Position numbers and translations under genes: made by a program. 64,000 bases of DNA from NCBI GenBank assembly GCA_021162935.1, contig JAGGXR010000054.1, positions 1 to 64,000 of the forward strand, given 5' to 3'. The notes under the pieces are model-generated. The model was not told where the DNA came from. It was given only the letters and a program-made list of their open reading frames with translations, and did not search any database. This stretch comes from Deltaproteobacteria bacterium (lineage in GTDB: Bacteria > Myxococcota_A > Polyangia > HGW-17 > SLPX01). Positions 1 through 64,000 of this stretch are shown here, piece by piece (within the stretch, counting starts at the first letter, position 1; each line of letters starts with the position of its first letter).

Positions 1-393
1 GGATTCGGCGGTGGGGGCAGCGGCGGCGGGTATGGGATTGGACGCCACCATGCCGGTAAGGTTCGGGTCTATGCCGGGACGGCCGCGGTCCAGGGGTCGC
101 TGGATAAGAGCATCATCCGGCGGGTCATCCGTAGGCATCTGAACGAGATTCGGTACTGTTACGTGAGCCGTGGTCTGGCCTCGAATAAGAGGCTGGCCGG
201 CCAGGTGAAGGTGCAGTTCGTCATCAGCCAGACCGGCCGGGTGAGCAGCGTTGGGATCGTGTCCTCGTCGCTGCACCATCCTGGCACTGAGGCCTGCATT
301 CGATCTGCGGTCCGACGATGGAAGTTCCCGAAGCCCGAAGGCGGCATCGTCATCGTGAAGTATCCGTTCAACTTCAAGCCTGGCGGGGTATGA
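1..393 (+). CDS. AgmX/PglI C-terminal domain protein (3' end only)
   Basis: The gene enters from the left edge, so only its last 130 residues are visible. They open with a Gly/Ser-rich linker and continue into a compact domain with the LDKSIIRRVIRRHLNEIRYCY signature core (shortened here: RRVIRRHLNEIRYCY), a Gly-Gln-Val-Lys-Val strand and a final W-K-F-P-K-P segment. This is the layout of the TonB-C-like domain at the end of myxobacterial AgmX and PglI, envelope-spanning components of gliding motility and related machines. The giant TPR gene follows on the same strand 364 bp downstream, which recalls the neighbouring agmX (gltJ) and agmK (gltI) genes of Myxococcus xanthus. The domain family is clear; a role in motility is inference, because similar domains occur in many other deltaproteobacterial proteins. 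Confidence 0.8.
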   Translation, partial: GFGGGGSGGGYGIGRHHAGKVRVYAGTAAVQGSLDKSIIRRVIRRHLNEIRYCYVSRGLASNKRLAGQVKVQFVISQTGRVSSVGIVSSSLHHPGTEACIRSAVRRWKFPKPEGGIVIVKYPFNFKPGGV

Positions 394-757
394 TGCGGGG
401 TTTCGATCCTCCGTCGGTCGCGTGAAAAGCCTCTCCAAACAAGCCTCGGATCTGCTTTTTCCCTTGGATCAAAAAATCGTTCTATGATATAGATAGCCTG
501 TTCTTTGTCCCTCTTTTCCCAGTGACTCTGGGAGGATATCATTCCATGATGCCCACGACAGGAAATCGGCAGGGCGCAGCGAATTCGTGGCAAGTGACCG
601 AGGTCATCGTAGGGGCCTGCTGTGTGTTGTCAGGAGCTTGTGCGGAACAAGGTCTGTCGGACGCTGGTCTTGGAGACAGATGGGGTTGTCTGGGAGGATT
701 TGGGCGGGCGCTTCGGCTGCAGGGATTCGGAGATTTCTAACACAGGAGGCGGAGGCA
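394..757. other. 364-bp gap between the AgmX-like gene and the giant TPR gene
   Basis: I see no convincing gene here. A promoter-like sequence lies in the middle (listed separately). A 64-codon open frame from ATG at 546 to the TAA at 738-740 has a GGGAGG upstream and ends just before the ribosome binding site of the giant TPR gene. It could be a leader peptide, but its composition (many Gly, Cys and Arg) does not look like a real protein. Confidence 0.5.
464..493 (+). promoter_or_regulatory. Candidate sigma70-type promoter for the giant TPR gene
   Basis: TTGGAT (464-469) and TATAGA (488-493) are separated by 18 bp in an AT-rich island inside GC-rich DNA. An overlapping TATGAT lies at 483-488. 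It sits about 265 bp before the GTG start at 758. Inferred from the sequence only. Confidence 0.35.
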
Positions 758-3700
758 GTGCAGGATACCAACACCGTTGCGGAGCACGAACTGGAGCAAA
801 TCGAAGAGACCTACAGCGACGAGCAGCAAAAGCTCATCGATGCCGCCAGGGAGGCGGAGGCGGAGAAGCCTGAGCGCGCCCCCGAGAGTTGGCGTAAGGC
901 GGTACAGGCAGCTCCCGAGGCCATTCTTCCGAGGCTTGAACTGGCCAGGGTGCAAAAGGATCTTGGCCGCTGGAATGGTGCGGTCGACGCCCTGAATGAT
1001 GCGTTCAAGCGAGTGCCTGAGGAGATGAAGAATCGGCAGCGCGCTATCATGTTCGAGCTCATCGACATCTACAAGAATCATATGAAGCTCGATGTGAAGG
1101 TGCTTGAGTGCTACAAGAAGCTGCTTGTCGTGGATCCCACGGACCTGCGCATTTTGGACGAGGCTGCAGAGCACCTCGCTGCGGCCAGACGGTATACGGA
1201 CCTCATCAAAGTGCTCAAGCAGAAGGCCGAGGCGGTGAGCGAACCGCAGGACAAGGCCGCCGTGTATCTAGAGATTGCGAAGCTCTACGAAGAACGGAAC
1301 ACGCATGCAGAATCGGTGAATTCGTACGAGGCCGTCCTCGAGTTTCAGCCCACGAACGTCGAAGCGCTCACAGCCCTGAAGCGGTTGTACGAGAAACGCC
1401 GCGATTGGGAAAAACTCATTCACGTTTACGAACGTGAAATCGATCAGGCGGAGGACGAACAGGCCCGATTTTCGAGAAGTCTCGAAGTTGCGCGACTGGC
1501 AACCGAAAAACTCCGCAAGCCCGAGTTGGCGGTCAGTCTTTGGGAGAAGGTTCTGGATCTGGCACCGGGCAATGCCGAGGCGTTGGAGCACCTTGAACAG
1601 CTCTACAAGCGTCAAAAGAGTTGGGGAAAGCTCGCAACTGTGCTGGAGCAGCGGGTCGAACACGTCGATGATCCGGCAAAAGTGATCGAGGTCTGTCTCG
1701 AGCTGGGGGTCTTGTTCACAGACCGGCTCGAAGACAGAGCACGAGCGATCGAAGCCTGGAAGCGTCTGCTCGTCCACGATCCGCAGAATCGTCGTGCCCA
1801 GGATGCACTCAAGAAGCTGTACCTTGCCGAAAAGGATTGGGAGGCTCTTGATGCATTCTATTCGGAGTTGGAAAACTGGGAGGAATATATTCGGGTTCTG
1901 GATCGGCAGGTGAACGAGGAGGAAAAGCCGGTCCAACTCAAGCTGTATTTCAAGATTGCCTCTCTGTGGCTGGAGAAGGTTGATCGGCCGGAGCGCGCCG
2001 TGGGAGCGTATGACAAGATTCTGGGGATCGATCCGGAAAATCTGGATGCAGCAGAAGCGTTGATTCCCATTTTCGAGCAGGCAAAGAACTACAAGAAATT
2101 GGCTCGGGTGCTCGAGATCCAGGCTGACCACACCGAAGACCGCGACATGCGACTGGAGCGAATGCGGACATTGGCAGGGCTGTATGAGAGCAGTCTGCGG
2201 GATCCTGCGGCTGCCATGACGAAAATGCTTCAGGCATTTGAAGATTCCTGGGAGGACGGGTCGCTGCGGGAGGAGATCGAACGATTGGCCGGGGTGACGG
2301 GCCAATGGGCCGAACTCGTGGCGAGCTACGAGCAGGCCTGTGACAAGTTTAGCGATCCGGCCGCTTCTCTTCCTGTTCGTCGGGTCATCTCGGAAGTGTA
2401 TGAGCAGAAGCTTGATGCCGCCACCAAGGCCATCGAGGCGACGAAGGCAATTCTGGAGATAGCGCCCGAGGAAGAGGCTGCGCTTGGTTCCCTCGAACGA
2501 CTCTATCGGGGAATCGAGGACTGGGATAGTCTACTGGACATTTATGAGCGAATGCTGACTCTTGCCTCCGACGAGGACCGGCGCAAGCGGATCCTGTTTT
2601 CCATGGCGGAGATTTGCGAGAAGCACGTCGGAAAGCCCCAGGAGGCGATCGCCCATTATCGTGCCGTCCTCGACATGGGAGACGACCTGGAGGCACTGCG
2701 GGCTCTGGATCGACTTTATGAGGCGAGTGAAGCGTGGGAGGGACTTGCAGACGTCATCGAACGCCAGCTTTTGCTCGTTTCCGAGGATGAGGTTTCCGAG
2801 GTCTGTACGCTGAAATACCGCCTGGGACAGTTCAAGGCAGCCTACTTGGGTGATGCGGGGCAGGCGGTCGAACAATATCGCGAGATTTTGGACCTCAATT
2901 CAGCCCACGAGGAGGCGCGGAAGGCTCTGGAACTGTGCCTCGAAGACCCAGATTTGAAGTTGGAGGCGTCCAAGATTTTGGAGCCAATCTACGAAGCCGC
3001 AGTGGAATGGGAGTCTTTGATCGCGGTGCTGGAGATTCAAGCGGGCGGTTCCGAAGATGCAACCCAGCGGGTGGACTTGCTCCTGAAGATAGGAAACCTC
3101 TGGGGGCAGAGTCTGGGAGACACGAACAGAGCTTTCGATGCTTATAGTCGTGCCTTCCAGCAGGATGCTTCGAGAGCGGAGGCTCAGGCCGCTTTGGTCG
3201 GGATCTGTGAAATCGAAGAAAACTGGCAGGCCCTGGTCGACCTCTATGAGCAGGCCATCGAAGGGGATGCGGCATCGTCCGTGAAACGTGGGCTTTTGAC
3301 CTATGTGGCGGATGTCTATGACACAAGGCTCGAGGAGCCGGACAAAGCGGTCGAGGCGTACCGGAAGGCGCAGGACATCGATCCGGACGATGCGGGCACC
3401 CTCGATGCCCTTGAAAAGCTCTACACGAAGAAGGAGCAATGGCCGGCGCTTTTGGATGTGTATGCGCGGAAGGTCGACCTTTCCACCGACCCGGACGAAC
3501 GGCTTCGCCTTCTGTTCCAGATTGCGTATCTTCAGGAGGAGATGCTCGACGATACGGATGCGGCGGTGCAGACCTATCGGGAGATCGTTGCGGCGTCTCC
3601 GGAGAACCGTGATGCACTCAGGGCGCTCGATCGGTTGTACACGAAAAAAGAAGCCTGGCGGGAATTGGCGGATAACGTGGCTCGACAGCTCGAATTGGCC

Positions 3701-6700
3701 GAAGACGACGTGCCGGCCCAGGTCGAACTGTTGAACCGGTTGGCGGCCCTTCGGTTGCAGTATCTCGATGAAATCGGCGCGGCGATCGAGACCTATCGCC
3801 GCATCCTCGACTTGGACTCGGAAAACGACCTGGCGATCCAAGCTCTTGAATCATTGCTGGATAGCGAGGAGTACCAGCTTTCAGTGGCAGAGGTGCTCGA
3901 ACCCATTTACCGAATGCGGGACGAATGGGAGAAGTCAGTCCGGGTCTACGAAGTGATGGTCCATCATGCATATGAGCCGGCGAAGAAGCTGGAGTATCTG
4001 CATCAGATTGGAGAGCTCTACGAGATCGCTGGCGATGACGCCCAGGCCGCGTTCAATGCGTATGGTCGTGCTCTTGCCGAGGATCCTGCCCAGGAAGAAA
4101 CGCGTCAGCGCTTGGAGCGGATCACTCGGGAACTGGGCAACTGGGAGGCCTTGGTCGAACTCTATGAAGCCCAGGTGGAAGAGAGCATGGATCCGACTTT
4201 GGCGGTCGGGATCTGGATGCGAGTGGCGCAGATTCTCGAGACTCAAGTGGATGATTCGGAGCGTGCTGGTGCAGCGTACTTTAAGGTGCTTGAGCAGGAC
4301 CCGCAATACATCGAAGCAGCGAATGCCCTTGAGCAACTTTTTACGCGGACGGATGATTCCAAGCAACTCGTGGGCGTGTTGCTGAAGAAGATGGAGATTG
4401 TCTCGGACATCGATGAGAAGAAGCGACTGTGCTATCGGGCGGCGCGCATCCAAAGTGAAGAAATCGAAGATGAGGCGGCAGCGGTTGAGACGTACCGGAA
4501 GGTGCTTGAGATCGATGAAGCCGACGAAACGGCACTGGATGCACTCGAAGGTCTTTATGTGGGACAGGGGCGCTGGGAAGATCTCAAGGACGTGTACCTG
4601 AAAAAGGCTGAGCTTGCGGCGACGGATGAAGACCGGAAGCGGATGCTGTACGTGCTCGGGCAGGTCTACGATGCAGAGCTGCATGACCTGGATCGGGCCA
4701 TTGAGACGTATCGGTCGATTCTGGACATCGACGGGGAAGACCTCGAGGCGATTCAGGCTTTGGACCGGCTCTATTTCCAGGCGGAAAACTGGTACGAATT
4801 GCTCAGTATTCTGGAAAGGGAAGTGGATTTGGCCGCAGGAACGGCGGAGGTCGTCGGGTTGAGACATCGCATCGGTGCCCTGTGGGAACAGCAGATGGGC
4901 GACTTGGGGCGTGCGGTGGATACCTATCGTGACGTTCTGTCCCTGGATCCGACCCATGAGCCGACTTTGGCAGCCCTCGAACGCATCGCTCACGGAGATA
5001 CCGAGCCGATGCTGGCTGCGCAGGTTCTCGAGCCTGTCTATCGTGACGAGCTGGAATGGGAAAAGTTGTCCGCCATTTATGAGGTGCTGGTCGCCCATGT
5101 GGAGGACTCGGTTCAGAAGGTGGAACACCTTCATACGTTGGCAGACCTGTATGAACAGCAACTCGACGATGCGGTGAGCGCGTTCGGAGCGTTTTCCAGG
5201 GCATTCCAGGAGAATCCCACGGACGAGCAGACGCTTGCTCAGCTCGAACGTCTCGCAGGAAATGCGGACAAGTGGGCCGAGCTTGCCGATGTCTATGAAG
5301 CGCAGTTGGACAAGATCCTGGATTCGTCGCTGCAGGTGGACATTTTGCTGCGCATCGCTCGGGTCTATGAGGAGGAACTCGATGAACTCGATGGGGCTGT
5401 GGAAAAGTACCAGAGGGCGTTAGAGCATGATCCAGAATCTGTGCCCGCGATTCAAGCATTGGATCGACTGTTCCAGCGCTTCGAGAAGTGGGAATCTCTC
5501 ACCGAGGTGTTGCGTCGAGAGATCAGCATGGCCAACACCGATGACGAGATCATCGCTGGGCAGTTCCGGTTGGGGCAGGTCTACGAACAGAACCTTGGGG
5601 ACATGGACAACGCCCTGGAGTGCTACCGTGAGGTCCTGGACATCGACCCTGAACACACAGGAACCCTGTCCGCCCTGGAACTCCTATTTGCCGAGGGCGT
5701 GAAGCAGCAGGAGATTGGTCGGATCGTCGAGCCCCTTTACACTCAAGGGGGCGAGTGGGAAAAACTCGTCAAGGTGCTTGAGGTCCTGCTCGGTCAGGTC
5801 GAAGATCTCGTGGACCGGATGGCTTCCGTTCAGCGCATCGCGGAAATCTGTGAGCAGCAGCTTTTCGACAAGGTGGAGGCGTTCCGTTGGTGGGGCCGCG
5901 GCTTCGTCGAGGACCCCACGAGTGAGTTGGCCACCGAGGAATTGGAACGACTGGCAGAGGAAACAGGATCCTGGGATGAGCTTGCCGAAGTCTATGAAAA
6001 GGTGGCCTCCGGGCGTACCGACGAGGAAGGGCTCGTCAAGAGGGTGCTGCTTCGCAAGGCGACGGTCTGTGAACTCCACACGAACGATCAGGCGGGCTGT
6101 GAGGAGGCGTTGCTCAGGGTCCTGCGGATCGACCCGGATGAGGTTGATGCACTGAGCGGTTTGGATCGGCTCTACAGTCGGGCCCAGATGCATGAGGAGT
6201 TGGCAGATGTGCTCGCACGTCGGGTGAAGGTTGCCGACGGACCGGACGAGGCCATCGAACTCCAGTTCCGTATCGCCGAGTTGCAGGAGGTTTTCCTTGA
6301 GAACCTCGATGCTGCGGTGACGGCCTACAAGGCAGTGCTGGACGAGGAGATGCGCAATCTCAAGGCGCTCGAAGGCCTGGAGAAGATCTACTTCCAGCGT
6401 GAGCAATGGAAGGAACTCTACGGAGTTTACGAGCAGATGCTTGATGTCGCGGCCAGTGACTCGGAAATGGCCGAGTGCTACGCGCGGATGGCGAAAATCG
6501 CGTCGGATGCCCTGGATGCGCCGGACGATGCGAAGCAGAAGTGGCACCAGGTTTTGGATCTTCGAGGAGACGATCCGGTGGCCTTCGATGCTTTGGCGGA
6601 CCTGTACGAAGACGCCGAGCAGTGGCAGGAACTGGTCGAGGTTTTGGAGCGCCAGGTGGACGCCGTGGATTCCGACGACGGCCGGATCCGTTTGTATTAT

Positions 6701-9700
6701 CGGCTGGGTGGCGTGTTGCGCGATCGACTCAATCAGGATCGTGAGGCAATCGATACCTTCCATCGTATTCTGGACCTGGACCCCACCAACGTGGATGCGC
6801 TCTATGCGGTTGCGGCACTGTATCGACAGATTCAGGCCTGGGAGGAACTGAGCGAAACCCTGTACCGGTTGGTGGATCTGGGGACGACGGTGGCCGACCT
6901 GTCGGATGAACAGCTTTTGGACCTGTATTCCCAACTCGGTGAGCTCCAGGGCGCAGTGCTCATGCGCCCCGACGATGCCATCGAGGCCTGGCAGCGGGTC
7001 CTCGACCTGGATCCTGCGAATTTCAAGGCATTGGGTGAGTTGGAAACCCTTTTTACCCAAGAGATGCGTTGGGAGGAGTGCATTTCGGTTCTGGAGCGGA
7101 AGGTCGCTGCACTGGAAGAGGCTCAGGACCAAATCGATATCCTCATGCAGATGGCCAGTATCTGGGAGGATAAAGTCGGCGAGCCCATGAAGGCCGCCAC
7201 GGTGTACGAACGCGTGCTGGAAGTCGATGCTTCTCACGAATTGGCAAGTGAGCATCTCGAACGGATCTATCGAGAGAACTGGGAGTGGGGTGGTTTGGTC
7301 AAGGTGCTCGAACGGCGTCTGGCCTATTTACCCTCGGTGGACGATCAGGTGGCGACGCTCCACGAGATCGGGAAGATTTTTGAAGAGAACATGGACCCGC
7401 CGGACCTCGGGTCTGCCTTCGAGTATTTGATGGTGGCCTTCGCGTTGCATTATACGAATGAAACAACAGCCCAGGAGCTGGAGCGACTCGCCACGGCCAC
7501 GAATCGCTGGAACGAGCTTCTCACCCAGTACAACGAAAAAGCTGAGGAAGAGACCGACGTTCAGGTGAAGTGCAACCTGCTCGTGAAGATTGGGCGGTGG
7601 TACGCATCGAAACTGAGTCGCCCTGACTATGCCATGGCATCGCTGCAGCAGGCCCTGCAACTCGACCCGAACAACAAGGACGCCCTTTCGGGGCTTGCGG
7701 ACTATTTTCGCACCCAGATGCAGTGGCCCGAGTTGGTTCAAACCTTGGGCCGATTGGCCGACTTGGAAGACGATCCAGTGAAGTTGGCCGAGGTTTACCT
7801 GGCTCTCGCCGACCTGTACGAGGACAAGTTGGCCTCCATGATTGACCCGAATCAGGCCATGCAGCTTTCCATTCAGTCCTATCAGAAGGCTTTGGAGGCC
7901 GACCAGAACAACGAAGGGGCGCTGGCAGCGCTGGAGCGGCTCTATCGGACCTATCAGCAGTGGGATCCTTTGATCGACATCCTGAAGCGGAAGGTGGATT
8001 TGACCACCGAGACGGACAGGGTGATTGAGCAGAAGATGGCCATTGGAGAACTGTACGAGGATCGGCTCGACGACGCCTACAAGGCGATCAGCGCCTACAA
8101 AGACATCCTGGAGGTGGACCCCCAGAATTTGGATGCACTCAAGGCCCTCGAACGGCTCTATGAAAAGACGGGCCAGATGGAGGAGTACCTCGACGTTCTG
8201 GAGCAGGAATTAGACTACGTGGGTACGGACGACGAGCGTGTCGGCAAGTATCGCCAGATGGCAGCGGTTTGGGAAGAGCACTTCGACAAGGTGGACCGAG
8301 CGGCGGAATGCCACGAGAAGATCCTGCTGATCAATGAGACGGACGACCGCGCCTATGCGAGTCTGGAACGCCTCTACCGGCAGGAGGGCCGCTGGGAGGA
8401 TCTGGTCGATACATACGACAAGCATATCAACGCCATCAGTTCCCCTGCGGACCGTATCGAATTGTCCCGCATGATGGGGGATATCCTGGAACGTCAGCTC
8501 CACGATGTGGACCGAGCCATCGATGCCTATCGAGCGATTCTGGACTATGACGACAGTCACGTGGACGCCCTGATGGCATTGAGTCGCCTCCTGGAGCAGG
8601 TTTCCGATTGGGACAATGCGCTGGAGATGCTGCAGCGCCTGGCGCGCCTCATCGACGATCCAGATCAGCAGGTGGAACTCTACCATCGAATGGGCCACAT
8701 TCTCGAGGAGGCCATGAGTGACGTGGAGGGCGCCGAGATGAACTACATGCGCGCCCTGGAGTTGAATCCTGCCTATGTGCCTTCCATGACCGCACTGACC
8801 GACATCTACAAGGGGCGTTCGGAATGGCTCAAGGCTGCCAAGATGATGGTGACCGCCGAGGAACATACGAACAATCTTTTGGACCGCACGAGCCTGCTCC
8901 ATGAGGCGGGCATGATCTACCTCGAACGGATCGAGGATCGCGAAACCGCCATGGAACTGCTGGCCAAGGTGCTTGAAGTGGACCCAGAACATGTGGCGGC
9001 CGCAGAGCCCCTTTCCAACCTTTATTTCGAGGATGGGCGATACGAAGACCTTGAGCCAATCTTGGACATGCTGGTGCGCAAGAGCGAAGACAAAGACAAT
9101 CGCGCTCTTTCGCAGCTCTACTATCGCGCCGCGAAGACGGCCCATGAGCTTGGCAATGCTGACAAGGCGCTCAAGTTCTATCAGATGGCGTACGATTTAG
9201 ACTCCACCCATCTGCCGACCTTGAAGGGCATGGCGAAGATTCTCTACGACCAAGAGCAATGGGACCGTTCCTTCAAGGTCTACCAGACCATCCTGGTTCA
9301 CCATCGAGAGGCACAGGCGGACCAAGAGATCACGGACATCTTCTATCGTCTCGGAAACATCAAGCTCCAACTTGGCGAGACCAAGAAGGCGCTCAATATG
9401 TATGAGAAGGCCCTGGAGGTGGATCCGGGGCACAAAGAAACGCTGTTGGCCGTCATCGATCTCCAGTCGAAGCGAAAGGACTGGGAAGCGGTCATCCATG
9501 CAAAGCGTGCTCTTCTCAACAATGACCTGGATGCCAGGGAGCGGTTCACCCTTCTCGAAGACATCGGTGACATCTACAACGATCGGCTGAACAATTCACA
9601 GAAGGCCATTGCCGCGTATCAAGAGGCCATCGACATCGATCCCGACGACCACAGCGTCCTACAGAAGGTGCTCGAACGGTATTACGACTCGAAGCAATGG

Positions 9701-11206
9701 AAGAAGGCCATCGGCGTGATCGATCGGTTCATCGAGATGGAGAGTGACCCGGCCATTCGGGCCAAGTATTCATATACGGCGGCTGCGATCTACCGAGACG
9801 AACTCAAGGCGCTCGATGAGGCGGTCGAGTACTTCAACAAGACTCTGGACGACAATTGGGAGCACCTCAAAGCCTTCCAGGCCATTGATCGAGTCTGTAC
9901 GCAAAAGAAGGATTGGAAGGCTCTGGAACGAAATTATCGCGCCATGATCAAGCGGATGCCCCAAGACAAGAATGTGCCGCTCCTCACCATGCTCTGGCAT
10001 AACCTCGGCGAGATCTACCGCACTCGGCTGCACAATTATGAGAATGCAATTGCAGCCTTCGACGTGGCGGCCAAACTGGAGACGGGGAACATTCAGAGGC
10101 ATCAAATCCTTGCAGAACTCTATGAGATGGTCGGGACCCCCGAAGCGCTCACCAAGGCCATTGGTGAGTATCAGGTCATTCTCAAGTCGGATCCGAGGCG
10201 GGTGGAGGTCTACAAGAAGTTGTTCTCCGTATATCGAGAGGCCCGTCAGTACGACAAGGCCTGGTGCGTTGCTTCGGCTTTAGCCTTCCATCGAAAAGCG
10301 GATCCCCAGGAAACGCAGCTTTTCGAGGAGTATCGCCAAAAGGGCCTGGTTCGGGCGAGACAGCGGGTTGGAGGCGAACTGTGGACCCGTAACATTTTCC
10401 ATCCTGACGAGGCTCGCATCATCAGCGGTATCTTTGCCCTTGTGGCGCCGGCTTTGGGGGCTGCCATTGGGCACCCGCTGAAACATTATCGCCTCAAGTT
10501 GAAGGAGCGACGCGATTTGGCCACGGACCAGCTCATGTTCTCCAAGCTGTTCAACTACGCATCTCAGGTGCTCAATTTGGAGGTGAACCCGGACCTGTAT
10601 CTCAAACCGGATCAGCCCATTGGGTTCATGTCGGCCTGTGCCCTGGAAAAGGGACAACTTCGGCCATTCTGCATCGCAGGACAAAACCTGCTTCATGGCA
10701 GAAACGACAAGGAACTCGTTTTTGCGATTGCAAAGGAGTTGAGTTTTTTCAGGCCGGAGCACTTCATTTTGCGAGTGGTACCCCAGTTGACTCCTGGTCT
10801 GCTCAAGGTGCTCCTGTTTGCTGCGATGAAGTTGGTCGCGCCGCAGCTTTCTTTGCCGGGTATCGATCCCGCCAGCGTGGACCAGTACGTGAAGGTCCTG
10901 CAGAAATTCATCCAGCCGACGCAGTTGCCACTGCTGCAGTCTTTGAGCAAGAAGCTCATGGAGAACCCGGGGGCGGTGGATCTGACCCAATGGCTTACCG
11001 CTGCGGAATTGACGGCGAACCGCGCCGGTTTCGTGGTCTGCAACGACCTTCCCGTTGCGGCGAACGTGCTGCGGCAGATGGATCGGGCGGCCGTACCGGT
11101 CGGCGGTCTCTCCCTGGAGCAGAAGATTGGCGACCTGGTGCTCTATAGCGTGAGTGAGGAGTACTTCGAAGTGCGTCGTCAGCTCGGATTGACCATCGCG
11201 CAGTAG
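758..11206 (+). CDS. Giant TPR-repeat protein with a C-terminal M48-like pseudopeptidase domain
   Basis: About 3482 residues, almost entirely TPR-like helical pairs in a unit of about 72 residues (AIETYRxILxID, then ALxxLYxxxxxWxxL, then IGxLYExxLxD), roughly 40 units. I chose GTG 758 because AGGAGG lies 8 nt upstream; the open frame reaches back to ATG 587, but that stretch is Arg/Gly/Cys-rich and lacks repeat character. After about residue 3170 the repeats stop. The last 250 residues include a segment near residue 3326 (FAIAKELSFFRPEHFILR) that fits the metal-binding helix of M48 peptidases, but with Lys and Phe where the two zinc histidines should be. There is no signal peptide and no membrane segment, so it is probably a cytoplasmic scaffold. 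Together with the upstream AgmX-like gene it resembles the Myxococcus AgmK (GltI) arrangement. The TPR call is firm; the C-terminal and motility readings are inference. Confidence 0.9.
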   Translation: MQDTNTVAEHELEQIEETYSDEQQKLIDAAREAEAEKPERAPESWRKAVQAAPEAILPRLELARVQKDLGRWNGAVDALNDAFKRVPEEMKNRQRAIMFELIDIYKNHMKLDVKVLECYKKLLVVDPTDLRILDEAAEHLAAARRYTDLIKVLKQKAEAVSEPQDKAAVYLEIAKLYEERNTHAESVNSYEAVLEFQPTNVEALTALKRLYEKRRDWEKLIHVYEREIDQAEDEQARFSRSLEVARLATEKLRKPELAVSLWEKVLDLAPGNAEALEHLEQLYKRQKSWGKLATVLEQRVEHVDDPAKVIEVCLELGVLFTDRLEDRARAIEAWKRLLVHDPQNRRAQDALKKLYLAEKDWEALDAFYSELENWEEYIRVLDRQVNEEEKPVQLKLYFKIASLWLEKVDRPERAVGAYDKILGIDPENLDAAEALIPIFEQAKNYKKLARVLEIQADHTEDRDMRLERMRTLAGLYESSLRDPAAAMTKMLQAFEDSWEDGSLREEIERLAGVTGQWAELVASYEQACDKFSDPAASLPVRRVISEVYEQKLDAATKAIEATKAILEIAPEEEAALGSLERLYRGIEDWDSLLDIYERMLTLASDEDRRKRILFSMAEICEKHVGKPQEAIAHYRAVLDMGDDLEALRALDRLYEASEAWEGLADVIERQLLLVSEDEVSEVCTLKYRLGQFKAAYLGDAGQAVEQYREILDLNSAHEEARKALELCLEDPDLKLEASKILEPIYEAAVEWESLIAVLEIQAGGSEDATQRVDLLLKIGNLWGQSLGDTNRAFDAYSRAFQQDASRAEAQAALVGICEIEENWQALVDLYEQAIEGDAASSVKRGLLTYVADVYDTRLEEPDKAVEAYRKAQDIDPDDAGTLDALEKLYTKKEQWPALLDVYARKVDLSTDPDERLRLLFQIAYLQEEMLDDTDAAVQTYREIVAASPENRDALRALDRLYTKKEAWRELADNVARQLELAEDDVPAQVELLNRLAALRLQYLDEIGAAIETYRRILDLDSENDLAIQALESLLDSEEYQLSVAEVLEPIYRMRDEWEKSVRVYEVMVHHAYEPAKKLEYLHQIGELYEIAGDDAQAAFNAYGRALAEDPAQEETRQRLERITRELGNWEALVELYEAQVEESMDPTLAVGIWMRVAQILETQVDDSERAGAAYFKVLEQDPQYIEAANALEQLFTRTDDSKQLVGVLLKKMEIVSDIDEKKRLCYRAARIQSEEIEDEAAAVETYRKVLEIDEADETALDALEGLYVGQGRWEDLKDVYLKKAELAATDEDRKRMLYVLGQVYDAELHDLDRAIETYRSILDIDGEDLEAIQALDRLYFQAENWYELLSILEREVDLAAGTAEVVGLRHRIGALWEQQMGDLGRAVDTYRDVLSLDPTHEPTLAALERIAHGDTEPMLAAQVLEPVYRDELEWEKLSAIYEVLVAHVEDSVQKVEHLHTLADLYEQQLDDAVSAFGAFSRAFQENPTDEQTLAQLERLAGNADKWAELADVYEAQLDKILDSSLQVDILLRIARVYEEELDELDGAVEKYQRALEHDPESVPAIQALDRLFQRFEKWESLTEVLRREISMANTDDEIIAGQFRLGQVYEQNLGDMDNALECYREVLDIDPEHTGTLSALELLFAEGVKQQEIGRIVEPLYTQGGEWEKLVKVLEVLLGQVEDLVDRMASVQRIAEICEQQLFDKVEAFRWWGRGFVEDPTSELATEELERLAEETGSWDELAEVYEKVASGRTDEEGLVKRVLLRKATVCELHTNDQAGCEEALLRVLRIDPDEVDALSGLDRLYSRAQMHEELADVLARRVKVADGPDEAIELQFRIAELQEVFLENLDAAVTAYKAVLDEEMRNLKALEGLEKIYFQREQWKELYGVYEQMLDVAASDSEMAECYARMAKIASDALDAPDDAKQKWHQVLDLRGDDPVAFDALADLYEDAEQWQELVEVLERQVDAVDSDDGRIRLYYRLGGVLRDRLNQDREAIDTFHRILDLDPTNVDALYAVAALYRQIQAWEELSETLYRLVDLGTTVADLSDEQLLDLYSQLGELQGAVLMRPDDAIEAWQRVLDLDPANFKALGELETLFTQEMRWEECISVLERKVAALEEAQDQIDILMQMASIWEDKVGEPMKAATVYERVLEVDASHELASEHLERIYRENWEWGGLVKVLERRLAYLPSVDDQVATLHEIGKIFEENMDPPDLGSAFEYLMVAFALHYTNETTAQELERLATATNRWNELLTQYNEKAEEETDVQVKCNLLVKIGRWYASKLSRPDYAMASLQQALQLDPNNKDALSGLADYFRTQMQWPELVQTLGRLADLEDDPVKLAEVYLALADLYEDKLASMIDPNQAMQLSIQSYQKALEADQNNEGALAALERLYRTYQQWDPLIDILKRKVDLTTETDRVIEQKMAIGELYEDRLDDAYKAISAYKDILEVDPQNLDALKALERLYEKTGQMEEYLDVLEQELDYVGTDDERVGKYRQMAAVWEEHFDKVDRAAECHEKILLINETDDRAYASLERLYRQEGRWEDLVDTYDKHINAISSPADRIELSRMMGDILERQLHDVDRAIDAYRAILDYDDSHVDALMALSRLLEQVSDWDNALEMLQRLARLIDDPDQQVELYHRMGHILEEAMSDVEGAEMNYMRALELNPAYVPSMTALTDIYKGRSEWLKAAKMMVTAEEHTNNLLDRTSLLHEAGMIYLERIEDRETAMELLAKVLEVDPEHVAAAEPLSNLYFEDGRYEDLEPILDMLVRKSEDKDNRALSQLYYRAAKTAHELGNADKALKFYQMAYDLDSTHLPTLKGMAKILYDQEQWDRSFKVYQTILVHHREAQADQEITDIFYRLGNIKLQLGETKKALNMYEKALEVDPGHKETLLAVIDLQSKRKDWEAVIHAKRALLNNDLDARERFTLLEDIGDIYNDRLNNSQKAIAAYQEAIDIDPDDHSVLQKVLERYYDSKQWKKAIGVIDRFIEMESDPAIRAKYSYTAAAIYRDELKALDEAVEYFNKTLDDNWEHLKAFQAIDRVCTQKKDWKALERNYRAMIKRMPQDKNVPLLTMLWHNLGEIYRTRLHNYENAIAAFDVAAKLETGNIQRHQILAELYEMVGTPEALTKAIGEYQVILKSDPRRVEVYKKLFSVYREARQYDKAWCVASALAFHRKADPQETQLFEEYRQKGLVRARQRVGGELWTRNIFHPDEARIISGIFALVAPALGAAIGHPLKHYRLKLKERRDLATDQLMFSKLFNYASQVLNLEVNPDLYLKPDQPIGFMSACALEKGQLRPFCIAGQNLLHGRNDKELVFAIAKELSFFRPEHFILRVVPQLTPGLLKVLLFAAMKLVAPQLSLPGIDPASVDQYVKVLQKFIQPTQLPLLQSLSKKLMENPGAVDLTQWLTAAELTANRAGFVVCNDLPVAANVLRQMDRAAVPVGGLSLEQKIGDLVLYSVSEEYFEVRRQLGLTIAQ

Positions 11207-11373
11207 GGGCTCATTCAGCCGTATCCCGATCCGGTCTTGTCATCTCCCTTCGTCGTGAGACGCGGTGACCGCTATTTGTGTCTGGGCCCGTATCATCGCG
11301 CGCCATGTTACGGCCATGCTGTTGTCTACGCCCCTCCGATTGAAAAATTGTTTTGGCGTCGGGGCTGTCGGGG

Positions 11374-13014
11374 TCAGGTTTGGGGCTTGGGGGGAATGGG
11401 CGACGTGAGTTCGGTCTGCCATCGGCCGTCCTTGAGATTGGTCACGTTGTAGACCGTGATGGCGTCTCTTTTGCCCTTAACCTTGACCGGCGGCAGACTG
11501 ACCATTTCGAATCGGTCGTCCAAATGGACCTGGGTCTGGTGGGAAATGAGGATCTCGCCGGGTTTGGCGAGGGAGCAGAGGCGGCTTGCCAGGTTCACCG
11601 GGTCGCCGACCACCGTGTACTGCATGGTTTTGGACGTTCCAATAGCGCCGCAAACCACCTGTCCGGTGTTGATTCCAATGCCAATTTGGATGGCCTCCTG
11701 GCCTTCGGATTGCCTCGTGCGGTTCAATTCACGAAGCGAACGCATCATGTTTACGGCGCATTCGACGGCTCGAATCGGGCCATCGGGTACAGGAACGGGC
11801 GCACCGAAAAGAGCCATGATTTCGTCACCGACGTATTTGTCTAATGTGCCCTCGTGTTGGAAGAGGATATCGACCATGGCTTCGAAGTATTCATTGAGGA
11901 TGTGGACGATCTCGGCGGCGGGTTTGCGTTCGGACATGGAGGTAAACCCCCGGATGTCCGCAAAGAGAATCGTCACTTCACGAAGTTCGCCGCCCTGCTC
12001 CAGACGCATGGCTCCGGAGACGATTTCGTCGACGATATTGGGGGACAAGAGCCGTTCCAGTTGGGCCCTCGTTGCAGCTTCCTTCTCGATGTTCTGTGCG
12101 AGCCGCGCATTTTCGATAGCGTTTGCCGCCTGGTTTGCGATGCTCGTCAGAATCTGGAGGTCCTTCTCGGTGAAGGCGCTCGTGGCGATTTGAGAGTCTA
12201 CGTGGATCACGCCGAGGAATTCATCGTGCCACAGCAAAGGCACACTCATGGTGGAGCGGATGCCCTGCATGATGACAGAGTGGGCGCCTTTGAATCGGGC
12301 ATCCATCAGGGCGTCCGAGGACAGCACTGCGGCTCGGTGCTGCACGACCTCTGACAGAATGCTCCGCGGGATGACGATTTCGGCAGATGGACCCGGTCGT
12401 TCGTTGCGCCGTTTGAGAACAGTGGGCTCCAATGCATCGGTTTTCTGATTCATTAGGAGGATGACGCCACGATCAGCAGGAAGGATGTCGAACGCCTTGT
12501 CGAGGATCTTGGTCAGGAGGGAATCAAGGTTCAGTTCGAGACTCAAGAACCGCCCGACCTCGTAAGCGACGCGCAGCTTTTCGTAATCACGCCTCAGGAC
12601 ACTGACGTCGTAGATGTCTTTCTCGGAGAGAAACTCGCGGCTCGCCTGAGCGTCGATCTTTTGATGGATCTGACTCTCGACGAGTTCTGGTGGAGAAATG
12701 GTCACTTGGCTCTGGATCTGAGGAAGGACGTCACTGGCCCGAAAGGCGAGTCTCGTCGAGCCCATGCTGATTTCATCGCCATCTTCCAGGATTCGTTCCG
12801 TGACCCGATCGCCCTTGACATAGGTTCCGTTGAGGCTGCCGAGGTCTCGGAGGATATACCGACCGTCCGGGGACACGAAAATTTGGGCGTGTTCCTTGGA
12901 AATGATTCGGTCCAGAATTTGAATACTGTTATCCGGATGCCTGCCCAGGGTGTTTAGTGCCTCGAGCAGGTATTCCTTCGGTGGTGTGACCGTTAGATTG
13001 ATGAGTTTTGCCAT
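11374..13014 (-). CDS. FHA-GAF-class III nucleotidyl cyclase
   Basis: 546 residues. An FHA domain (about 1-95) shows LGRHPDN, the ISKEHAQI core and LGSLNGTYV, so it should bind phosphothreonine. A GAF domain (about 145-310) follows, then a class III cyclase catalytic domain (about 330-525). The catalytic domain keeps both metal-binding aspartates (FADIRGF and VGDEIMALFG), the Lys just before the second (LDKYVGD) and the Asp of YTVVGDPVN, which together favour ATP over GTP as substrate. There is no transmembrane segment. It is the last gene of a three-gene minus-strand cluster after an Hsp70-like protein and a J-domain protein, 54 bp after the latter. Its output is probably cAMP, controlled by a phosphoprotein partner (FHA) and a small ligand (GAF). 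Hanks-type kinases elsewhere in the window are possible partners, but nothing links them directly. Confidence 0.9.
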   Translation of the reverse strand: MAKLINLTVTPPKEYLLEALNTLGRHPDNSIQILDRIISKEHAQIFVSPDGRYILRDLGSLNGTYVKGDRVTERILEDGDEISMGSTRLAFRASDVLPQIQSQVTISPPELVESQIHQKIDAQASREFLSEKDIYDVSVLRRDYEKLRVAYEVGRFLSLELNLDSLLTKILDKAFDILPADRGVILLMNQKTDALEPTVLKRRNERPGPSAEIVIPRSILSEVVQHRAAVLSSDALMDARFKGAHSVIMQGIRSTMSVPLLWHDEFLGVIHVDSQIATSAFTEKDLQILTSIANQAANAIENARLAQNIEKEAATRAQLERLLSPNIVDEIVSGAMRLEQGGELREVTILFADIRGFTSMSERKPAAEIVHILNEYFEAMVDILFQHEGTLDKYVGDEIMALFGAPVPVPDGPIRAVECAVNMMRSLRELNRTRQSEGQEAIQIGIGINTGQVVCGAIGTSKTMQYTVVGDPVNLASRLCSLAKPGEILISHQTQVHLDDRFEMVSLPPVKVKGKRDAITVYNVTNLKDGRWQTELTSPIPPKPQT

Positions 13015-13068
13015 GATACAACAAGCACTTTTTTGCCATCTTAGGCGAGGTTCTAGCTCATGTAAAGC

Positions 13069-13413
13069 TCAACTTTGTGACTCATCGTCTTTTTGCTGAA
13101 GCCGCAGTTGTCCCTGGAGGAGTCGGCTGTCATAGAGCGTCCTCAGCGGTGGCGTCGAAAGGACGCGGTAGGCTTCAGAGATGCGTTTGTAGACCGTGTT
13201 GATTTTGGCCTTGAGTTCTGCGTCGTCGAGGCGGAAGTGTCGGTCAGGATGGAGCAGAACGGCTCTGCGATAGAAAGCTTGTTGGATGGCTGTGGTTGAC
13301 GCCGTCCTTCCGACGGACAAAAGTTGATAGTAGCTGAGACGATCGAGATCACGATGAAGGCGCTCGACGAGAGGCCGTACCTGGTTGGCCAAGTTGGTTT
13401 GGTCCATGGTCAT
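13069..13413 (-). CDS. Small J-domain (DnaJ-like) co-chaperone
   Basis: 114 residues. The J domain covers about residues 27-95 and contains the HPD tripeptide (LLHPDRHF) needed to stimulate Hsp70 ATPase, followed by the helix IxEAYRVLSTPPLRTLYD. The Gly/Phe, zinc-finger and substrate-binding regions of true DnaJ are absent. Its ATG overlaps the TGA of the upstream Hsp70-like gene by 4 bp (ATGA), so the two are probably translationally coupled. A dedicated partnership with that Hsp70 is the natural reading. A short tail rich in Gln, Asp and Glu follows the domain. Confidence 0.9.
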   Translation of the reverse strand: MTMDQTNLANQVRPLVERLHRDLDRLSYYQLLSVGRTASTTAIQQAFYRRAVLLHPDRHFRLDDAELKAKINTVYKRISEAYRVLSTPPLRTLYDSRLLQGQLRLQQKDDESQS

Positions 13414-15044
13414 GATCGGGTTCCCTCGTCATCGGGAAGTTGCCCCAATATATCCTCATCGACCAGGGGCGGCTGTCCATCGGTTCCCCAGGCGCTATCG
13501 TTGTCTTCATCGACAGCAACGACTCTCATGGCAGCACTTTGGATCTCACCGCTGTCCTGGTCACGAGCGGAGACTTTGAGCAGGCCGTCGGAATCGATCT
13601 CGAATGTCACGGCGATACGCACCTCGCCGCGAGGTGCGGGCCGGAGCCCCTCCAGGCGAAGTTCGCCTAACATGACGTTTTTCTCGAATCGTCGGTGCTC
13701 CCCCTGACATACGCGAATGGTTACTGCCGTTTGATAGTCGGCTCCGGTGGTGAAGGTGCGCGTGTGCTCTGTTGGAATCTGTGCATTGCGGGGGATGAGG
13801 ATCTGGCAGAATCCTCCCACAGTCGCCACGGCGAGGGTCCGTGGCGTCACGTCCAACAGCAGGCTCGGCACGTGTCCTTGGGATGCGGGGAGCGTCCCGA
13901 GCAGGGATGCTCCCTGAATGGCGGCTCCCACGGCGACCACTTCGTCGGGATTGATCGACGTGACGGGCTTGCGGCTGAAGAAGGAGGTGACGGAGCGCTG
14001 CACCAAAGGCATCCTGGTCATGCCACCCACGAGGACGATTTCGTCCACCGCGTCGGTTCGGAGTTGAGCGAGCGTCATGGCTTCGTCGCAAATTCCTATG
14101 GTGCGTTCGACTAGGTCGGCCACCAATCCTTCGAGTCTGTCACGCGTCGCCCGGTATTCGAGGTCCAGGGAAATGCCTCCGGGACCGTAGGCGAGTTCCC
14201 GGACATGCACGGCCAGCGACTCCTTGTCGGAGAGGGTGCATTTCGCCTTTTCCGCTACGGACCGAAGTCTCAATATGGCCATTTCGTTCATATTAAGGTC
14301 GTAGTGATGCTGCTGCATGAAGGCTTCGACCATCGCTTCGGTGAGGCGTTCGTCCAGGTCATCGCCGCCCAGATGGGTGTCTCCCGCCGTCCCTAGCACC
14401 TCGAAGATGCCGCGGCTCACACGCAGGACTGTGACATCGAATGTTCCGCCTCCGAGGTCATAGACGAGGATCGTCTTGCTTTCGTCCATTCCGTGGCCGT
14501 AGGCAAGCGCCGCCGCAGTGGGTTCATTGATGATTCGGAGTACATCCAGGCCTGCGAGGCGTGCGGCCTGCCTGGTGGCCGCCCGCTGTGCTTCGTTGAA
14601 ATTGGCCGGAACAGTGACTACGACTTGGGGGACATGCTGTCCGGCGACTTTATCAGCGAGTTTTTCGATGTGCTGCAGGATGAGGGCGCTTACCTGTGAG
14701 ACGCTCAGAAGATGATTCCGGACGGACACCATAACCTGTTGGGCAGGCCCTTCTGTGACTCGGTAGGAAAGCCTGGGAATGATTTCTTGGACCTGACGAG
14801 AGGAAAATGGCCTCCCGATGAGTCTTTTAGCGCTGTAGATGGTGTTTTTTGGATCCACCAACCGTCTTTTCCTCGCGGCCGAGGCCACGAGCACCGAACC
14901 GTTGGGATGAAACGACAGGACGGACGGTTGGATGGTCTTGTCGTGCGCATCGGACACGACGCTCCAGTGGCCGTCTTCCCAATGGATGGCGCCGACCGAG
15001 TTGGATGTGCCGAGGTCGATTCCAAGAACGAGTCGTGAAGTCAT
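13410..15044 (-). CDS. Hsp70 (DnaK-like) chaperone lacking the C-terminal lid
   Basis: 544 residues. The ATPase domain is complete: LGIDLGTSNS phosphate loop 1, VVTVPANFNEAQR, INEPTAAALAYG, LVYDLGGGTFDVT and LVGGMTRMP. The substrate-binding beta-sandwich is recognisable (DVTPRTLAVATVGG, IPRNAQIPTEHT, FEIDSDGLLKVSARDQDSG). After it only about 30 acidic residues remain, so the helical lid found in DnaK (610-640 aa) is missing, as is an EEVD- or DnaK-type tail. It overlaps the J-domain gene by 4 bp and forms an operon with it and the FHA-GAF-cyclase. It is therefore a specialised paralogue rather than the housekeeping DnaK: no grpE lies nearby. Confidence 0.92.
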   Translation of the reverse strand: MTSRLVLGIDLGTSNSVGAIHWEDGHWSVVSDAHDKTIQPSVLSFHPNGSVLVASAARKRRLVDPKNTIYSAKRLIGRPFSSRQVQEIIPRLSYRVTEGPAQQVMVSVRNHLLSVSQVSALILQHIEKLADKVAGQHVPQVVVTVPANFNEAQRAATRQAARLAGLDVLRIINEPTAAALAYGHGMDESKTILVYDLGGGTFDVTVLRVSRGIFEVLGTAGDTHLGGDDLDERLTEAMVEAFMQQHHYDLNMNEMAILRLRSVAEKAKCTLSDKESLAVHVRELAYGPGGISLDLEYRATRDRLEGLVADLVERTIGICDEAMTLAQLRTDAVDEIVLVGGMTRMPLVQRSVTSFFSRKPVTSINPDEVVAVGAAIQGASLLGTLPASQGHVPSLLLDVTPRTLAVATVGGFCQILIPRNAQIPTEHTRTFTTGADYQTAVTIRVCQGEHRRFEKNVMLGELRLEGLRPAPRGEVRIAVTFEIDSDGLLKVSARDQDSGEIQSAAMRVVAVDEDNDSAWGTDGQPPLVDEDILGQLPDDEGTRS

Positions 15045-15165
15045 TGGTCATGTTCTCGTCTGTTATGGCTCAAAACAGAACTATGCATCTTGGAGATGTT
15101 ACTTGAAAGACGGCTTTGGGAAAAGACTTGAATCACGCCAGGTGCTCGATTTTTGACTGGTGTGC

Positions 15166-15195
15166 TTGACATGGACAGACTGAAACGACTAAGCT
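15166..15195 (+). promoter_or_regulatory. Candidate promoter of the NfeD/flotillin cluster
   Basis: A perfect TTGACA (15166-15171) is followed after 18 bp by TAAGCT (15190-15195), which keeps the three most conserved positions of a -10 box. It lies 31 bp before the ATG at 15227, in the divergent spacer with the Hsp70 gene. Confidence 0.4.
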
Positions 15196-15226
15196 TTGCG
15201 CTATTGACGTAGAGGAGTATCTGTCC

Positions 15227-15973
15227 ATGTTGGGGCTCTATATTATCAGTGGGGTGCTTGGTGCAGCTCTGATCGGGCTGACCCTGTTTTTCGGCGATTC
15301 GGATTCGGACGCGGACGTTCACCTAGATGGCGGGGGGGACGCCGATTTTTCAGGGGACGTCGGAGGCGATGTGGATCTGGGAGCGGACGCCGAGTTGGCA
15401 GGTGATGTCCATTTCGATGGGGACCACGGTGACCTGGGCCATTTCGACGGCCATGCAGGCATGGGGGTCTGGCTGCCGTTTTTGAGCGTGCGTTTTTGGA
15501 CCTTTTTCGCCTGTTTCTTTGGAGTCGTGGGCACGGCGATGACCATGATGGGGCGCGGGTTTGCCCTGACGTTGGGTCTGGCTCTGGCCATTGGTGGCAC
15601 TACGGGGTGGCTGGCATCCTACGTGATGCATCGGCTCTCCAGAGAACAGCTTTCGAGTGGCGTGACGGCTTCGGACTATATTGGCCTGTCGGCCAAGGTG
15701 CTCGTACCCGTGGGCGGCGGCCGAGAGGGGCAGATTCGGTGTTTCGTCAAGGGGACCTACGTGGACCTCCTTGCCCAGTCCGATTCGTCCGATCCGTTTC
15801 CTGCCAAGTCCGAGGTGCTCATCATCGAGATGAACGGATTGGCAGCCAGAGTGGTCCCGGCTCCTGTGGGAGGCGGCGAGGCGGCGGGATTGGAGGAGGC
15901 CACAGACACTGTTGCCCGGCTCGAAGAACACGAGGAGAAGGTTGGATTGGATTCGGAAGACGGCTCGGCCTGA
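15227..15973 (+). CDS. NfeD/YqiJ-like membrane protein with a C-terminal OB-fold domain
   Basis: 248 residues. One N-terminal membrane helix (3-22) is followed by an unusual Asp/Gly/His-rich loop (about 24-80), two more hydrophobic helices (about 85-135), then a soluble beta-rich domain (about 150-215) ending in a charged tail. The soluble part resembles the OB-fold of NfeD and YqiJ/YuaF proteins, which are encoded next to flotillins and assemble with them in the membrane. Here two flotillin genes follow on the same strand. The start is supported by an AGGAG upstream. The acidic loop is low in complexity and may bind cations. Confidence 0.75.
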   Translation: MLGLYIISGVLGAALIGLTLFFGDSDSDADVHLDGGGDADFSGDVGGDVDLGADAELAGDVHFDGDHGDLGHFDGHAGMGVWLPFLSVRFWTFFACFFGVVGTAMTMMGRGFALTLGLALAIGGTTGWLASYVMHRLSREQLSSGVTASDYIGLSAKVLVPVGGGREGQIRCFVKGTYVDLLAQSDSSDPFPAKSEVLIIEMNGLAARVVPAPVGGGEAAGLEEATDTVARLEEHEEKVGLDSEDGSA

Positions 15974-16212
15974 AGGGGCGCTGTCCTGTCGGAATGGTCT
16001 GCGCCTCTCCGGTTCGAGGCCGGACCCGGTCTTGGTGGTTCGTTTATGTTTGGCATATGGCGGTTGGGTGTCGGTTCGTTTACAGCGGTGCTTTTTTGGG
16101 GCAGATGCAGTGGTCGACTTCGGTGAATGGTTAGTGGGCCCCGGAGTTTTGGCAGTCAACGGATGACGAGGCGATTGGAGCCTTTGGGGTTTTCGACAAG
16201 GAGGAGCTTAAG

Positions 16213-17526
16213 ATGCCTGAACAGTTTGTGATGTCCATGGAATACGCAGCGATCGGGCTGGTCGCGGCGTTCGTGTTCTTCGGCGTGATCTACTTTATGG
16301 TGTCACGCTTCATGTATATCGGGCGACCGAACGAGGTCCTCATTTTTTCAGGACGCAAGAATCGCGAACGGTTGCCAGACGGTACGGTCGTGGACGTGAG
16401 CTACCGAAAGGTTTTTGGTGGCCGGTCCTGGAAGACGCCAATTTTGGAAAGTGTGGAACGGATGGACCTGACCCTCATCCCCGTACGGGTGTCGGTGCAG
16501 AACGCCTATTCCAAAGGGGGGATTCCTTTGACGGTGCAGGCCATCGCCAACATCAAGGTGTCCTCCGACCCCAGGGTGGTTGGAAACGCGATCGAACGAT
16601 TTCTGGGCCGCACCAGGGCGGAGATCAGCCAGGTCAGTCGGGAGACCCTCGAAGGCCACTTGCGTCAGGTGTTGGCGGAGATGACGCCCGAAGAGGTGAA
16701 TGAAGAGCGGCTCGTGTTTGCCAGAAAGCTCGAAGACGAGGCCGATGACGACCTGACGAAGTTGGGCCTCCAGCTCGACAACCTGAAGATCCAGCACATC
16801 ACCGACGAAACCGGATATCTGGATTCCATTGGAAGGAAGAGTACGGCGGTCATCTTGAAGCAGGCCGAGATCGCCGAGTCCGATGCCGAACGTGAGGCGG
16901 CTCAGATCGAGGCTGAAAACTCCGGTCAGGCCGAGATTGCTCGGCAGGAAACCGACAAGGCCGTTTTGATGGCTCAAAACGAAATGAGGCGCATCGTGGC
17001 CAACTTGGAGGCCCAGGCCCATAGTGAAGAGGAACGCACCACGGCGGCGGCCCAGGCTGCCAGGGCCACGGCCGAGCAGGAACTGCAGAAAGTTCGTGCC
17101 GAGTTGGAGCAGCGTCGTCTCGAAGCCGACGTGGTGTCTCCGGCCAACGCAGAGAGAAAAGCGAAAGAGATTTTGGCCAAGGGCAAGGCGGCATACGTGG
17201 CTGAACAGGGTCGCGCTGCCGCCGCCGTACTCGACATGATGCACACCGTCTGGGCGGATGCCGGTCATCGGGCCAAGGAAATCTACCTCATCCAGCACCT
17301 GGATACGATCATCGGTCAGGTGGTTCGGGCGGTTAAGCAGCTTCAGATTGGTGAGGTCAATCTGCTGGATTCTGGGGATGGTTCCAGTCTGCCCGCGTAC
17401 GTGAGCGCGTATCCGGCCATCGTGACGGCGGTGCTCAGGGAACTGCAGTCGAGCACTGGAGTCAATGTCTCCGATGTGTTGAACGGGACCCAGGGAGCGA
17501 CAGCCAGGTCTGGATTGAGCAAGTAG
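16213..17526 (+). CDS. Flotillin-like SPFH-domain protein (first of two)
   Basis: 437 residues. An N-terminal membrane helix (about 11-33) leads into an SPFH/band 7 domain (about 37-215), with YIGRPNEVLIFSG at its start and the flotillin-type motif NAYSKGGIPLTVQAIANIKV in its core. A long Ala/Glu/Gln-rich coiled coil follows (about 220-345), then a C-terminal assembly region. Flotillins scaffold ordered membrane microdomains. GGAGG lies close upstream of the ATG. The next gene encodes a second flotillin 17 bp downstream, and an NfeD-like protein precedes it, matching the yuaF-floT (yqiJ-yqiK) arrangement with the flotillin duplicated. Confidence 0.92.
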   Translation: MPEQFVMSMEYAAIGLVAAFVFFGVIYFMVSRFMYIGRPNEVLIFSGRKNRERLPDGTVVDVSYRKVFGGRSWKTPILESVERMDLTLIPVRVSVQNAYSKGGIPLTVQAIANIKVSSDPRVVGNAIERFLGRTRAEISQVSRETLEGHLRQVLAEMTPEEVNEERLVFARKLEDEADDDLTKLGLQLDNLKIQHITDETGYLDSIGRKSTAVILKQAEIAESDAEREAAQIEAENSGQAEIARQETDKAVLMAQNEMRRIVANLEAQAHSEEERTTAAAQAARATAEQELQKVRAELEQRRLEADVVSPANAERKAKEILAKGKAAYVAEQGRAAAAVLDMMHTVWADAGHRAKEIYLIQHLDTIIGQVVRAVKQLQIGEVNLLDSGDGSSLPAYVSAYPAIVTAVLRELQSSTGVNVSDVLNGTQGATARSGLSK

Positions 17527-17543
17527 CGTCGAGGAGGTACATC

Positions 17544-18809
17544 ATGTCCGCTGTATTTACCATTGTGATACCGGCCCTGGTTGTGGCCGTGATATTGATT
17601 CTGATCGCCGTCAAGAAAATGATCTACATCTGCCCACCCAACGAGGTGTTGGTGTTTTCTGGAAAACACCGGATGGTCAGGACGCAGGAGAACGTGGGGG
17701 GCAAGTTTGTTCCGGTCACCAAGAAAATCGGCTATCGGCTTATCAAGGGCGGGCGCGGGTTTCGGATTCCCATGCTCGAACGAGTCGATCGCATCGACCT
17801 GACGAACATGATCATCGAGGTTTCCGTGTCCAATGCCTATTCGAAGGGAGGCATTCCGCTTTCCATTCAGGGTGTGGCGAATGTGAAGGTCGCTGGTGAA
17901 GAACCAGTGATCACGAACGCCATCGAGCGGTTTTTGGGCAAGCCACGCGAAGAGATCATGAAGATCGTCAAAGAGACCCTTGAAGGAAATTTGAGGGGAG
18001 TGCTCTCGACGTTGACGCCAGAGGAGGTCAACGAGAAAAAGGACGCCTTCGTCATGCAGCTCCAGGGCGAGGCTATCCGTGATTTGGGCAAGCTTGGCAT
18101 CGTGGTGGACACGGTCAAGATCCAAAACGTGTTCGACGAAGTCGGGTACCTGGACTCCATTGGACGCCAGCGTTCGGCCCAGGTGAAAAAAGAGGCCCGC
18201 ATTGCCGAGGCTCAGAACCGTTCAGCGGCAGCGGTCCGTAATGCGGAGAACCGGCGGGAAACCGTCCTCCGTCAGATCGAAGTGCAGGTTCGCACCGCCC
18301 AAGCCGAAGCGGATAAGCGGATTCGAGACGCCGTGACCCGACGGGACGCCGTGATTGCGGAGGAGCAGGCCAAGGTCACCGCTGCTCTGGCCAAGGCGAA
18401 TGCGGAGATCGACGTGCAGAAGGCCCGTCTGGAGCAGGTCACGCGAAAGCTAGATGCCGATGTGATCAAGCCGGCCGAGGCACAGTCCAGTGCGGACAAG
18501 GAGCAGGCCAAGGGTCAGGTGGCCGCCATCATCGAAGACGGTCGTGCCAGGGCCGAAAGCTTCAAGAGCATCGCCGCGAGCTGGAAGACGGCGGGGGTGG
18601 CGGGTCGGGACATGCTGCTTCTCCAGAAGATGGATGACCTGTTGCCTTCCATCCTGGAAGTCCTCCACGACATGAAGATCAACTCTCTGACCGTCCTGCC
18701 GGCTCACGAGGGTGGTGTGGCCAGGTCCGCCGCATCGCTCAACGAACAGCTCAAGGCCTCGATTGGTGTGGACCTGGCCAAGGTGGCCAACAAGTTCGCC
18801 AAGAGTTGA
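17544..18809 (+). CDS. Flotillin-like SPFH-domain protein (second of two)
   Basis: 421 residues, paralogous to the preceding flotillin. A hydrophobic N-terminus (about 5-25) is followed by YICPPNEVLVFSGKH, the NAYSKGGIPLSIQGVANVKV core, LTPEEVNEKKDAF and a long Ala/Arg/Glu coiled coil. The two proteins differ most in the coiled coil and the C-terminus, which suggests a hetero-oligomer rather than a recent duplicate. AGGAGGT lies 7 nt before the ATG. It is the last gene of the membrane-microdomain cluster; the next gene is on the opposite strand. Confidence 0.92.
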   Translation: MSAVFTIVIPALVVAVILILIAVKKMIYICPPNEVLVFSGKHRMVRTQENVGGKFVPVTKKIGYRLIKGGRGFRIPMLERVDRIDLTNMIIEVSVSNAYSKGGIPLSIQGVANVKVAGEEPVITNAIERFLGKPREEIMKIVKETLEGNLRGVLSTLTPEEVNEKKDAFVMQLQGEAIRDLGKLGIVVDTVKIQNVFDEVGYLDSIGRQRSAQVKKEARIAEAQNRSAAAVRNAENRRETVLRQIEVQVRTAQAEADKRIRDAVTRRDAVIAEEQAKVTAALAKANAEIDVQKARLEQVTRKLDADVIKPAEAQSSADKEQAKGQVAAIIEDGRARAESFKSIAASWKTAGVAGRDMLLLQKMDDLLPSILEVLHDMKINSLTVLPAHEGGVARSAASLNEQLKASIGVDLAKVANKFAKS

Positions 18810-18865
18810 GCCTCGGCACGAGCGGTTTTTCTTCAAAGACTGAATTGGGGGAGGAGAGAGCCTGG

Positions 18866-19363
18866 TCAGGATGCTTTGTGTGGGGACCGATGCGCCAGGC
18901 GAGCCAGGTCCGGATAGCAGGCGGCCAGCAGGAGCAGGCTGCCTGCCGTCGCGATCTTGATACCGAACCCCGTTGTCACGTTCAACGCCTGTACACCACG
19001 AAGTTTGTGCCACAAAGTTTCGTCCGACAGCAGGACGAGACCAGAGGCGTGTTTGTCCGGAAGAACCGCCAATAATGCGAATCCGACGAGAATGATGGAT
19101 CCGAGTCCAAGGAGCGGAACGGGAACGACCTGTCGTTGAGCGATGAGGGCTGCCGTGCCTGCGATCAATGCAAGCACTCCGGTGACCAGAATGGGCCAGC
19201 CGAGAAATCCGGGTTCCGCAAAACCGTTGCGCGTGACGGCTGGACCGGCTCCAGAGATTTGGGAAAAGGGCAGCCAGACCGAAGCTGCCAGGAGGGCTCC
19301 GCCTGCCAACTCCAAGACCGTTGCAACGATCTGGATGTTGGTTCGTCTATCATGATCAACCAT
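18866..19363 (-). CDS. Small four-helix membrane protein of unknown function
   Basis: 165 residues with four predicted membrane helices (about 10-30, 52-75, 80-102 and 130-150). The loop between the last two is charged and contains LHKLRG-like sequence. I do not recognise the family. AGGAGC precedes the ATG. The gene converges with the flotillin cluster and diverges from the mini-lipoprotein gene, so it is probably a single transcription unit. Confidence 0.7.
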   Translation of the reverse strand: MVDHDRRTNIQIVATVLELAGGALLAASVWLPFSQISGAGPAVTRNGFAEPGFLGWPILVTGVLALIAGTAALIAQRQVVPVPLLGLGSIILVGFALLAVLPDKHASGLVLLSDETLWHKLRGVQALNVTTGFGIKIATAGSLLLLAACYPDLARLAHRSPHKAS

Positions 19364-19517
19364 GCTTGTGCTCCTGTGGTTTTAGGTGGGGTCCTCGTGG
19401 TTCCACGAGCCGAATCGTAGCGTTTCGAATGAGGTGTGACAAGGATGAAGAAGGTCATTGTCTCAAAGAAGAACGAAGAACAGGGAAAAGGGCGATGGAC
19501 CTGTCGGTCAATTTTCT

Positions 19518-19545
19518 TTGACATCCCCAATCAAGGGGTTATTAT
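19518..19545 (+). promoter_or_regulatory. Near-consensus sigma70 promoter of the mini-lipoprotein
   Basis: A perfect TTGACA (19518-19523), a 16-bp spacer and TATTAT (19540-19545, five of six consensus positions). Transcription would start near 19552, leaving a leader of about 78 nt before the ATG at 19630. This is the best promoter match in the window. Confidence 0.7.
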
Positions 19546-19629
19546 CGGATCTATAGGTTGATGTGAGCCTCCAGGAATGGCCTGTGGGCATATCGTAACG
19601 TGGATGGTAACTTACGAAAGGGGGTCAAG

Positions 19630-19752
19630 ATGAAGACTCTGACCAAAATCCTGATCATGCTGTCGTTGGTATTCGCGATGTCCGTGACCGGTTACATGGC
19701 GTGCAGTGACGACGACAACGGGGGCAACAACAACACCTCGGTGCAGCAGTAA
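19630..19752 (+). CDS. 40-aa mini-lipoprotein with a CSDDD motif
   Basis: A tiny gene. The product has a Lys-containing start (MKTLTK), a hydrophobic stretch (about 7-23), a lipobox-like YMAC with Cys24, then SDDDNGG and an Asn-rich end. After signal peptide removal only about 17 residues would remain on the lipidated Cys. GGGGG lies upstream of the ATG, and a strong promoter lies 85 bp before it. The signal peptide and CSDD start resemble those of the larger lipoprotein encoded at 46581, so it may be either an abundant Lpp-like tether or the remnant of a longer lipoprotein. The Tyr at position -3 of the lipobox is not typical. No homologue recognised. Confidence 0.6.
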   Translation: MKTLTKILIMLSLVFAMSVTGYMACSDDDNGGNNNTSVQQ

Positions 19753-19850
19753 ATCGCGTTCGTACTGAATACGATTTCGTTTGGTGTACAAGATGCGTGC
19801 TGAAGGTGGCTTCTGTCTCCTTTGAATGAGCGCGTGCTCCTGAAAAATGT

Positions 19851-19938
19851 ATTCCTCTGATGTGGTGGGGGTGGACCCGTGGGTTGGGCTTTTGTCCGGG
19901 CTTCAGGGTCTGCTCTACCTATTTTGCATCAGAGGAAT
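19851..19938. repeat. Inverted repeat, 12-bp perfect arms
   Basis: ATTCCTCTGATG (19851-19862) and its exact reverse complement CATCAGAGGAAT (19927-19938) flank the first unit of the tandem repeat. The loop is 64 nt. It could fold as a transcript or mark the edges of a small mobile or duplicated segment. Confidence 0.5.
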
Positions 19939-20065
19939 CCGTGGCCTGGGTATTTGTCCAGGCTTCAGGGTTTGCTCTATCTATTTTCTGCATCAGAGAG
20001 ACCCGTGGTTTGGGTGACTGTTCGGGCGCCAGGGACTTTTCGTGCTCTTTTTTGCGCCAGTGCGT
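19877..20065. repeat. Three imperfect tandem repeats of about 63 bp
   Basis: Units begin with CCGTGG at 19877, 19939 and 20003, so the period is 62-64 bp. Units 1 and 2 share most positions (CCGTGG, TTTGTCC, GGCTTCAGGGT, TGCTCTA, CTATTTT, GCATCAGAG); unit 3 is more diverged (CCGTGG, CTGTTCGGGCGCCAGGGACTTT). The array fills much of the 360-bp gap 19753-20112 between the mini-lipoprotein and the glycosyltransferase, in which I see no gene. Frames across it have no protein-like character. Confidence 0.7.
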
Positions 20066-20112
20066 TGTGTGGGGCGGTCATTCGTGCTGGATGTTCGTGA
20101 ACAGGGAGCCCG

Positions 20113-21078
20113 CTACGATTGACGTTGGTCGTGTGCGTTCTGCGGGGTTTCGATCCGCTTGAGACGGTAGAGACAGTCTTCCATGAGTTCCCGGTTGGCT
20201 GCCAGGTTGGCTGACAGGATGCCAATCACGAAGACGTTGAAGCCGATGATGAGGAGGATCGCCGCCAGGATCAAAGACTGGATTTTTCCCGAGCCCTCAC
20301 CGGCAAAGTAGTAGTAGAGGAAGCGCAGGCCGATGCCTGCACCGCCCGCCATGAAGAGCGCGCTGATGGTCGCGAAGAACTTCATGGGCTGGAACAGGAT
20401 GTAGAGGCGCACGAGCGTCGCGATGGAACGCCAGATGTAGCCCATCATGGAATGAAAGAGGCGAGATGGCCTGGTCGGTGGGTTGGGTTGGATGGGAATG
20501 GACTCGATGGCCAGGTTCATCCGACCCGCTCGCACGATGGTTTCCAGCGTATATGTGTAGCGGGACGCAACGTCGAGTCGTAGAGCGGCCTCGCGGCTGA
20601 GGGCCCGAAACCCCGATGTGGCATCAGGCACGGCCGTCTGAGACATTCTGCGCACGACGGAACTTCCTAACTTCTGGAGTCTTCGCTTGATGGGGGAAAA
20701 GTGCGCCACGCCGCTGACCTGGCGGTCTGCAATGACCATGTCCGCTCGTCCCTTGACGATGGGTGCTACCAGCCTGGGGATGTCCTTGCCTGGGTATTGG
20801 CCGTCGCCGTCCGTATTGACGATGATGTCGGCGCCAAGCATGAGGGCGGTATGGATACCGGTCTGGTACGCACGCGCCAAGCCGAGTCGTCGCTTGTGTC
20901 GCACCACGTGTTCGACCCCGTGTTCGTGCGCCACCCGATCCGTTTCGTCCGTGCTGCCGTCGTCGATGACGAGGATCTCGACGGAATTCACGCCGTCGAT
21001 GGACCGTGGGATTTGTGCCAGGGTGTCAGGAAGGGTCTCGGCTTCATTGAGGCAGGGTATCTGGATGATGACGTTCAT
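20113..21078 (-). CDS. Family 2 glycosyltransferase (dolichol-phosphate-mannose synthase-like)
   Basis: 321 residues. The GT2 domain (1-about 225) has the IQIPCLNEAETL start, VIDDGSTDET and the metal-binding NTDGDGQYPG (DXD region), followed by ADMVIADR and the TSGFRALSREAA acceptor-site motif. Two C-terminal membrane helices (about 232-255 and 268-295) anchor it, as in GtrB and polyprenyl-phosphate sugar transferases. It should load a hexose from a nucleotide sugar onto undecaprenyl phosphate for envelope glycan synthesis. AGGAA precedes the ATG. The gene stands alone and diverges from the second giant TPR gene. Confidence 0.88.
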   Translation of the reverse strand: MNVIIQIPCLNEAETLPDTLAQIPRSIDGVNSVEILVIDDGSTDETDRVAHEHGVEHVVRHKRRLGLARAYQTGIHTALMLGADIIVNTDGDGQYPGKDIPRLVAPIVKGRADMVIADRQVSGVAHFSPIKRRLQKLGSSVVRRMSQTAVPDATSGFRALSREAALRLDVASRYTYTLETIVRAGRMNLAIESIPIQPNPPTRPSRLFHSMMGYIWRSIATLVRLYILFQPMKFFATISALFMAGGAGIGLRFLYYYFAGEGSGKIQSLILAAILLIIGFNVFVIGILSANLAANRELMEDCLYRLKRIETPQNAHDQRQS

Positions 21079-21338
21079 TCCGAGTTCCTGACTGCGTCGA
21101 GTGATGGTTGAAGGCCAAATGTTTGAGGTACGTTACTCGATTGGGGGTATTTATCAAGCTCCCGGCAGGCGTGTTTTTCTTTGGGGTACCCTGTGGGTCA
21201 AGACCGCGATGGAGTTTCTCTCGGATTGACGGCAGGCGTGGCAGAAGCAGAAAGTTTGTGTCCGATCCACGGTCGTCGCACAATGGCGGGACGAGCCAAA
21301 AGATGGTAGCATGGCGCGACAACGGAGACGGGAAGTTC

Positions 21339-24300
21339 ATGAATCAGCCGATGACGACCGAGATCAGATTTGGAATGACCCTTTCTGGGCGTCAGGTTTT
21401 GGTATTTACTGCCGACCGGCCTCTGACGGATTTCGCACACTTGGACCGTTTGTCGATGGAAGTGCCGGACTTGGCTGCTCCCTTCAATGTCGGCGCCGGG
21501 GCCGGGCAGTTCCGTAACAGGCGTTGCCGGCTCGAAGAACTGGCCGTGCGCGTCGATCCAGTGCGGGCGTTATCGTATGCCATCGAAACTCGCGGCCGAG
21601 TGCCTGGTCTCACCGTGGAGCAGGTTGTCGGGACTCGGTCGGGGGTGGTGGCCATTGGCGCTGTCTCGACTCCGTCGGGAAAAGCCCCAATCACCGTCCG
21701 ATTCGGCATTGGGACCTGCCGAAGCGAGATGCTCCTGTCGGCGCTGGAGATTCGTGTGTATGGCAGGGTTGGGACACCACCAGGGGCTTTGGTTGCTTCG
21801 TATCTGGCATCCATGGCGCCGGCTGGAACACAACGCGGTGCCGTAGAGTTGGCCTTCGACCCGATGGACTGGGTGCTGTGGACGGTGCTGCTTCCTGCCG
21901 GCTGGCGTTTGCCGGATCGGCCGGACAGGGAGCTGGCTCTTTCCTGGTCCAAAGACGGGGTCACCCTGTCGTTTCGGTCGCTGGGCCGGTCTGACGATGG
22001 TCTAGCCGAGCCAGGAGAGGATTCGCACGGCGAAGACAGTGCTTCCAGTAGGGTGCGGAGGGACCAACTCGACGAGGTGATGGCTCGCGGACTGGCGGAG
22101 TATCGCACAACCGAGGCTTTGCTCATCGAAGGGCGCCTCGATGAGGCGGCCGATGCCTATGTCAAGGTGTGGGAACAGGATCGTGCAGATCGGTTTGCTT
22201 TGCTGCGTGCCATGGAGTTGTGCTCCAGCCTGCCGAGACGACGTTTGGAGGGGCAGGCGCTTGCCAGGGAGGCGCTTGCCAGATGGCCGGATTGGATTCC
22301 TGCCCTGATCGCCCTCGCTTCGACGACTGAGGCGTCGGGCGATCGAGCCGGAGCGGCGGAGCTCTATGAACGTATTGCCCGCCTTGCCGAGGCTGAGGGT
22401 CGCCATTACGACGTGGCTGCAGCAACCCTTGCAGGAGCCAAACTTTGGGAGACTATCGATCAGGAGCGGGCGATTGCTGGCTACGAGGCCGCTTTGGAGG
22501 CTGCGCCCGATTCAGTGGAAGCGTCCGCACGACTGGAGGCTCTGTACCGCGATCGTCGGGATTGGTCCGGCGTGCTCCGTCTGTTTCGTGACCGGATCGC
22601 CGCCCATCCTCCGACGGCACGAGTGGACGATCATGTGGCGTTGGGGGAACTCTATCTCGAAGGGCTCGATGATGCGCTTCGTGCGAGGGCAGAGTTCGAA
22701 AAGGCGGTTCGAATCGACAGCGGCCGTGCCGATGCGTGGATCGGCCTGGCACGTGCTTTTTTGTTCGGTGGGGACCCCGCAAGGGGGTTGGAGGCCCTCA
22801 AGAGGATCACTTCGGAGGCAACCCCGACACAGACCCTTGCAATCGACGAACTGTGGGCCCGGTGCGAGGACGCATTGGGGATGACCGACGTTGCGTTGGC
22901 CAGGATTCGACCCATTTTGGATGACCTGGAGGAAGCATCGTCCTCGCCAACCGATCCGTGGAGTATCGTGGAACTCGCGGCCGATCTGGCAGCGAGGGCC
23001 GAGGACTGGGTATTGTGTGCGCGCCTCTTGAATCGGCTGGGCGCTCGGGGTGATGCGGATCCAAAGGAGAGGGTGCGTTTCCTGATGGACCTTGCCCGCG
23101 TGGCGCTCGATCATCTCGATGATCGGACGATGGCTCAACGGTCGGTGGACGAGGCCCTTGCTCTGGACAAGAACCGGCCGGAATTGCTCTCCTTGGCCGT
23201 GACGGTCGCCATACGGCGGGGACGGCTCGCCGAAGCGGTCGACCTGATGGAACGGTTGTCTTCCATTCAAGCCGATCCGCAGCTCATGGTCCAGCGGGCC
23301 AGACTGCTCGCCTTCGACCTCGATCGTCCCGAGGAGGCCCTCGAAGATCTGACCGTTTTGCCCGTTGACTCGACGGAGGTCATCGCGCTTCGGGTGGATA
23401 TCTTTCGTGCGCTAGGTCGCACCGAAGATCTCGTAGCAGCGCTCGAACGCTACCTGGAATCAGTCGAGGTGCAACCGGCCAACGCGGAAACGATTGCTGG
23501 GCTGCACCTCGAATGGGCGGATCTGATCTGGAAAGAGGAGGGAGCCGAGTCGGTTGACAAGGTCAAGCGTTCTTTGGTGGCCGCCAGTCGACTACAGCCG
23601 GACAACGTTCAGTTTTTGGAGCGACTTGCAGGTTTGCTCGATGGCATCGGTGCAACCATGGAACTCGAGCAGGTACGCGGTCGCCTCGTCATCCTGTATC
23701 GGAAATCGGAGGATCTCGACGGCTTGGCATGTGCCTTGGGGGCTTTTGGCAGAGTCCTTTTGGAGACGGGGCGGCCGGATCGGGCGGTCGAGGCATTGAC
23801 CGAGGCCAGCCGACTGAGGCCGGACGAGTTGTCGTTGGAATGGACGCTTGCCGAGGCTCGCCAGGCCACAGGCCAGATGGATGAAGCTCTGGATCTCTAT
23901 CTTCGGTTGTGGGAATCCGTCGATGCGTCCATCGATCGATCCAGCCTGGCGGCTCGAATTGCGGAGGCCTACCACCAGCGCGGCGACAGAGACGCCATGG
24001 TGCGATTTGCTCGTCAGGCGGTGGAGTTGGGAGTCGAGGGAGATGCGCGTCGCAGGAGTAGACAGTGGGTCTGCGACGCCCTGGTCGCCCAGGAGCGTTG
24101 GGAGGAGGCTGTCGAAGCGTACCAGGACATGGTTGGGGACGAACACTGTCCAATCGAGCGAGCCGATCGGGCGCGGGCTCTGTATGCTGCGGCCGAAATC
24201 AGCAGACAATACCTTTCAGACCCAAAACGCAGCGAAAGCCTCTGTCGTGCGGTTCTCGACGTGGAGCCACGGCACAGGGGCGCCCTCAATACCCTCGAAA

Positions 24301-27300
24301 CGTTGCTGACCGCATCGAATCGATGGGAGGATCTTCTCGATGTGCTCGAACGTAAGATTGCGGCGGCGGAAGGACACGCTCAGGAGCAGGCGGCACTTCT
24401 GGGGCGGTTGGGCAGGATTGAGCAGGAGCATTTGGGGTGGGTCGAGTCGGCGCGTCGTCATTTTCAACGCGCCATGGAATTGGATCCGCGATACGAACCA
24501 GCCCTGCTGTTCGTGGCGCGAGATGCCTTCCGGACTCATTCGTGGCAGGAGAGCTTCGATGCCTACGAGGGTCTCGATAGACTTTTCGGGGAGCAGGAGG
24601 ACGTATCGACTGCGCTGGAGGGAGAGGTCCAAGGTAGATTGGCGCGACTTTGCTTCGAGCTGGGCCGCCTAGGCGAGGTGGACGAGCACGCCAGGAGGGC
24701 GATCGAAGCAGCGCCGGACGACGATGAGACCCTCTCCTTTTACTCTGACATCCTGGAAGAAGATGAGCGTTGGGAAGAACTGGCGAGTATCTTGAGACGC
24801 CGGGTAGAGCTTGCATCGGATCCCGTCGGGTTACGACTGGCGCTTGCCGAGGTCCTGTCGGATCGACTGGGAATGGTCAGTCAGGCTGCTGAGGTGTGTC
24901 GAGAGCTGCTTCGCCGTCGTCCGGATGAACCGGCGGCCCTGATGCGTCTCGCCTCTTTATTGGCACGGGAGGGGCGAAGCGCCGAGCGTCTGAAGGTGCT
25001 CGGTCGGTTGGTGCGGGTTCTCGATGACGATGACCCAGGCTCCGTGCAGGCCCGAAGGGAACTCGTGGATGTGGCGATCGAGCTACAGCAGATGGATGTG
25101 GCTCGACAGCAGGTCGAGATTTTGATCGATGAAGGGGGCGAAGACGAGTCCCTGGGTCGATCCGTCCTGGTCGTGGCGGAGGCGCTCGGGGATCCTTCCC
25201 TGATGGATCGTGGGTTCGAGGCTTTGGCCCGTGTGAGCGACGATCCCGAGCAGACCACGGCCTTGATGGTGCGACGGGCCCGACTGCATCAGGATGACCT
25301 GTCCGATCCATCCGGTGCTTTGGCATTGCTCGATGAGATTTCGGATCCAACGACTGAGGTCCTGGAGCTTCGGGCCTTGTGTTTCGAAGGTCTGGGACAG
25401 TTTCGGCAGGCGGCGGACGTATATGGCACGTTGGCCGAGCATGCGGAGGAGGTACAAGCCGAGCAGGAGGTTACCTGGCGGCTCAAACTCATGGAGCTGG
25501 CCGAAGGGGAGTTGTCGGATTCGGATCTGCTCGAGTTCAACGGGCTGCGACTTGTGGAACTGTTGCCTGAGGACGCGAGCGTGGCCGGCCGCATGGCGGA
25601 GTTCTACAGGGATCGTGGTGACGGGGTGATGATGAGGCGCATGCTCGAACATCAGCTTCGAGCCCTGCGCCTCGTCGGTGACGATCAGGGACAGAGAAGT
25701 CTCATGCTCCGTCTGGCGCGGCTCTGGATGCAGGTTCAGCCCGATGGCCTCGATCGTGCGGAGACACTCTGTCGGCGAGCCATGGAGCTTGGAGGGGGGC
25801 CGGACGCCCTGCAACTCCTGTCGGAGGTTATGGCGGCAAGGAAGGATTTCCGTGGAGCGGCAGGCACCATCGAAGAGTTGGTGGGGCTTTTGGACAAGGA
25901 GCAGACCGATCCGGAATTGCTGGGTCGATATAGTCTGGAGGTCGCCCGGTTGTATGCCGGACTGGCTGACGGCGGCCAGGATTGTCGTCTGTGGGGCAGG
26001 AAGGCGGCAGGTCTGCTCAAGGCGACGGCACGAATTGAGGCGCTCGACCTGTGGCGGAGTCACGCCGTCACAGATGCGGTCTGGTCGGAGGTCGCCGAGG
26101 CGGGGGAGCAGCTCAAGCAGGCTCGAGGTGCTGTGGTGGATCTTGAAGGCCTTGCGAGGGCCTATGAGGAATTGGGGCGGGTCGATGAGGCGATACGGGT
26201 CGTACAGGAATTGGTGGATCGGGTGCCGGGCGATCCCCGTCTGACCGAGACGGTTCGACGTCTGTACACGACGGCGGGGAGGCTATACGATCTCGCCAAG
26301 AATCTTGAAAACGAAGCACGGGATAAGGAGGATCCTGCCCTGTTGGTCGAGGCCGCCCGGTCGTATCTGGCAAGTCCCGATGGGGTCGAGGATGCGAGGC
26401 GTTGCGCCGAGGCCGCCTGGAAGACAGGGTATCGACAGGCCCTCGATGTGTTGGACGAGGCGTTTTCAGCACCACGGGAGCGGGATCGATTCTGGTCCGT
26501 GGTGGCCGAGGACGTGCTCGTCGACGGTGACGAACAGGTGGATCTCTTCGTTGAATTGGCACAGCGCAGGCTGGAAGAAGTGCATCATATGGACGATCAG
26601 GTGGAGGTATGGTTGCTCAAGGCGGCCAGCGTCCGACCTCAGGTGTTTGGATTGTTGGTCGACGGATTCGTTACAGAGGCAAGGTGGGATGAGGCGGCCG
26701 GGGGGCTGCGGCGTTGGCTCGAGACCGATTTGGATACGAGCGAACGGGCAGGCGTGCAGATGCGACTCGTTCGTGTGCTGTCGGGACGTCTGGATCGCCA
26801 CGAGGAAGCGGCCGAACTGGCCGGGGATATCGATCGGGGAGCTTTGGAGGAACGGGATCTCGAAGATCTCGCCAAGGTCCTGTTCCATGCCGGGCGCCTC
26901 CTCGACGCTGAGCGCCTTTACGGCCGGCTGGCTGGGGAGGGGGCAAGACGAAGGGACTATCTTCTGGCCGCCGCAGACGTGGCGGCTGCCCGGCAGGATG
27001 GAGAGGCGGAGGTTCGGTGGTTGCTCGACATGGTGGAGGAACTCGGGGGCGACGAGGAGCTTTGCGTTCGGCTCGTGGACCGAGCGAGACAGGTCGATGA
27101 GCAGGCCCTGTCCGAGGCGTTGAGAGTGAGCCTCCAACAGGATCTGTCTGATGAACGGGCAGCAGCTTTCGAAATCGAACTTGCAGAACTGTGCGAGGCC
27201 GATGAACGGTTGGCACTCCTCCTTTCGGCGTCGAGCCGGAAGGGGTGGGACGTTTCGTTGCAGAGCAAGGCGGCACAGGCCGCTATCGATGCGGGCAATT

Positions 27301-30300
27301 TGGAGCGAGGCATCGAATTGTTGGCTGATCTACACGATGCTACGTCCGGCGATCAGGGAGACATTCGTGGCCGACTTTCAGAGGAAATGGCTCGTGCCAT
27401 GGAGACCGCTGGCCAGGACGCCGTGGCGGCATGTCAGTTGTACCGAAGAGCGGCGGATGAATACGCTGACGATGCGGCTCGGCGCAGGACCCTGAGTCGC
27501 ATCGTGGACCTTGCTCGGGAGATCGGTGATCCCGGGGCGGAAGAGGAGGCGCTTCGAGCACTTCTCGACGACGGTCGGGCCGAACAGGCGGACAGGCTGC
27601 GGCTCATCGACCTGAGTGCCGGACGAGGAGCCTGGTCCGAGGTGCTCGAACTCTGCGCGTTGGTGGAAGAAATTGGAGGCCTGACGGCCCATCAGGTGAT
27701 GCTGCGGGCGAGGGCCTACGAGGCGCTCGGGCGATGGCAGGAAGCGTCAGTTGCATGGAAGAATGCAGCTCAGCGGCCGGATGCCGACCAGGGAGCTTGG
27801 CTTCTGCGTGCGGCGGTCGTGCTCAGGGACCGGTGCGATGATATGGACGGCGCCGTGGAACTGCTCGGCGAGGCTGCACTCCGGCAGTCCGTGAGGGCAG
27901 AGGCTGTGTCGCTTGCCGAGGCAATCTGTCGGCGTCAGGGGTGGTGGAGTCGTCTGCTCGAATTCAAGGAGATGGAGCTGCGGCTCGGAAGCGATGGTCG
28001 GCAGCGTGCCAAGATCCTGCACGGCATGGCTGTGATTCGAGACAAGAAATTGGGCGATCCGGATACCGCGGCATCCTTGCTGGCCGAGGCCGTTGCTGCT
28101 GATGGGGATTTCTATCCGGCACTGCGTCCATTGGGTGAGTACCATTTTCGAAACAAGGAATGGAAACCAGCTCATGAGTATCTGACCAGGGCGCTTCAGG
28201 ATCCAGATCTGGACGCGAATGCTCGGGTGGAAGTGTTCGATCGTCTTGCGAGCATTGCACGTGCCCGAGACGACGTATCCGAAGAACTGGAATGGCTTCT
28301 TTCCGCAGTTGCCGTGGATGCGAGCCGTACGGAGATGTGGCAACGAGCGGAGGAGTCGGCGAAACGGGGCAACGACGGGAGGGCCCTGTCCCGGGTGTAC
28401 CTGCTGCAGGCTCAAGTCAGCTCGGGGCGCCAGAAAGGAATTTACCTTGCTCGGGCAGCCAGGGAGCTCGATGAAATGGGAGACGACGGGGCCGTCGACC
28501 TGTACGAGCAGGCGGTGGATTTGAACACCGACCTGTTCGATGCGCGTCAGCGGCTGCTGGTATTCCTTCGGGAGCGGTCGGACTGGGAGCGTTTGACGAA
28601 GAGGCTGGAGCGTGAATTGATGCTCGTCGAAGGCGCCGCCCGTGCGGCGGTCGCCGGTGAGTTGGCGTCCTTGTGTGAGGGACCGCTCGATGACGACGAA
28701 TCCGCAGAGCGATATTGTCGTCTGGCCTATCGGGAGGATCCGACGAACGCGAAGTGGATTTGGGGGGTGGCGGATTTTTTGGCAAGGCACCGGCGGTGGA
28801 CCGATCTGGTTGATTTTCTCGAGTTGGTTCTCGATACGGCTGGTTTGGACGATACGGTGGTGTCAGGATTCATGGCGCTGCTTGGGCGGATCTACCTGGA
28901 AAAACTGGAGGACCAAGACCGAGCGCTGGCCGTGTTCCAGCGGGCGAGATCCCATGGTGTCCTGTCCGGGCGAAGCGTGACCCTCATGGCGGATCTCTAC
29001 CGAGGGCAGGAGCGTTGGGGCGACTTGGCGACTCTGTATGAAGAGATGATTCAACATACGGAGGAAAACGCAATTCGTAGCAGTCTGGCGGTGGAATTGT
29101 CGAAGGTGCTCGCCGGCCCTCTTGGGGATATGGCCGCCTCATCCATCGTTCTGGTTTCCGAATTTCGCCGTGACCCGAAGGGGAATATTTCCTTGGGGAG
29201 GATGGCACGAGACCAATTGTTGGAGTTGAGTGCCTACGAAGATGCACTGGCTCTTTCCGAAGAACTCGTTGGCGTGTCGAGTGACCGAGAGCACCCTGGT
29301 GAGGATCTCGCATGTGGAGTCATTTTGGCAGAGTACCTGGGGCGCGAAGAGGAGGCTGTTGAATACCTTCGTCGGGCGGTCGAGGCTCAGGTAGACTTGT
29401 CCAGAGGCCATCTCATTCTTGGGCGCATCCTTTTGGAACAAGGGCAGGTGGAAGAGGCGCTCTACCACCTCGATATCGTGGCCGAGGGGGAGCGGGATGA
29501 TCGGACCATGGCAGCCGAAGCGCACCAACTCGCGGGCCAGGCCGCAGCCCGGGCGGGTCGCGGAGAGTCTGCAATCCGGCATTGGGAAGCAGCTCTGGCA
29601 TTCGATGCTACGAATGAAGGGGTGCTGGATGCTCTGGCCGAAGAGTACGACAGACAGAAGCAGTGGGATCGGCTCGATAAGGTACTGGCGCGCAGGATCG
29701 TCATCGAACCGGACCCCTCGCGGCGAGCCCGTTTGTGGTACAAGCGCGCTCTTCTCCTCGGGGATTTTTTGAACAGCAAGTCGGATGCCCTTCGTTGTCT
29801 CAAGGAAGCCGTTGCAGCGGCTCCGGGGTATATGGAAGCGGTCAGGTCCCTCCGGCAGGCTGAAGAAGACGCGGGGGACTTCGCGGCTGCCTGCCATTTG
29901 TTGGATCGAGAGATTGCGGCGGCAACCGATCCGCATGCTGCAGCTGACCTCCAACTTCACCTCGGGGCTCTGCTGGAGACGAAGCTGCACAAGCCCCACG
30001 CCGCATTGGCAGCCTATCAGCAGGCTGCACGTCTCGCCCCCGACAACCATGCAGCCGGCGAAGAACGGGCCCGGCTGTTCGCGGTGACCGGTCAGTGGCT
30101 CAAGGCGGCAGAGGCAGAGGAGACCAGAGCGCGTCAAGAAGGGTCTGACGAGCATCTGCTCAAGGCGGCACAGTATTATCTCCGCGGCCAGGATTCGGTG
30201 GGAGCGACGAGGTGCTGGACGACGGTACTTGCGGAGGGGAACGGCCGCAATGTGGAGATCGCTGCCCGCGCCCTGGTGCGGGCCAGTCGACGGGCAGCGG

Positions 30301-32690
30301 ATCGGCGTGATGTCCTCAAAGGAATCCAAGCCCGACTGGAGGATTGCGAAGACAGCGCCGTGCGCCTCGACCTGCTGCGACTCATCGTCAAGGTGCTCGT
30401 CGAAGAAGATGACCTGCAGGGGGCCGAGCCATACGTGGCGAAGATTCTCGACGACGTCCCAGATGACCGGTGGGCCTTTTTGTATCGCCGTAAAATCGTC
30501 GAACGGAACGGCACACCCCAGGAGTTAGCGGCGCTCATCGAACAAAGAATAGCACAGGCGGATGACGATGAACTTTCCGATCTGCTGTTCAGTTTGGGTG
30601 GCTTGCAAAGAGATGTGTTCGGCCAGGCGGCTAGGGCCGCCGATACCTTCGATCGACTGATTTCCCTGGATCCAGACAATCGTGCCGCCATGGATGTGCG
30701 AGCCGATTTAGCCCATCGACTAGGGGATTATCGAAGAGCATGGGAGTTGTATGAAAAGCTCGGCGTCGAAGATACGAGTTTATCTGAAGTCGCCCTATCA
30801 TGGCGGCGCGGGGAGATCGCAGAAGCCCTCGGTCGGGAAGAAGACGCCCGTACACAGTATCTTCACGTCGTGCAGTTGGATCCGAAGAACCGGGCGGCGT
30901 GGGAAGCGCTCGTTCGCCTGGACCTTTACTCCGACCGCAAGGAAGATGCCGTCGAGGATTTGTGGCAACTCGTCGATCTTTTGCCGGTCGGTCACCAGGA
31001 GGTTTGGACGGCGACCCGGGGGCTCCTGGTCGATCTCTTGATCCAACTTGGTCGTTACGAGGATGCGGAGACTCAGCTCAGTCAGCTTCGGCAGGTTGTG
31101 CCCGGGGACGTTCGTGTGTTGCGCTTGGGATGGAAGCTCAATTCTGCTTTGGAGCGATGGGATCGGGTGGTCGACATTCTATCGGATTTGGTTACGTTGG
31201 AAGAAGACGCCCATGAGCGTGCGAGCCTGCTTCTGTTGGAGGCTGAGATTTTCAGTGAGCGACTAGGACGCCAGGAGGCCGCTGCCGATTGTTTGCTTAA
31301 GGCGGCTGATCTCGCGCCGGATCATCTCGATGCGTGGCGAGGTCTTGCCCAATATTACAGTCGTACCGGGCGTTGGGAAGAACTCGTTGGCGTGTGTCAG
31401 TCCCTGTTGGAGATCGAGAAGGACGGCGTTCAGCAGGCCGGCGTGAAGATTCGTATGGCGACAGCTCTCCTGTTGGCCGGAGGTGAGCAGGCGTCGGAGG
31501 CTCCGGCTCTCCTTCGTCAGGTGGATCGGGATCTGTGGCCCGTGGATCAGATGTGCCGGATTTTGGCGGATATGTCGGTGGGGTTGCGGGAAACCGGGTT
31601 CACGACGGCCCCGATTGGTCGTGTGATCGACGCGCTCAGCTCGTCGTTTGGATCCGAAGCTACCGATCGGATCCATCGACAAGTTCAGATCTGTCTGGAA
31701 CAAAGACCAGGGGACGTGGGGGCCAGACGCCTGATGTTGCGCTTGGCTCCTCGGGTTGGACAGAGGTGGGCGCTTGCCGAGCATCAGAAGGTGCTGGCAT
31801 ATCTAGATCCTGAGGATCCTGCCACCAAGGATCTTCGTGAAGGTATCGGACCGGGTCAGCTCGGTGCCATGAGTTTGGATGTCGCAGGCCCGGCGTTGCC
31901 CGAGGGATTGCGGGTGCCTTTGCGGACGGTTTTGGAGCGTCTGTCGGATCTGTTGGCCGGTTTCATGCGTGGGTCGCCCGACGTGCCGCGTGGACAGGAG
32001 GCTCTTTCCGCCGTGGTGTCACCTCTTCGTGCGGCGAAGGTCGCGTCGGTGGTTCGACAGTTGAAGGTTCGTGCGGTGGACATTCGTGTCCAGCAGTCTG
32101 ATCGTATTTTGGTGGGCCTCGTCGATGCAAGACCTCCTGCCGTGGTGGTCAGTTCCTCTTTGCTGGATCTGCCCGATGCCGAGTTTCTTTTTTTGATAGG
32201 CCGGGGACTGGAATGGGTGCGGTCCGGCGCATTGTTTCTCAAGGACCGTTCCTGGAACGAGGTGGACGAAATCATTGTCGCCGTTGCGCAGGCATTGGGC
32301 GTGTCCGAGATCGGAGGGCGAAAGGTTCGTCCGGAGCTGGTGGAAATTTTGTCTCGTTGGGGGGTGACTCCAGAGGCGTTGGACCGGGCCGACCTGATGG
32401 CGGTGACCGCGGCATTGATGGCCCATCTGCGCTCTCCTTGTGACATGGATGAATATCGTCTTGACCAGGTGCGTATGGCCCAGCGCGTGGGCTTGCTGGT
32501 GAGTGGAGACCTGCAGGCTTCCTTGCGGGCGGCAGCGATTGCGGCATCGGGGATGGGAATTTTGGAGACGAATGGAGTAGAAGACAGGAGTCGGGTGCTC
32601 GATGATCGTTCGGAACTTCGAGAGTTGGCGTTTTTCGGTGTGTCCCGGTTGAGATGGAAGTTGCATCGCAACACCCGCATTGGTTATTGA
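21339..32690 (+). CDS. Second giant TPR-repeat protein with a degenerate M48-like C-terminus
   Basis: About 3783 residues from ATG 21339. The frame is open to 21108, but the earlier part lacks a ribosome binding site; ATG 21303 and 21351 are alternatives. Residues 1 to about 230 are a beta-rich region without TPRs. A very long array of degenerate TPR-like helical pairs follows (AxxLYERIARLAE, ALExxP, LYxxRxDW types), more diverged than in the first giant protein. The final 250 residues contain PAVVVSSSLLDL followed by FLFLIGRGLEWVRSGALFL, which matches the M48 peptidase core except that the HExxH zinc motif reads RGLEW (Arg at about 3622). No signal peptide or membrane helix is seen. It shares architecture with the protein encoded at 758-11206 and is probably an ancient paralogue. 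Confidence 0.88.
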   Translation: MNQPMTTEIRFGMTLSGRQVLVFTADRPLTDFAHLDRLSMEVPDLAAPFNVGAGAGQFRNRRCRLEELAVRVDPVRALSYAIETRGRVPGLTVEQVVGTRSGVVAIGAVSTPSGKAPITVRFGIGTCRSEMLLSALEIRVYGRVGTPPGALVASYLASMAPAGTQRGAVELAFDPMDWVLWTVLLPAGWRLPDRPDRELALSWSKDGVTLSFRSLGRSDDGLAEPGEDSHGEDSASSRVRRDQLDEVMARGLAEYRTTEALLIEGRLDEAADAYVKVWEQDRADRFALLRAMELCSSLPRRRLEGQALAREALARWPDWIPALIALASTTEASGDRAGAAELYERIARLAEAEGRHYDVAAATLAGAKLWETIDQERAIAGYEAALEAAPDSVEASARLEALYRDRRDWSGVLRLFRDRIAAHPPTARVDDHVALGELYLEGLDDALRARAEFEKAVRIDSGRADAWIGLARAFLFGGDPARGLEALKRITSEATPTQTLAIDELWARCEDALGMTDVALARIRPILDDLEEASSSPTDPWSIVELAADLAARAEDWVLCARLLNRLGARGDADPKERVRFLMDLARVALDHLDDRTMAQRSVDEALALDKNRPELLSLAVTVAIRRGRLAEAVDLMERLSSIQADPQLMVQRARLLAFDLDRPEEALEDLTVLPVDSTEVIALRVDIFRALGRTEDLVAALERYLESVEVQPANAETIAGLHLEWADLIWKEEGAESVDKVKRSLVAASRLQPDNVQFLERLAGLLDGIGATMELEQVRGRLVILYRKSEDLDGLACALGAFGRVLLETGRPDRAVEALTEASRLRPDELSLEWTLAEARQATGQMDEALDLYLRLWESVDASIDRSSLAARIAEAYHQRGDRDAMVRFARQAVELGVEGDARRRSRQWVCDALVAQERWEEAVEAYQDMVGDEHCPIERADRARALYAAAEISRQYLSDPKRSESLCRAVLDVEPRHRGALNTLETLLTASNRWEDLLDVLERKIAAAEGHAQEQAALLGRLGRIEQEHLGWVESARRHFQRAMELDPRYEPALLFVARDAFRTHSWQESFDAYEGLDRLFGEQEDVSTALEGEVQGRLARLCFELGRLGEVDEHARRAIEAAPDDDETLSFYSDILEEDERWEELASILRRRVELASDPVGLRLALAEVLSDRLGMVSQAAEVCRELLRRRPDEPAALMRLASLLAREGRSAERLKVLGRLVRVLDDDDPGSVQARRELVDVAIELQQMDVARQQVEILIDEGGEDESLGRSVLVVAEALGDPSLMDRGFEALARVSDDPEQTTALMVRRARLHQDDLSDPSGALALLDEISDPTTEVLELRALCFEGLGQFRQAADVYGTLAEHAEEVQAEQEVTWRLKLMELAEGELSDSDLLEFNGLRLVELLPEDASVAGRMAEFYRDRGDGVMMRRMLEHQLRALRLVGDDQGQRSLMLRLARLWMQVQPDGLDRAETLCRRAMELGGGPDALQLLSEVMAARKDFRGAAGTIEELVGLLDKEQTDPELLGRYSLEVARLYAGLADGGQDCRLWGRKAAGLLKATARIEALDLWRSHAVTDAVWSEVAEAGEQLKQARGAVVDLEGLARAYEELGRVDEAIRVVQELVDRVPGDPRLTETVRRLYTTAGRLYDLAKNLENEARDKEDPALLVEAARSYLASPDGVEDARRCAEAAWKTGYRQALDVLDEAFSAPRERDRFWSVVAEDVLVDGDEQVDLFVELAQRRLEEVHHMDDQVEVWLLKAASVRPQVFGLLVDGFVTEARWDEAAGGLRRWLETDLDTSERAGVQMRLVRVLSGRLDRHEEAAELAGDIDRGALEERDLEDLAKVLFHAGRLLDAERLYGRLAGEGARRRDYLLAAADVAAARQDGEAEVRWLLDMVEELGGDEELCVRLVDRARQVDEQALSEALRVSLQQDLSDERAAAFEIELAELCEADERLALLLSASSRKGWDVSLQSKAAQAAIDAGNLERGIELLADLHDATSGDQGDIRGRLSEEMARAMETAGQDAVAACQLYRRAADEYADDAARRRTLSRIVDLAREIGDPGAEEEALRALLDDGRAEQADRLRLIDLSAGRGAWSEVLELCALVEEIGGLTAHQVMLRARAYEALGRWQEASVAWKNAAQRPDADQGAWLLRAAVVLRDRCDDMDGAVELLGEAALRQSVRAEAVSLAEAICRRQGWWSRLLEFKEMELRLGSDGRQRAKILHGMAVIRDKKLGDPDTAASLLAEAVAADGDFYPALRPLGEYHFRNKEWKPAHEYLTRALQDPDLDANARVEVFDRLASIARARDDVSEELEWLLSAVAVDASRTEMWQRAEESAKRGNDGRALSRVYLLQAQVSSGRQKGIYLARAARELDEMGDDGAVDLYEQAVDLNTDLFDARQRLLVFLRERSDWERLTKRLERELMLVEGAARAAVAGELASLCEGPLDDDESAERYCRLAYREDPTNAKWIWGVADFLARHRRWTDLVDFLELVLDTAGLDDTVVSGFMALLGRIYLEKLEDQDRALAVFQRARSHGVLSGRSVTLMADLYRGQERWGDLATLYEEMIQHTEENAIRSSLAVELSKVLAGPLGDMAASSIVLVSEFRRDPKGNISLGRMARDQLLELSAYEDALALSEELVGVSSDREHPGEDLACGVILAEYLGREEEAVEYLRRAVEAQVDLSRGHLILGRILLEQGQVEEALYHLDIVAEGERDDRTMAAEAHQLAGQAAARAGRGESAIRHWEAALAFDATNEGVLDALAEEYDRQKQWDRLDKVLARRIVIEPDPSRRARLWYKRALLLGDFLNSKSDALRCLKEAVAAAPGYMEAVRSLRQAEEDAGDFAAACHLLDREIAAATDPHAAADLQLHLGALLETKLHKPHAALAAYQQAARLAPDNHAAGEERARLFAVTGQWLKAAEAEETRARQEGSDEHLLKAAQYYLRGQDSVGATRCWTTVLAEGNGRNVEIAARALVRASRRAADRRDVLKGIQARLEDCEDSAVRLDLLRLIVKVLVEEDDLQGAEPYVAKILDDVPDDRWAFLYRRKIVERNGTPQELAALIEQRIAQADDDELSDLLFSLGGLQRDVFGQAARAADTFDRLISLDPDNRAAMDVRADLAHRLGDYRRAWELYEKLGVEDTSLSEVALSWRRGEIAEALGREEDARTQYLHVVQLDPKNRAAWEALVRLDLYSDRKEDAVEDLWQLVDLLPVGHQEVWTATRGLLVDLLIQLGRYEDAETQLSQLRQVVPGDVRVLRLGWKLNSALERWDRVVDILSDLVTLEEDAHERASLLLLEAEIFSERLGRQEAAADCLLKAADLAPDHLDAWRGLAQYYSRTGRWEELVGVCQSLLEIEKDGVQQAGVKIRMATALLLAGGEQASEAPALLRQVDRDLWPVDQMCRILADMSVGLRETGFTTAPIGRVIDALSSSFGSEATDRIHRQVQICLEQRPGDVGARRLMLRLAPRVGQRWALAEHQKVLAYLDPEDPATKDLREGIGPGQLGAMSLDVAGPALPEGLRVPLRTVLERLSDLLAGFMRGSPDVPRGQEALSAVVSPLRAAKVASVVRQLKVRAVDIRVQQSDRILVGLVDARPPAVVVSSSLLDLPDAEFLFLIGRGLEWVRSGALFLKDRSWNEVDEIIVAVAQALGVSEIGGRKVRPELVEILSRWGVTPEALDRADLMAVTAALMAHLRSPCDMDEYRLDQVRMAQRVGLLVSGDLQASLRAAAIAASGMGILETNGVEDRSRVLDDRSELRELAFFGVSRLRWKLHRNTRIGY

Positions 32691-32801
32691 CTCGTCACAC
32701 ATGGACCATGGCTTCAAGTCGAGGCATGTTTCGCCACCCAGATGGTTATTGCTTGCAACATCCGTTCATGTGAGTCAAAAACGCAGCAAAGTGAGGCAGT
32801 A

Positions 32802-33599
32802 ATGAAGCAATGGCTTGCGACATTCTTGCGTCCTTTGGACAAAGGCGTGCGTTTCGTGCTTGGGCCGGGCGCAGGACTCAAGGACCTCTTTACCCTCGTC
32901 AATCTCTTTGGCGGAATTTTGTCCCTGTATTTCTCGATGAAGCAGGAAATCGGGTATGCGTCAGCGGCGGTGATGCTTGGTTACCTTGGGGACGTGCTCG
33001 ATGGGCCTGTGGCTCGTTTGACGCACAGACAAAATCGCTTTGGTTCCGAGTTGGATACGATCGCCGATCATGTTGCCCAGTGCATTGCTCCGGCCTTCGT
33101 GGTGTTTTTGGCTTTTCGAGGGATGTCCGAGGCTCTTGGACTGGGATTGGCGGCCTTGATGGTGGTGACCGGATCGGTGCGACATGCACGCGGAGCGGCC
33201 CAGCGGTTCGAGTTCGATTTGGCTTGGAATGGGATGCCTCGTCCGGTGGCGGCCTTCTTGGTGCTCGCCTACGTGAATTCTCTGGCACGTGGGGTGCTGC
33301 CTTTCGGAGGTTGGGTCGGTGTCGGACTCGTGGTGGTTGTTTCGGTGCTTAACCTCGTCTCGCTTCCCTTCATGAATCACCACGGGCGGAAGTTGCAGCC
33401 GGCGGTCAAGGCGGCGGTGTGGTTTGGTTTTCTCTTGGCGATCACCCTGGCGGTCGTGGAGCCACGATTCTTTTGGGACGTGTTGCTTTTCATGATCGTC
33501 GTCTATTCTTTGGCTTCGTGGATGCCCATGAGCGCTGAGGAACGCCGTGGGTTTTTTGCTGCGGCTGCCCGTTGGCGTGCTCACCTGGATCAGGACTGA
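32802..33599 (+). CDS. CDP-alcohol phosphatidyltransferase (phosphatidylserine synthase-like)
   Basis: 265 residues, with start ATG 32802 supported by GAGG 5 nt upstream. The family motif DGxxARx8GxxxDxxxD is complete (DGPVAR, then G, SELD and TIAD), so the enzyme should displace CMP from a CDP-linked lipid such as CDP-diacylglycerol. About six to eight hydrophobic helices follow. The alcohol acceptor cannot be read from the sequence; serine (PssA-like) is the most common for this length and layout. A second CDP-alcohol transferase gene starts 9 bp downstream and a metallophosphoesterase follows, so the three are probably one operon. Confidence 0.85.
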   Translation: MKQWLATFLRPLDKGVRFVLGPGAGLKDLFTLVNLFGGILSLYFSMKQEIGYASAAVMLGYLGDVLDGPVARLTHRQNRFGSELDTIADHVAQCIAPAFVVFLAFRGMSEALGLGLAALMVVTGSVRHARGAAQRFEFDLAWNGMPRPVAAFLVLAYVNSLARGVLPFGGWVGVGLVVVVSVLNLVSLPFMNHHGRKLQPAVKAAVWFGFLLAITLAVVEPRFFWDVLLFMIVVYSLASWMPMSAEERRGFFAAAARWRAHLDQD

Positions 33600-33608
33600 G
33601 GTGCCCTC

Positions 33609-34883
33609 ATGACGCAGTCAGGAAATGGCAGCCACGGTTCCCTTATCGTGACGTTGGACGAATGGGGAATGCAGCCGGTGGCTGGGGTGACGGTATTCGA
33701 ACGACTCGTGCGGGCCTTCGAAGGGGCGGGTGGGCGTTGTGTGGCCGTACTGGCGCCCGAGTCACGGCAGGACGAGGTGCGTCCGTCGGCGGAACGACTC
33801 GGTTGTCTGGTTCTGTCCTTGGATTCCGACTTGTCGCATATCGAAGGCATCGGGCCGTGGGTTTTCGTTTCCTCCAACGTGGTCGTGGATCGAGGTTTTT
33901 TTGACGCACTCTTGCGCGATGCCCAACAGGCCAACCTTCCTGTGTCTTACGGACAAGACGGGGTGGAGGTCTTCGAAGATTCTGAGGATAGAGGTTTGAA
34001 AGTGCCCTCCGTCCGGCAGCGACCACAGGCTGGCAGTTTCGTCGTGCTGAAGGGACGTCGCGACCGGTTTCGGGCCAAGAGGGCGCTCATCAGGGCTTGC
34101 CGGAAGCCCATGGAGATCGACGGTTTGATCTGTACGACCATGGGCCGGCCCCTTTCGGGCTGGATCACGCATGTGCTCGTGGATCTTCCGGTCACGCCGA
34201 ACATGGTTACCGCTCTGTCGTTGTTGTTCGGACTGCTGGGTGCGGTACTCGTGGGGTTCGGCGGTTACGGCTCGATGGTGGCTGGCGCGGCGGTGATGTT
34301 CTTGAGCTGGGTTCTGGACAACTGCGACGGTGAGATTGCAAGAACCAAGTACATGGGGAGTACGAACGGGGCCTGGTTCGATATCTATGCGGATTTTGTT
34401 ACCAACGTGGCCTTCCTTGTCGCCATGGCCGTGGGCCTGTATCGTGCGACGGGGCAGTGGTTGTACCTGCCTTTGGGCGGATACGCGGCCCTGGTCATGA
34501 GCCTGTACAATGTGGTGGTGTTTCGGTTCATCCATCGGCTGGGCATCCCTGATGAATTCCTGTTTTCTTGGTGGTTTGATCGGGAGGATTCGTCTGAGGA
34601 TCGGGGTGCCGGATCGTCTGGTCCGGACGATGCCGTGGTGGCTTCGGAACCGTCTCCTCTGGCGACGTTTTTTTCATATGTGAAATATTTGGGACGCAGG
34701 GATTTCTTTATTTTCGCATATCTGGTCCTTGCGATTCTGGGCCGCATGGATATCGGTTTGTGGGCCACAGCCATTGGGGCGACCTTCACGGGAATCTTGA
34801 CTGTGATTCATCTGGCGGTGACGAGGAACGACTCTGACGGCCAATCGTCGCCGGGGCCGGATCTGCACAATGCCGGGAGATGA
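33609..34883 (+). CDS. Nucleotidyltransferase-like domain fused to a CDP-alcohol phosphatidyltransferase
   Basis: 424 residues. The C-terminal half (about 175-415) is a membrane CDP-alcohol transferase with a full motif (DGEIAR, then G, AWFD and IYAD) and the typical entry PVTPNMVTALSLLFGL. The N-terminal half (about 1-170) has the outline of a nucleotidyltransferase (GMQPVAGVTVFERLVRAF) but lacks the usual GxGxRL..K signature. The fusion resembles the bifunctional cytidylyltransferase/phospho-alcohol synthase that makes di-myo-inositol phosphate, but the cytidylyltransferase half looks inactive. A loop of about 45 Asp/Ser/Glu-rich residues interrupts the membrane region near residue 320. It follows the first transferase by 9 bp and abuts the phosphoesterase gene. 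Confidence 0.8.
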   Translation: MTQSGNGSHGSLIVTLDEWGMQPVAGVTVFERLVRAFEGAGGRCVAVLAPESRQDEVRPSAERLGCLVLSLDSDLSHIEGIGPWVFVSSNVVVDRGFFDALLRDAQQANLPVSYGQDGVEVFEDSEDRGLKVPSVRQRPQAGSFVVLKGRRDRFRAKRALIRACRKPMEIDGLICTTMGRPLSGWITHVLVDLPVTPNMVTALSLLFGLLGAVLVGFGGYGSMVAGAAVMFLSWVLDNCDGEIARTKYMGSTNGAWFDIYADFVTNVAFLVAMAVGLYRATGQWLYLPLGGYAALVMSLYNVVVFRFIHRLGIPDEFLFSWWFDREDSSEDRGAGSSGPDDAVVASEPSPLATFFSYVKYLGRRDFFIFAYLVLAILGRMDIGLWATAIGATFTGILTVIHLAVTRNDSDGQSSPGPDLHNAGR

Positions 34884-34886
34884 TTG

Positions 34887-35762
34887 ATGAGCGCTTCCTT
34901 TCGTCTGATACACCTTTCCGATCCACATCTTACCGTGGATGTCCCCTTTTCGATTCGGTTGTTGACCAACAAGCGTATCGTTGGTTGGTTGAACCTCCAG
35001 TTCAATCGGAGCAAGTTGCATTCGAACGATGTGGCGTTTCGTGCCGTCGAGGCAATTCGATCGTTGACGCCGGACCACGTGGTGGTCACCGGCGACCTTT
35101 CCAATCTGGCATTGGATCAGGAATTTGCCCTTGCGCGGACCTGGCTGGACGGTCTTGATCTGCCGCCGAAGCAGGTCACTGTGGTGCCCGGGAATCACGA
35201 TGCGTATGTTTCTGATACGTGGCGGCGGGCCTCTTTGCTGAAGGCCATCCGACCCTATATGCAGTCGGACGAGGAACAGGATGGGTCGTTTCCCATCGTA
35301 AGGACGCGCGGCTTCGTGACTCTGGTTGGCCTGAGCAGCGCCGTACCTTCACCTCCGTTGATGGCGTGGGGAAAGCTGGGGCGAAAGCAACTCGACCACG
35401 TGGAACAGGTCTTGGAACGAACCAAAGGGCAGTTTCGTGTTCTGTCCTGCCACCATCCGGTGCAGATCGGTGCCGGACGTTGGGACAACCGGCTCATCGA
35501 CGCCGAATCCCTTCGGCGTATCCTGGCACGGAAGGGAGCAGAACTGGTGCTGCACGGGCATCTCCATCGTGCAATGCAGGGGGCAGTGTCAGGTCCCATG
35601 GCAGGGATTTCGGTGCTGGGGGTGGGCAGTGCCTCCTTGGCAGCAGGAGAGGGAGCCTCCAAGGCACAATTTCGGGTCATTGATGTGGAACATGATGGGG
35701 CCTGGCGGCAGGTCCTACACGTCTATGATCGCGGCCGGCGCGCATTTGTTCCGCGAGGGTGA
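34887..35762 (+). CDS. Calcineurin-like metallophosphoesterase
   Basis: 291 residues. All five metallophosphoesterase blocks are present: LIHLSDPHL (DxH), VVVTGDLSN (GDL), VVPGNHDAY (GNHD), LSCHHP and LVLHGHLHR (GHxH). The layout is like CpdA-type cyclic nucleotide phosphodiesterases or UDP-diacylglucosamine hydrolase-like enzymes. I chose ATG 34887 over the preceding TTG. It directly follows the fused phosphatidyltransferase gene, which suggests a phosphate-ester substrate in lipid or head-group metabolism; a role in degrading cAMP made by the cyclase at 11374 is possible but unsupported. Confidence 0.88.
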   Translation: MSASFRLIHLSDPHLTVDVPFSIRLLTNKRIVGWLNLQFNRSKLHSNDVAFRAVEAIRSLTPDHVVVTGDLSNLALDQEFALARTWLDGLDLPPKQVTVVPGNHDAYVSDTWRRASLLKAIRPYMQSDEEQDGSFPIVRTRGFVTLVGLSSAVPSPPLMAWGKLGRKQLDHVEQVLERTKGQFRVLSCHHPVQIGAGRWDNRLIDAESLRRILARKGAELVLHGHLHRAMQGAVSGPMAGISVLGVGSASLAAGEGASKAQFRVIDVEHDGAWRQVLHVYDRGRRAFVPRG

Positions 35763-35840
35763 CCCGAATGTCATGGGCCCTGTGTTCTGGCTGGTCCCTC
35801 ATCAAATTCCGTTACGACCAGAGGTTTTGGGTCCAAAGGG

Positions 35841-37814
35841 TCATTTCTGAGAGGGATCGGATGGTTCCTTGTCAAACTCCAACGACCAGTCGCCCGACGG
35901 CTGTCCAGGGGCGTTTTCCTTTCGCTGTTCCTCGTCTATGGTGATTTCTTCGATGTCCTTTTCGGCTATCTCCAGTTCCTTGGGCGTGAGCCGGCTATCG
36001 CGAGATGGTTGTACTGGGCCGGCGTCGCCCTTGGGAGACTGCGTTCCGGCCGGTGGCTGATTCGGATCGGTCGCCTCCTGTCCCTGCCAGGACTGGAAAT
36101 CGGTGGATCCCGGTTTTGTTCCCGGTGCATCCCATTCGGAGTCTTCCCAGTCCATGTCTTGTGACGGCGCATCTTCTGCGGGCTGGTCGATGTGCGTTGT
36201 ATCGTCTTCCCAGATTGCCTCGGGGGTCGAGGTGGCTTCATCGTCCCATAGTTCATCATCCAAGGCTGCTTTTCGTGAGTTCGCGACCCATTTTTGGGAG
36301 TCGGCTTCCCATTGGGAGGACGGGCCCTCGTCCTCCCATTCGTCTGGATCGGAGACCGGATCGTCCTCTATGACCTCATCGGTGGATTCGAGTGGCTGGC
36401 CATAGTCGGAAGGGCGTTCGGCCCGCTGGATCGGCAAGGAATCCTTGTCGTCCCAGTCTTGCCAAGTGGATGGATCAGGAGCGGTTTTCCAGTCGTACTC
36501 AGCGTCATCAGGCGGTTCGTCGACCACCTCGACGAGGTCGTCGTCGGCCAGTTCCATGACGTCGTCGATGGATGCCGGTTCGGTCTCATCGTGCGATGAC
36601 ACCTCACGAAAATCAGCAGAGTCCAGGCTTCCAAAATCCTCAGCCCAATCGTTTTCGGGCTGTGGTTCGATGGTCTGCGAATCCGATGAGACGCCTTGGA
36701 TGACCGTTACTTCGCTGTCATCGAATTCCCCATCTTCTTTTGGCCGGGGCATGAGGCGTCTGCCTGAAAATGTGATGATGGTCTGAGGTTTGCCGCCTTG
36801 GTCGATCTCATCCGTTGTTTCGGGCAGTCGCATTTCGTGACTCAGGTCCCAGTATCGTCGTACTTTGGCTTCTTCCTTCGCAATGTCCTGGGCGAATTCG
36901 GTCGCCATGAACCGATGGACATCTCCCGTGTCGAGACGCATGTTCAGTTTGAAGGTCAGCCGCTGGATCTCTTCCATGAAGTCGGCCGCAGTTTCAAAGC
37001 GATCCTCGGGGCTGAGGGCGAGAGCCTGCATGACGAGTGCATTCAGCTCCCTTGGCAGGGTCGGGTTTACTTGTGCCAGGGGAGGAATTTCAGCTCGGAT
37101 GATCTTACGGAGGATATCCATCTCGTTTTCACCGGTGAACAGTTCTCTGCCGGCCAGAAGTTCCCAGAGAACCGTGCCCAGAGCAAAAATGTCCGTGCGA
37201 CCGTCGATAGGCTGCCCCATGATCTGTTCTGGGCTCAGGTAGGCGAATTTTCCCTTGATCTGGCCTGCCTGTGTCTTGGCTACCCGGTTTTTCGCCTTGG
37301 CGATGCCGAAGTCGATCAACTTGACCGCGCCTTCGTACGAAACCAAGATGTTTTGAGGACTGATGTCGCGGTGGACGATGCCCAGGGGCTGTCCGGAGAT
37401 GTCCGTCTTCCGATGTGCGTAGTCCAGTCCGTCGCAGACCCGTTCAATGACGTGGAGGATCACCTCGGGCGGGACGAGTCTGGCTTGCGCCTTCAAGGTC
37501 TTCCGGATGTTTCGGAGGTCGCATCCGGGAATGTACTCCATAGCCTGGAAGTAAGACCTGCCAACACGACCAAATTCGACGATTTGGCAGATGTTGGCAT
37601 GATGCAGACGAGAGGCAATTTTGGCCTCATCGATGAACATGGCTACGAATTCAGGGTCCTCGCTGATGGTGGGCAGGATTTTCTTGATGGCGAAACGTTT
37701 TTCGAATCCGGCCACCCCGAAGGCTTTTGCACGGAACACTTCAGCCATGCCGCCAGCGCTGATGCGCTCCAACAGTAGGTACTTCCCGAATTTTACCGGA
37801 AACGTGGTTGTCAT
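35841..37814 (-). CDS. Hanks-type Ser/Thr protein kinase with a long acidic tail
   Basis: 657 residues from ATG 37814 (AGG upstream; an in-frame TTG lies 15 bp earlier). The kinase domain (about 10-280) is complete: ISAGGMAEVF glycine loop, FAIKKI lysine, DEAKIASRL helix C, IVHRDISPQNILV catalytic loop, LIDFGIAKA and FAYLSPEQI. The remaining 370 residues are highly acidic, rich in Asp, Glu, Ser, Trp and Pro, without a membrane helix, so the protein should be soluble. The tail may be an autophosphorylated recruitment region for FHA proteins such as the cyclase at 11374; that link is inference. It lies 117 bp downstream of the S41 protease gene on the same strand. Confidence 0.92.
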   Translation of the reverse strand: MTTTFPVKFGKYLLLERISAGGMAEVFRAKAFGVAGFEKRFAIKKILPTISEDPEFVAMFIDEAKIASRLHHANICQIVEFGRVGRSYFQAMEYIPGCDLRNIRKTLKAQARLVPPEVILHVIERVCDGLDYAHRKTDISGQPLGIVHRDISPQNILVSYEGAVKLIDFGIAKAKNRVAKTQAGQIKGKFAYLSPEQIMGQPIDGRTDIFALGTVLWELLAGRELFTGENEMDILRKIIRAEIPPLAQVNPTLPRELNALVMQALALSPEDRFETAADFMEEIQRLTFKLNMRLDTGDVHRFMATEFAQDIAKEEAKVRRYWDLSHEMRLPETTDEIDQGGKPQTIITFSGRRLMPRPKEDGEFDDSEVTVIQGVSSDSQTIEPQPENDWAEDFGSLDSADFREVSSHDETEPASIDDVMELADDDLVEVVDEPPDDAEYDWKTAPDPSTWQDWDDKDSLPIQRAERPSDYGQPLESTDEVIEDDPVSDPDEWEDEGPSSQWEADSQKWVANSRKAALDDELWDDEATSTPEAIWEDDTTHIDQPAEDAPSQDMDWEDSEWDAPGTKPGSTDFQSWQGQEATDPNQPPAGTQSPKGDAGPVQPSRDSRLTPKELEIAEKDIEEITIDEEQRKENAPGQPSGDWSLEFDKEPSDPSQK

Positions 37815-37931
37815 CGTTACCTGATCCAACTTCGAGGCGATCAGGGTACCACGATTTGTTTTTATTCGAAAAAAACTTTTTTGAGTAGGCAGACCGGTCC
37901 AAAATAGACGAACAAACCCGGTTTCGTGCTC

Positions 37932-40900
37932 CTATTGGCGCAAGACAACCAGAGTTTTCGTTTCCATGACGCGGTCGTTCTGTCTCGCCACGACCTCAAC
38001 CACGTTTTTTCCCGGCCAGACCGGGACCACAGCCGAGAAGGCGAGGGTCGTCCTGTTGTGCGCGCGGCGGTTGGATGCGTAAAAGACCTTTCGTTCGTAG
38101 ATTTTGGCCTTGGAGTTCGAGACGCGAATGAATAAATCCTCGACGCCCAGGGCATCCGTGGCGGCCCCTCGCAAATGGATCTGTCCTTGTTTGACCAGCA
38201 TCACCGGATTGGCCACGGATACGGTGGGAGGAAGGACACGGTTGATCATCGATGGTTTGGATGGTCGCGCCCTGCCGGTTCGAGTGATGCGGATGCCACG
38301 AAGCGGCACGAAGCCCCACAGGGATCCAACCCGCACTCGTTCCCACCCGTTTAGGACGCCGGTTGCCCGCATTCGTCCCCGAAGGCCCATCCAGGCAATG
38401 GGAGAGCATTGCAGGTCTGGACAGGCTCGGATGGTGACTCCATGCTGGCCGACGACTGTCGCGATGCCGACTTTCTTTTCAACAGATGTCTTGGTCGGCC
38501 AGATTCTGAAGGCCAGTTCATCCGAGACGTATCTGCCCGTTCCACAGGCATAAACTCGAACGCGGACCCGGGCCAATCGCTGATGTGCCGGAACCTGCTG
38601 TGCCTTGAGGAGAAAGTCGGCCTGCACGACCCTGCCCGGTTTGAGACCGGCAAGCAATACCCTTCCCTTCTTGACGAAGAGGGCTCGTGCCGATTCGTTG
38701 CTCAGAGTGGCATAGGCCTGTCGGGCCGTCCCCTTGCCGCTGTTTCGGATTTCGAGGTGGATGCGTAGGTTTTCTCCCTTTTGGATGAGTCCGTCGTGGT
38801 TGGACGAAGGACCTTCTGCGATGTGGTACGAGTAGGAGAAGCGAGGGGCTGGGCGTGCTGCAATGGTGATGAAGATTCGTTTGGTCGCCCCGGTGGTTTT
38901 CGGGAAAATGTTGAGTTTGAGCCAGTCTTTTTGGGTCGTTAGACCCATGGGCGTGTTGATCTTGACCCGAGCGGTTCGGCTTTGTCCGGGAGGGATGAGC
39001 CCGAAGAAGAACTCTCGACCGGCCAGGAACGGATTGGAACTCTTCAAGATTGCGCGTACCCGATACAGAGGAACTTTTCCCTCGTTTCGAGCGTTGGCCG
39101 TGATGATCAGGGGACTTCCCGCCACGACATGTCCCTGATGAGGTGCGGACAGGGTGACGCGTAGGTATCGAGGCACGTCCCGTCGGTGAAGATTGCTTGG
39201 TGCCGCCGACCAATCGATGCCTTGTGTTTTGAACTTGGCCACGATGGCTGCATCCTGATTTTTCTTGACCCGCTCGAAAAACGCCTTGGCCGCAGCAAGG
39301 GTGGCCAAGCGGCGTGGTCGACCAGCTCGGGTCAGGAGCCGGCGGGTCATGTCGACTTGGAAATCCTGGTAGAACACGGATGGATCGGCAGGCAGTTCCA
39401 GGTTCTTCGGTTGGCCGCAGAAATGGCAGGGATACGATCGTGCAAAGGGTGGAATAGGGTGCTTGAGATAGTAGATGGTTTGGAAGGGGTGGACCTGCAC
39501 ATTGGTCGGATGACTGGCAAGGGGAGACTTGAGATCGCCTTCTTTGCGGTACCGCCTGCCCGTGGCATAAAAAGAGAATGGTTTTCCCGTGCGGATGTCC
39601 ACGGGGAGGATTTTGACATCGGGCACGAGGCCGATCCGCTGGACCGACATGTTGCCAGGTGCCCGCCATTGGCTGACAGTCAGTTTGAGCCCGGTCTTGT
39701 TCGGCATCGGGAAAATGATCTGGACCGACCCCTTTCCAAACGTGTTTCGGCCGACGATAACGGCTCGGTTGAGCTGCTTGAGGCCTGCGGCGACGATTTC
39801 GGCGGCGCTGGCCGATTCCTGGTTTACGAGCAAGGCAAGGGGGACCTTGGGCAGCATGGCCGCAAACGGCCGGGCTCGAATTTCTCGGGCATCGGGACGA
39901 TCCGAGCTGACGGTCGTCAGGATCGTACCGGACTGAACGAAGGTGTTGACCACACCGGCAGCCTGGTCGAGCAGGCCTCCATGGTTGTCGCGCAGGTCCA
40001 TGATGACGCCTTTGAGCTTGTGCAGCCCCAAGCGCACCAGGGCCGAGCGGAGTTCTCGTGCCGTGGTCGCTTGGAATTTGTAGACTCTGACGTATCCGAT
40101 GTTGCCCTTCAGCAGGTGCTCGCGGACGCTTGGCACATGGATCACTGCTCGTTGGATGAGAAATGGCTTGGGACGGCGCCATCCCTTCCGCAGGATCCAG
40201 ATGAGGACGTCGGTGCGCGGCTTGCCGCGTAACCGTTGGACCGATTGCGACAGGGTCATGTTGATGGTGGACTCGTTTTCGATGCGGACGATGTGGTCAC
40301 CAGGGCGGAGCTGAACGATCTGATCACGGCCTGTCATCCGGAGTCCCGGGTCGCCAGGATCGGCCCGGCGGTGGGTCCAATGCTTTCCTTTCTTGTATAC
40401 GTAGGTCCGTTGGCCTGCTGGCCGAATTCGGTAAATCTTCTTGCCGTACTTCATTTGTGTGTGCCAGGCCGGCGTGTCACGAATGGGCCGGCGGATGGTC
40501 AGCAAACCATCACAGATGGAGATTTCGATACCGAGACCGCCAAATTGTCCGGCGGTGTCCACGGCCATTTCTCGAAAGAAATCCTGTCTCATCAGCACAG
40601 TGTGGGGGTCGAGCGTGGACAGAATCCCATCGATGGTAGCGAATTCGACCTTCTTCGGATCGGTTGTCTTGTGGATGTGGGCCTGGATGAAGCCAAAAAT
40701 GTGACCCATGGTTTTGGTCAGGGACCAAGGACTCGAGACGTGTGCGATGTCGAAGGACCTGCTCTGATCGTCGACCTGCACTTCCACGGTCGAGTTTTTT
40801 TGCCGCACGATGATTTCTGGGACCTGCCGTTGAATGTAGTTGAGCGCTTCGATGAGCATTTTGCGTGGCACGATTCTGGCCGGGTTGACGTATCTGCTGC

Positions 40901-41033
40901 GCACTTTGTCCAGGACTCGGAAGGTCAGGTTCATGTCGCTGAGCCGGTAGCTGGTCTGTCTGGCTCCTGCGCAGGTGGACATAAGCAGGACCGGCGTCAT
41001 GGCGGTGACGATGATGAGGCGAATGTGTTTCAT
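37932..41033 (-). CDS. Large secreted S41 (carboxy-terminal processing) protease with PDZ, CARDB-like and SH3-like domains
   Basis: 1033 residues. A signal peptide (about 1-24, ending in CAGA) precedes a CTP-type region: TLDPHTVLM, a PDZ segment and the S41 core with VIMDLRDNHGG. The catalytic Ser is in NQESASAAEI and the Lys in GRNTFGKGSV. After the protease come a CxxC site (CHFCG), extracellular Ig/CARDB-like repeats with ENLRIHLEIRNSGKG, a bacterial SH3-like domain (about 895-960) and a last Ig-like domain. It is much longer than Prc or CtpA (about 400-680 aa). It should act in the periplasm or at the surface. The upstream gene encodes a secreted TPR protein, a pairing seen with tail-specific proteases. 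Confidence 0.9.
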   Translation of the reverse strand: MKHIRLIIVTAMTPVLLMSTCAGARQTSYRLSDMNLTFRVLDKVRSRYVNPARIVPRKMLIEALNYIQRQVPEIIVRQKNSTVEVQVDDQSRSFDIAHVSSPWSLTKTMGHIFGFIQAHIHKTTDPKKVEFATIDGILSTLDPHTVLMRQDFFREMAVDTAGQFGGLGIEISICDGLLTIRRPIRDTPAWHTQMKYGKKIYRIRPAGQRTYVYKKGKHWTHRRADPGDPGLRMTGRDQIVQLRPGDHIVRIENESTINMTLSQSVQRLRGKPRTDVLIWILRKGWRRPKPFLIQRAVIHVPSVREHLLKGNIGYVRVYKFQATTARELRSALVRLGLHKLKGVIMDLRDNHGGLLDQAAGVVNTFVQSGTILTTVSSDRPDAREIRARPFAAMLPKVPLALLVNQESASAAEIVAAGLKQLNRAVIVGRNTFGKGSVQIIFPMPNKTGLKLTVSQWRAPGNMSVQRIGLVPDVKILPVDIRTGKPFSFYATGRRYRKEGDLKSPLASHPTNVQVHPFQTIYYLKHPIPPFARSYPCHFCGQPKNLELPADPSVFYQDFQVDMTRRLLTRAGRPRRLATLAAAKAFFERVKKNQDAAIVAKFKTQGIDWSAAPSNLHRRDVPRYLRVTLSAPHQGHVVAGSPLIITANARNEGKVPLYRVRAILKSSNPFLAGREFFFGLIPPGQSRTARVKINTPMGLTTQKDWLKLNIFPKTTGATKRIFITIAARPAPRFSYSYHIAEGPSSNHDGLIQKGENLRIHLEIRNSGKGTARQAYATLSNESARALFVKKGRVLLAGLKPGRVVQADFLLKAQQVPAHQRLARVRVRVYACGTGRYVSDELAFRIWPTKTSVEKKVGIATVVGQHGVTIRACPDLQCSPIAWMGLRGRMRATGVLNGWERVRVGSLWGFVPLRGIRITRTGRARPSKPSMINRVLPPTVSVANPVMLVKQGQIHLRGAATDALGVEDLFIRVSNSKAKIYERKVFYASNRRAHNRTTLAFSAVVPVWPGKNVVEVVARQNDRVMETKTLVVLRQ

Positions 41034-41134
41034 GGTGAGAATGACCCTCTGCCTGTTTGGTTGATGGCACTCTATGGGGTTTTTTGTGTGACGATTTTTG
41101 CGTCCGAATGGACGTACTCGTTGCTGACGGTCGG

Positions 41135-41653
41135 TCATTGGGGTCGGTCGGCCATGACCTTGGTCGGACATTGCCGAATGCGTTGTTTTGCAATGGCCAT
41201 TTGTTTCTGCACAATGGCGCGACCGCGAACAGTCGTGCTCTGGGCCAGGGTCAAAGACATCCATTCGGACAGCGCCTTGGCCAGGCTCGCACAGTCTTTT
41301 TTTGTTTCATAGGCATTGGCGAGGCCCCACAAGATCCAGCCCATGACGTAGTAATCGGTGCTCTTTGTCAGAGTTCGTGCCTTGGAAAACGCACCGATGG
41401 CGTTGTCGGCCTGCTTCAGAGCGTTGTAGGCCCATCCCAGGTTCAGCTGCCAGAGCCGATTTTGGGGCTCCGTCGCCGCCGCCCGTTTCAAGGAGTCGAC
41501 GGCCTCGGTGTACTGTTGGTTCACCAAGGCGGTTACTCCGGCCCGGCCAGAAGCCGTCGCATCCCCAGCGCGTGCTGTCCCCATCATCCAGATGATCGCG
41601 ACGATCGACGCCACGATCGTGCCCCGTACGTGATTTTCGTGTTTCAAGAACAT
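41135..41653 (-). CDS. Secreted TPR protein
   Basis: 172 residues from ATG 41653, with AAGGAGGT 7 nt upstream. A signal peptide (about 1-30, MMGTARA end) is followed by two or three TPRs (ALVNQQYTEAVDSLKRAAATEP, LGWAYNALKQADNAIGAFSKA shortened: GWAYNALKQADNAIGAF) and a basic, Cys-containing tail. It lies about 100 bp before the S41 protease on the same strand, so a periplasmic adaptor for that protease is a reasonable guess by analogy with NlpI and Prc of Escherichia coli. Confidence 0.8.
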   Translation of the reverse strand: MFLKHENHVRGTIVASIVAIIWMMGTARAGDATASGRAGVTALVNQQYTEAVDSLKRAAATEPQNRLWQLNLGWAYNALKQADNAIGAFSKARTLTKSTDYYVMGWILWGLANAYETKKDCASLAKALSEWMSLTLAQSTTVRGRAIVQKQMAIAKQRIRQCPTKVMADRPQ

Positions 41654-41737
41654 CACTGCGACCTCCTTGGTTCGATTGTGTCTGCGGCCGCCTCAGACGA
41701 GCCGCCCCGTTCGATCAGGTGCATACGACGCTAACAC

Positions 41738-41757
41738 ATTGTCTATGCAGAGACAAT
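41738..41757. promoter_or_regulatory. 20-bp dyad, operator candidate
   Basis: ATTGTCT, a 6-bp centre and AGACAAT form a dyad with 7-bp perfect arms; only one pair of the centre fails to match. It sits in the divergent spacer between the TPR-S41 genes (left) and the secreted protein gene (right), 85 bp before one start and 88 bp before the other, as expected of a shared operator. Confidence 0.45.
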
Positions 41758-41844
41758 TCTCCTGTTGCTCTCTGTTGACTTTCGACTGTCTCTATACCAA
41801 AGTGACGATTCATGGCTCGATTTTCGATTCAGGAGATGGTCCAA

Positions 41845-43014
41845 ATGAGGCTTCATTCATTGGTATGGTTATGCGCGGTGGTTCTGATCAGTGGCGTGGC
41901 CGAGGCAGCTGCGCCCCAGAGGGCGTCGGTTGCGGTGGGAACGGGATATATCGATGCACATTTCGCGGTCGCCCATGACGGAAAGCGATTGGCCTATGTT
42001 CATGTTGGGGACGATGGAAAGGCGCGTCTCTTGTTGGCTTCGCTCTCGGGCCACAGGGTGCGGGTGACCTCTAAGACGGACCTGACCAAGTGGACGATGA
42101 TGCCGTCCGCTCTTGATTTCAGCCCTGACGATCGGTTCGTCATCGTTTCGTGGAAAGACGATCCTGCCGCCAAGGTTTCCCGGGCAGAGTATGTGGCCTT
42201 CAATCGCAAGGGTGCCTTCGTCAAGCGATTGCCATCGGGGTTGGATTTTCGCTTCCACCGCGATAAGGCAGGATGGCGGGTGGTGATCTACGATCGGCAG
42301 GCTCGGGGCCGCAAGGTGACCCATCGCGTGACGGTTTTGTCTTATCCGGGTTTCGCGGCGAAAGGTCAGTATCGACTCGCCACAGACGATGCGAATCGTG
42401 TGACCAGTCCCAAGATGAAGTTCATCTACTTCATTTCTGATTATCTTCAGGCTGTGGGCAAGATCGAGGGGCGGTACGACAAGGCCCGGGACATCCGGCT
42501 TCCCGATCAGATGGCGTTCTACGACATGGCCGCCCGCAAGGTGGTCCGTGAGCGCCCCATCAAGGACGCCATTGCCTGGGAGAAGTCGCGGTTGTTTCGA
42601 AAGAAGCACAGCGCGATGGACCCTGTTTTCTTGCTGGACGGCGGCGTTTTGTCCGTTGTGATGCCTGACAATCGAAAGCTCACGATCACGAGCCCCTTGC
42701 AGTTGAAGCGATTTCGTCCGGATTCACTCTATGACGAGACGGACGGATCGCGCAAAGCCCTGATCAGTTTGACCGTGGATCCGCAGAATCCAGTGGCCCT
42801 TCGGCAGCATCGCTCCGATTCGGAGATGTTCCATCTGCTCGCCGTTCGATTCGGCAGCCGACTTTCGGCGCGTGAAGTTCTCCGGCTGCGGTCGGAACAC
42901 ATGGTCTTGAGATGGCGCCACGGAAGAGGCGTTGTGGTGGTCATGCGGCTTCATAAGAATTGGGGTCTGGGTGCTGCAGGCCTCTGGGTTTATCCTCTGG
43001 CCACCGGTCGTTGA
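41845..43014 (+). CDS. Secreted protein of unknown function, possibly a beta-propeller
   Basis: 389 residues from ATG 41845 (AGGAGA 8 nt upstream). A cleavable signal peptide (about 1-22) ends in VAEAAA. The mature part alternates short strands with FSPDDRFVIVSW- and HDGKRLAYVHVGDDGK-type segments, as in TolB-like or WD-type propellers, and has no membrane helix. I do not recognise a family and see no catalytic motif. A rho-independent terminator follows. It diverges from the TPR-S41 protease genes and may share control with them. Confidence 0.75.
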   Translation: MRLHSLVWLCAVVLISGVAEAAAPQRASVAVGTGYIDAHFAVAHDGKRLAYVHVGDDGKARLLLASLSGHRVRVTSKTDLTKWTMMPSALDFSPDDRFVIVSWKDDPAAKVSRAEYVAFNRKGAFVKRLPSGLDFRFHRDKAGWRVVIYDRQARGRKVTHRVTVLSYPGFAAKGQYRLATDDANRVTSPKMKFIYFISDYLQAVGKIEGRYDKARDIRLPDQMAFYDMAARKVVRERPIKDAIAWEKSRLFRKKHSAMDPVFLLDGGVLSVVMPDNRKLTITSPLQLKRFRPDSLYDETDGSRKALISLTVDPQNPVALRQHRSDSEMFHLLAVRFGSRLSAREVLRLRSEHMVLRWRHGRGVVVVMRLHKNWGLGAAGLWVYPLATGR

Positions 43015-43079
43015 CGGCCGGCGGTCGGTCGTTTGGGCCGTCTGGCTGATTCCATGTGCTGTGTGTGTGATTGGGGTAA

Positions 43080-43112
43080 GGGTGCCGTCGAATCCGATGC
43101 GGCCCCCTTTTT
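43080..43112 (+). terminator. Rho-independent terminator
   Basis: Stem GGGTGCCG (43080-43087) with CGGCCCCC (43100-43107), seven of eight pairs, extended by TCG/CGA around an AATC loop, then TTTTT. It ends the secreted protein gene at 43014 and lies just outside the convergent uridine kinase gene. Confidence 0.7.
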
Positions 43113-43124
43113 GGGCATGTCGGC

Positions 43125-43757
43125 TCAGGAGTCCAAAAATCCCTGGAGGCGTCCGATGACCATTTCGAGGGCCACTTCGTTGTGGCCTCCTTCGGGGATG
43201 ATGATATCCGCCCACCGCTTGGAGGGTTCGACGAACTGCAAATGCATGGTCCGCACGGTGGAGTAGTATTGATTGCGAATGGAATCGAAGGTTCGGCCGC
43301 GTTCCCGCATGTCTCGTCGGATGCGGCGGAATGCCCGGATGTCTGCATCTGTGTCCACGAACACCTTGATGTCCATCTGGGCTCGAACGCGTGGATCCGC
43401 CAGAATCAGGATGCCTTCCACCACGACGACGGGTGCCCATGCGACGGTTAAGGTTTCTGGTTTTCGCGTGTGCGTGGTAAAGTCGTAGACAGGTTTTTCG
43501 ATACCATGACCGGTCTTGAGCCTCTTGACGTGTTCGATGAGGAGTTCGTTTTCGAGAGCATCGGGATGATCGAAATTCACCTTGATTCGTTCTTCGAGTG
43601 GGAGGTGCGACTGGTCCCGGTAATAGGAATCGTGGTCTAGAAGGATGGCGCGTTTTTCTGGTAGGGTGGCCACGATGCGTCGGGCGATGGTGGTCTTGCC
43701 AGAGCCGGTGCCTCCTGCGATTCCGATGATGAGGGTCGGGGGTATTTTTGTGTTCAT
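43125..43757 (-). CDS. udk: Uridine kinase
   Basis: 210 residues, the usual length. The P-loop is GGTGSGKTT, followed by LLDHDSYYRDQSHL (catalytic Asp and uridine-binding region), NFDHPDALE, PVYDFTTHTR and VVVEGILIL. RRIRRDMRERGR forms the lid and YYSTVRTMH the nucleoside-binding part. It phosphorylates uridine and cytidine in pyrimidine salvage. I chose ATG 43757 because the frame upstream has no family character. It diverges from the tandem kinase gene 66 bp away. Confidence 0.93.
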   Translation of the reverse strand: MNTKIPPTLIIGIAGGTGSGKTTIARRIVATLPEKRAILLDHDSYYRDQSHLPLEERIKVNFDHPDALENELLIEHVKRLKTGHGIEKPVYDFTTHTRKPETLTVAWAPVVVVEGILILADPRVRAQMDIKVFVDTDADIRAFRRIRRDMRERGRTFDSIRNQYYSTVRTMHLQFVEPSKRWADIIIPEGGHNEVALEMVIGRLQGFLDS

Positions 43758-43823
43758 GGGCGGAAATGTACCAGGTCGCCGTGCAACGTCAACAGGGATG
43801 ATCACGGTTGAGCAAGGGCGTCG

Positions 43824-46007
43824 ATGATGGGTAACAAACGGAGTGTTCATCCTGAAAGGACCTTGAGCGACAAGTTCGAAGTGCTCGAACAACTCGACGG
43901 GAAAGGCCATTTCCCGGTGTTTCGGGCCAGGCAGGTCACGGTTGGTCGAGACGTGGCACTGAAGTTGACGAATGAGGCTGTGGAGTCGTCGGATCCTGCG
44001 TGGCGTCGATTGGTGGATGCTGCTCAGGCCCTGGCACGGATCGAGCATCCTGCCGTGGCCGGAATCTACGACGTGGGACGCGACCATGCGGGGCGTGGTT
44101 TCGTTGCCATGGAACTGTGCCCCGGGCAGGATCTGGATGGGCTGGTTCGTCAGTCAGGAAGCCTTTGGGAGGGGGATGTCGTCGAATTGGGTCGCCAGAT
44201 GCTCTCTGGCATTGGTGCTGCCCACGCAGTCGGTGTCGTCCATGGGGCCATTCATCCCAGATATGTGATGGTGGAGGGGGCCGAAGGGGACGGGACCGTC
44301 CGATGCAAAGTGTTTGGGTTCGGATTGCTGGACATGGAGGCTGAGGATCGGGTTCGAGACGTGGGCTTCATGGCTCCCGAAGTGATCGATGGAGAGTCTC
44401 CGTCCGTGGAGTCGGACCTCTATTCGGTGGCAGTGGTTCTGTTTTGGACGTTGACGGGTCGGATGCCCTGGCCCGATGGAAACGGCGATCGGCGTTGGCT
44501 CGAAGAGACGGCTCTCGATGTGGTCGAGGATGTGGGTCACAGGCTGTCGTGGGCTGCTTTTTTCAGGGTCGCCTTTGTTGACGATGTGGAGGATCGGTTC
44601 GCGTCGGCCGAGGAAATGGCCGGCTACCTCGACAAAGTGTGGTCCGGTCAATGGGAAGAGAGCACGTCGATCACTGGGGCCGAGCGTGTCTTCGGGCGAT
44701 ATCGGCTCATTCGCATGTTGGCGCGCGGAGGCATGGGAGAGCTTCACCTCGCGCGTTTGTCCGACGGCGTGCGTCAGGGTCGGGTCGTGGTCCTCAAGAT
44801 GGCGCGTGCCGATTTCCTCGCAGACGATCGGTACAGAGATCGATTTTCCAAAGAGGCGCTCATGGCGTCTCGAATGAATCACCCGAATCTTGCTTTGGTC
44901 TACGAAGTCGGCAACGTCGATGGGGTTTTGTATTCGGTGCAGGAATGGGTTTTGGGTCGCAATGGTCGCCAGATTCTTCAGCGGGCCGAGGAGGATCGAT
45001 CCTCGGTTCCTTTGGCGCTCGCGCTGTTCATCGGTCGGGAGGCCTGCTCCGGCCTCGATTATCTCCATCGCCGCGGTGTCGGCCAGGGCCTGATTCATGG
45101 TGACGTCAGTCCGGAAAACATCGTGGTTTCCTATGAGGGCGGCGTCAAAGTAGTCGATTTCGGTTCGTTGGAGCAGGCCGAGCATGCCAACTCGGGGCCG
45201 TTGTTCGTCAAGGAAACCTATCAGGCACCCGAGTTGAAACGTGGCGCTCCGGCGACGATTCAGTCGGATCTGTTCGCTTTGGGAGCCGTGCTCCATGAAC
45301 TGGTTTTTGGTCGTCGTGTGGGCGAGTCCGGTTCCGTGTCTATTCCCGCTGCAGTGGGACGAGTTCTTGCGTTGGCGACCTGTGAGGATCCGAAGGGCCG
45401 CTATGAATCAGCCGCGGCCTTTCACGATGACCTCAGCGAGTTACTTGCTCGTCTCGCTCCGAGAGGATGCCGTCGCCAACTAGGGGCATATGTCAGGGAC
45501 TTGTTTCCTGCAGAATACCACGCTGATTTGAAGATGGCAGGTGGCCTCGAGAGTCGGTTATACCAGGCGATCAGCGACAGGAGCTTTCCACCAGAGGAGC
45601 TAGCGGAGTTGGATGGATGGTTGGATGAGGGGGACGGCGATGAGGTGACCCTCGTTGGAGTGCGGGCAGTAGGGCGCAGCGATCAGACCAAGCCGTTGGA
45701 TTTGGCGGATACGGCATCCATGCCTGCCTGGAAGGACGATACGGTGACGGAAGCCGTGACGAGCGCTTCGGGAGGCGGCCAAGGGACGGGTGCCCGTGAG
45801 TCCATGGACGCGATGGGTGAGATTGGTCCGTCGGATGGACGTTCTCGACGAATGGCCTCCGTGGTGGTCACGCTCGACGAGCATGTGCCCCCAGGTCGGT
45901 CCCCGGCCGATCTGGGTCAGGTTGGCACCGCGTTTTGGTGGTATGTTTTGTGGGCCGTTGCCCTGATCGTCGGCGGCTGCGTGGGATGGTTTCTGCGCGG
46001 ATACTGA
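43824..46007 (+). CDS. Tandem pseudokinase-Ser/Thr kinase with a C-terminal membrane anchor
   Basis: 727 residues. A first kinase-like domain (about 18-270) keeps the ATP lysine (VALKL) but has HGAIHPRYV in place of HRD..N and VFGFG in place of DFG, so it should be inactive. The second domain (about 290-560) has RGGMGEL, VVLKMA, IHGDVSPENIVV and VVDFGS, retaining the catalytic Asp, Asn and DFG, and is probably active although HRD reads HGD. A low-complexity linker leads to a single C-terminal membrane helix (about 704-724), so the kinase faces the cytoplasm. Two ATG codons (43824, 43827) are possible starts. The 65-aa Cys-rich gene begins 8 bp after the stop. Confidence 0.88.
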   Translation: MMGNKRSVHPERTLSDKFEVLEQLDGKGHFPVFRARQVTVGRDVALKLTNEAVESSDPAWRRLVDAAQALARIEHPAVAGIYDVGRDHAGRGFVAMELCPGQDLDGLVRQSGSLWEGDVVELGRQMLSGIGAAHAVGVVHGAIHPRYVMVEGAEGDGTVRCKVFGFGLLDMEAEDRVRDVGFMAPEVIDGESPSVESDLYSVAVVLFWTLTGRMPWPDGNGDRRWLEETALDVVEDVGHRLSWAAFFRVAFVDDVEDRFASAEEMAGYLDKVWSGQWEESTSITGAERVFGRYRLIRMLARGGMGELHLARLSDGVRQGRVVVLKMARADFLADDRYRDRFSKEALMASRMNHPNLALVYEVGNVDGVLYSVQEWVLGRNGRQILQRAEEDRSSVPLALALFIGREACSGLDYLHRRGVGQGLIHGDVSPENIVVSYEGGVKVVDFGSLEQAEHANSGPLFVKETYQAPELKRGAPATIQSDLFALGAVLHELVFGRRVGESGSVSIPAAVGRVLALATCEDPKGRYESAAAFHDDLSELLARLAPRGCRRQLGAYVRDLFPAEYHADLKMAGGLESRLYQAISDRSFPPEELAELDGWLDEGDGDEVTLVGVRAVGRSDQTKPLDLADTASMPAWKDDTVTEAVTSASGGGQGTGARESMDAMGEIGPSDGRSRRMASVVVTLDEHVPPGRSPADLGQVGTAFWWYVLWAVALIVGGCVGWFLRGY

Positions 46008-46015
46008 GGTTCGAC

Positions 46016-46213
46016 ATGCAGTTTCCCATGGATGAGCGTTTTTTGGAAGAGCGAGAGCGATACCGACTCAGGCACACCTGTGAGTACTGTTCGTTTTTCG
46101 ACGCCAAAACCGGAACCTGCCGTCACGGCTGGCCGAATGAAGAGCATCGTGAGGCATGGTATGAAGGTGCCGGAGATCGAATCGTGTTTTGCAAGGAGTT
46201 CGAGCTACGGTAG
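46016..46213 (+). CDS. 65-aa Cys-rich protein, probable metal binder
   Basis: A short product with CEYCSFFD, then TCRHGWPNEEH and FCKEFELR: four Cys and two His placed as in a small zinc or iron-sulfur site. Most of the rest is charged (MDERFLEERERYR). The start is supported by GAGGT 5 nt upstream, just 8 bp after the tandem kinase stop, so the two are probably co-transcribed. I know of similar short conserved proteins but cannot name the family. Confidence 0.7.
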   Translation: MQFPMDERFLEERERYRLRHTCEYCSFFDAKTGTCRHGWPNEEHREAWYEGAGDRIVFCKEFELR

Positions 46214-46247
46214 TCTGTTGTCTGTTGCGGGATGTCTCCACTGGCGC

Positions 46248-46415
46248 TTATATGAGGGCCGTGACGAGGCCGACCAGAAACAGAAACAGGCCGACGGGGG
46301 CCAGGATGGTGGCGACCAGTTTGACTGGATGACGTCGAAAATAGATCGAGTAGGTGCCCCAAGCAGTGGCCAGGACCCCGATGGCCATGACCGTGATGTG
46401 AATGACCCAATGCAA
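46248..46415 (-). CDS. 55-aa two-helix membrane protein with a TTG start
   Basis: A small gene with AGGAG 5 nt before the TTG at 46415. The product is hydrophobic: helix 1 at about 4-25 (VIHITVMAIGVLATAWG), a basic turn FRRHPVK, then helix 2 at about 33-54 (VATILAPVGLFLFLVGL). There is no other candidate gene in the 370-bp gap between the Cys-rich gene and the lipoprotein gene. Hydrophobicity and a good ribosome binding site support it; the non-ATG start lowers confidence. Function unknown. Confidence 0.6.
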   Translation of the reverse strand: MHWVIHITVMAIGVLATAWGTYSIYFRRHPVKLVATILAPVGLFLFLVGLVTALI

Positions 46416-46580
46416 GGCGACTCCTCATGCTGCAGTCCCGGTGGGCCGCGGGGTGGAGGATTTGATCGGTTCGAACTTGCAAGGCAGCATGGTATACGTT
46501 AAAAAATGTTCGTCAATTATCCACGGAGTGGTCGCGCAATCACGCGTTCCCCACAGAATGAAGAACAGAAGGAGATGGTG

Positions 46581-47660
46581 ATGAGAACGAAGAATCTGTT
46601 TGGCATGCTTGCTCTGCTGGGCCTGGCTGGTTGGATGTTTGCTGCGTGCAGTGATGATAGTGCCGGCACAAACAACACGAACAAGGTCTGCAACCACAAC
46701 GGCCAGTGCGACGCGGGTGAAAATACGGCCAATTGTCCCGATGATTGTCCGAAGGTGCAGTGCTCTCTGACGGATGGCGACAACTACAACTACATCATGA
46801 ACAAGATCCAGATTCCGCTCAACGGGACTGAAGCGAAGACTATCGGCGTGGACCTGGATGGGGATGGCACCATCGATAACAAACTCGGTCAGATTATGGC
46901 GCTCGTACCCAAGGCCGATGACGGCACGACGGTAAACGATGCCTTGCAGACGAGTATCGACAACGGAACCATCATTCTTCTTGGCCGTCTCATCATGAAC
47001 CAGTGGCCCTCCGATGACGTCATGGCCGCCCAGATTTTCCCCGGAGACACCACCAGCGGCGATGCGACCGCAGACGATCTGAGCGGCACCGGCTGTGCCC
47101 TGGTCAGCTCGACGGCGGACCAGAGCCTCAAGCTTTGCGGGATGGTGGCGAATAACAGCCTTCGTGTCGGCCCCGACAGCATTCAGATCGCCCTGTCCCT
47201 GTCCGGCGTCAACATGACGATTTCCCTGGACCAGGCCCAGGCGGAGGGCACGGTCCATGAGGATTCCTGGAGCGACGTGCAGGTCGGCGGCGGGATCACC
47301 AAGGAGAACCTGAACAACGAGTTGATTCCCGCCCTCGTGTCCTGGCTGAACGACGCCACCAAGAAGGACCCGACCGGCTCTGTCGGGAAGTTCGTGTTGG
47401 ACTCCCTCGACGCCAACTGCTCCACGAGTGCCGAAGGCTGCGAAGACGTGACGAACGGTAGTGGCGACTGTAAGGCCTGGGACCCGCAGAATCCTGTTGG
47501 CGACCCCCTCACCGACAAGGAAATCAAGTGCTCCTCCCTGTTCGCCGCGGCCCTCAAGCCTGACGTGGACATCGACGGTGACGGCACCAAGGACCTCCTC
47601 TCCCTCGGGATCAAAGTTTCTGCGGTCAAAGTGACGATCGGTTCCGGGACCTGTCAATAG
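46581..47660 (+). CDS. Lipoprotein with a Cys/Asp-rich motif and calcium-type repeats
   Basis: 359 residues from ATG 46581 (AGAAGGAG upstream). A lipoprotein signal peptide (lipobox FAAC) is followed by SDDSAGTNNTN and the motif CxHNGQCDAGENTANCPDDC, which is common in surface proteins of myxobacteria and relatives. Two DxDGDGTxD segments (near residues 90 and 335) resemble type-3 thrombospondin calcium sites. The central part has no recognised fold, but several Cys pairs suggest disulfides. The lipidation start resembles the 40-aa protein at 19630. It is 19 bp before uppP, so the two may be co-transcribed. Confidence 0.8.
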   Translation: MRTKNLFGMLALLGLAGWMFAACSDDSAGTNNTNKVCNHNGQCDAGENTANCPDDCPKVQCSLTDGDNYNYIMNKIQIPLNGTEAKTIGVDLDGDGTIDNKLGQIMALVPKADDGTTVNDALQTSIDNGTIILLGRLIMNQWPSDDVMAAQIFPGDTTSGDATADDLSGTGCALVSSTADQSLKLCGMVANNSLRVGPDSIQIALSLSGVNMTISLDQAQAEGTVHEDSWSDVQVGGGITKENLNNELIPALVSWLNDATKKDPTGSVGKFVLDSLDANCSTSAEGCEDVTNGSGDCKAWDPQNPVGDPLTDKEIKCSSLFAAALKPDVDIDGDGTKDLLSLGIKVSAVKVTIGSGTCQ

Positions 47661-47679
47661 GTCATCGGGTTTTTCCACT

Positions 47680-48507
47680 GTGGAACTGTTCGTTCCTGCC
47701 CTGATGGGCATTATTCAGGGCCTCACCGAGTTTCTTCCCGTTTCCTCGTCCGGGCATCTCGTCCTGACTGAGCACATCTTCGGTCTCCATCCCAAGCTCT
47801 ATTTGGCCGCCGTTCTGCACATGGGAACGCTGGCCGTGACCATCGTCTATTTTAGGGCGGAGCTGTGGCAAATGGTGGTGGACACGTTTGGTGCCGTGTG
47901 GACGGTCGTGTCGCGGCGCGCGACTTGGCGTCAGGTCTGGCAGGATCGTTCCGGACTGAGGTTGACGGGGTTGGTGGCGGTTGCCACGATTCCCACCGGG
48001 ATTATCGGTCTCGGGATCCAGCGTTCCTGGGAGGCAATGGCTGACAGTGTCGTCCTGGTGTCTGCGCTGTTGTTGGTGACGGCCGCCATCTTGGTGGTCA
48101 CTCGGTTCATTCCCACTGGATCGGGGAAACCAACGCTTGCGAAAGCTTTCTGGCTCGGCGTCGTTCAGGGCCTTGCGGTCCTGCCCGGTATCTCTCGGTC
48201 CGGCTCCACCATTGCCGCCGGACTGTTGCTGGGAATGGACAGGGAGGAGGCCGGACGTTTTTCCTTTCTGATTTCCGTTCCCGCAGTGGCAGGCGCCGGC
48301 CTGTTGGAGGCGGGAGCGATCGCCAAGGCCCCCGTGGGTGAAGTTCCCGGTATCGTGGTGGGTACTTTGCTTGCCGTGGTCGTCGGGTATTTGGCCCTGT
48401 GGTGGTTGATGCGGTACGTCAAGCGTGGCAGGCTGCATGTGTTTGCATGGTACCTGTTGCCAGCGGGATTCGGTGGGCTGGCATGGTGGCTGTGGGGCGG
48501 TGCATAG
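47680..48507 (+). CDS. uppP: Undecaprenyl-diphosphatase
   Basis: 275 residues from GTG 47680. The two UppP/BacA signatures are present: GLTEFLPVSSSGHL near the N-terminus and PGISRSGSTIAAGL in the middle, with about eight membrane helices. It removes the terminal phosphate of undecaprenyl diphosphate on the outer face of the inner membrane, which recycles the lipid carrier for peptidoglycan and other glycans. UppS, which makes the carrier, is encoded at 53141. A mannose-1-phosphate guanylyltransferase gene follows 15 bp downstream. Confidence 0.95.
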   Translation: MELFVPALMGIIQGLTEFLPVSSSGHLVLTEHIFGLHPKLYLAAVLHMGTLAVTIVYFRAELWQMVVDTFGAVWTVVSRRATWRQVWQDRSGLRLTGLVAVATIPTGIIGLGIQRSWEAMADSVVLVSALLLVTAAILVVTRFIPTGSGKPTLAKAFWLGVVQGLAVLPGISRSGSTIAAGLLLGMDREEAGRFSFLISVPAVAGAGLLEAGAIAKAPVGEVPGIVVGTLLAVVVGYLALWWLMRYVKRGRLHVFAWYLLPAGFGGLAWWLWGGA

Positions 48508-48522
48508 GGAGGTATGGATACG

Positions 48523-49608
48523 ATGGTTGGACAATCTTGGTATGGAGTCGTGATGGCAGGGGGGGGCGGAACACGGTTGTGGCCGTCCTCACGGCCTGGT
48601 AGGCCGAAGCAACTCATGACGGTACAGGGGGCTAAAAGTCTTCTCACGGGTGCCGTCGATCGGGCGGCAGCGTTGGTCGGACGATCGGCCGGTGTTGTCG
48701 TGGTGACTCGCGCGGATCAGGTGGAACCGGCCCGTGGGCACATGCCCGATCTGGGAGATGACCAGATCCTGGCCGAGCCCATCGGCAGGAACACGGCTCC
48801 CTGTATCGGTCTGTCCGCGACGGTGTTGCTCCACCGGGATCCCGAGGCTGTGATCGCCGTTCTTCCAGCGGACCATTTCATTGCTGATGTGGAGGGTTTC
48901 GTGGCGACGTGCCGTGCGGCCATGCAGGAGGCCGAAACCGGTGGGATCGTGACCGTGGGGATTCGACCGGACCACCCAGAGACTGGGTATGGGTACATCG
49001 AGATGGGAGACGTGGTCAACGAAGCCAGAGCTGTGCATCACGCGGTACGTTTCGTGGAGAAGCCGGATCTAGAAACCGCGCGGACCTACTTGGCATCAGG
49101 TCGGTACTTGTGGAACAGCGGCATGTTTTTCATGCGCGCCGATCGCATTCTTGCCGAGATTCGAGACCACATGCCTGATCTCGCTCAAGGCCTGGATCGG
49201 ATCGCCGCGGGGCTCGATCACGGCGACGGCGCCTATCGTGAGGCACTTGCCCAGGTCTATCCGGATCTCGAACCTGTCTCCATCGACTACGGCGTGATGG
49301 AGAAGGTTGCGGATATGAAGGTGATCCCCGGCCAGTTTGGCTGGAACGACGTGGGTTCCTGGGCCGCTCTGGAGCAAATCCACGATGCCGATTCTGACGG
49401 AAATATTTCGGTGGGGTCGACAGTGACCTTGGATGACCACGGCTGTATCGTGGTGTCCGACGACGAGCGCCCGGTCGCGGTGCTCGGTGTGCAGGACCTA
49501 GTCGTGGTGTCGTCGCAGGCTGGCGTCCTCGTGATTCCCAAGAGTCGGGTGCAGGAGGTTCGCCGGATTGTGGCCGAACTGAAGGCGGCGGGAAAGTACG
49601 AGCCATAG
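48523..49608 (+). CDS. manC: Mannose-1-phosphate guanylyltransferase
   Basis: 361 residues from ATG 48523: GGGAGGT ends 9 nt upstream, while ATG 48514 touches it. The nucleotidyltransferase signature is VMAGGGGTRLWPSSRPGRPKQL (shortened: AGGGGTRLWP..RPKQL), followed by LAEPIGRNTAP, AVLPADH, ETGYGYIE, FVEKPD and the GQFGWNDVGSW site. The C-terminal cupin isomerase domain of bifunctional ManC/AlgA is absent. It makes GDP-mannose for polysaccharides or glycolipids. Its neighbours uppP and a ROK kinase also serve glycan or sugar metabolism. Confidence 0.93.
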   Translation: MVGQSWYGVVMAGGGGTRLWPSSRPGRPKQLMTVQGAKSLLTGAVDRAAALVGRSAGVVVVTRADQVEPARGHMPDLGDDQILAEPIGRNTAPCIGLSATVLLHRDPEAVIAVLPADHFIADVEGFVATCRAAMQEAETGGIVTVGIRPDHPETGYGYIEMGDVVNEARAVHHAVRFVEKPDLETARTYLASGRYLWNSGMFFMRADRILAEIRDHMPDLAQGLDRIAAGLDHGDGAYREALAQVYPDLEPVSIDYGVMEKVADMKVIPGQFGWNDVGSWAALEQIHDADSDGNISVGSTVTLDDHGCIVVSDDERPVAVLGVQDLVVVSSQAGVLVIPKSRVQEVRRIVAELKAAGKYEP

Positions 49609-49644
49609 CACAGAGTTTCCATAGGCCTTTCGATCGGGGGTGTC

Positions 49645-50622
49645 ATGCCTGACGTTGTGGGAATCGACTGGGGCGGAACGAACTTTCGTGCAGCGTTGGT
49701 GCGTCTCGAAGAAAATCGGGCACCCGAAATATTGGGGCGCTTCGAGGAGCGTCGACCATCCTCGGGCTCTTACGAAGAAGATTTGTCCTGGGCAGGCCGA
49801 CAGTTGGATCAGTTGGCTCCGTCGGTGCGTCACGTGGGGGTGGGACTGGCGGCCATGGTGCGTCGTCGAGATGGACTCATGCGGAAGGCTCCGAATATGG
49901 GGTGGGATGTGCCTCCGCAGGGGATACGTTTTGGGAGTTTGTCGGGAACGATTTGGAAGCGGGACGTGGTGGTGGTAAATGACATGTCGGCCATCGCATG
50001 GGGGGAGTATCGTTTGGGCGCGGCTCGGGATACGGACGATATGCTCTGTGTCTTTTGGGGCACTGGTCTGGGCGGTGCCGTGATTGCAGATGGTCGATTG
50101 TTGGATGGTGCCGGGGGCGTCGCGGTCGAGATCGGGCACCTCAAGGTACGTCCCGGGGGGAGGTTGTGTGGTTGCGGTGCCAGGGGCTGTGTGGAGGCCT
50201 ACGTGGGCGGACGACAGCTCCTGGATCGATTGCGACAGGATCTGAGTCCGGAAGGTCCAGTGGGCGGGAGCCTCGTGCTTCAACTGGCCGGTGGGGTCGT
50301 TGCCGCGGTCCATCCTGGTCATGTGGACGAGGCGGCGCGGCGGGGAGATCCATATGCATTGGGGTTCTGGGACGAAGTCGCAGAGTTTGCGGCCCTGGCG
50401 ATTTCGCACGCCGTCACGCTGTTCGATCCTGGGGTCGTGGTGGCCGGCGGCACCGTGTGGATGGGGTGTCCAGACCTGAGGAAACGGGTTGAGGCGCGTG
50501 TTTCTGCCCTCGCCAATGCGCCGGCGGCTCAGGGGATCCAATTTCGAATGGCGCAACTTGGTGACGATGCCGGAGTCCTGGGCGCGGCCCTGCTTTGTCG
50601 GGATCGACTCGTGTCTTCGTAG
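49645..50622 (+). CDS. ROK-family sugar kinase
   Basis: 325 residues. Phosphate-binding motif GIDWGGTNFRAAL at the N-terminus, VNDMSAIAWGEY, WGTGLGGAVI and the ROK zinc site EIGHLKVRPGGRLCGCGARGC (shortened: EIGH..CGCGARGC). The catalytic Asp is in VVVNDMS. The likely substrate is glucose or another hexose, with ATP as donor; repressor-type ROK proteins carry an N-terminal helix-turn-helix, which is missing here. It begins 36 bp after the guanylyltransferase gene on the same strand and may supply hexose-6-phosphate for it. Confidence 0.9.
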   Translation: MPDVVGIDWGGTNFRAALVRLEENRAPEILGRFEERRPSSGSYEEDLSWAGRQLDQLAPSVRHVGVGLAAMVRRRDGLMRKAPNMGWDVPPQGIRFGSLSGTIWKRDVVVVNDMSAIAWGEYRLGAARDTDDMLCVFWGTGLGGAVIADGRLLDGAGGVAVEIGHLKVRPGGRLCGCGARGCVEAYVGGRQLLDRLRQDLSPEGPVGGSLVLQLAGGVVAAVHPGHVDEAARRGDPYALGFWDEVAEFAALAISHAVTLFDPGVVVAGGTVWMGCPDLRKRVEARVSALANAPAAQGIQFRMAQLGDDAGVLGAALLCRDRLVSS

Positions 50623-50685
50623 TTCCCTTCGTTCTTTGTGGGCGCTTTGGATCGTGACCGTCGTGGCGATGCGGTTCCTGATGTC

Positions 50686-51336
50686 TCAGATCAGATACTC
50701 TTCGGGCAGCTCTCCGGACGTGAGGAGTTGTTCCAATTCTTCGAGGGTCTTGTCGTACCGGTCCGAGACGTCCTGGGTCGGGAAGGTGAGTTCCACGGCC
50801 ATGGCCTTGCCGCGGCTGTCCTCGATGTGTCGGACGATGTTTCCAGAGGCCGAGCAGGTTCCCAGGCCTTGTGGGAAGAGGAGTTTGAGGTCCAAGATGC
50901 TGCCTACGGGACTGAATTCGGCGCAACCAAGCGAGATGCCGTTCTTGTGAATGTTTCTGGTGAAGTTCATGCGACGTCCCGATTCGGTCTTGTAGATTAC
51001 GTTGATCCGTACGGGCAGTCTCAGGTTCCCTTCTCGTCGATCCACGAGGCCCCCCCGGGCGTATCCGTTGAGAAATTCCATTTTGGGCAGATCGGATGAT
51101 GCCACCAGAATGCCAGCTCCAGCCTGCATGTGAGCGGATGTTTGTTTTCGGCGCCAGATGGTCATGCCATGAATGAACAATCTGCATCCCGTGGCGAATT
51201 GGATGTCGACCAGGGCCACCTGACCGACTCTTGGGGCGTTTGCGGTCGGACAGAACAGGATCAGACCATTCGCATCTGTTTGGACATGCTCGAACCAGGA
51301 TTGGCGATCAGGAATTTCGAGGAGCAGTTTCTTCAT
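50686..51336 (-). CDS. PilZ-domain protein (TIGR02266-like)
   Basis: 216 residues. The second half (about 98-200) is a PilZ domain: REGNLRLPVRINVIY carries the Arg-containing switch, but the usual D/NxSxxG reads NIHKNGISLG, so cyclic di-GMP binding is uncertain. The first half (about 20-95) also looks PilZ-like but lacks the binding motif. Tandem PilZ proteins of this type are a paralogous family in Myxococcus. No membrane segment. The gene lies 32 bp after the NTF2-like gene on the same strand and may belong to the PspA operon. Confidence 0.75.
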   Translation of the reverse strand: MKKLLLEIPDRQSWFEHVQTDANGLILFCPTANAPRVGQVALVDIQFATGCRLFIHGMTIWRRKQTSAHMQAGAGILVASSDLPKMEFLNGYARGGLVDRREGNLRLPVRINVIYKTESGRRMNFTRNIHKNGISLGCAEFSPVGSILDLKLLFPQGLGTCSASGNIVRHIEDSRGKAMAVELTFPTQDVSDRYDKTLEELEQLLTSGELPEEYLI

Positions 51337-51368
51337 GTCTTGTATTTCCCCCTCAGGTCACGAGAGTT

Positions 51369-51794
51369 TCAGTCCGTCAAAGCAACCACGCGCCATCGTC
51401 CACGTTGCTTGTTGAGGATGGTGATGAGGCCGAGTTTTGGAAGCCGACCGAAGATGACGACGGCAGTGGCCGGTTTGGCGATGCGTATTCTGGCCGGGGG
51501 GCGGCCGAATCGGGTCACCGCGTCACGGTAGCTCAGCACTCGGACGGCCTTGAATTGGTATCCTTCGGGCATTCGGGACGTCATCTGTTTCAGAAGTCTG
51601 TGAACGATTTGGCCCGAAGCCTCGATGCCGTCGAAGTTCACCGTCGAAGCGCACAACCTCTTTGCTCGGGACACGTCGCGTTCGGCGACTGCCCGCAAGA
51701 ATGCACGACCGACCAACGTGGCCACGTAGTCTGGTTCATGCGACGTCCCGGATGGAGCCAGGGCAACCAGGAGTGCCAGGGAGACGAACATCAT
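51369..51794 (-). CDS. Small secreted protein, possibly NTF2-like
   Basis: 141 residues with a signal peptide (about 1-18). A helix with VGRAFLRAVAERDVSRAKRL, then a CASTVNFDG turn and beta strands at the C-terminus (GRWRVVALTD) fit an NTF2/SnoaL-like cone fold, but I see no definite family motif. Its ATG directly abuts the TAA of pspA (TAAATG), so translation is probably coupled. The likely location is the periplasm. Confidence 0.65.
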   Translation of the reverse strand: MMFVSLALLVALAPSGTSHEPDYVATLVGRAFLRAVAERDVSRAKRLCASTVNFDGIEASGQIVHRLLKQMTSRMPEGYQFKAVRVLSYRDAVTRFGRPPARIRIAKPATAVVIFGRLPKLGLITILNKQRGRWRVVALTD

Positions 51795-52574
51795 TTAAAC
51801 CGGTTCCTTGAGGGTTTCCTTCATTTTTTCCAGTTCGGCATCCAGGTCGAAGGCCTCTTCTTTGCCTTTTTCCTTTTCGGATGGCGGCAAGGCCGCAGGC
51901 GCCTTGCCCATTTTCTGTTTGAGTTCGGAGAGCATGGCGTCTGCAGTCTGTTCTTGTTCCAATTTTCTGAAACTCTGGTCCAGTTGGTCTGCTTCGTTGA
52001 GCGCGGACGTGAGTTCCACCGACGCTTCTGCCTCGGCCGCCATCTGTTCGATTTTGTCTTCCATGCGGGCGTAGGCGGAAAGGGCGGAAGAATCCGACAA
52101 ACCTTCCATGGTTTTTTGGATGCTCTTTTGGGCCTCCGCTCGCTTCTTTTTTGCAATGAGGAGGTTCTTTTTCCGCTTCGCCTCCTCGATCTTGCGGCTC
52201 AGTTCCTTGAGTGCGACTTTGAGGGTTTCCACGGCGTGGTGCTGACCCTCGTACTGTTCGTGATATTGATCGGCAAGCTGCTGTGTTTCCACCTTGCGCA
52301 GTAGAGCCTTTTTGGCCAGTTCATCGTCTCCCGCCTTGATGGCGGCCATGGCCTTGTGCTCCCAGGCGGCGGCTTTTGCCGACGTGGTGTCGAATTGTTT
52401 TGAGAGCCGCTTCTCATCGGCGATGGCCAGAGCGACCTGTTTCTTGGCTTCGGCGAACTGGTCCCTCATGTCTTCGAGGATCTGGGTCAGCATTTTTTCT
52501 GGATCTTCGGCCTTTGAAATCATGTCGTTGAGGTTCGATTTGATCAAGGCCTTCAGTCTGGCGAAAAAACCCAT
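51795..52574 (-). CDS. pspA: PspA/IM30 family membrane-remodelling protein
   Basis: 259 residues, almost wholly coiled coil. It opens with MGFFARLKALIKSNLNDMIS and AEDPEKMLTQILEDMRDQ, the amphipathic helix and first helix of PspA/Vipp1 proteins, and ends in an Ala/Pro/Glu-rich tail with an extra acidic helix (FDLDAELEKMKETL), longer than the E. coli protein (222 aa). It should polymerise on damaged inner membrane. It follows the YbjN-like gene by 3 bp and abuts the next gene, so the unit is ybjN-like, pspA, NTF2-like. No pspF, pspB or pspC is present. Confidence 0.92.
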   Translation of the reverse strand: MGFFARLKALIKSNLNDMISKAEDPEKMLTQILEDMRDQFAEAKKQVALAIADEKRLSKQFDTTSAKAAAWEHKAMAAIKAGDDELAKKALLRKVETQQLADQYHEQYEGQHHAVETLKVALKELSRKIEEAKRKKNLLIAKKKRAEAQKSIQKTMEGLSDSSALSAYARMEDKIEQMAAEAEASVELTSALNEADQLDQSFRKLEQEQTADAMLSELKQKMGKAPAALPPSEKEKGKEEAFDLDAELEKMKETLKEPV

Positions 52575-52577
52575 GGG

Positions 52578-52988
52578 TCATCCCTCCTGATTCGAGGTCT
52601 GCAACGACCTGCCTGTGGCGCGTTCGATCATGCCCCGTTGTGTGGCCACGGTCATGAACAGAGCTTCCAGGGTCTCGCGGAACATGGCAAAGCTGGTGTG
52701 CTCGACGGACAACACTTCAACGAGAACGACGTGTTCTCCTTCGAGCCCATAGGCTCCGTAGAGGAGTTCGGTGGCATTGAGTTTCAGCAGGAGTCGGTAC
52801 AGTTCCTTCGGTTCATCGGCCGGTCGATTACAGATATTGATTCTGATGAGGATCACCGGACCGGACAGGGAAACCAGTATGGCCACCTGTTCGGCTTCGT
52901 CCTTGACGATCCACAGATCCGTCTCTACTTCCTCGTAGGGCAGGCCCAGTTCGACGAGGTAGCTTTCGAGGTCTTCTGAGGTTTTCAT
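52578..52988 (-). CDS. YbjN-like protein (type III chaperone fold)
   Basis: 136 residues from ATG 52988, with GGAAAGG upstream. The pattern TSEDLESYLVELGLPYEEVE, strands around WIVKDEA and VILIRINI, then ELYRLLLKLNATELLYGAYGLEG and a last helix fits the YbjN/type III secretion-chaperone-like fold. These proteins usually act as small scaffolds or chaperones. It heads the pspA operon and ends 3 bp before pspA, so a role in PspA assembly or control is likely by context only. Confidence 0.75.
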   Translation of the reverse strand: MKTSEDLESYLVELGLPYEEVETDLWIVKDEAEQVAILVSLSGPVILIRINICNRPADEPKELYRLLLKLNATELLYGAYGLEGEHVVLVEVLSVEHTSFAMFRETLEALFMTVATQRGMIERATGRSLQTSNQEG

Positions 52989-53058
52989 GTGTTCGCCTTT
53001 CCGGCACAAAGGGAAAACCCCTTTGTTTCTTTGTTTTTGCGCCCAGGTGTTTCATAGC

Positions 53059-53087
53059 AATCTATTCTATGTCGGTGTAGAATTCAA
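53059..53087 (-). promoter_or_regulatory. Candidate sigma70 promoter of the YbjN-like/pspA operon
   Basis: On the minus strand, TTGAAT (53082-53087) and TAGATT (53059-53064) are 17 bp apart, each matching four of six consensus bases. It lies 71 bp before the ATG at 52988. No PspF/sigma54-type -24/-12 element was seen. Confidence 0.45.
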
Positions 53088-53140
53088 CGATAACCGGTGG
53101 AGCTTGACCGGGCGGCAAAGTTGAGGTACTGGCCAAATCT

Positions 53141-53902
53141 GTGAAACAACGACAGATGACATACTCGGGTCGGGTGCCTGGGCACGTGGCCATTATCATG
53201 GATGGCAACGGGCGCTGGGCCGAGAGTCAGGGATTGCCTCGCCTTGAAGGGCATCGTCGAGGAGCCAAATCGGTCCGTGAGGTGACCAGGGCCTGCCGGC
53301 GACTCGGTGTGCGCGCCTTGACCCTCTATGCATTTTCCGAGCAAAATTGGTTTCGTCCCAGCAGTGAGGTGGATGCACTGATGACGCTGCTCGGGCAGTA
53401 CATCAGGGGAGAGCGACGGGAGATTCTGGACAACGACATCAGGCTCTCTGCCATCGGCCGGGTGCGCAAGCTGCCCGATGCGGTTCGTCGTCCCCTTGAG
53501 AGCCTCATGGCTGAGTCGGAGAACAATCAGGGCATGGACCTGTGTCTGGCGTTGAGTTACGGCGGTCGCGAGGAAATCGTCGATGCGGTGCGTTCCTTGG
53601 TGACTGCGGCCAGGCTCGGGAAGGTCCAGGAGGGGCAGGTGGATGAATCCCTCATCGCCGAGCACCTGTGGACTTCGCATCTTCCAGCAGTAGATCTGAT
53701 CATTCGCACGAGCGGCGAGTTGCGGCTTTCCAATTTCTTGCTGTGGCATGCTGCATACGCTGAGTTGTATTTTACCGACACACTCTGGCCCAATTTCGGT
53801 GAGACGCAGCTGATCGAAGCTTTTCGCGAGTTCAGCCGCAGGAATCGTCGCTTCGGGAGAGTAGGAGAAACGGTCCCACCTCCGGACGCGGAGGTCCTGT
53901 GA
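53141..53902 (+). CDS. uppS: Undecaprenyl diphosphate synthase
   Basis: 253 residues from GTG 53141; ATG 53156 is equally possible and neither has a strong ribosome binding site. Signatures of cis-prenyltransferases: IIMDGNGRWAESQG, GHRRGAKSVREV, LTLYAFSEQNWFRP, LCLALSYGGREEIVDAV and DLIIRTSGELRLSNFLLWHA (positions about 185-205). It builds the C55 lipid carrier from isopentenyl and farnesyl diphosphates in the cytoplasm. It overlaps cdsA and is followed by dxr, the canonical uppS-cdsA-dxr cluster. Confidence 0.96.
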   Translation: MKQRQMTYSGRVPGHVAIIMDGNGRWAESQGLPRLEGHRRGAKSVREVTRACRRLGVRALTLYAFSEQNWFRPSSEVDALMTLLGQYIRGERREILDNDIRLSAIGRVRKLPDAVRRPLESLMAESENNQGMDLCLALSYGGREEIVDAVRSLVTAARLGKVQEGQVDESLIAEHLWTSHLPAVDLIIRTSGELRLSNFLLWHAAYAELYFTDTLWPNFGETQLIEAFREFSRRNRRFGRVGETVPPPDAEVL

Positions 53903-54720
53903 TGGGTAAGCCTGGCAACCTGACCCTTCGGGTGGTCACGGCGGCGGTTCTTGTGCCCATCGTGCTTTTGTTGATGCTGTGGCATCGCCACGAGGGGTGG
54001 TTTTCGTTGGTCGCTCTGGTCACGGCGATCGGTGCGTCCGAGGTCGTCAACATGGCCGTCCCCTCTCCACGACCGTGGGACAAGTTGCTTGGCGTGGTCG
54101 GGGCGGTGGCTGTCATGGCGAGTATCTATTGGTTGCCATCGGGGCTGGACGCGATCATGGTACTCGCCGGGGTCGTGCTGGGGGTCTGGCTCAGCGTCAT
54201 GTTGCGGCCCGGATCGATCCAAGAAGCGGGAGCACGCGTGTCCGGGCTCTTCACGGCCGTGTTGTATGCCGGCGTTTTGTTTGCTTTCGTTGCTCTGCTC
54301 AAGCGGTTGCCGCAGGGCTGGAAGTGGCTCGTCCTTCTGGCTTCGGTGATCTGGCTGGGAGACACGGGGGCCTATTTCACGGGCAGGGCCTTCGGGAAGC
54401 ATAAGTTGTATCCAACGGTCAGCCCCAAGAAGACGTGGGAGGGCGCCTTCGGTGGACTCGTCTCTAGCCTTGCTGCCGGGGCGGTCGCCGTCCTGTGGTA
54501 TCTGCCTGAACTCCATTGGATGGGCGTTCTGTTCGGTGTGGTGCCGGCAGCCGTTTTCGGACAGGCCGGCGATCTGTGTGAAAGTCTCATCAAGCGGGCG
54601 TACGGGGTGAAAGACTCAGGAAGAATCCTGCCTGGGCACGGAGGTATTTTGGACCGAGTCGATGCCCTGCTGTTCGCTGCTCCCTACCTGTATTTCTATG
54701 CAACCCGATTCGTTGTCTGA
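53902..54720 (+). CDS. cdsA: Phosphatidate cytidylyltransferase (CDP-diglyceride synthase)
   Basis: 272 residues from ATG 53902, with GGAGGT 6 nt upstream, overlapping the uppS stop by one base. About eight membrane helices and the CDS signature near the C-terminus: SLIKRAYGVKDSGRILPGHGGILDRVD (shortened: KDSGRILPGHGGILDR). SPKKTWEGAFGG is a second conserved block. It makes CDP-diacylglycerol, the substrate of the CDP-alcohol transferases encoded at 32802 and perhaps 33609. dxr overlaps its end by 23 bp. Confidence 0.96.
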   Translation: MGKPGNLTLRVVTAAVLVPIVLLLMLWHRHEGWFSLVALVTAIGASEVVNMAVPSPRPWDKLLGVVGAVAVMASIYWLPSGLDAIMVLAGVVLGVWLSVMLRPGSIQEAGARVSGLFTAVLYAGVLFAFVALLKRLPQGWKWLVLLASVIWLGDTGAYFTGRAFGKHKLYPTVSPKKTWEGAFGGLVSSLAAGAVAVLWYLPELHWMGVLFGVVPAAVFGQAGDLCESLIKRAYGVKDSGRILPGHGGILDRVDALLFAAPYLYFYATRFVV

Positions 54721-55891
54721 CCGTCGCCACGAGGCGCACCCTGGTCGCTTGGTGGTCCTCGGGTCCACTGGCGTGCTGGGACGACGCGTCGTGGACCTTG
54801 CTCTGGGCCTTGGTTTCGACGTCGTCGGTTTATCTGCTGGATCGAATATCGAACTGTTGGCCGACCAGATCGCCCGGACAGGCGTCCGCGTTGCATCGGT
54901 CGGGACGGACCAGGATCGCAGGCTGCTGACGGAGCGCTGCTCCTGTGAGGATGTCGGCTGGGGCCATAGCGGGTTGGACCGGCTTGCTTCTTTGACTGCC
55001 GATGCGCTGGTCTTGTGTATTCCGGATATGGTCGGAGTTTTCGCTGCCATGCGATGGATCGAGGCCGGCAAGAAGCTCATCTGTGCCAGCAAGGAAGTGG
55101 CCGTGGCCGCCGGGGCTGTGATGCGGGCCCATGCAGCCGCCAGTGGAGCCGAGATTGTGCCTCTGGATAGTGAACTGACGGCACTGCATCTCCTCCTTGC
55201 CGACCATGGGGCCCAAGTTTCTACGGCCGTTCTGACCGCGTCGGGAGGATCGTTGCTGGGACGCAAGGACCTGGCTTCTGTGACGCCCGCAGACGTTCTG
55301 CGCCACCCGGTTTGGTCCATGGGTCCGAAGGTGTCGGTGGATTCCGCGTCCTTTGTGAACAAGGCCTTCGAAATCGTCATTGCGCATCACCTGCTGGGCC
55401 TTCCTGCACAACGACTTTCTGCGGTGATTCATCCGGAGTGTCGGGTCCACGCGATGGTGGGTCTCGACGACGGCACGTGGCGTTTCCACGTTGCTCCTCC
55501 CACCATGGATTGGGCCATAGCCGCTTGCCTTTCGGGCGTCGCGGCCTGCGAACGGGCACAACCAAAAGACGAGTGGCAGCCGTTCGATGGCGCCCTGTCG
55601 TTCCTTTCCTTGGACCCGCGCGCAGACCGGGCTATGGACCTGGCTCGTGAGGCCATGAACGAGGGAGGCTGTCTGTCCACCTGGCTCAGCGCGGCCGATT
55701 CGGTTGCTGTCGAGGCTTTCCTGTCAGGGACTCTGCCATTTACGTCGATCGTGCCTTGCATCGAGACCACGATGGACGTGGCGACAGCCAAGAGCCTTGG
55801 AGCCTGCACGAGCACGGACGCTGTCATGGACGCCCATCGAGAGGCGACGAATGCAGCCAGGCGCGCAGCGGAGAAACTCGCCCGATCATAG
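54698..55891 (+). CDS. dxr: Divergent 1-deoxy-D-xylulose 5-phosphate reductoisomerase
   Basis: 397 residues from ATG 54698, inside the end of cdsA; no ribosome binding site is clear. The NADPH motif is LGSTGVLGRRV. ASKEVAVAAGAV, PLDSELTALH, LTASGGS, HPVWSMGPKVSVDSASFVNK, FEIVIAHHLLG and IHPECRVHAMV follow the Dxr order, so the family call is firm. Metal ligands Asp and Glu of DSE and Glu of NKxxE are kept. Two features are odd: the His after DSE is Leu, and the block normally reading MRTPI is replaced by TMDWAI. Activity in the MEP isoprenoid pathway is probable but may be altered. The usual neighbour rseP is absent. Confidence 0.88.
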   Translation: MQPDSLSDRRHEAHPGRLVVLGSTGVLGRRVVDLALGLGFDVVGLSAGSNIELLADQIARTGVRVASVGTDQDRRLLTERCSCEDVGWGHSGLDRLASLTADALVLCIPDMVGVFAAMRWIEAGKKLICASKEVAVAAGAVMRAHAAASGAEIVPLDSELTALHLLLADHGAQVSTAVLTASGGSLLGRKDLASVTPADVLRHPVWSMGPKVSVDSASFVNKAFEIVIAHHLLGLPAQRLSAVIHPECRVHAMVGLDDGTWRFHVAPPTMDWAIAACLSGVAACERAQPKDEWQPFDGALSFLSLDPRADRAMDLAREAMNEGGCLSTWLSAADSVAVEAFLSGTLPFTSIVPCIETTMDVATAKSLGACTSTDAVMDAHREATNAARRAAEKLARS

Positions 55892-55949
55892 GAGGCTGTT
55901 CAGATGATGTCCTGCTTACTATGAATCGAAGCCAGTCTGCCAATTCCCC

Positions 55950-55978
55950 TTGAACTTTCCTTTGCCCTCGGATACGTT
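55950..55978 (+). promoter_or_regulatory. Candidate promoter of the Rieske gene
   Basis: TTGAAC (55950-55955), 17 bp, TACGTT (55973-55978), 39 bp before the ATG at 56017. The -10 match is weak. Confidence 0.35.
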
Positions 55979-56016
55979 ACCTCCATCGCGTTTGATTTGA
56001 GGAGCGGCAGTTCGGC

Positions 56017-56544
56017 ATGACAGAAGATGCACACAAAATTCCTGTCAGCGGCGCTGAAGACGACACGGAGGGTACTTCCCGACGCGGCTTTTTAACCCAG
56101 AGTCTGACCATCAGTCTCATCGGGTTGACAGCGGCTGCGGGGGTCTGTCTCTGTGGCGTGAGCGGTTGTCAGCACAGGAAGGCCAATACTCCGGTCATCG
56201 CCCTCGAACATATTCACGTGATGCGGGGACGGCTCAGTCTGGACATCGGAAAAATCGGACCACTCACCAAGGTGGGTGGATCCGCCAAGGTGGTCCTTCC
56301 CCACATGAACGATCAGATCCTCATCGCCCGGTATGCATCGGATGGCTATGCAGCCCTTTCGAATCGATGTACCCACCGAGGCGCCGAAGTGGAGTACGTC
56401 CCAAAGGACCAAGTGCTCCGCTGCGTCAACTATGGCCACTCAGTCTACCGACTCAATGGTTCGGTCTTCCGTGGCCCTGCACCAAGACCTTTGAGGGTCT
56501 ATCGTACGCTGCTGTTCGGGGGAAATCTGGAGGTTTTCCTCTGA
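56017..56544 (+). CDS. Rieske-type iron-sulfur protein with a non-standard second ligand box
   Basis: 175 residues. An N-terminal SRRGFLTQS Tat motif and hydrophobic helix end at a VSGC lipobox-like site, so it is exported folded and may be lipid-anchored. The Rieske fold is clear from CTHRGAEV (first box) and the C-terminal strand GSVFRGPAPRPLRVY. The second box should read CxxHGxxY but reads CVNYGHSVY: the His comes four residues after the Cys and the Gly precedes it. It may bind the [2Fe-2S] cluster in a changed way or not at all. No cytochrome b gene lies beside it. Downstream is the 1.4-kb region without a clear protein gene. Confidence 0.82.
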   Translation: MTEDAHKIPVSGAEDDTEGTSRRGFLTQSLTISLIGLTAAAGVCLCGVSGCQHRKANTPVIALEHIHVMRGRLSLDIGKIGPLTKVGGSAKVVLPHMNDQILIARYASDGYAALSNRCTHRGAEVEYVPKDQVLRCVNYGHSVYRLNGSVFRGPAPRPLRVYRTLLFGGNLEVFL

Positions 56545-56578
56545 GATGACCAGCATCATTCGGCCTTTTTCCCCCGAA
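56515..56578. repeat. 11-bp perfect inverted repeat around the Rieske stop codon
   Basis: TTCGGGGGAAA (56515-56525) and TTTCCCCCGAA (56568-56578) are exact reverse complements, with the stop codon (56542-56544) in the 42-nt loop. No T-run follows, so it is not a classical rho-independent terminator, but it could protect or terminate the transcript. Confidence 0.55.
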
Positions 56579-57032
56579 ACCTGATCGGGCATGGGGCCCG
56601 TCTGTCCCCAACAACATTATGGATTCCTTTTATTCGGGAGCATTCGGCTGTCGGGTATCCAATCGGACGTGACGATCGAAGGAACGATGCGTCGCCACGC
56701 CACGAGATCTCAGAGGATGCGGAGGAGAGCCATCTTTTGCGGATCCCGTCTACGACAAGACGCGTACGCCTCATTTCGGGACCCTGGCAACTCATGGTTG
56801 CCACAGCCACCATTCCATTTCGTTGCCTTGCACGAGCCACGTCTCCCATCCTGGTCAGCAAGTCTCTGGTTCGGTCTCGAATGGATGGGTCTGGTGCGTC
56901 TGATCGTAGGTCGTCTTTGACTTGGTCGGGCGACAATGTTTTGGTTCGATTGGACAATACAATCGGTAGAAAGCAAAGGAATGCGCCGGCGGCGATTGGC
57001 TCAACAAAATGCGCTCATCACAACCTACATAT
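56579..57032. other. Region without a convincing gene
   Basis: Open frames on both strands reach 100-130 codons, but their composition (Arg, Ser, Pro) and missing ribosome binding sites make them unlikely genes. I recognise no mobile element remnant. Confidence 0.5.
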
Positions 57033-57062
57033 TTGAGTTGCATTGCACGTATATGGCATTAT
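57033..57062 (+). promoter_or_regulatory. Candidate promoter of the structured RNA
   Basis: TTGAGT (57033-57038), 18 bp, CATTAT (57057-57062). An overlapping TATATG (57050-57055) could serve as the -10 instead, placing the start near 57062. Either way transcription would start at the edge of the folded region. Confidence 0.35.
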
Positions 57063-57300
57063 GGAGCCCTCTTGGGAGGGGGCGCTGGGAACCGGCCGCC
57101 CCTGTCAGTTTCCGGAAGTTGGGCGCCGCGGCTCCGTCGTCCAAGCATCAAGGCTTTGTTGTCCCGCTCCTTCGGTCGTGAACACGCAGGGCCGCTGACG
57201 GCGGTCAGGCGCCTTCTTCGTACGCATAGAGCGGTTGGCAACAGTGGGGAAGCCAGGCACGGCGCGCACGAATCAAAGGGGGCGGCGTGCGCTGGATCGA
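57063..57300 (+). ncRNA. Candidate structured non-coding RNA
   Basis: Three nested or adjacent helices can be drawn. Helix 1: GGAGCC (57063-57068) with GGCTCC (57130-57135), enclosing further G/C-rich pairing. Helix 2: GGCTT-TGTTG-tc-CCGCTC (57152-57169) with GAGCGG-ttgg-CAACA-gtgggg-AAGCC (57229-57254), 16 pairs interrupted by bulges, capped by CCGC/GCGG. Helix 3: GCGCACG (57264-57270) with CGTGCGC (57286-57292). No protein-like frame crosses it, and a promoter-like sequence precedes it. The long bulged helix 2 recalls 6S RNA in style, but I cannot assign a family: RNase P, tmRNA and SRP signatures are absent. The 3' end is uncertain. Confidence 0.4.
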
Positions 57301-57345
57301 TGTATCAAGCGGGAGAAACCTCAATCGTCGGGTCGATCTCCTAAA

Positions 57346-57953
57346 AAAACCAGCAAGTGATCGTAAGGATGGGGTAGAGGCTCTGACGGGGCCAGGACAT
57401 CTTCACCCAATGCGTGAAAAATGAGGAAGAGGCATGCCACGACGCTCCGCTTTGTGACAAGTGCCTGCACGGACGAGGGTTCTGTGCGCTATTCCTATCC
57501 GTCATTCGCGCCCGACTCAAAAAACTTACTGTTGTAGGCTCCCTTTTGGCCAGGCCGTCCAACGCTCTTCGGGCGTAGATCCTTCCCATCGGAACTCTTC
57601 ACCCAGGCAACAGCCACCTCGAAAGCGGCTGCAGGGCGCAGCTGTGCCTTGCCCGGTCACGCAGCAACCAACGAATTCGGAAACTGGGCCATTTTTGCGC
57701 CCCTACGACCCACTGACCCGCGTTTTGGCGCCACAATTTCTGTCCGTCTCCAGTGTTTTTCCCACATCTGGACACTTCTTGCTTCTTTGCCCCTTATCTG
57801 GTTACCCCATGACCCGACGACCCGACGATTGAGGAAAAACGATCGTCCTTGACCGGACGCCGCCGTATGGTAGCATTCCGCAAAAGAACGTTTGTGCATG
57901 CTATCATTTTTGCGACAGAGCTTCGAAGAGACGCGATGTTGCCGGAGGTGTCG
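57346..57953. other. Region without a recognised gene before the aminotransferase
   Basis: About 600 bp in which I see no gene, insertion sequence or repeat. A short hairpin GACGAT...ATCGTC lies near 57825-57848. The frame of the aminotransferase is open from 57849, but the ribosome binding site points to the ATG at 57954. Confidence 0.5.
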
Positions 57954-59216
57954 ATGCCGATTTCCCAGCAGGTTCAGAATCAGATGAAGGGGGCTTCCTG
58001 GATTCGTCGAATGTTCGAGCAGGGAGTGGAATTGAAGAAGAAGTACGGAGAGCGGAGTGTCTTCGATCTGACGCTCGGCAATCCGATGGTCGAGCCGCCG
58101 GCGTCGTTTCGTGCGGCCCTGCGTGAGGCGGTCGAAGGAGATGTGGTGGGTGCGCATCGGTACATGCCGAACATCGGATACGAGGCGACACGGGCGGCCG
58201 TGGCGCGATCTCTTGCAGGCGACATGGGGGTTGCGCTATCGGCAAGCCGTGTGGTGATGACCGTGGGCGCGGCCAGTGCCTTGAACGTCGTGTTGAAGTC
58301 GTTGCTGAATCCGGGTGAAGAGGTGATCGTGTTGGCGCCTTTCTTTCCGGAGTATCGGTTCTACGTGGAGAATCATGGCGGGAAGATGGTCGTCGTCGGG
58401 ACGAGTGAGCAATTCGATCTCGACGTGGAGATGATAGCTGCTGCCATGAATGACAGGACTAAGGCCATTATCGTCAATTCGCCGAATAACCCAACGGGTG
58501 TGATATATGGGGCGGAATCGTTTAGAAAACTGAACGAATATTTGGAGGATCACCGGCGAAGGACAGGACGGACTGTTTACGTGGTGTCCGATGAGCCCTA
58601 TCGAAAAATTGTGTACGAGACACGGCGGTCACCGTCCCCTCTGGCGTATTGTCGGGACACGGTTTTGTGCAGTTCGCATTCCAAGGATCTGGCGATTCCG
58701 GGAGAACGGATCGGGTTCGCTGTGGTCGGGCCTGACGTGGAAGACGGGGAGCTGCTGCTGAACGCGATGGCGTTCAACGTGCGGACGCTCGGATTCGTCA
58801 ATGCGCCGGCCCTGATGCAGCGGGTCGTTGCAGGGCTGCAGGACGACAGCGTGTCGGTGGATTGGTATCGGGAGAAGAGAGATCGGCTGTATCAGGCGTT
58901 GGTCGGGGCGGGGTACGATTGTCGGCTTCCCGGCGGTGCCTTCTATTTTTTTCCGAAGTGTCCCATCGAAGATGATGTAGAATTCGTCCGGCGGCTGGCT
59001 GAGCGCAGGGTACTGGCGGTCCCGGGCAGTGGCTTTGGGGTCCCGGGATATTTCCGGTTGTCCTATTGCTGTGAGGACTGGACCGTGGATGGAGCCATAC
59101 CGATTCTGGAGGAATTAGGAGGCCTTGGCGGCAAGTCTGTTGGTGCAGCCACGAAAGCGACGAAGGGAGTCTCCCAGACTGCAGGAGATCTTCGTCCGGG
59201 TTTTCCCTTGAATTGA
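57954..59216 (+). CDS. PLP-dependent class I/II aminotransferase
   Basis: 420 residues from ATG 57954, preceded by GGAGGT. Conserved blocks: LTLGNPMVEPP, RYMPNIGYEATR, VGAASALNVVLKSLL, VNSPNNPTGV, VSDEPYRKIVY and the PLP-lysine site SSHSKDLAIPGERIGF, then a Gly-rich C-terminal FRLSYCCEDW. It belongs to fold type I aminotransferases of the AspC/AlaT kind; the amino acid substrate cannot be told. The tail after about 385 (Gly/Ala/Thr) is longer than usual. It ends in a short direct repeat shared with the leader of the next gene. Confidence 0.9.
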   Translation: MPISQQVQNQMKGASWIRRMFEQGVELKKKYGERSVFDLTLGNPMVEPPASFRAALREAVEGDVVGAHRYMPNIGYEATRAAVARSLAGDMGVALSASRVVMTVGAASALNVVLKSLLNPGEEVIVLAPFFPEYRFYVENHGGKMVVVGTSEQFDLDVEMIAAAMNDRTKAIIVNSPNNPTGVIYGAESFRKLNEYLEDHRRRTGRTVYVVSDEPYRKIVYETRRSPSPLAYCRDTVLCSSHSKDLAIPGERIGFAVVGPDVEDGELLLNAMAFNVRTLGFVNAPALMQRVVAGLQDDSVSVDWYREKRDRLYQALVGAGYDCRLPGGAFYFFPKCPIEDDVEFVRRLAERRVLAVPGSGFGVPGYFRLSYCCEDWTVDGAIPILEELGGLGGKSVGAATKATKGVSQTAGDLRPGFPLN

Positions 59217-59243
59217 AGTGCATCGGTTCTCCCTTGAATTGAA
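59205..59243. repeat. 13-bp direct repeat at the end of the aminotransferase gene
   Basis: CCCTTGAATTGAA occurs at 59205-59217 and 59231-59243. The first copy includes the aminotransferase stop codon (TGA 59214-59216); the second lies in the leader of the Thg1-like gene. It probably arose by a small tandem duplication of 26 bp. Confidence 0.6.
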
Positions 59244-59260
59244 ATCAGTCGTAGGCTAAG

Positions 59261-59974
59261 ATGTGCCTGATGCATTCGGATCTGGACAAGCACTTTGGCG
59301 CCTTCGAGTTGTTCGGCTCGGAAACACTCCTTCGTGGATTTTTGAGGGTGGGCCGCGTTGTGGTGATGGATAGCGGCGGGCTGGACGAGCAACTTAGGGG
59401 AAAGCAACCCGTTGGGATGGACTTTGCGAAGTTGCTCGTGAAGACCGGCGCGCACCTGCTTTCGCGTTGTGGCGACGTGATTTTTGGTGTGGCGGACGCG
59501 CGTGAGATTTCCGTTGTCATGGCCGGTATCGATGAGGAGGGGGTCGATCCGCGGGGCAAAGACCTGTTGTGTCGGCTGACCAGCGAGGCGTCCGGGAAGT
59601 TTTCGAGTCTGGCGGGGGTGGTAGCGTCCTTTGAGACGAAGGTGTACGAGTTTCCCGCAGCGGATCTGGTTGGTCGGTATCTGGAGTGGCGTCAGGCGAC
59701 AAATGACGAGTGGGTGCTGGATCGGTATCTCAAGGCGTTTGCCGCCGGAGACGATGGGGTGGACTCGGTACCCACCTCTGAGTTCGGCCGTGAGGAAAAG
59801 ATTGAAATATTGAGTCAGCACGGGGTTGATTTTGCCGAGGTGCCGGCCTGGCAGCGTCTTGGAGTGGGGCTTTTTTGGCAGGCAGGCGTGGGAGACGGAG
59901 AACCGAGTTTGGTTGTGGATACGGAATTGCCTGAGGGGCCTGCCTACAGGGAATACTTAGCAAACCACATCTAG
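59261..59974 (+). CDS. Degenerate Thg1-like (tRNA-His guanylyltransferase-like) protein
   Basis: 237 residues, the length of bacterial Thg1-like 3'-5' polymerases. Homology is visible in FGAFELFGSETLL near the start, the region of GDVIFGVADAREISVVM, SGKFSSLAGVVASF, LVGRYLEWRQ and, most strikingly, EILSQHGVDFAEVPAWQRLGVGLFW (residues about 182-206). Functional residues look eroded: the RxDGRxF block reads VVMDSGGLDE (Asp37 kept), the SDEIS metal motif reads AREIS (Arg81 for Asp), and the RNA-contacting HxxN motif after the WRQ block is lost. It may be an inactive tRNA-binding relative. It follows the aminotransferase by 44 bp. Confidence 0.65.
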   Translation: MCLMHSDLDKHFGAFELFGSETLLRGFLRVGRVVVMDSGGLDEQLRGKQPVGMDFAKLLVKTGAHLLSRCGDVIFGVADAREISVVMAGIDEEGVDPRGKDLLCRLTSEASGKFSSLAGVVASFETKVYEFPAADLVGRYLEWRQATNDEWVLDRYLKAFAAGDDGVDSVPTSEFGREEKIEILSQHGVDFAEVPAWQRLGVGLFWQAGVGDGEPSLVVDTELPEGPAYREYLANHI

Positions 59975-60004
59975 AGATTTTTTCGTATCGATAGGGGGGA
60001 ATCG

Positions 60005-60748
60005 TCAACGGATTCGAATTTGACCGGTCAGTTGGATGGTTTGGAGTTCGCCGTCGGCGAGGTGGGATCCGTCTGTGCTTTGGATATCGCCCGGTAAGAC
60101 GAGTTGAATGGGATCTGCACTGGTGGGATGCGAAGGCAGGGAGATGGTGAGCCTGTCCTGGGATGGACTGTAGAGCAGGCGAATTGCCAGGGTTCTGTCT
60201 CCACGGCGGATCTGGACGGACTCAAGGGATTCGGAGACGACCGGCTGAGAAAAGTAGAGCCGGATCTGGCGTTCGTCTTGGAGGTAGTATGCCTGACGGA
60301 TGGTCAGTTGTCGGGCCGTGGTGAAGGAAAAGCAGGGCGTTTTGGGCCAGGGCTCGAAGAAATCCAGTTCGGAATCGACTCGATATTCGCTGGGCGCGCT
60401 ACCGTCTTTCCCGGTAAGATGGAGGCAGAACTGGTAGGTGGTGTCCTGGCGGAGTGCTTCGGTCGGGGTGAAGATCACTTGGTCGTCCTGGATGGAGAGG
60501 TGCCCTTCGATGGGGCGGTCGTCTCGGGAAGAGGAAAGGACCACGGCGTTTTGGGGGATCGATCGGGTGTTCGGGTTTCTCGAAAGTCGGATGCGAATTT
60601 GGGCGTCCGTCGCCACAGCCGAGGATCCAGGGGCGGGCTGGATAGACTCCACAACGACCGTGGTGTCTGCGACGGTATTGCAGGCCATGAGGCCTGCGAC
60701 CGTCCATGCTGCCAGTAGGATTTGGGGCCAACGGGGCGTGCGATTCAT
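60005..60748 (-). CDS. Lipoprotein with SbsA/Big_5 Ig-like domains
   Basis: 247 residues from ATG 60748, with GGAGGTCC upstream; the frame further upstream is not protein-like. The signal peptide ends in a lipobox GLMAC (Cys23). The mature part has VESIQPAPGSSAVATDAQIRIRLSRN (shortened: QPAPGSSAVATDAQIRI) and FTPTEALRQDTTYQFCLHLTG, the usual Big_5 start and end, then a second Ig-like half (LYFSQPVVSESLESVQ). It is an outer-membrane or periplasmic structural lipoprotein of unknown job. It converges with the Thg1-like gene. Confidence 0.78.
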   Translation of the reverse strand: MNRTPRWPQILLAAWTVAGLMACNTVADTTVVVESIQPAPGSSAVATDAQIRIRLSRNPNTRSIPQNAVVLSSSRDDRPIEGHLSIQDDQVIFTPTEALRQDTTYQFCLHLTGKDGSAPSEYRVDSELDFFEPWPKTPCFSFTTARQLTIRQAYYLQDERQIRLYFSQPVVSESLESVQIRRGDRTLAIRLLYSPSQDRLTISLPSHPTSADPIQLVLPGDIQSTDGSHLADGELQTIQLTGQIRIR

Positions 60749-61008
60749 GGTGGACCTCCAGTTGCTTGGTTGGAGAAACTGCAAGAGCTGTGCCGAAGGT
60801 CCGTTCGGGGGCTTTTGTGCCAATGAGGGCCGTTTGGTGTGGAGGCCGTCCGGAGCATTTGGACCCGGTGCCTGGTTTTGGGACATCCATGTCATGATTG
60901 TGCCGGTTTGATGGGTTTGGATCCGCCTTCCCCTTGTTTCATGGTCAGAGGGTGCCATGATATCAAGGTATGTTGTTGAACTGGCCGGGTTGTTTGGGAG
61001 ATATCGTC

Positions 61009-61353
61009 GTGCACGAGTTGTCCATTGCACAGTCGCTTGTGGAAATTGCCTGTGATCAAGCAGAACAGGCCGGTGCGAAGCGTGTGACCCGGGTTTCCGT
61101 TTTGGTGGGGCTCCTTTCCGGGGTGGTTCCCGATTCCCTGTCTTTCTGTTTTCCCATCGTGTGCCAGGGAACGGCGGCCGAGGGTGCTGAATTGGCCATC
61201 CAGGTCGATCCGGCCAAGGGAACCTGTCCCAAGTGTGGCGTGTCGGTGGAATTGAACGATTTCGTTTTGATCTGTCCTTCCTGTGGGGCATTTCCCATTG
61301 AGGTCCGTTCGGGCAGGGACCTGAAGGTGACGGCTTTGGAGGTGGAAGAGTGA
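61009..61353 (+). CDS. hypA: Hydrogenase nickel incorporation protein HypA
   Basis: 114 residues from GTG 61009, chosen because the protein then starts MHELSIAQSLVEIA, where His2 binds nickel; GGGAG lies 8 nt upstream. The zinc site is CPKC...CPSCGA (two CxxC). It brings nickel to the [NiFe]-hydrogenase large subunit together with HypB. Its stop overlaps the start of the next gene (GTGA), so translation is coupled. First gene of the hyp cluster in this window. Confidence 0.95.
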   Translation: MHELSIAQSLVEIACDQAEQAGAKRVTRVSVLVGLLSGVVPDSLSFCFPIVCQGTAAEGAELAIQVDPAKGTCPKCGVSVELNDFVLICPSCGAFPIEVRSGRDLKVTALEVEE

Positions 61354-61812
61354 CCCGAAGGACCGTGATTTTGGGGCTCGGAAACTCCATTTTGCGGGAT
61401 GATGCCGTGGGTTTGCTCGTGGCTCAGCGGGCATCGACGCTCCTCGATGGAGGCGATGGGATCGATATTGTCCTCAATGAACGGGGGGGGCATGGACGTT
61501 CTGGATCTGGTTTCCGGGTACGATCGGGCGATCCTGGTCGATGCCATCAAGACAGGCCAGATGGAGCCAGGTTCGCTCGTGTTGGTTCCATGGGATGAAA
61601 TCCCACCCACGAGGAGATTGTCCGGGTTGCATGATCTGGATTTGCCTTCGGCCATGGAGTTGGCCGATCGTCTCGGGATGGAACGGCCCCGGGAGTTGGT
61701 GGTTTTGGGCGTGGAGATTGAAGACGACATGGAGTTTGATGAACACTGCACGCCCCGAGTGGAGGCTGCCGTGGACTTGGCGGCACGCGCCGTGCTGTCC
61801 ATGGCCAGATAA
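61350..61812 (+). pseudogene. Hydrogenase maturation protease, interrupted by a frameshift at a G8 tract
   Basis: An M52/HycI-type protease. The frame from GTG 61350 gives GLGNSILRDDAVGLLVAQR and DIVLNERGG, then turns into nonsense after 61490. The continuation lies in the +1 frame: MDVLDLVSGYDRAILVDAIKTG, LSGLHDLDLPSAMELADRLG and ARAVLSMAR, ending at 61812. Removing one G from the run of eight at 61483-61490 restores one protein of about 153 residues, with the Glu/Asp/His nickel ligands in order. It is either a real slippage-prone (phase-variable) tract or an assembly error; as written the gene is broken. It overlaps hypA by 4 bp and is 58 bp before hypB. Confidence 0.85.
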
Positions 61813-61870
61813 GAGACGATTCCAGAGGGGATCGATGTGTATGAATTGCATGTGAGAAAGGAGCAGGATC

Positions 61871-62599
61871 ATGTGTGACACTTGTGGCTGCGGCATGCCG
61901 AGTCACGAACATGCCCACGAATATGAATCCGACCACGACGGTCATGTCATCGAACTGGAAATGAACGTTTTGGCCAAGAATGATGTCTACGCCGCGGCGA
62001 ATCGTGAGCACCTGGCATCGCGTGGTGCTGTGGCCATCAATATGATCAGTTCACCCGGTGCCGGAAAGACGACACTGCTCCAGCAGAGCCTGAATCAACT
62101 CAAGGACTGGCGGCCATTGGCAGTGGTGGAGGGCGACCTCCAGACAGACAACGACGCAAGACGCATCCAGGGGGTCGGCGTGCCCGTGCACCAGATCAAC
62201 ACGAACAACGGATGTCATCTCGATGCCCACATGGTGGGCCACGCCTACGAACATCTCAGTCTTGCCACCGGGAGTCTGGTGTTTATCGAGAACGTGGGCA
62301 ATCTCGTTTGTCCCGCAGGGTTCGACCTGGGAGAAAACGCCACGGTGGTGCTGCTGAGCGTCACCGAAGGCGACGACAAGCCGGCCAAGTATCCAGTGGC
62401 GTTCGTCAACGCACAGGTTATGGTCATCACCAAGACCGACCTGTTGCCCTACGTGGACTTCTCGATGGATCGGTGCAAAGAATTTGCTCGGGCGGTGAAT
62501 CCGGATTTGGAGATCATCGAGTGTTCGTCTCGGACCGGAGACGGGATGGATGGCTGGGTGGCCTGGGTCAAGAGACTGGCGAATCAGGTGGCGTCTTAG
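61871..62599 (+). CDS. hypB: Hydrogenase nickel incorporation GTPase HypB
   Basis: 242 residues. An N-terminal nickel site CDTCGCG and a short His-rich stretch (HEHAHEYESDHDGH) precede a G domain with P-loop SSPGAGKTT, VVEGDLQTDNDA, the switch NTNNGCHLDA, ENVGNLVCPAGFDLG and TKTDLLPY. It hydrolyses GTP to drive nickel delivery with HypA. GGAG upstream of the ATG fits the start. The order here is hypA, protease, hypB, hypF. Confidence 0.96.
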   Translation: MCDTCGCGMPSHEHAHEYESDHDGHVIELEMNVLAKNDVYAAANREHLASRGAVAINMISSPGAGKTTLLQQSLNQLKDWRPLAVVEGDLQTDNDARRIQGVGVPVHQINTNNGCHLDAHMVGHAYEHLSLATGSLVFIENVGNLVCPAGFDLGENATVVLLSVTEGDDKPAKYPVAFVNAQVMVITKTDLLPYVDFSMDRCKEFARAVNPDLEIIECSSRTGDGMDGWVAWVKRLANQVAS

Positions 62600-62605
62600 G
62601 GGCGC

Positions 62606-64000
62606 ATGGGGAGGATGAAAGGCGGATCGGTGCAGCGTTGGCGGATCAGACTGGTTGGAGTCGTGCAGGGCATCGGGTTTCGGCCGTTCGTCTATAGGGT
62701 TGCCCGGGAGCATGGTCTGACTGGTTTCGTCTTGAATGATAGCGCAGGGGCGGAGATCCAGGTCCAAGGGTCCAAAGATGTCCTTGAGCAGTTCATGTCC
62801 ACGTTCTGGGCTGAACTGCCGCCTCTTGCGGACGTGGCACAGTGGCAGCGGGAGGAGATTCCCTGTTCGCAGGAGACGGAATTTAATATCCAGGCAAGTC
62901 GGAGTTACGACGAGGCTATCGCTTTCGTGACTGCCGATGCCCACGTGTGCCAGGACTGTTTGGATGAAATGGCCGACCCCGCCGACCGGCGGTATCGATA
63001 TCCCTTTACGAACTGCACGAATTGTGGGCCGCGCTATACCATCATCACGGCGGTGCCCTATGATCGGCCCAACACGACCATGGTGGATTTTCCCATGTGC
63101 GACGACTGTCGGGCCGAGTATGAGAATCCGGGGGACCGACGGTTCCATGCACAGCCAATCGCCTGCCCCAAGTGCGGTCCCAGGCTGTGGCTCACGGATG
63201 CCGCAGGCAGAGAGGTGGCCTGTGATGACCCCATCGAGGCTGCAGCTCGTGCCCTATCGAATGGGGACATCGTGGCCATCAAGGGTCTGGGCGGTTTTCA
63301 TCTCGCCGTGGATGCCTCGAACGGATCGGCCGTGGCCAGACTGCGATCTCGGAAGTGGCGCGAGGCCAAGCCTTTTGCCCTGATGGTGCGAGACATCGAC
63401 GTGGCTCGCCGACTCGTCGTGCTGGACGACGCGGCAGAGGATGTGCTGACCTGTCCGGCGCGTCCCATCGTTTTGGCCCCCAGACGCCAGGACGCCTCCG
63501 TGGCCCACGAGGTTGCGCCGGGGCTTTTCGAACTCGGCATCATGCTGCCCTACACTCCGGTGCACCATCTCTTGTTGGCGGATGCGCCTCCGGCCTTGGT
63601 GATGACCTCGGGGAACCCCACCAGCGAACCGTTGTGTCATGAGAATGACGCGGCCCTGGCTCGGCTGGACGGCATTGCAGATTGGTTCTTGCTGCACAAT
63701 CGACGTATCCAGAATCCTTGCGACGATTCAGTGGTCCGTTCCCGCGGGTCCATGATGCTGCGGCGCGGCCGAGGGTATGCACCAAAGCCCTTGGTGCCCG
63801 AAGGGTTGGCCGTAGACCATTGCGTCTTGGCCGTGGGCCCGGAACTGAAGAACACGGTTTGTGTGACGCGTCCCGGTCAGTTCGTCCTGTCGGAACACCT
63901 CGGAGATCTGACGAATCCTGCGGCTGTGGAGGCGTTCGAAAAGGCCGTGGATCGCCTCGAAGACCTCATGCAGGTGCGGCCGGAATGGGTCGCCTGCGAC
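62606..64000 (+). CDS. hypF: Carbamoyltransferase HypF (5' part)
   Basis: 465 residues are visible and the gene runs off the right edge (full proteins have about 750). An acylphosphatase-like domain (VVQGIGFRPFVYR near residue 20) is followed by two zinc-finger motifs CxxC-x18-CxxC (CQDC...CTNCG at about 115-140, CDDC...CPKCG at about 165-190) and a YrdC-like domain (KGLGGFHLA, RSRKWREAKPFA, SGNPTSEP). It activates carbamoyl phosphate for the CN ligands of the hydrogenase iron. ATG 62606 and ATG 62615 are both possible starts; the second sits right against GGGGAGG. Confidence 0.93.
   Translation, partial: MGRMKGGSVQRWRIRLVGVVQGIGFRPFVYRVAREHGLTGFVLNDSAGAEIQVQGSKDVLEQFMSTFWAELPPLADVAQWQREEIPCSQETEFNIQASRSYDEAIAFVTADAHVCQDCLDEMADPADRRYRYPFTNCTNCGPRYTIITAVPYDRPNTTMVDFPMCDDCRAEYENPGDRRFHAQPIACPKCGPRLWLTDAAGREVACDDPIEAAARALSNGDIVAIKGLGGFHLAVDASNGSAVARLRSRKWREAKPFALMVRDIDVARRLVVLDDAAEDVLTCPARPIVLAPRRQDASVAHEVAPGLFELGIMLPYTPVHHLLLADAPPALVMTSGNPTSEPLCHENDAALARLDGIADWFLLHNRRIQNPCDDSVVRSRGSMMLRRGRGYAPKPLVPEGLAVDHCVLAVGPELKNTVCVTRPGQFVLSEHLGDLTNPAAVEAFEKAVDRLEDLMQVRPEWVACD

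Follow-up and report, generated by a model that had tools for sequence, protein, structure and literature searches.

ZMPSTE24 and Ste24p are membrane proteases, and enzymes of the HtpX and Ste24 types are active M48 peptidases with HELAH-type motifs. In Escherichia coli BepA, an active periplasmic M48 peptidase, the catalytic domain is followed in the same protein by four TPR motifs, and these TPRs guide substrate recognition by the M48 domain (PMC7950410). Metallopeptidases of the ADAM, M14 and M16 types include pseudoenzymes that have lost the metal and the catalytic residues and kept the fold; such proteins are reported to act through protein-protein interaction or scaffolding, sometimes via the pseudo-active site, and can regulate active relatives (PMC11266112). 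M48 is unmentioned in that review, and literature searches for M48 pseudopeptidases with TPRs and for giant TPR proteins of Myxococcota returned nothing relevant.

Here we describe two open frames, P0001 and P0002, in a 64,000-nucleotide stretch of DNA (the window). Both encode giant TPR proteins, and an initial annotation had proposed by eye that each ends in an M48 metallopeptidase without its zinc motif. Like BepA, P0001 and P0002 join TPRs and an M48-type domain in one protein, but here the TPRs precede the M48-type domain, in an array many times the length of BepA's, and the zinc site has disappeared. The guidance exerted by the BepA TPRs is a plausible ancestral logic for the pairing of TPR with M48, an analogy that we do not count as evidence. 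We favor, with a probability of about 0.6, a reading in which both C-terminal domains are dead M48 (gluzincin) domains of a single ancient Myxococcota pseudopeptidase family, recruited to cap cytoplasmic TPR scaffolds as a metal-independent module for docking or client binding.

Two giant TPR proteins

Both open frames are present and consist mainly of TPR sequence (Table 1). The hydrophobicity autocorrelation of P0001 has a strong peak at 72 aa, corresponding to paired (two) TPRs. Its true start is probably near GTG 758. The initial annotation had numbered the lysine of the degenerate zinc motif as Lys3326; the lysine is present, but its number is K3383 when counted from GTG 587, an offset of 57 that fits a start at GTG 758. 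For P0002, an ATG near 21303 or 21339 is the likely start. The ~250 residues ahead of the P0002 TPRs (window 21339-22100) have no Pfam match and are recognizable in the orthologue L237. A cytoplasmic location of the scaffolds is assumed here, as no signal sequence is obvious by eye.

Table 1. Positions in the window, strand and basis of the features discussed.
Feature	Position	Strand	Basis or remark
P0001, giant TPR protein with C-terminal pseudo-M48 domain	587..11206	+	3539 aa from GTG 587; TPR families over ~3200 aa
Pseudo-M48 domain of P0001, residues 3260-3539 (~280 residues)	10364..11206	+	Homologues, AlphaFold2 model, fold matches, profile homology to active M48
HExxH-equivalent of P0001, KELSF (K3383-F3387)	10733..10747	+	Gap-free alignment with HELGH of active M48 L211/L213/L217; AlphaFold2 helix
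Third-zinc-ligand equivalent of P0001, ELTAN (E3474)	11006..11020	+	Aligned with ELTAD/ELSAD/EYEAD of active M48; AlphaFold2 helix 227-246
FHA-GAF-adenylate/guanylate cyclase	11374..13014	-	Tail to tail with P0001; adjacency kept in part of the class
P0002, giant TPR protein with C-terminal pseudo-M48 domain	21108..32690	+	3860 aa open frame from TTG; syntenic orthologue L237
Pseudo-M48 domain of P0002	31875..32690	+	Homologues in 20/59 genomes, AlphaFold2 model, fold matches, P0002-centred profile
HExxH-equivalent of P0002, RGLEW	32202..32216	+	Alignment
ExxAD-equivalent of P0002, VRMAQR	32469..32486	+	Val in place of third ligand Glu

Homology of the C-terminal domains to M48 peptidases

Single-sequence scans of Pfam and NCBIfam gave no M48 match for either C-terminal domain, and 24 homologues of the P0001 domain likewise went without one in Pfam; the gathering cut-off of PF01435 (Peptidase_M48), 20.3, was reached by neither domain and by none of these homologues. 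A profile made from the same 24 sequences matched no chain when compared with PDB sequences. Because curated libraries were blind to both C-terminal ends, the M48 assignment was tested by other routes, using dead-family, P0001-type-only and P0002-centred profiles built solely from domains without HExxH.

Searched against the source genome, the dead-family profile retrieved members in TPR proteins first and then an HtpX-like M48 protein (contig C125) with an E-value of 1.5e-6, aligned at its HELAH motif; in another profile search the dead-domain profile also matched HtpX-like M48, at 3e-6. The P0001-type-only profile found active M48 proteins with E-values of 2e-8 to 8e-7, and the P0002-centred profile, which contains no P0001-type rows, reached active M48 at ~6e-8. 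In the reverse direction, a profile of four active M48 sequences recovered the P0001 domain at 6e-7. The alignments of dead with active domains are collinear over the pre-HExxH segment, the HExxH helix and the ExxAD helix. Comparison of the family with M48 by hhalign afforded a probability of 95.2 and a score of 61.2 over 173 columns, whereas the highest score among 31 reversed or column-shuffled controls was 17.4.

By profile and tree, the closest active relatives are bacterial M48 proteins bearing PELxFxxGHELGH / FVLGHELGHIKFNHVL (L211-L213, L217, L248, L250, L256). These share with P0001 and P0002 the collinear HExxH helix, the preceding beta-hairpin and the ExxAD helix. In contrast to the domains of the giant proteins, they retain HExxH and, in the cases read, are single-domain (L211-L213 and L217: Pfam M48, with weak M56 in two).

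The two domains of the window share 14-17% identity, and the P0001-type profile scored P0002 directly at only E 0.075, so the link between them rests on intermediates and profile-profile comparison. Several places match both domain queries (e.g. G029:C11, G002:C328, G005:C295), and group-to-group hhalign gave 99.8%; the proposal that the two proteins are paralogues thus stands, although the relationship is remote.

Structure prediction with AlphaFold2 yielded a model of the P0001 domain from 48 sequences with a pLDDT of 89.3 and pTM of 0.87, in which the elements follow the M48 order: helix, strand, beta-hairpin, HExxH-equivalent helix and a later ExxAD helix. KELSF falls inside a predicted helix (nt 10706-10750). 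The P0002 model is of moderate confidence (pLDDT 68.3, pTM 0.72). Foldseek matches of the P0001 domain in the PDB were headed by MATCAP and ZMPSTE24, with selecase and Ste24p lower, all of them zincins; for P0002 the top matches were BepA and the Geobacter M48 protein Q74D82, and abylysin aligned at 2.6 Å over 66 columns. As the best E-values for both domains are weak (0.03-0.04), with low TM-scores and unrelated folds mixed in lower down, the fold evidence lies in the consistency of the matches and is not proof. An M48-like core is nonetheless predicted for both domains, and the top Foldseek matches of both models are mainly M48/gluzincin structures, minigluzincins included. Overall, the by-eye assignment is borne out by the matches to genuine M48 proteins, the hhalign scores relative to shuffled controls and the fold predictions; homology of both domains to M48 zinc peptidases is supported by profiles and models, and we place far more confidence in it than in the binding role considered below.

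Loss of the zinc site

The initial reading of the motifs was accurate. FAIAKELSFFRPEHFILR lies at P0001 residue 3379 (nt 10721), and the strings quoted for P0002, PAVVVSSSLLDL and FLFLIGRGLEWVRSGALFL, are found in its translation (nt 32136 and 32184), with RGLEW at the HExxH position. In P0001, Lys and Phe occupy the positions of the two zinc histidines. This protein retains the Glu of HExxH (E3384) and the Glu of the third zinc ligand, the latter within ELTANRAG, where the nearest active relatives have ELTADRAG or ELSADRAG; P0002 has neither Glu. For the HP plug motif, which carries the fourth-ligand His (H246 in BepA), the C-terminal region did not align with the THPFPxxR of active relatives, and SEEYFxxR lies in a similar place by eye.

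The loss is fixed among homologues: HExxH occurs in 0 of 145 distinct domains, and just three retain one His. At the first-His site 130 of the 145 have R or K, and the second-His site is mostly Y, F or L. The former catalytic Glu site is freely variable across these domains, most of which have H, R, A, F, Y or K there. The third ligand is D or E in 112/145, including all 110 P0001-type rows of one alignment. A salt bridge between the basic residue at the first-His site and the acid of the third ligand was considered as a replacement for zinc and rejected: the pair is found in 102/145, yet the two positions are unassociated (Fisher p = 0.33), and in P0002-type domains the acid is missing.

When the HExxH columns were left out of the tree, all of the 76 dead domains sampled grouped together, with weak support (0.56), and the node uniting them with the L211/L212/L213/L217 M48 subfamily has a support of 0.998. 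One ancient loss of HExxH is the simplest reading, if an unproven one. Among M48 matches in long open frames, no active intermediate with TPRs followed by HExxH was found, and the four closest contain M48 only, plus weak M56. The domain is almost surely incapable of M48-type peptide hydrolysis.

Distribution and domain architecture

The P0001 domain was matched in all 59 genomes searched (the source genome and others of the same family, order and class), usually with several copies per genome, and a single-sequence search recovered relatives of the P0002 domain in 20 of the 59. Close relatives belong to the class Polyangia of the Myxococcota and include Nannocystis, Enhygromyxa, Kofleriaceae, Sandaracinaceae and related MAGs; Nannocystis exedens has an orthologue of P0001 (L155). 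Across the phylum 181/284 genomes have a match, a figure that overstates the spread of the dead family because the weak single matches in some genomes represent either genuine M48 peptidases or highly divergent relatives within the family. The match sits at the C-terminus of its open frame in essentially all copies (140/140 collected domains), and the host proteins are TPR proteins of roughly 900-4200 aa. The source genome encodes about 11 pseudo-M48 proteins; the ones scanned contain TPRs and measure 1100-2700 aa.

One paralogue in this genome (L226 2088-5399(-), G000:C140) has the architecture receiver-DUF4388-DnaJ-TPR-pseudo-M48, a signaling/chaperone fusion that may point to function. At another locus (L204 629-12659(+), G000:C49), two genes for TPR plus pseudo-M48 proteins form a tandem pair with open frames that overlap by a few bases.

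The novelty of the family lies in how large and universal it is, and in its being missing from the curated libraries searched; the fold itself is not new. The family adds a large group of M48 pseudopeptidases unrecognized by Pfam and NCBIfam, and defines an uncharacterized end domain of some of the largest Myxococcota proteins.

Possible role of the domain

The domain has kept an M48-like fold, is class-wide, has multiplied and has been fused to signaling and chaperone parts, all of which argues that a function in interaction persists. In the proposed mechanism, the zinc site would have given way to a metal-free core with a basic residue at the first His and mostly a bulky hydrophobic residue at the second. 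A partner or client protein would then dock, uncut, in the former peptide-binding groove or on the domain surface, and the TPR superhelix would serve as an assembly scaffold. The binding role is an inference, the best that we can draw at present, and agrees with the earlier suggestion of a binding or sensing domain that ends a helical scaffold. A more speculative extension, which we hold only tentatively, is that giant cytoplasmic TPR scaffolds are phylum-wide and that the zinc-free M48 pseudopeptidase is their universal client-docking module, present as about ten paralogues per genome and plugged into receiver, DUF4388 and DnaJ proteins.

The dead M48 domain could instead be a purely structural cap that closes and stabilizes the end of a very long TPR superhelix and binds nothing specific, a possibility that we consider rather unlikely. 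Such a cap would suit the near-constant C-terminal position and the variability of the former catalytic Glu. It would also suit the rate of evolution, which is similar in the domain and the adjoining TPRs of P0001 (57% conservation versus 47-69%); the domain is no more conserved than the TPRs and so is not singled out by conservation. However, 280 residues would be a large size for a cap, most domains keep a basic residue at the first-His site, and around the former site and the C-terminus W3469, D3487, S3523 and R3530 are invariant and H3392 (RPEH) is strongly conserved. A domain of this size with invariant residues offers a handle on what the giant TPR scaffolds hold together.

Pseudopeptidases can regulate active relatives (PMC11266112), and active M48 peptidases are encoded in the source genome, which would suit a role as regulatory decoy, holding back cleavage through binding to an active M48 peptidase or to the substrates of one. 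We regard this as improbable: the loci examined reveal no genetic linkage to active M48 genes, and the nearest active subfamily was not seen in the source genome, where both M48 genes represent other types.

That the domain is still an enzyme, with a different metal site or chemistry, appears very improbable. P0001 retains E3384 and E3474, and its orthologues show good conservation of H3272, H3392 and C3485. Against this, the HExxH zinc site is gone from all 145 domains, the old catalytic Glu is replaced in most members, some members carry A, S, P or Y at the His and Cys positions, and P0002-type domains lack these residues. An unrelated helical domain with a chance motif resemblance would account for the failed library and PDB-sequence profile searches, but is scarcely credible against the profile matches, the hhalign controls and the AlphaFold2 and Foldseek results.

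Genomic neighborhoods

The FHA-GAF-cyclase gene has similar counterparts close to P0001-type genes at 28 related loci. Other lineages have different neighbors, which by eye are housekeeping-like (Rho, RF1, an RNase Y-like start). Since the FHA-GAF-cyclase alone recurs for P0001 and is lineage-specific, no firm functional partner emerges from the neighbors. In one lineage (L103, L120, L123, L124, L133, L141, L143), the next open frame begins ~4 bp after the P0001-type gene and has an N-terminus that is RNase Y-like by eye. Close to P0001, the window also encodes a 544-aa HSP70-like protein (13410-15044(-)), of interest because of the DnaJ region in one pseudo-M48 paralogue; no HSP70-like gene was found beside P0001-type genes elsewhere.

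The P0002 block is conserved in a genome of the same family (L237) and comprises SPFH/band-7, glycosyltransferase 2, two CDP-alcohol phosphatidyltransferase genes and a metallophosphoesterase gene. Two adjacent SPFH/band-7 proteins are encoded upstream of P0002 (window 16213-18809), one of which also lies upstream of the orthologue in L237.
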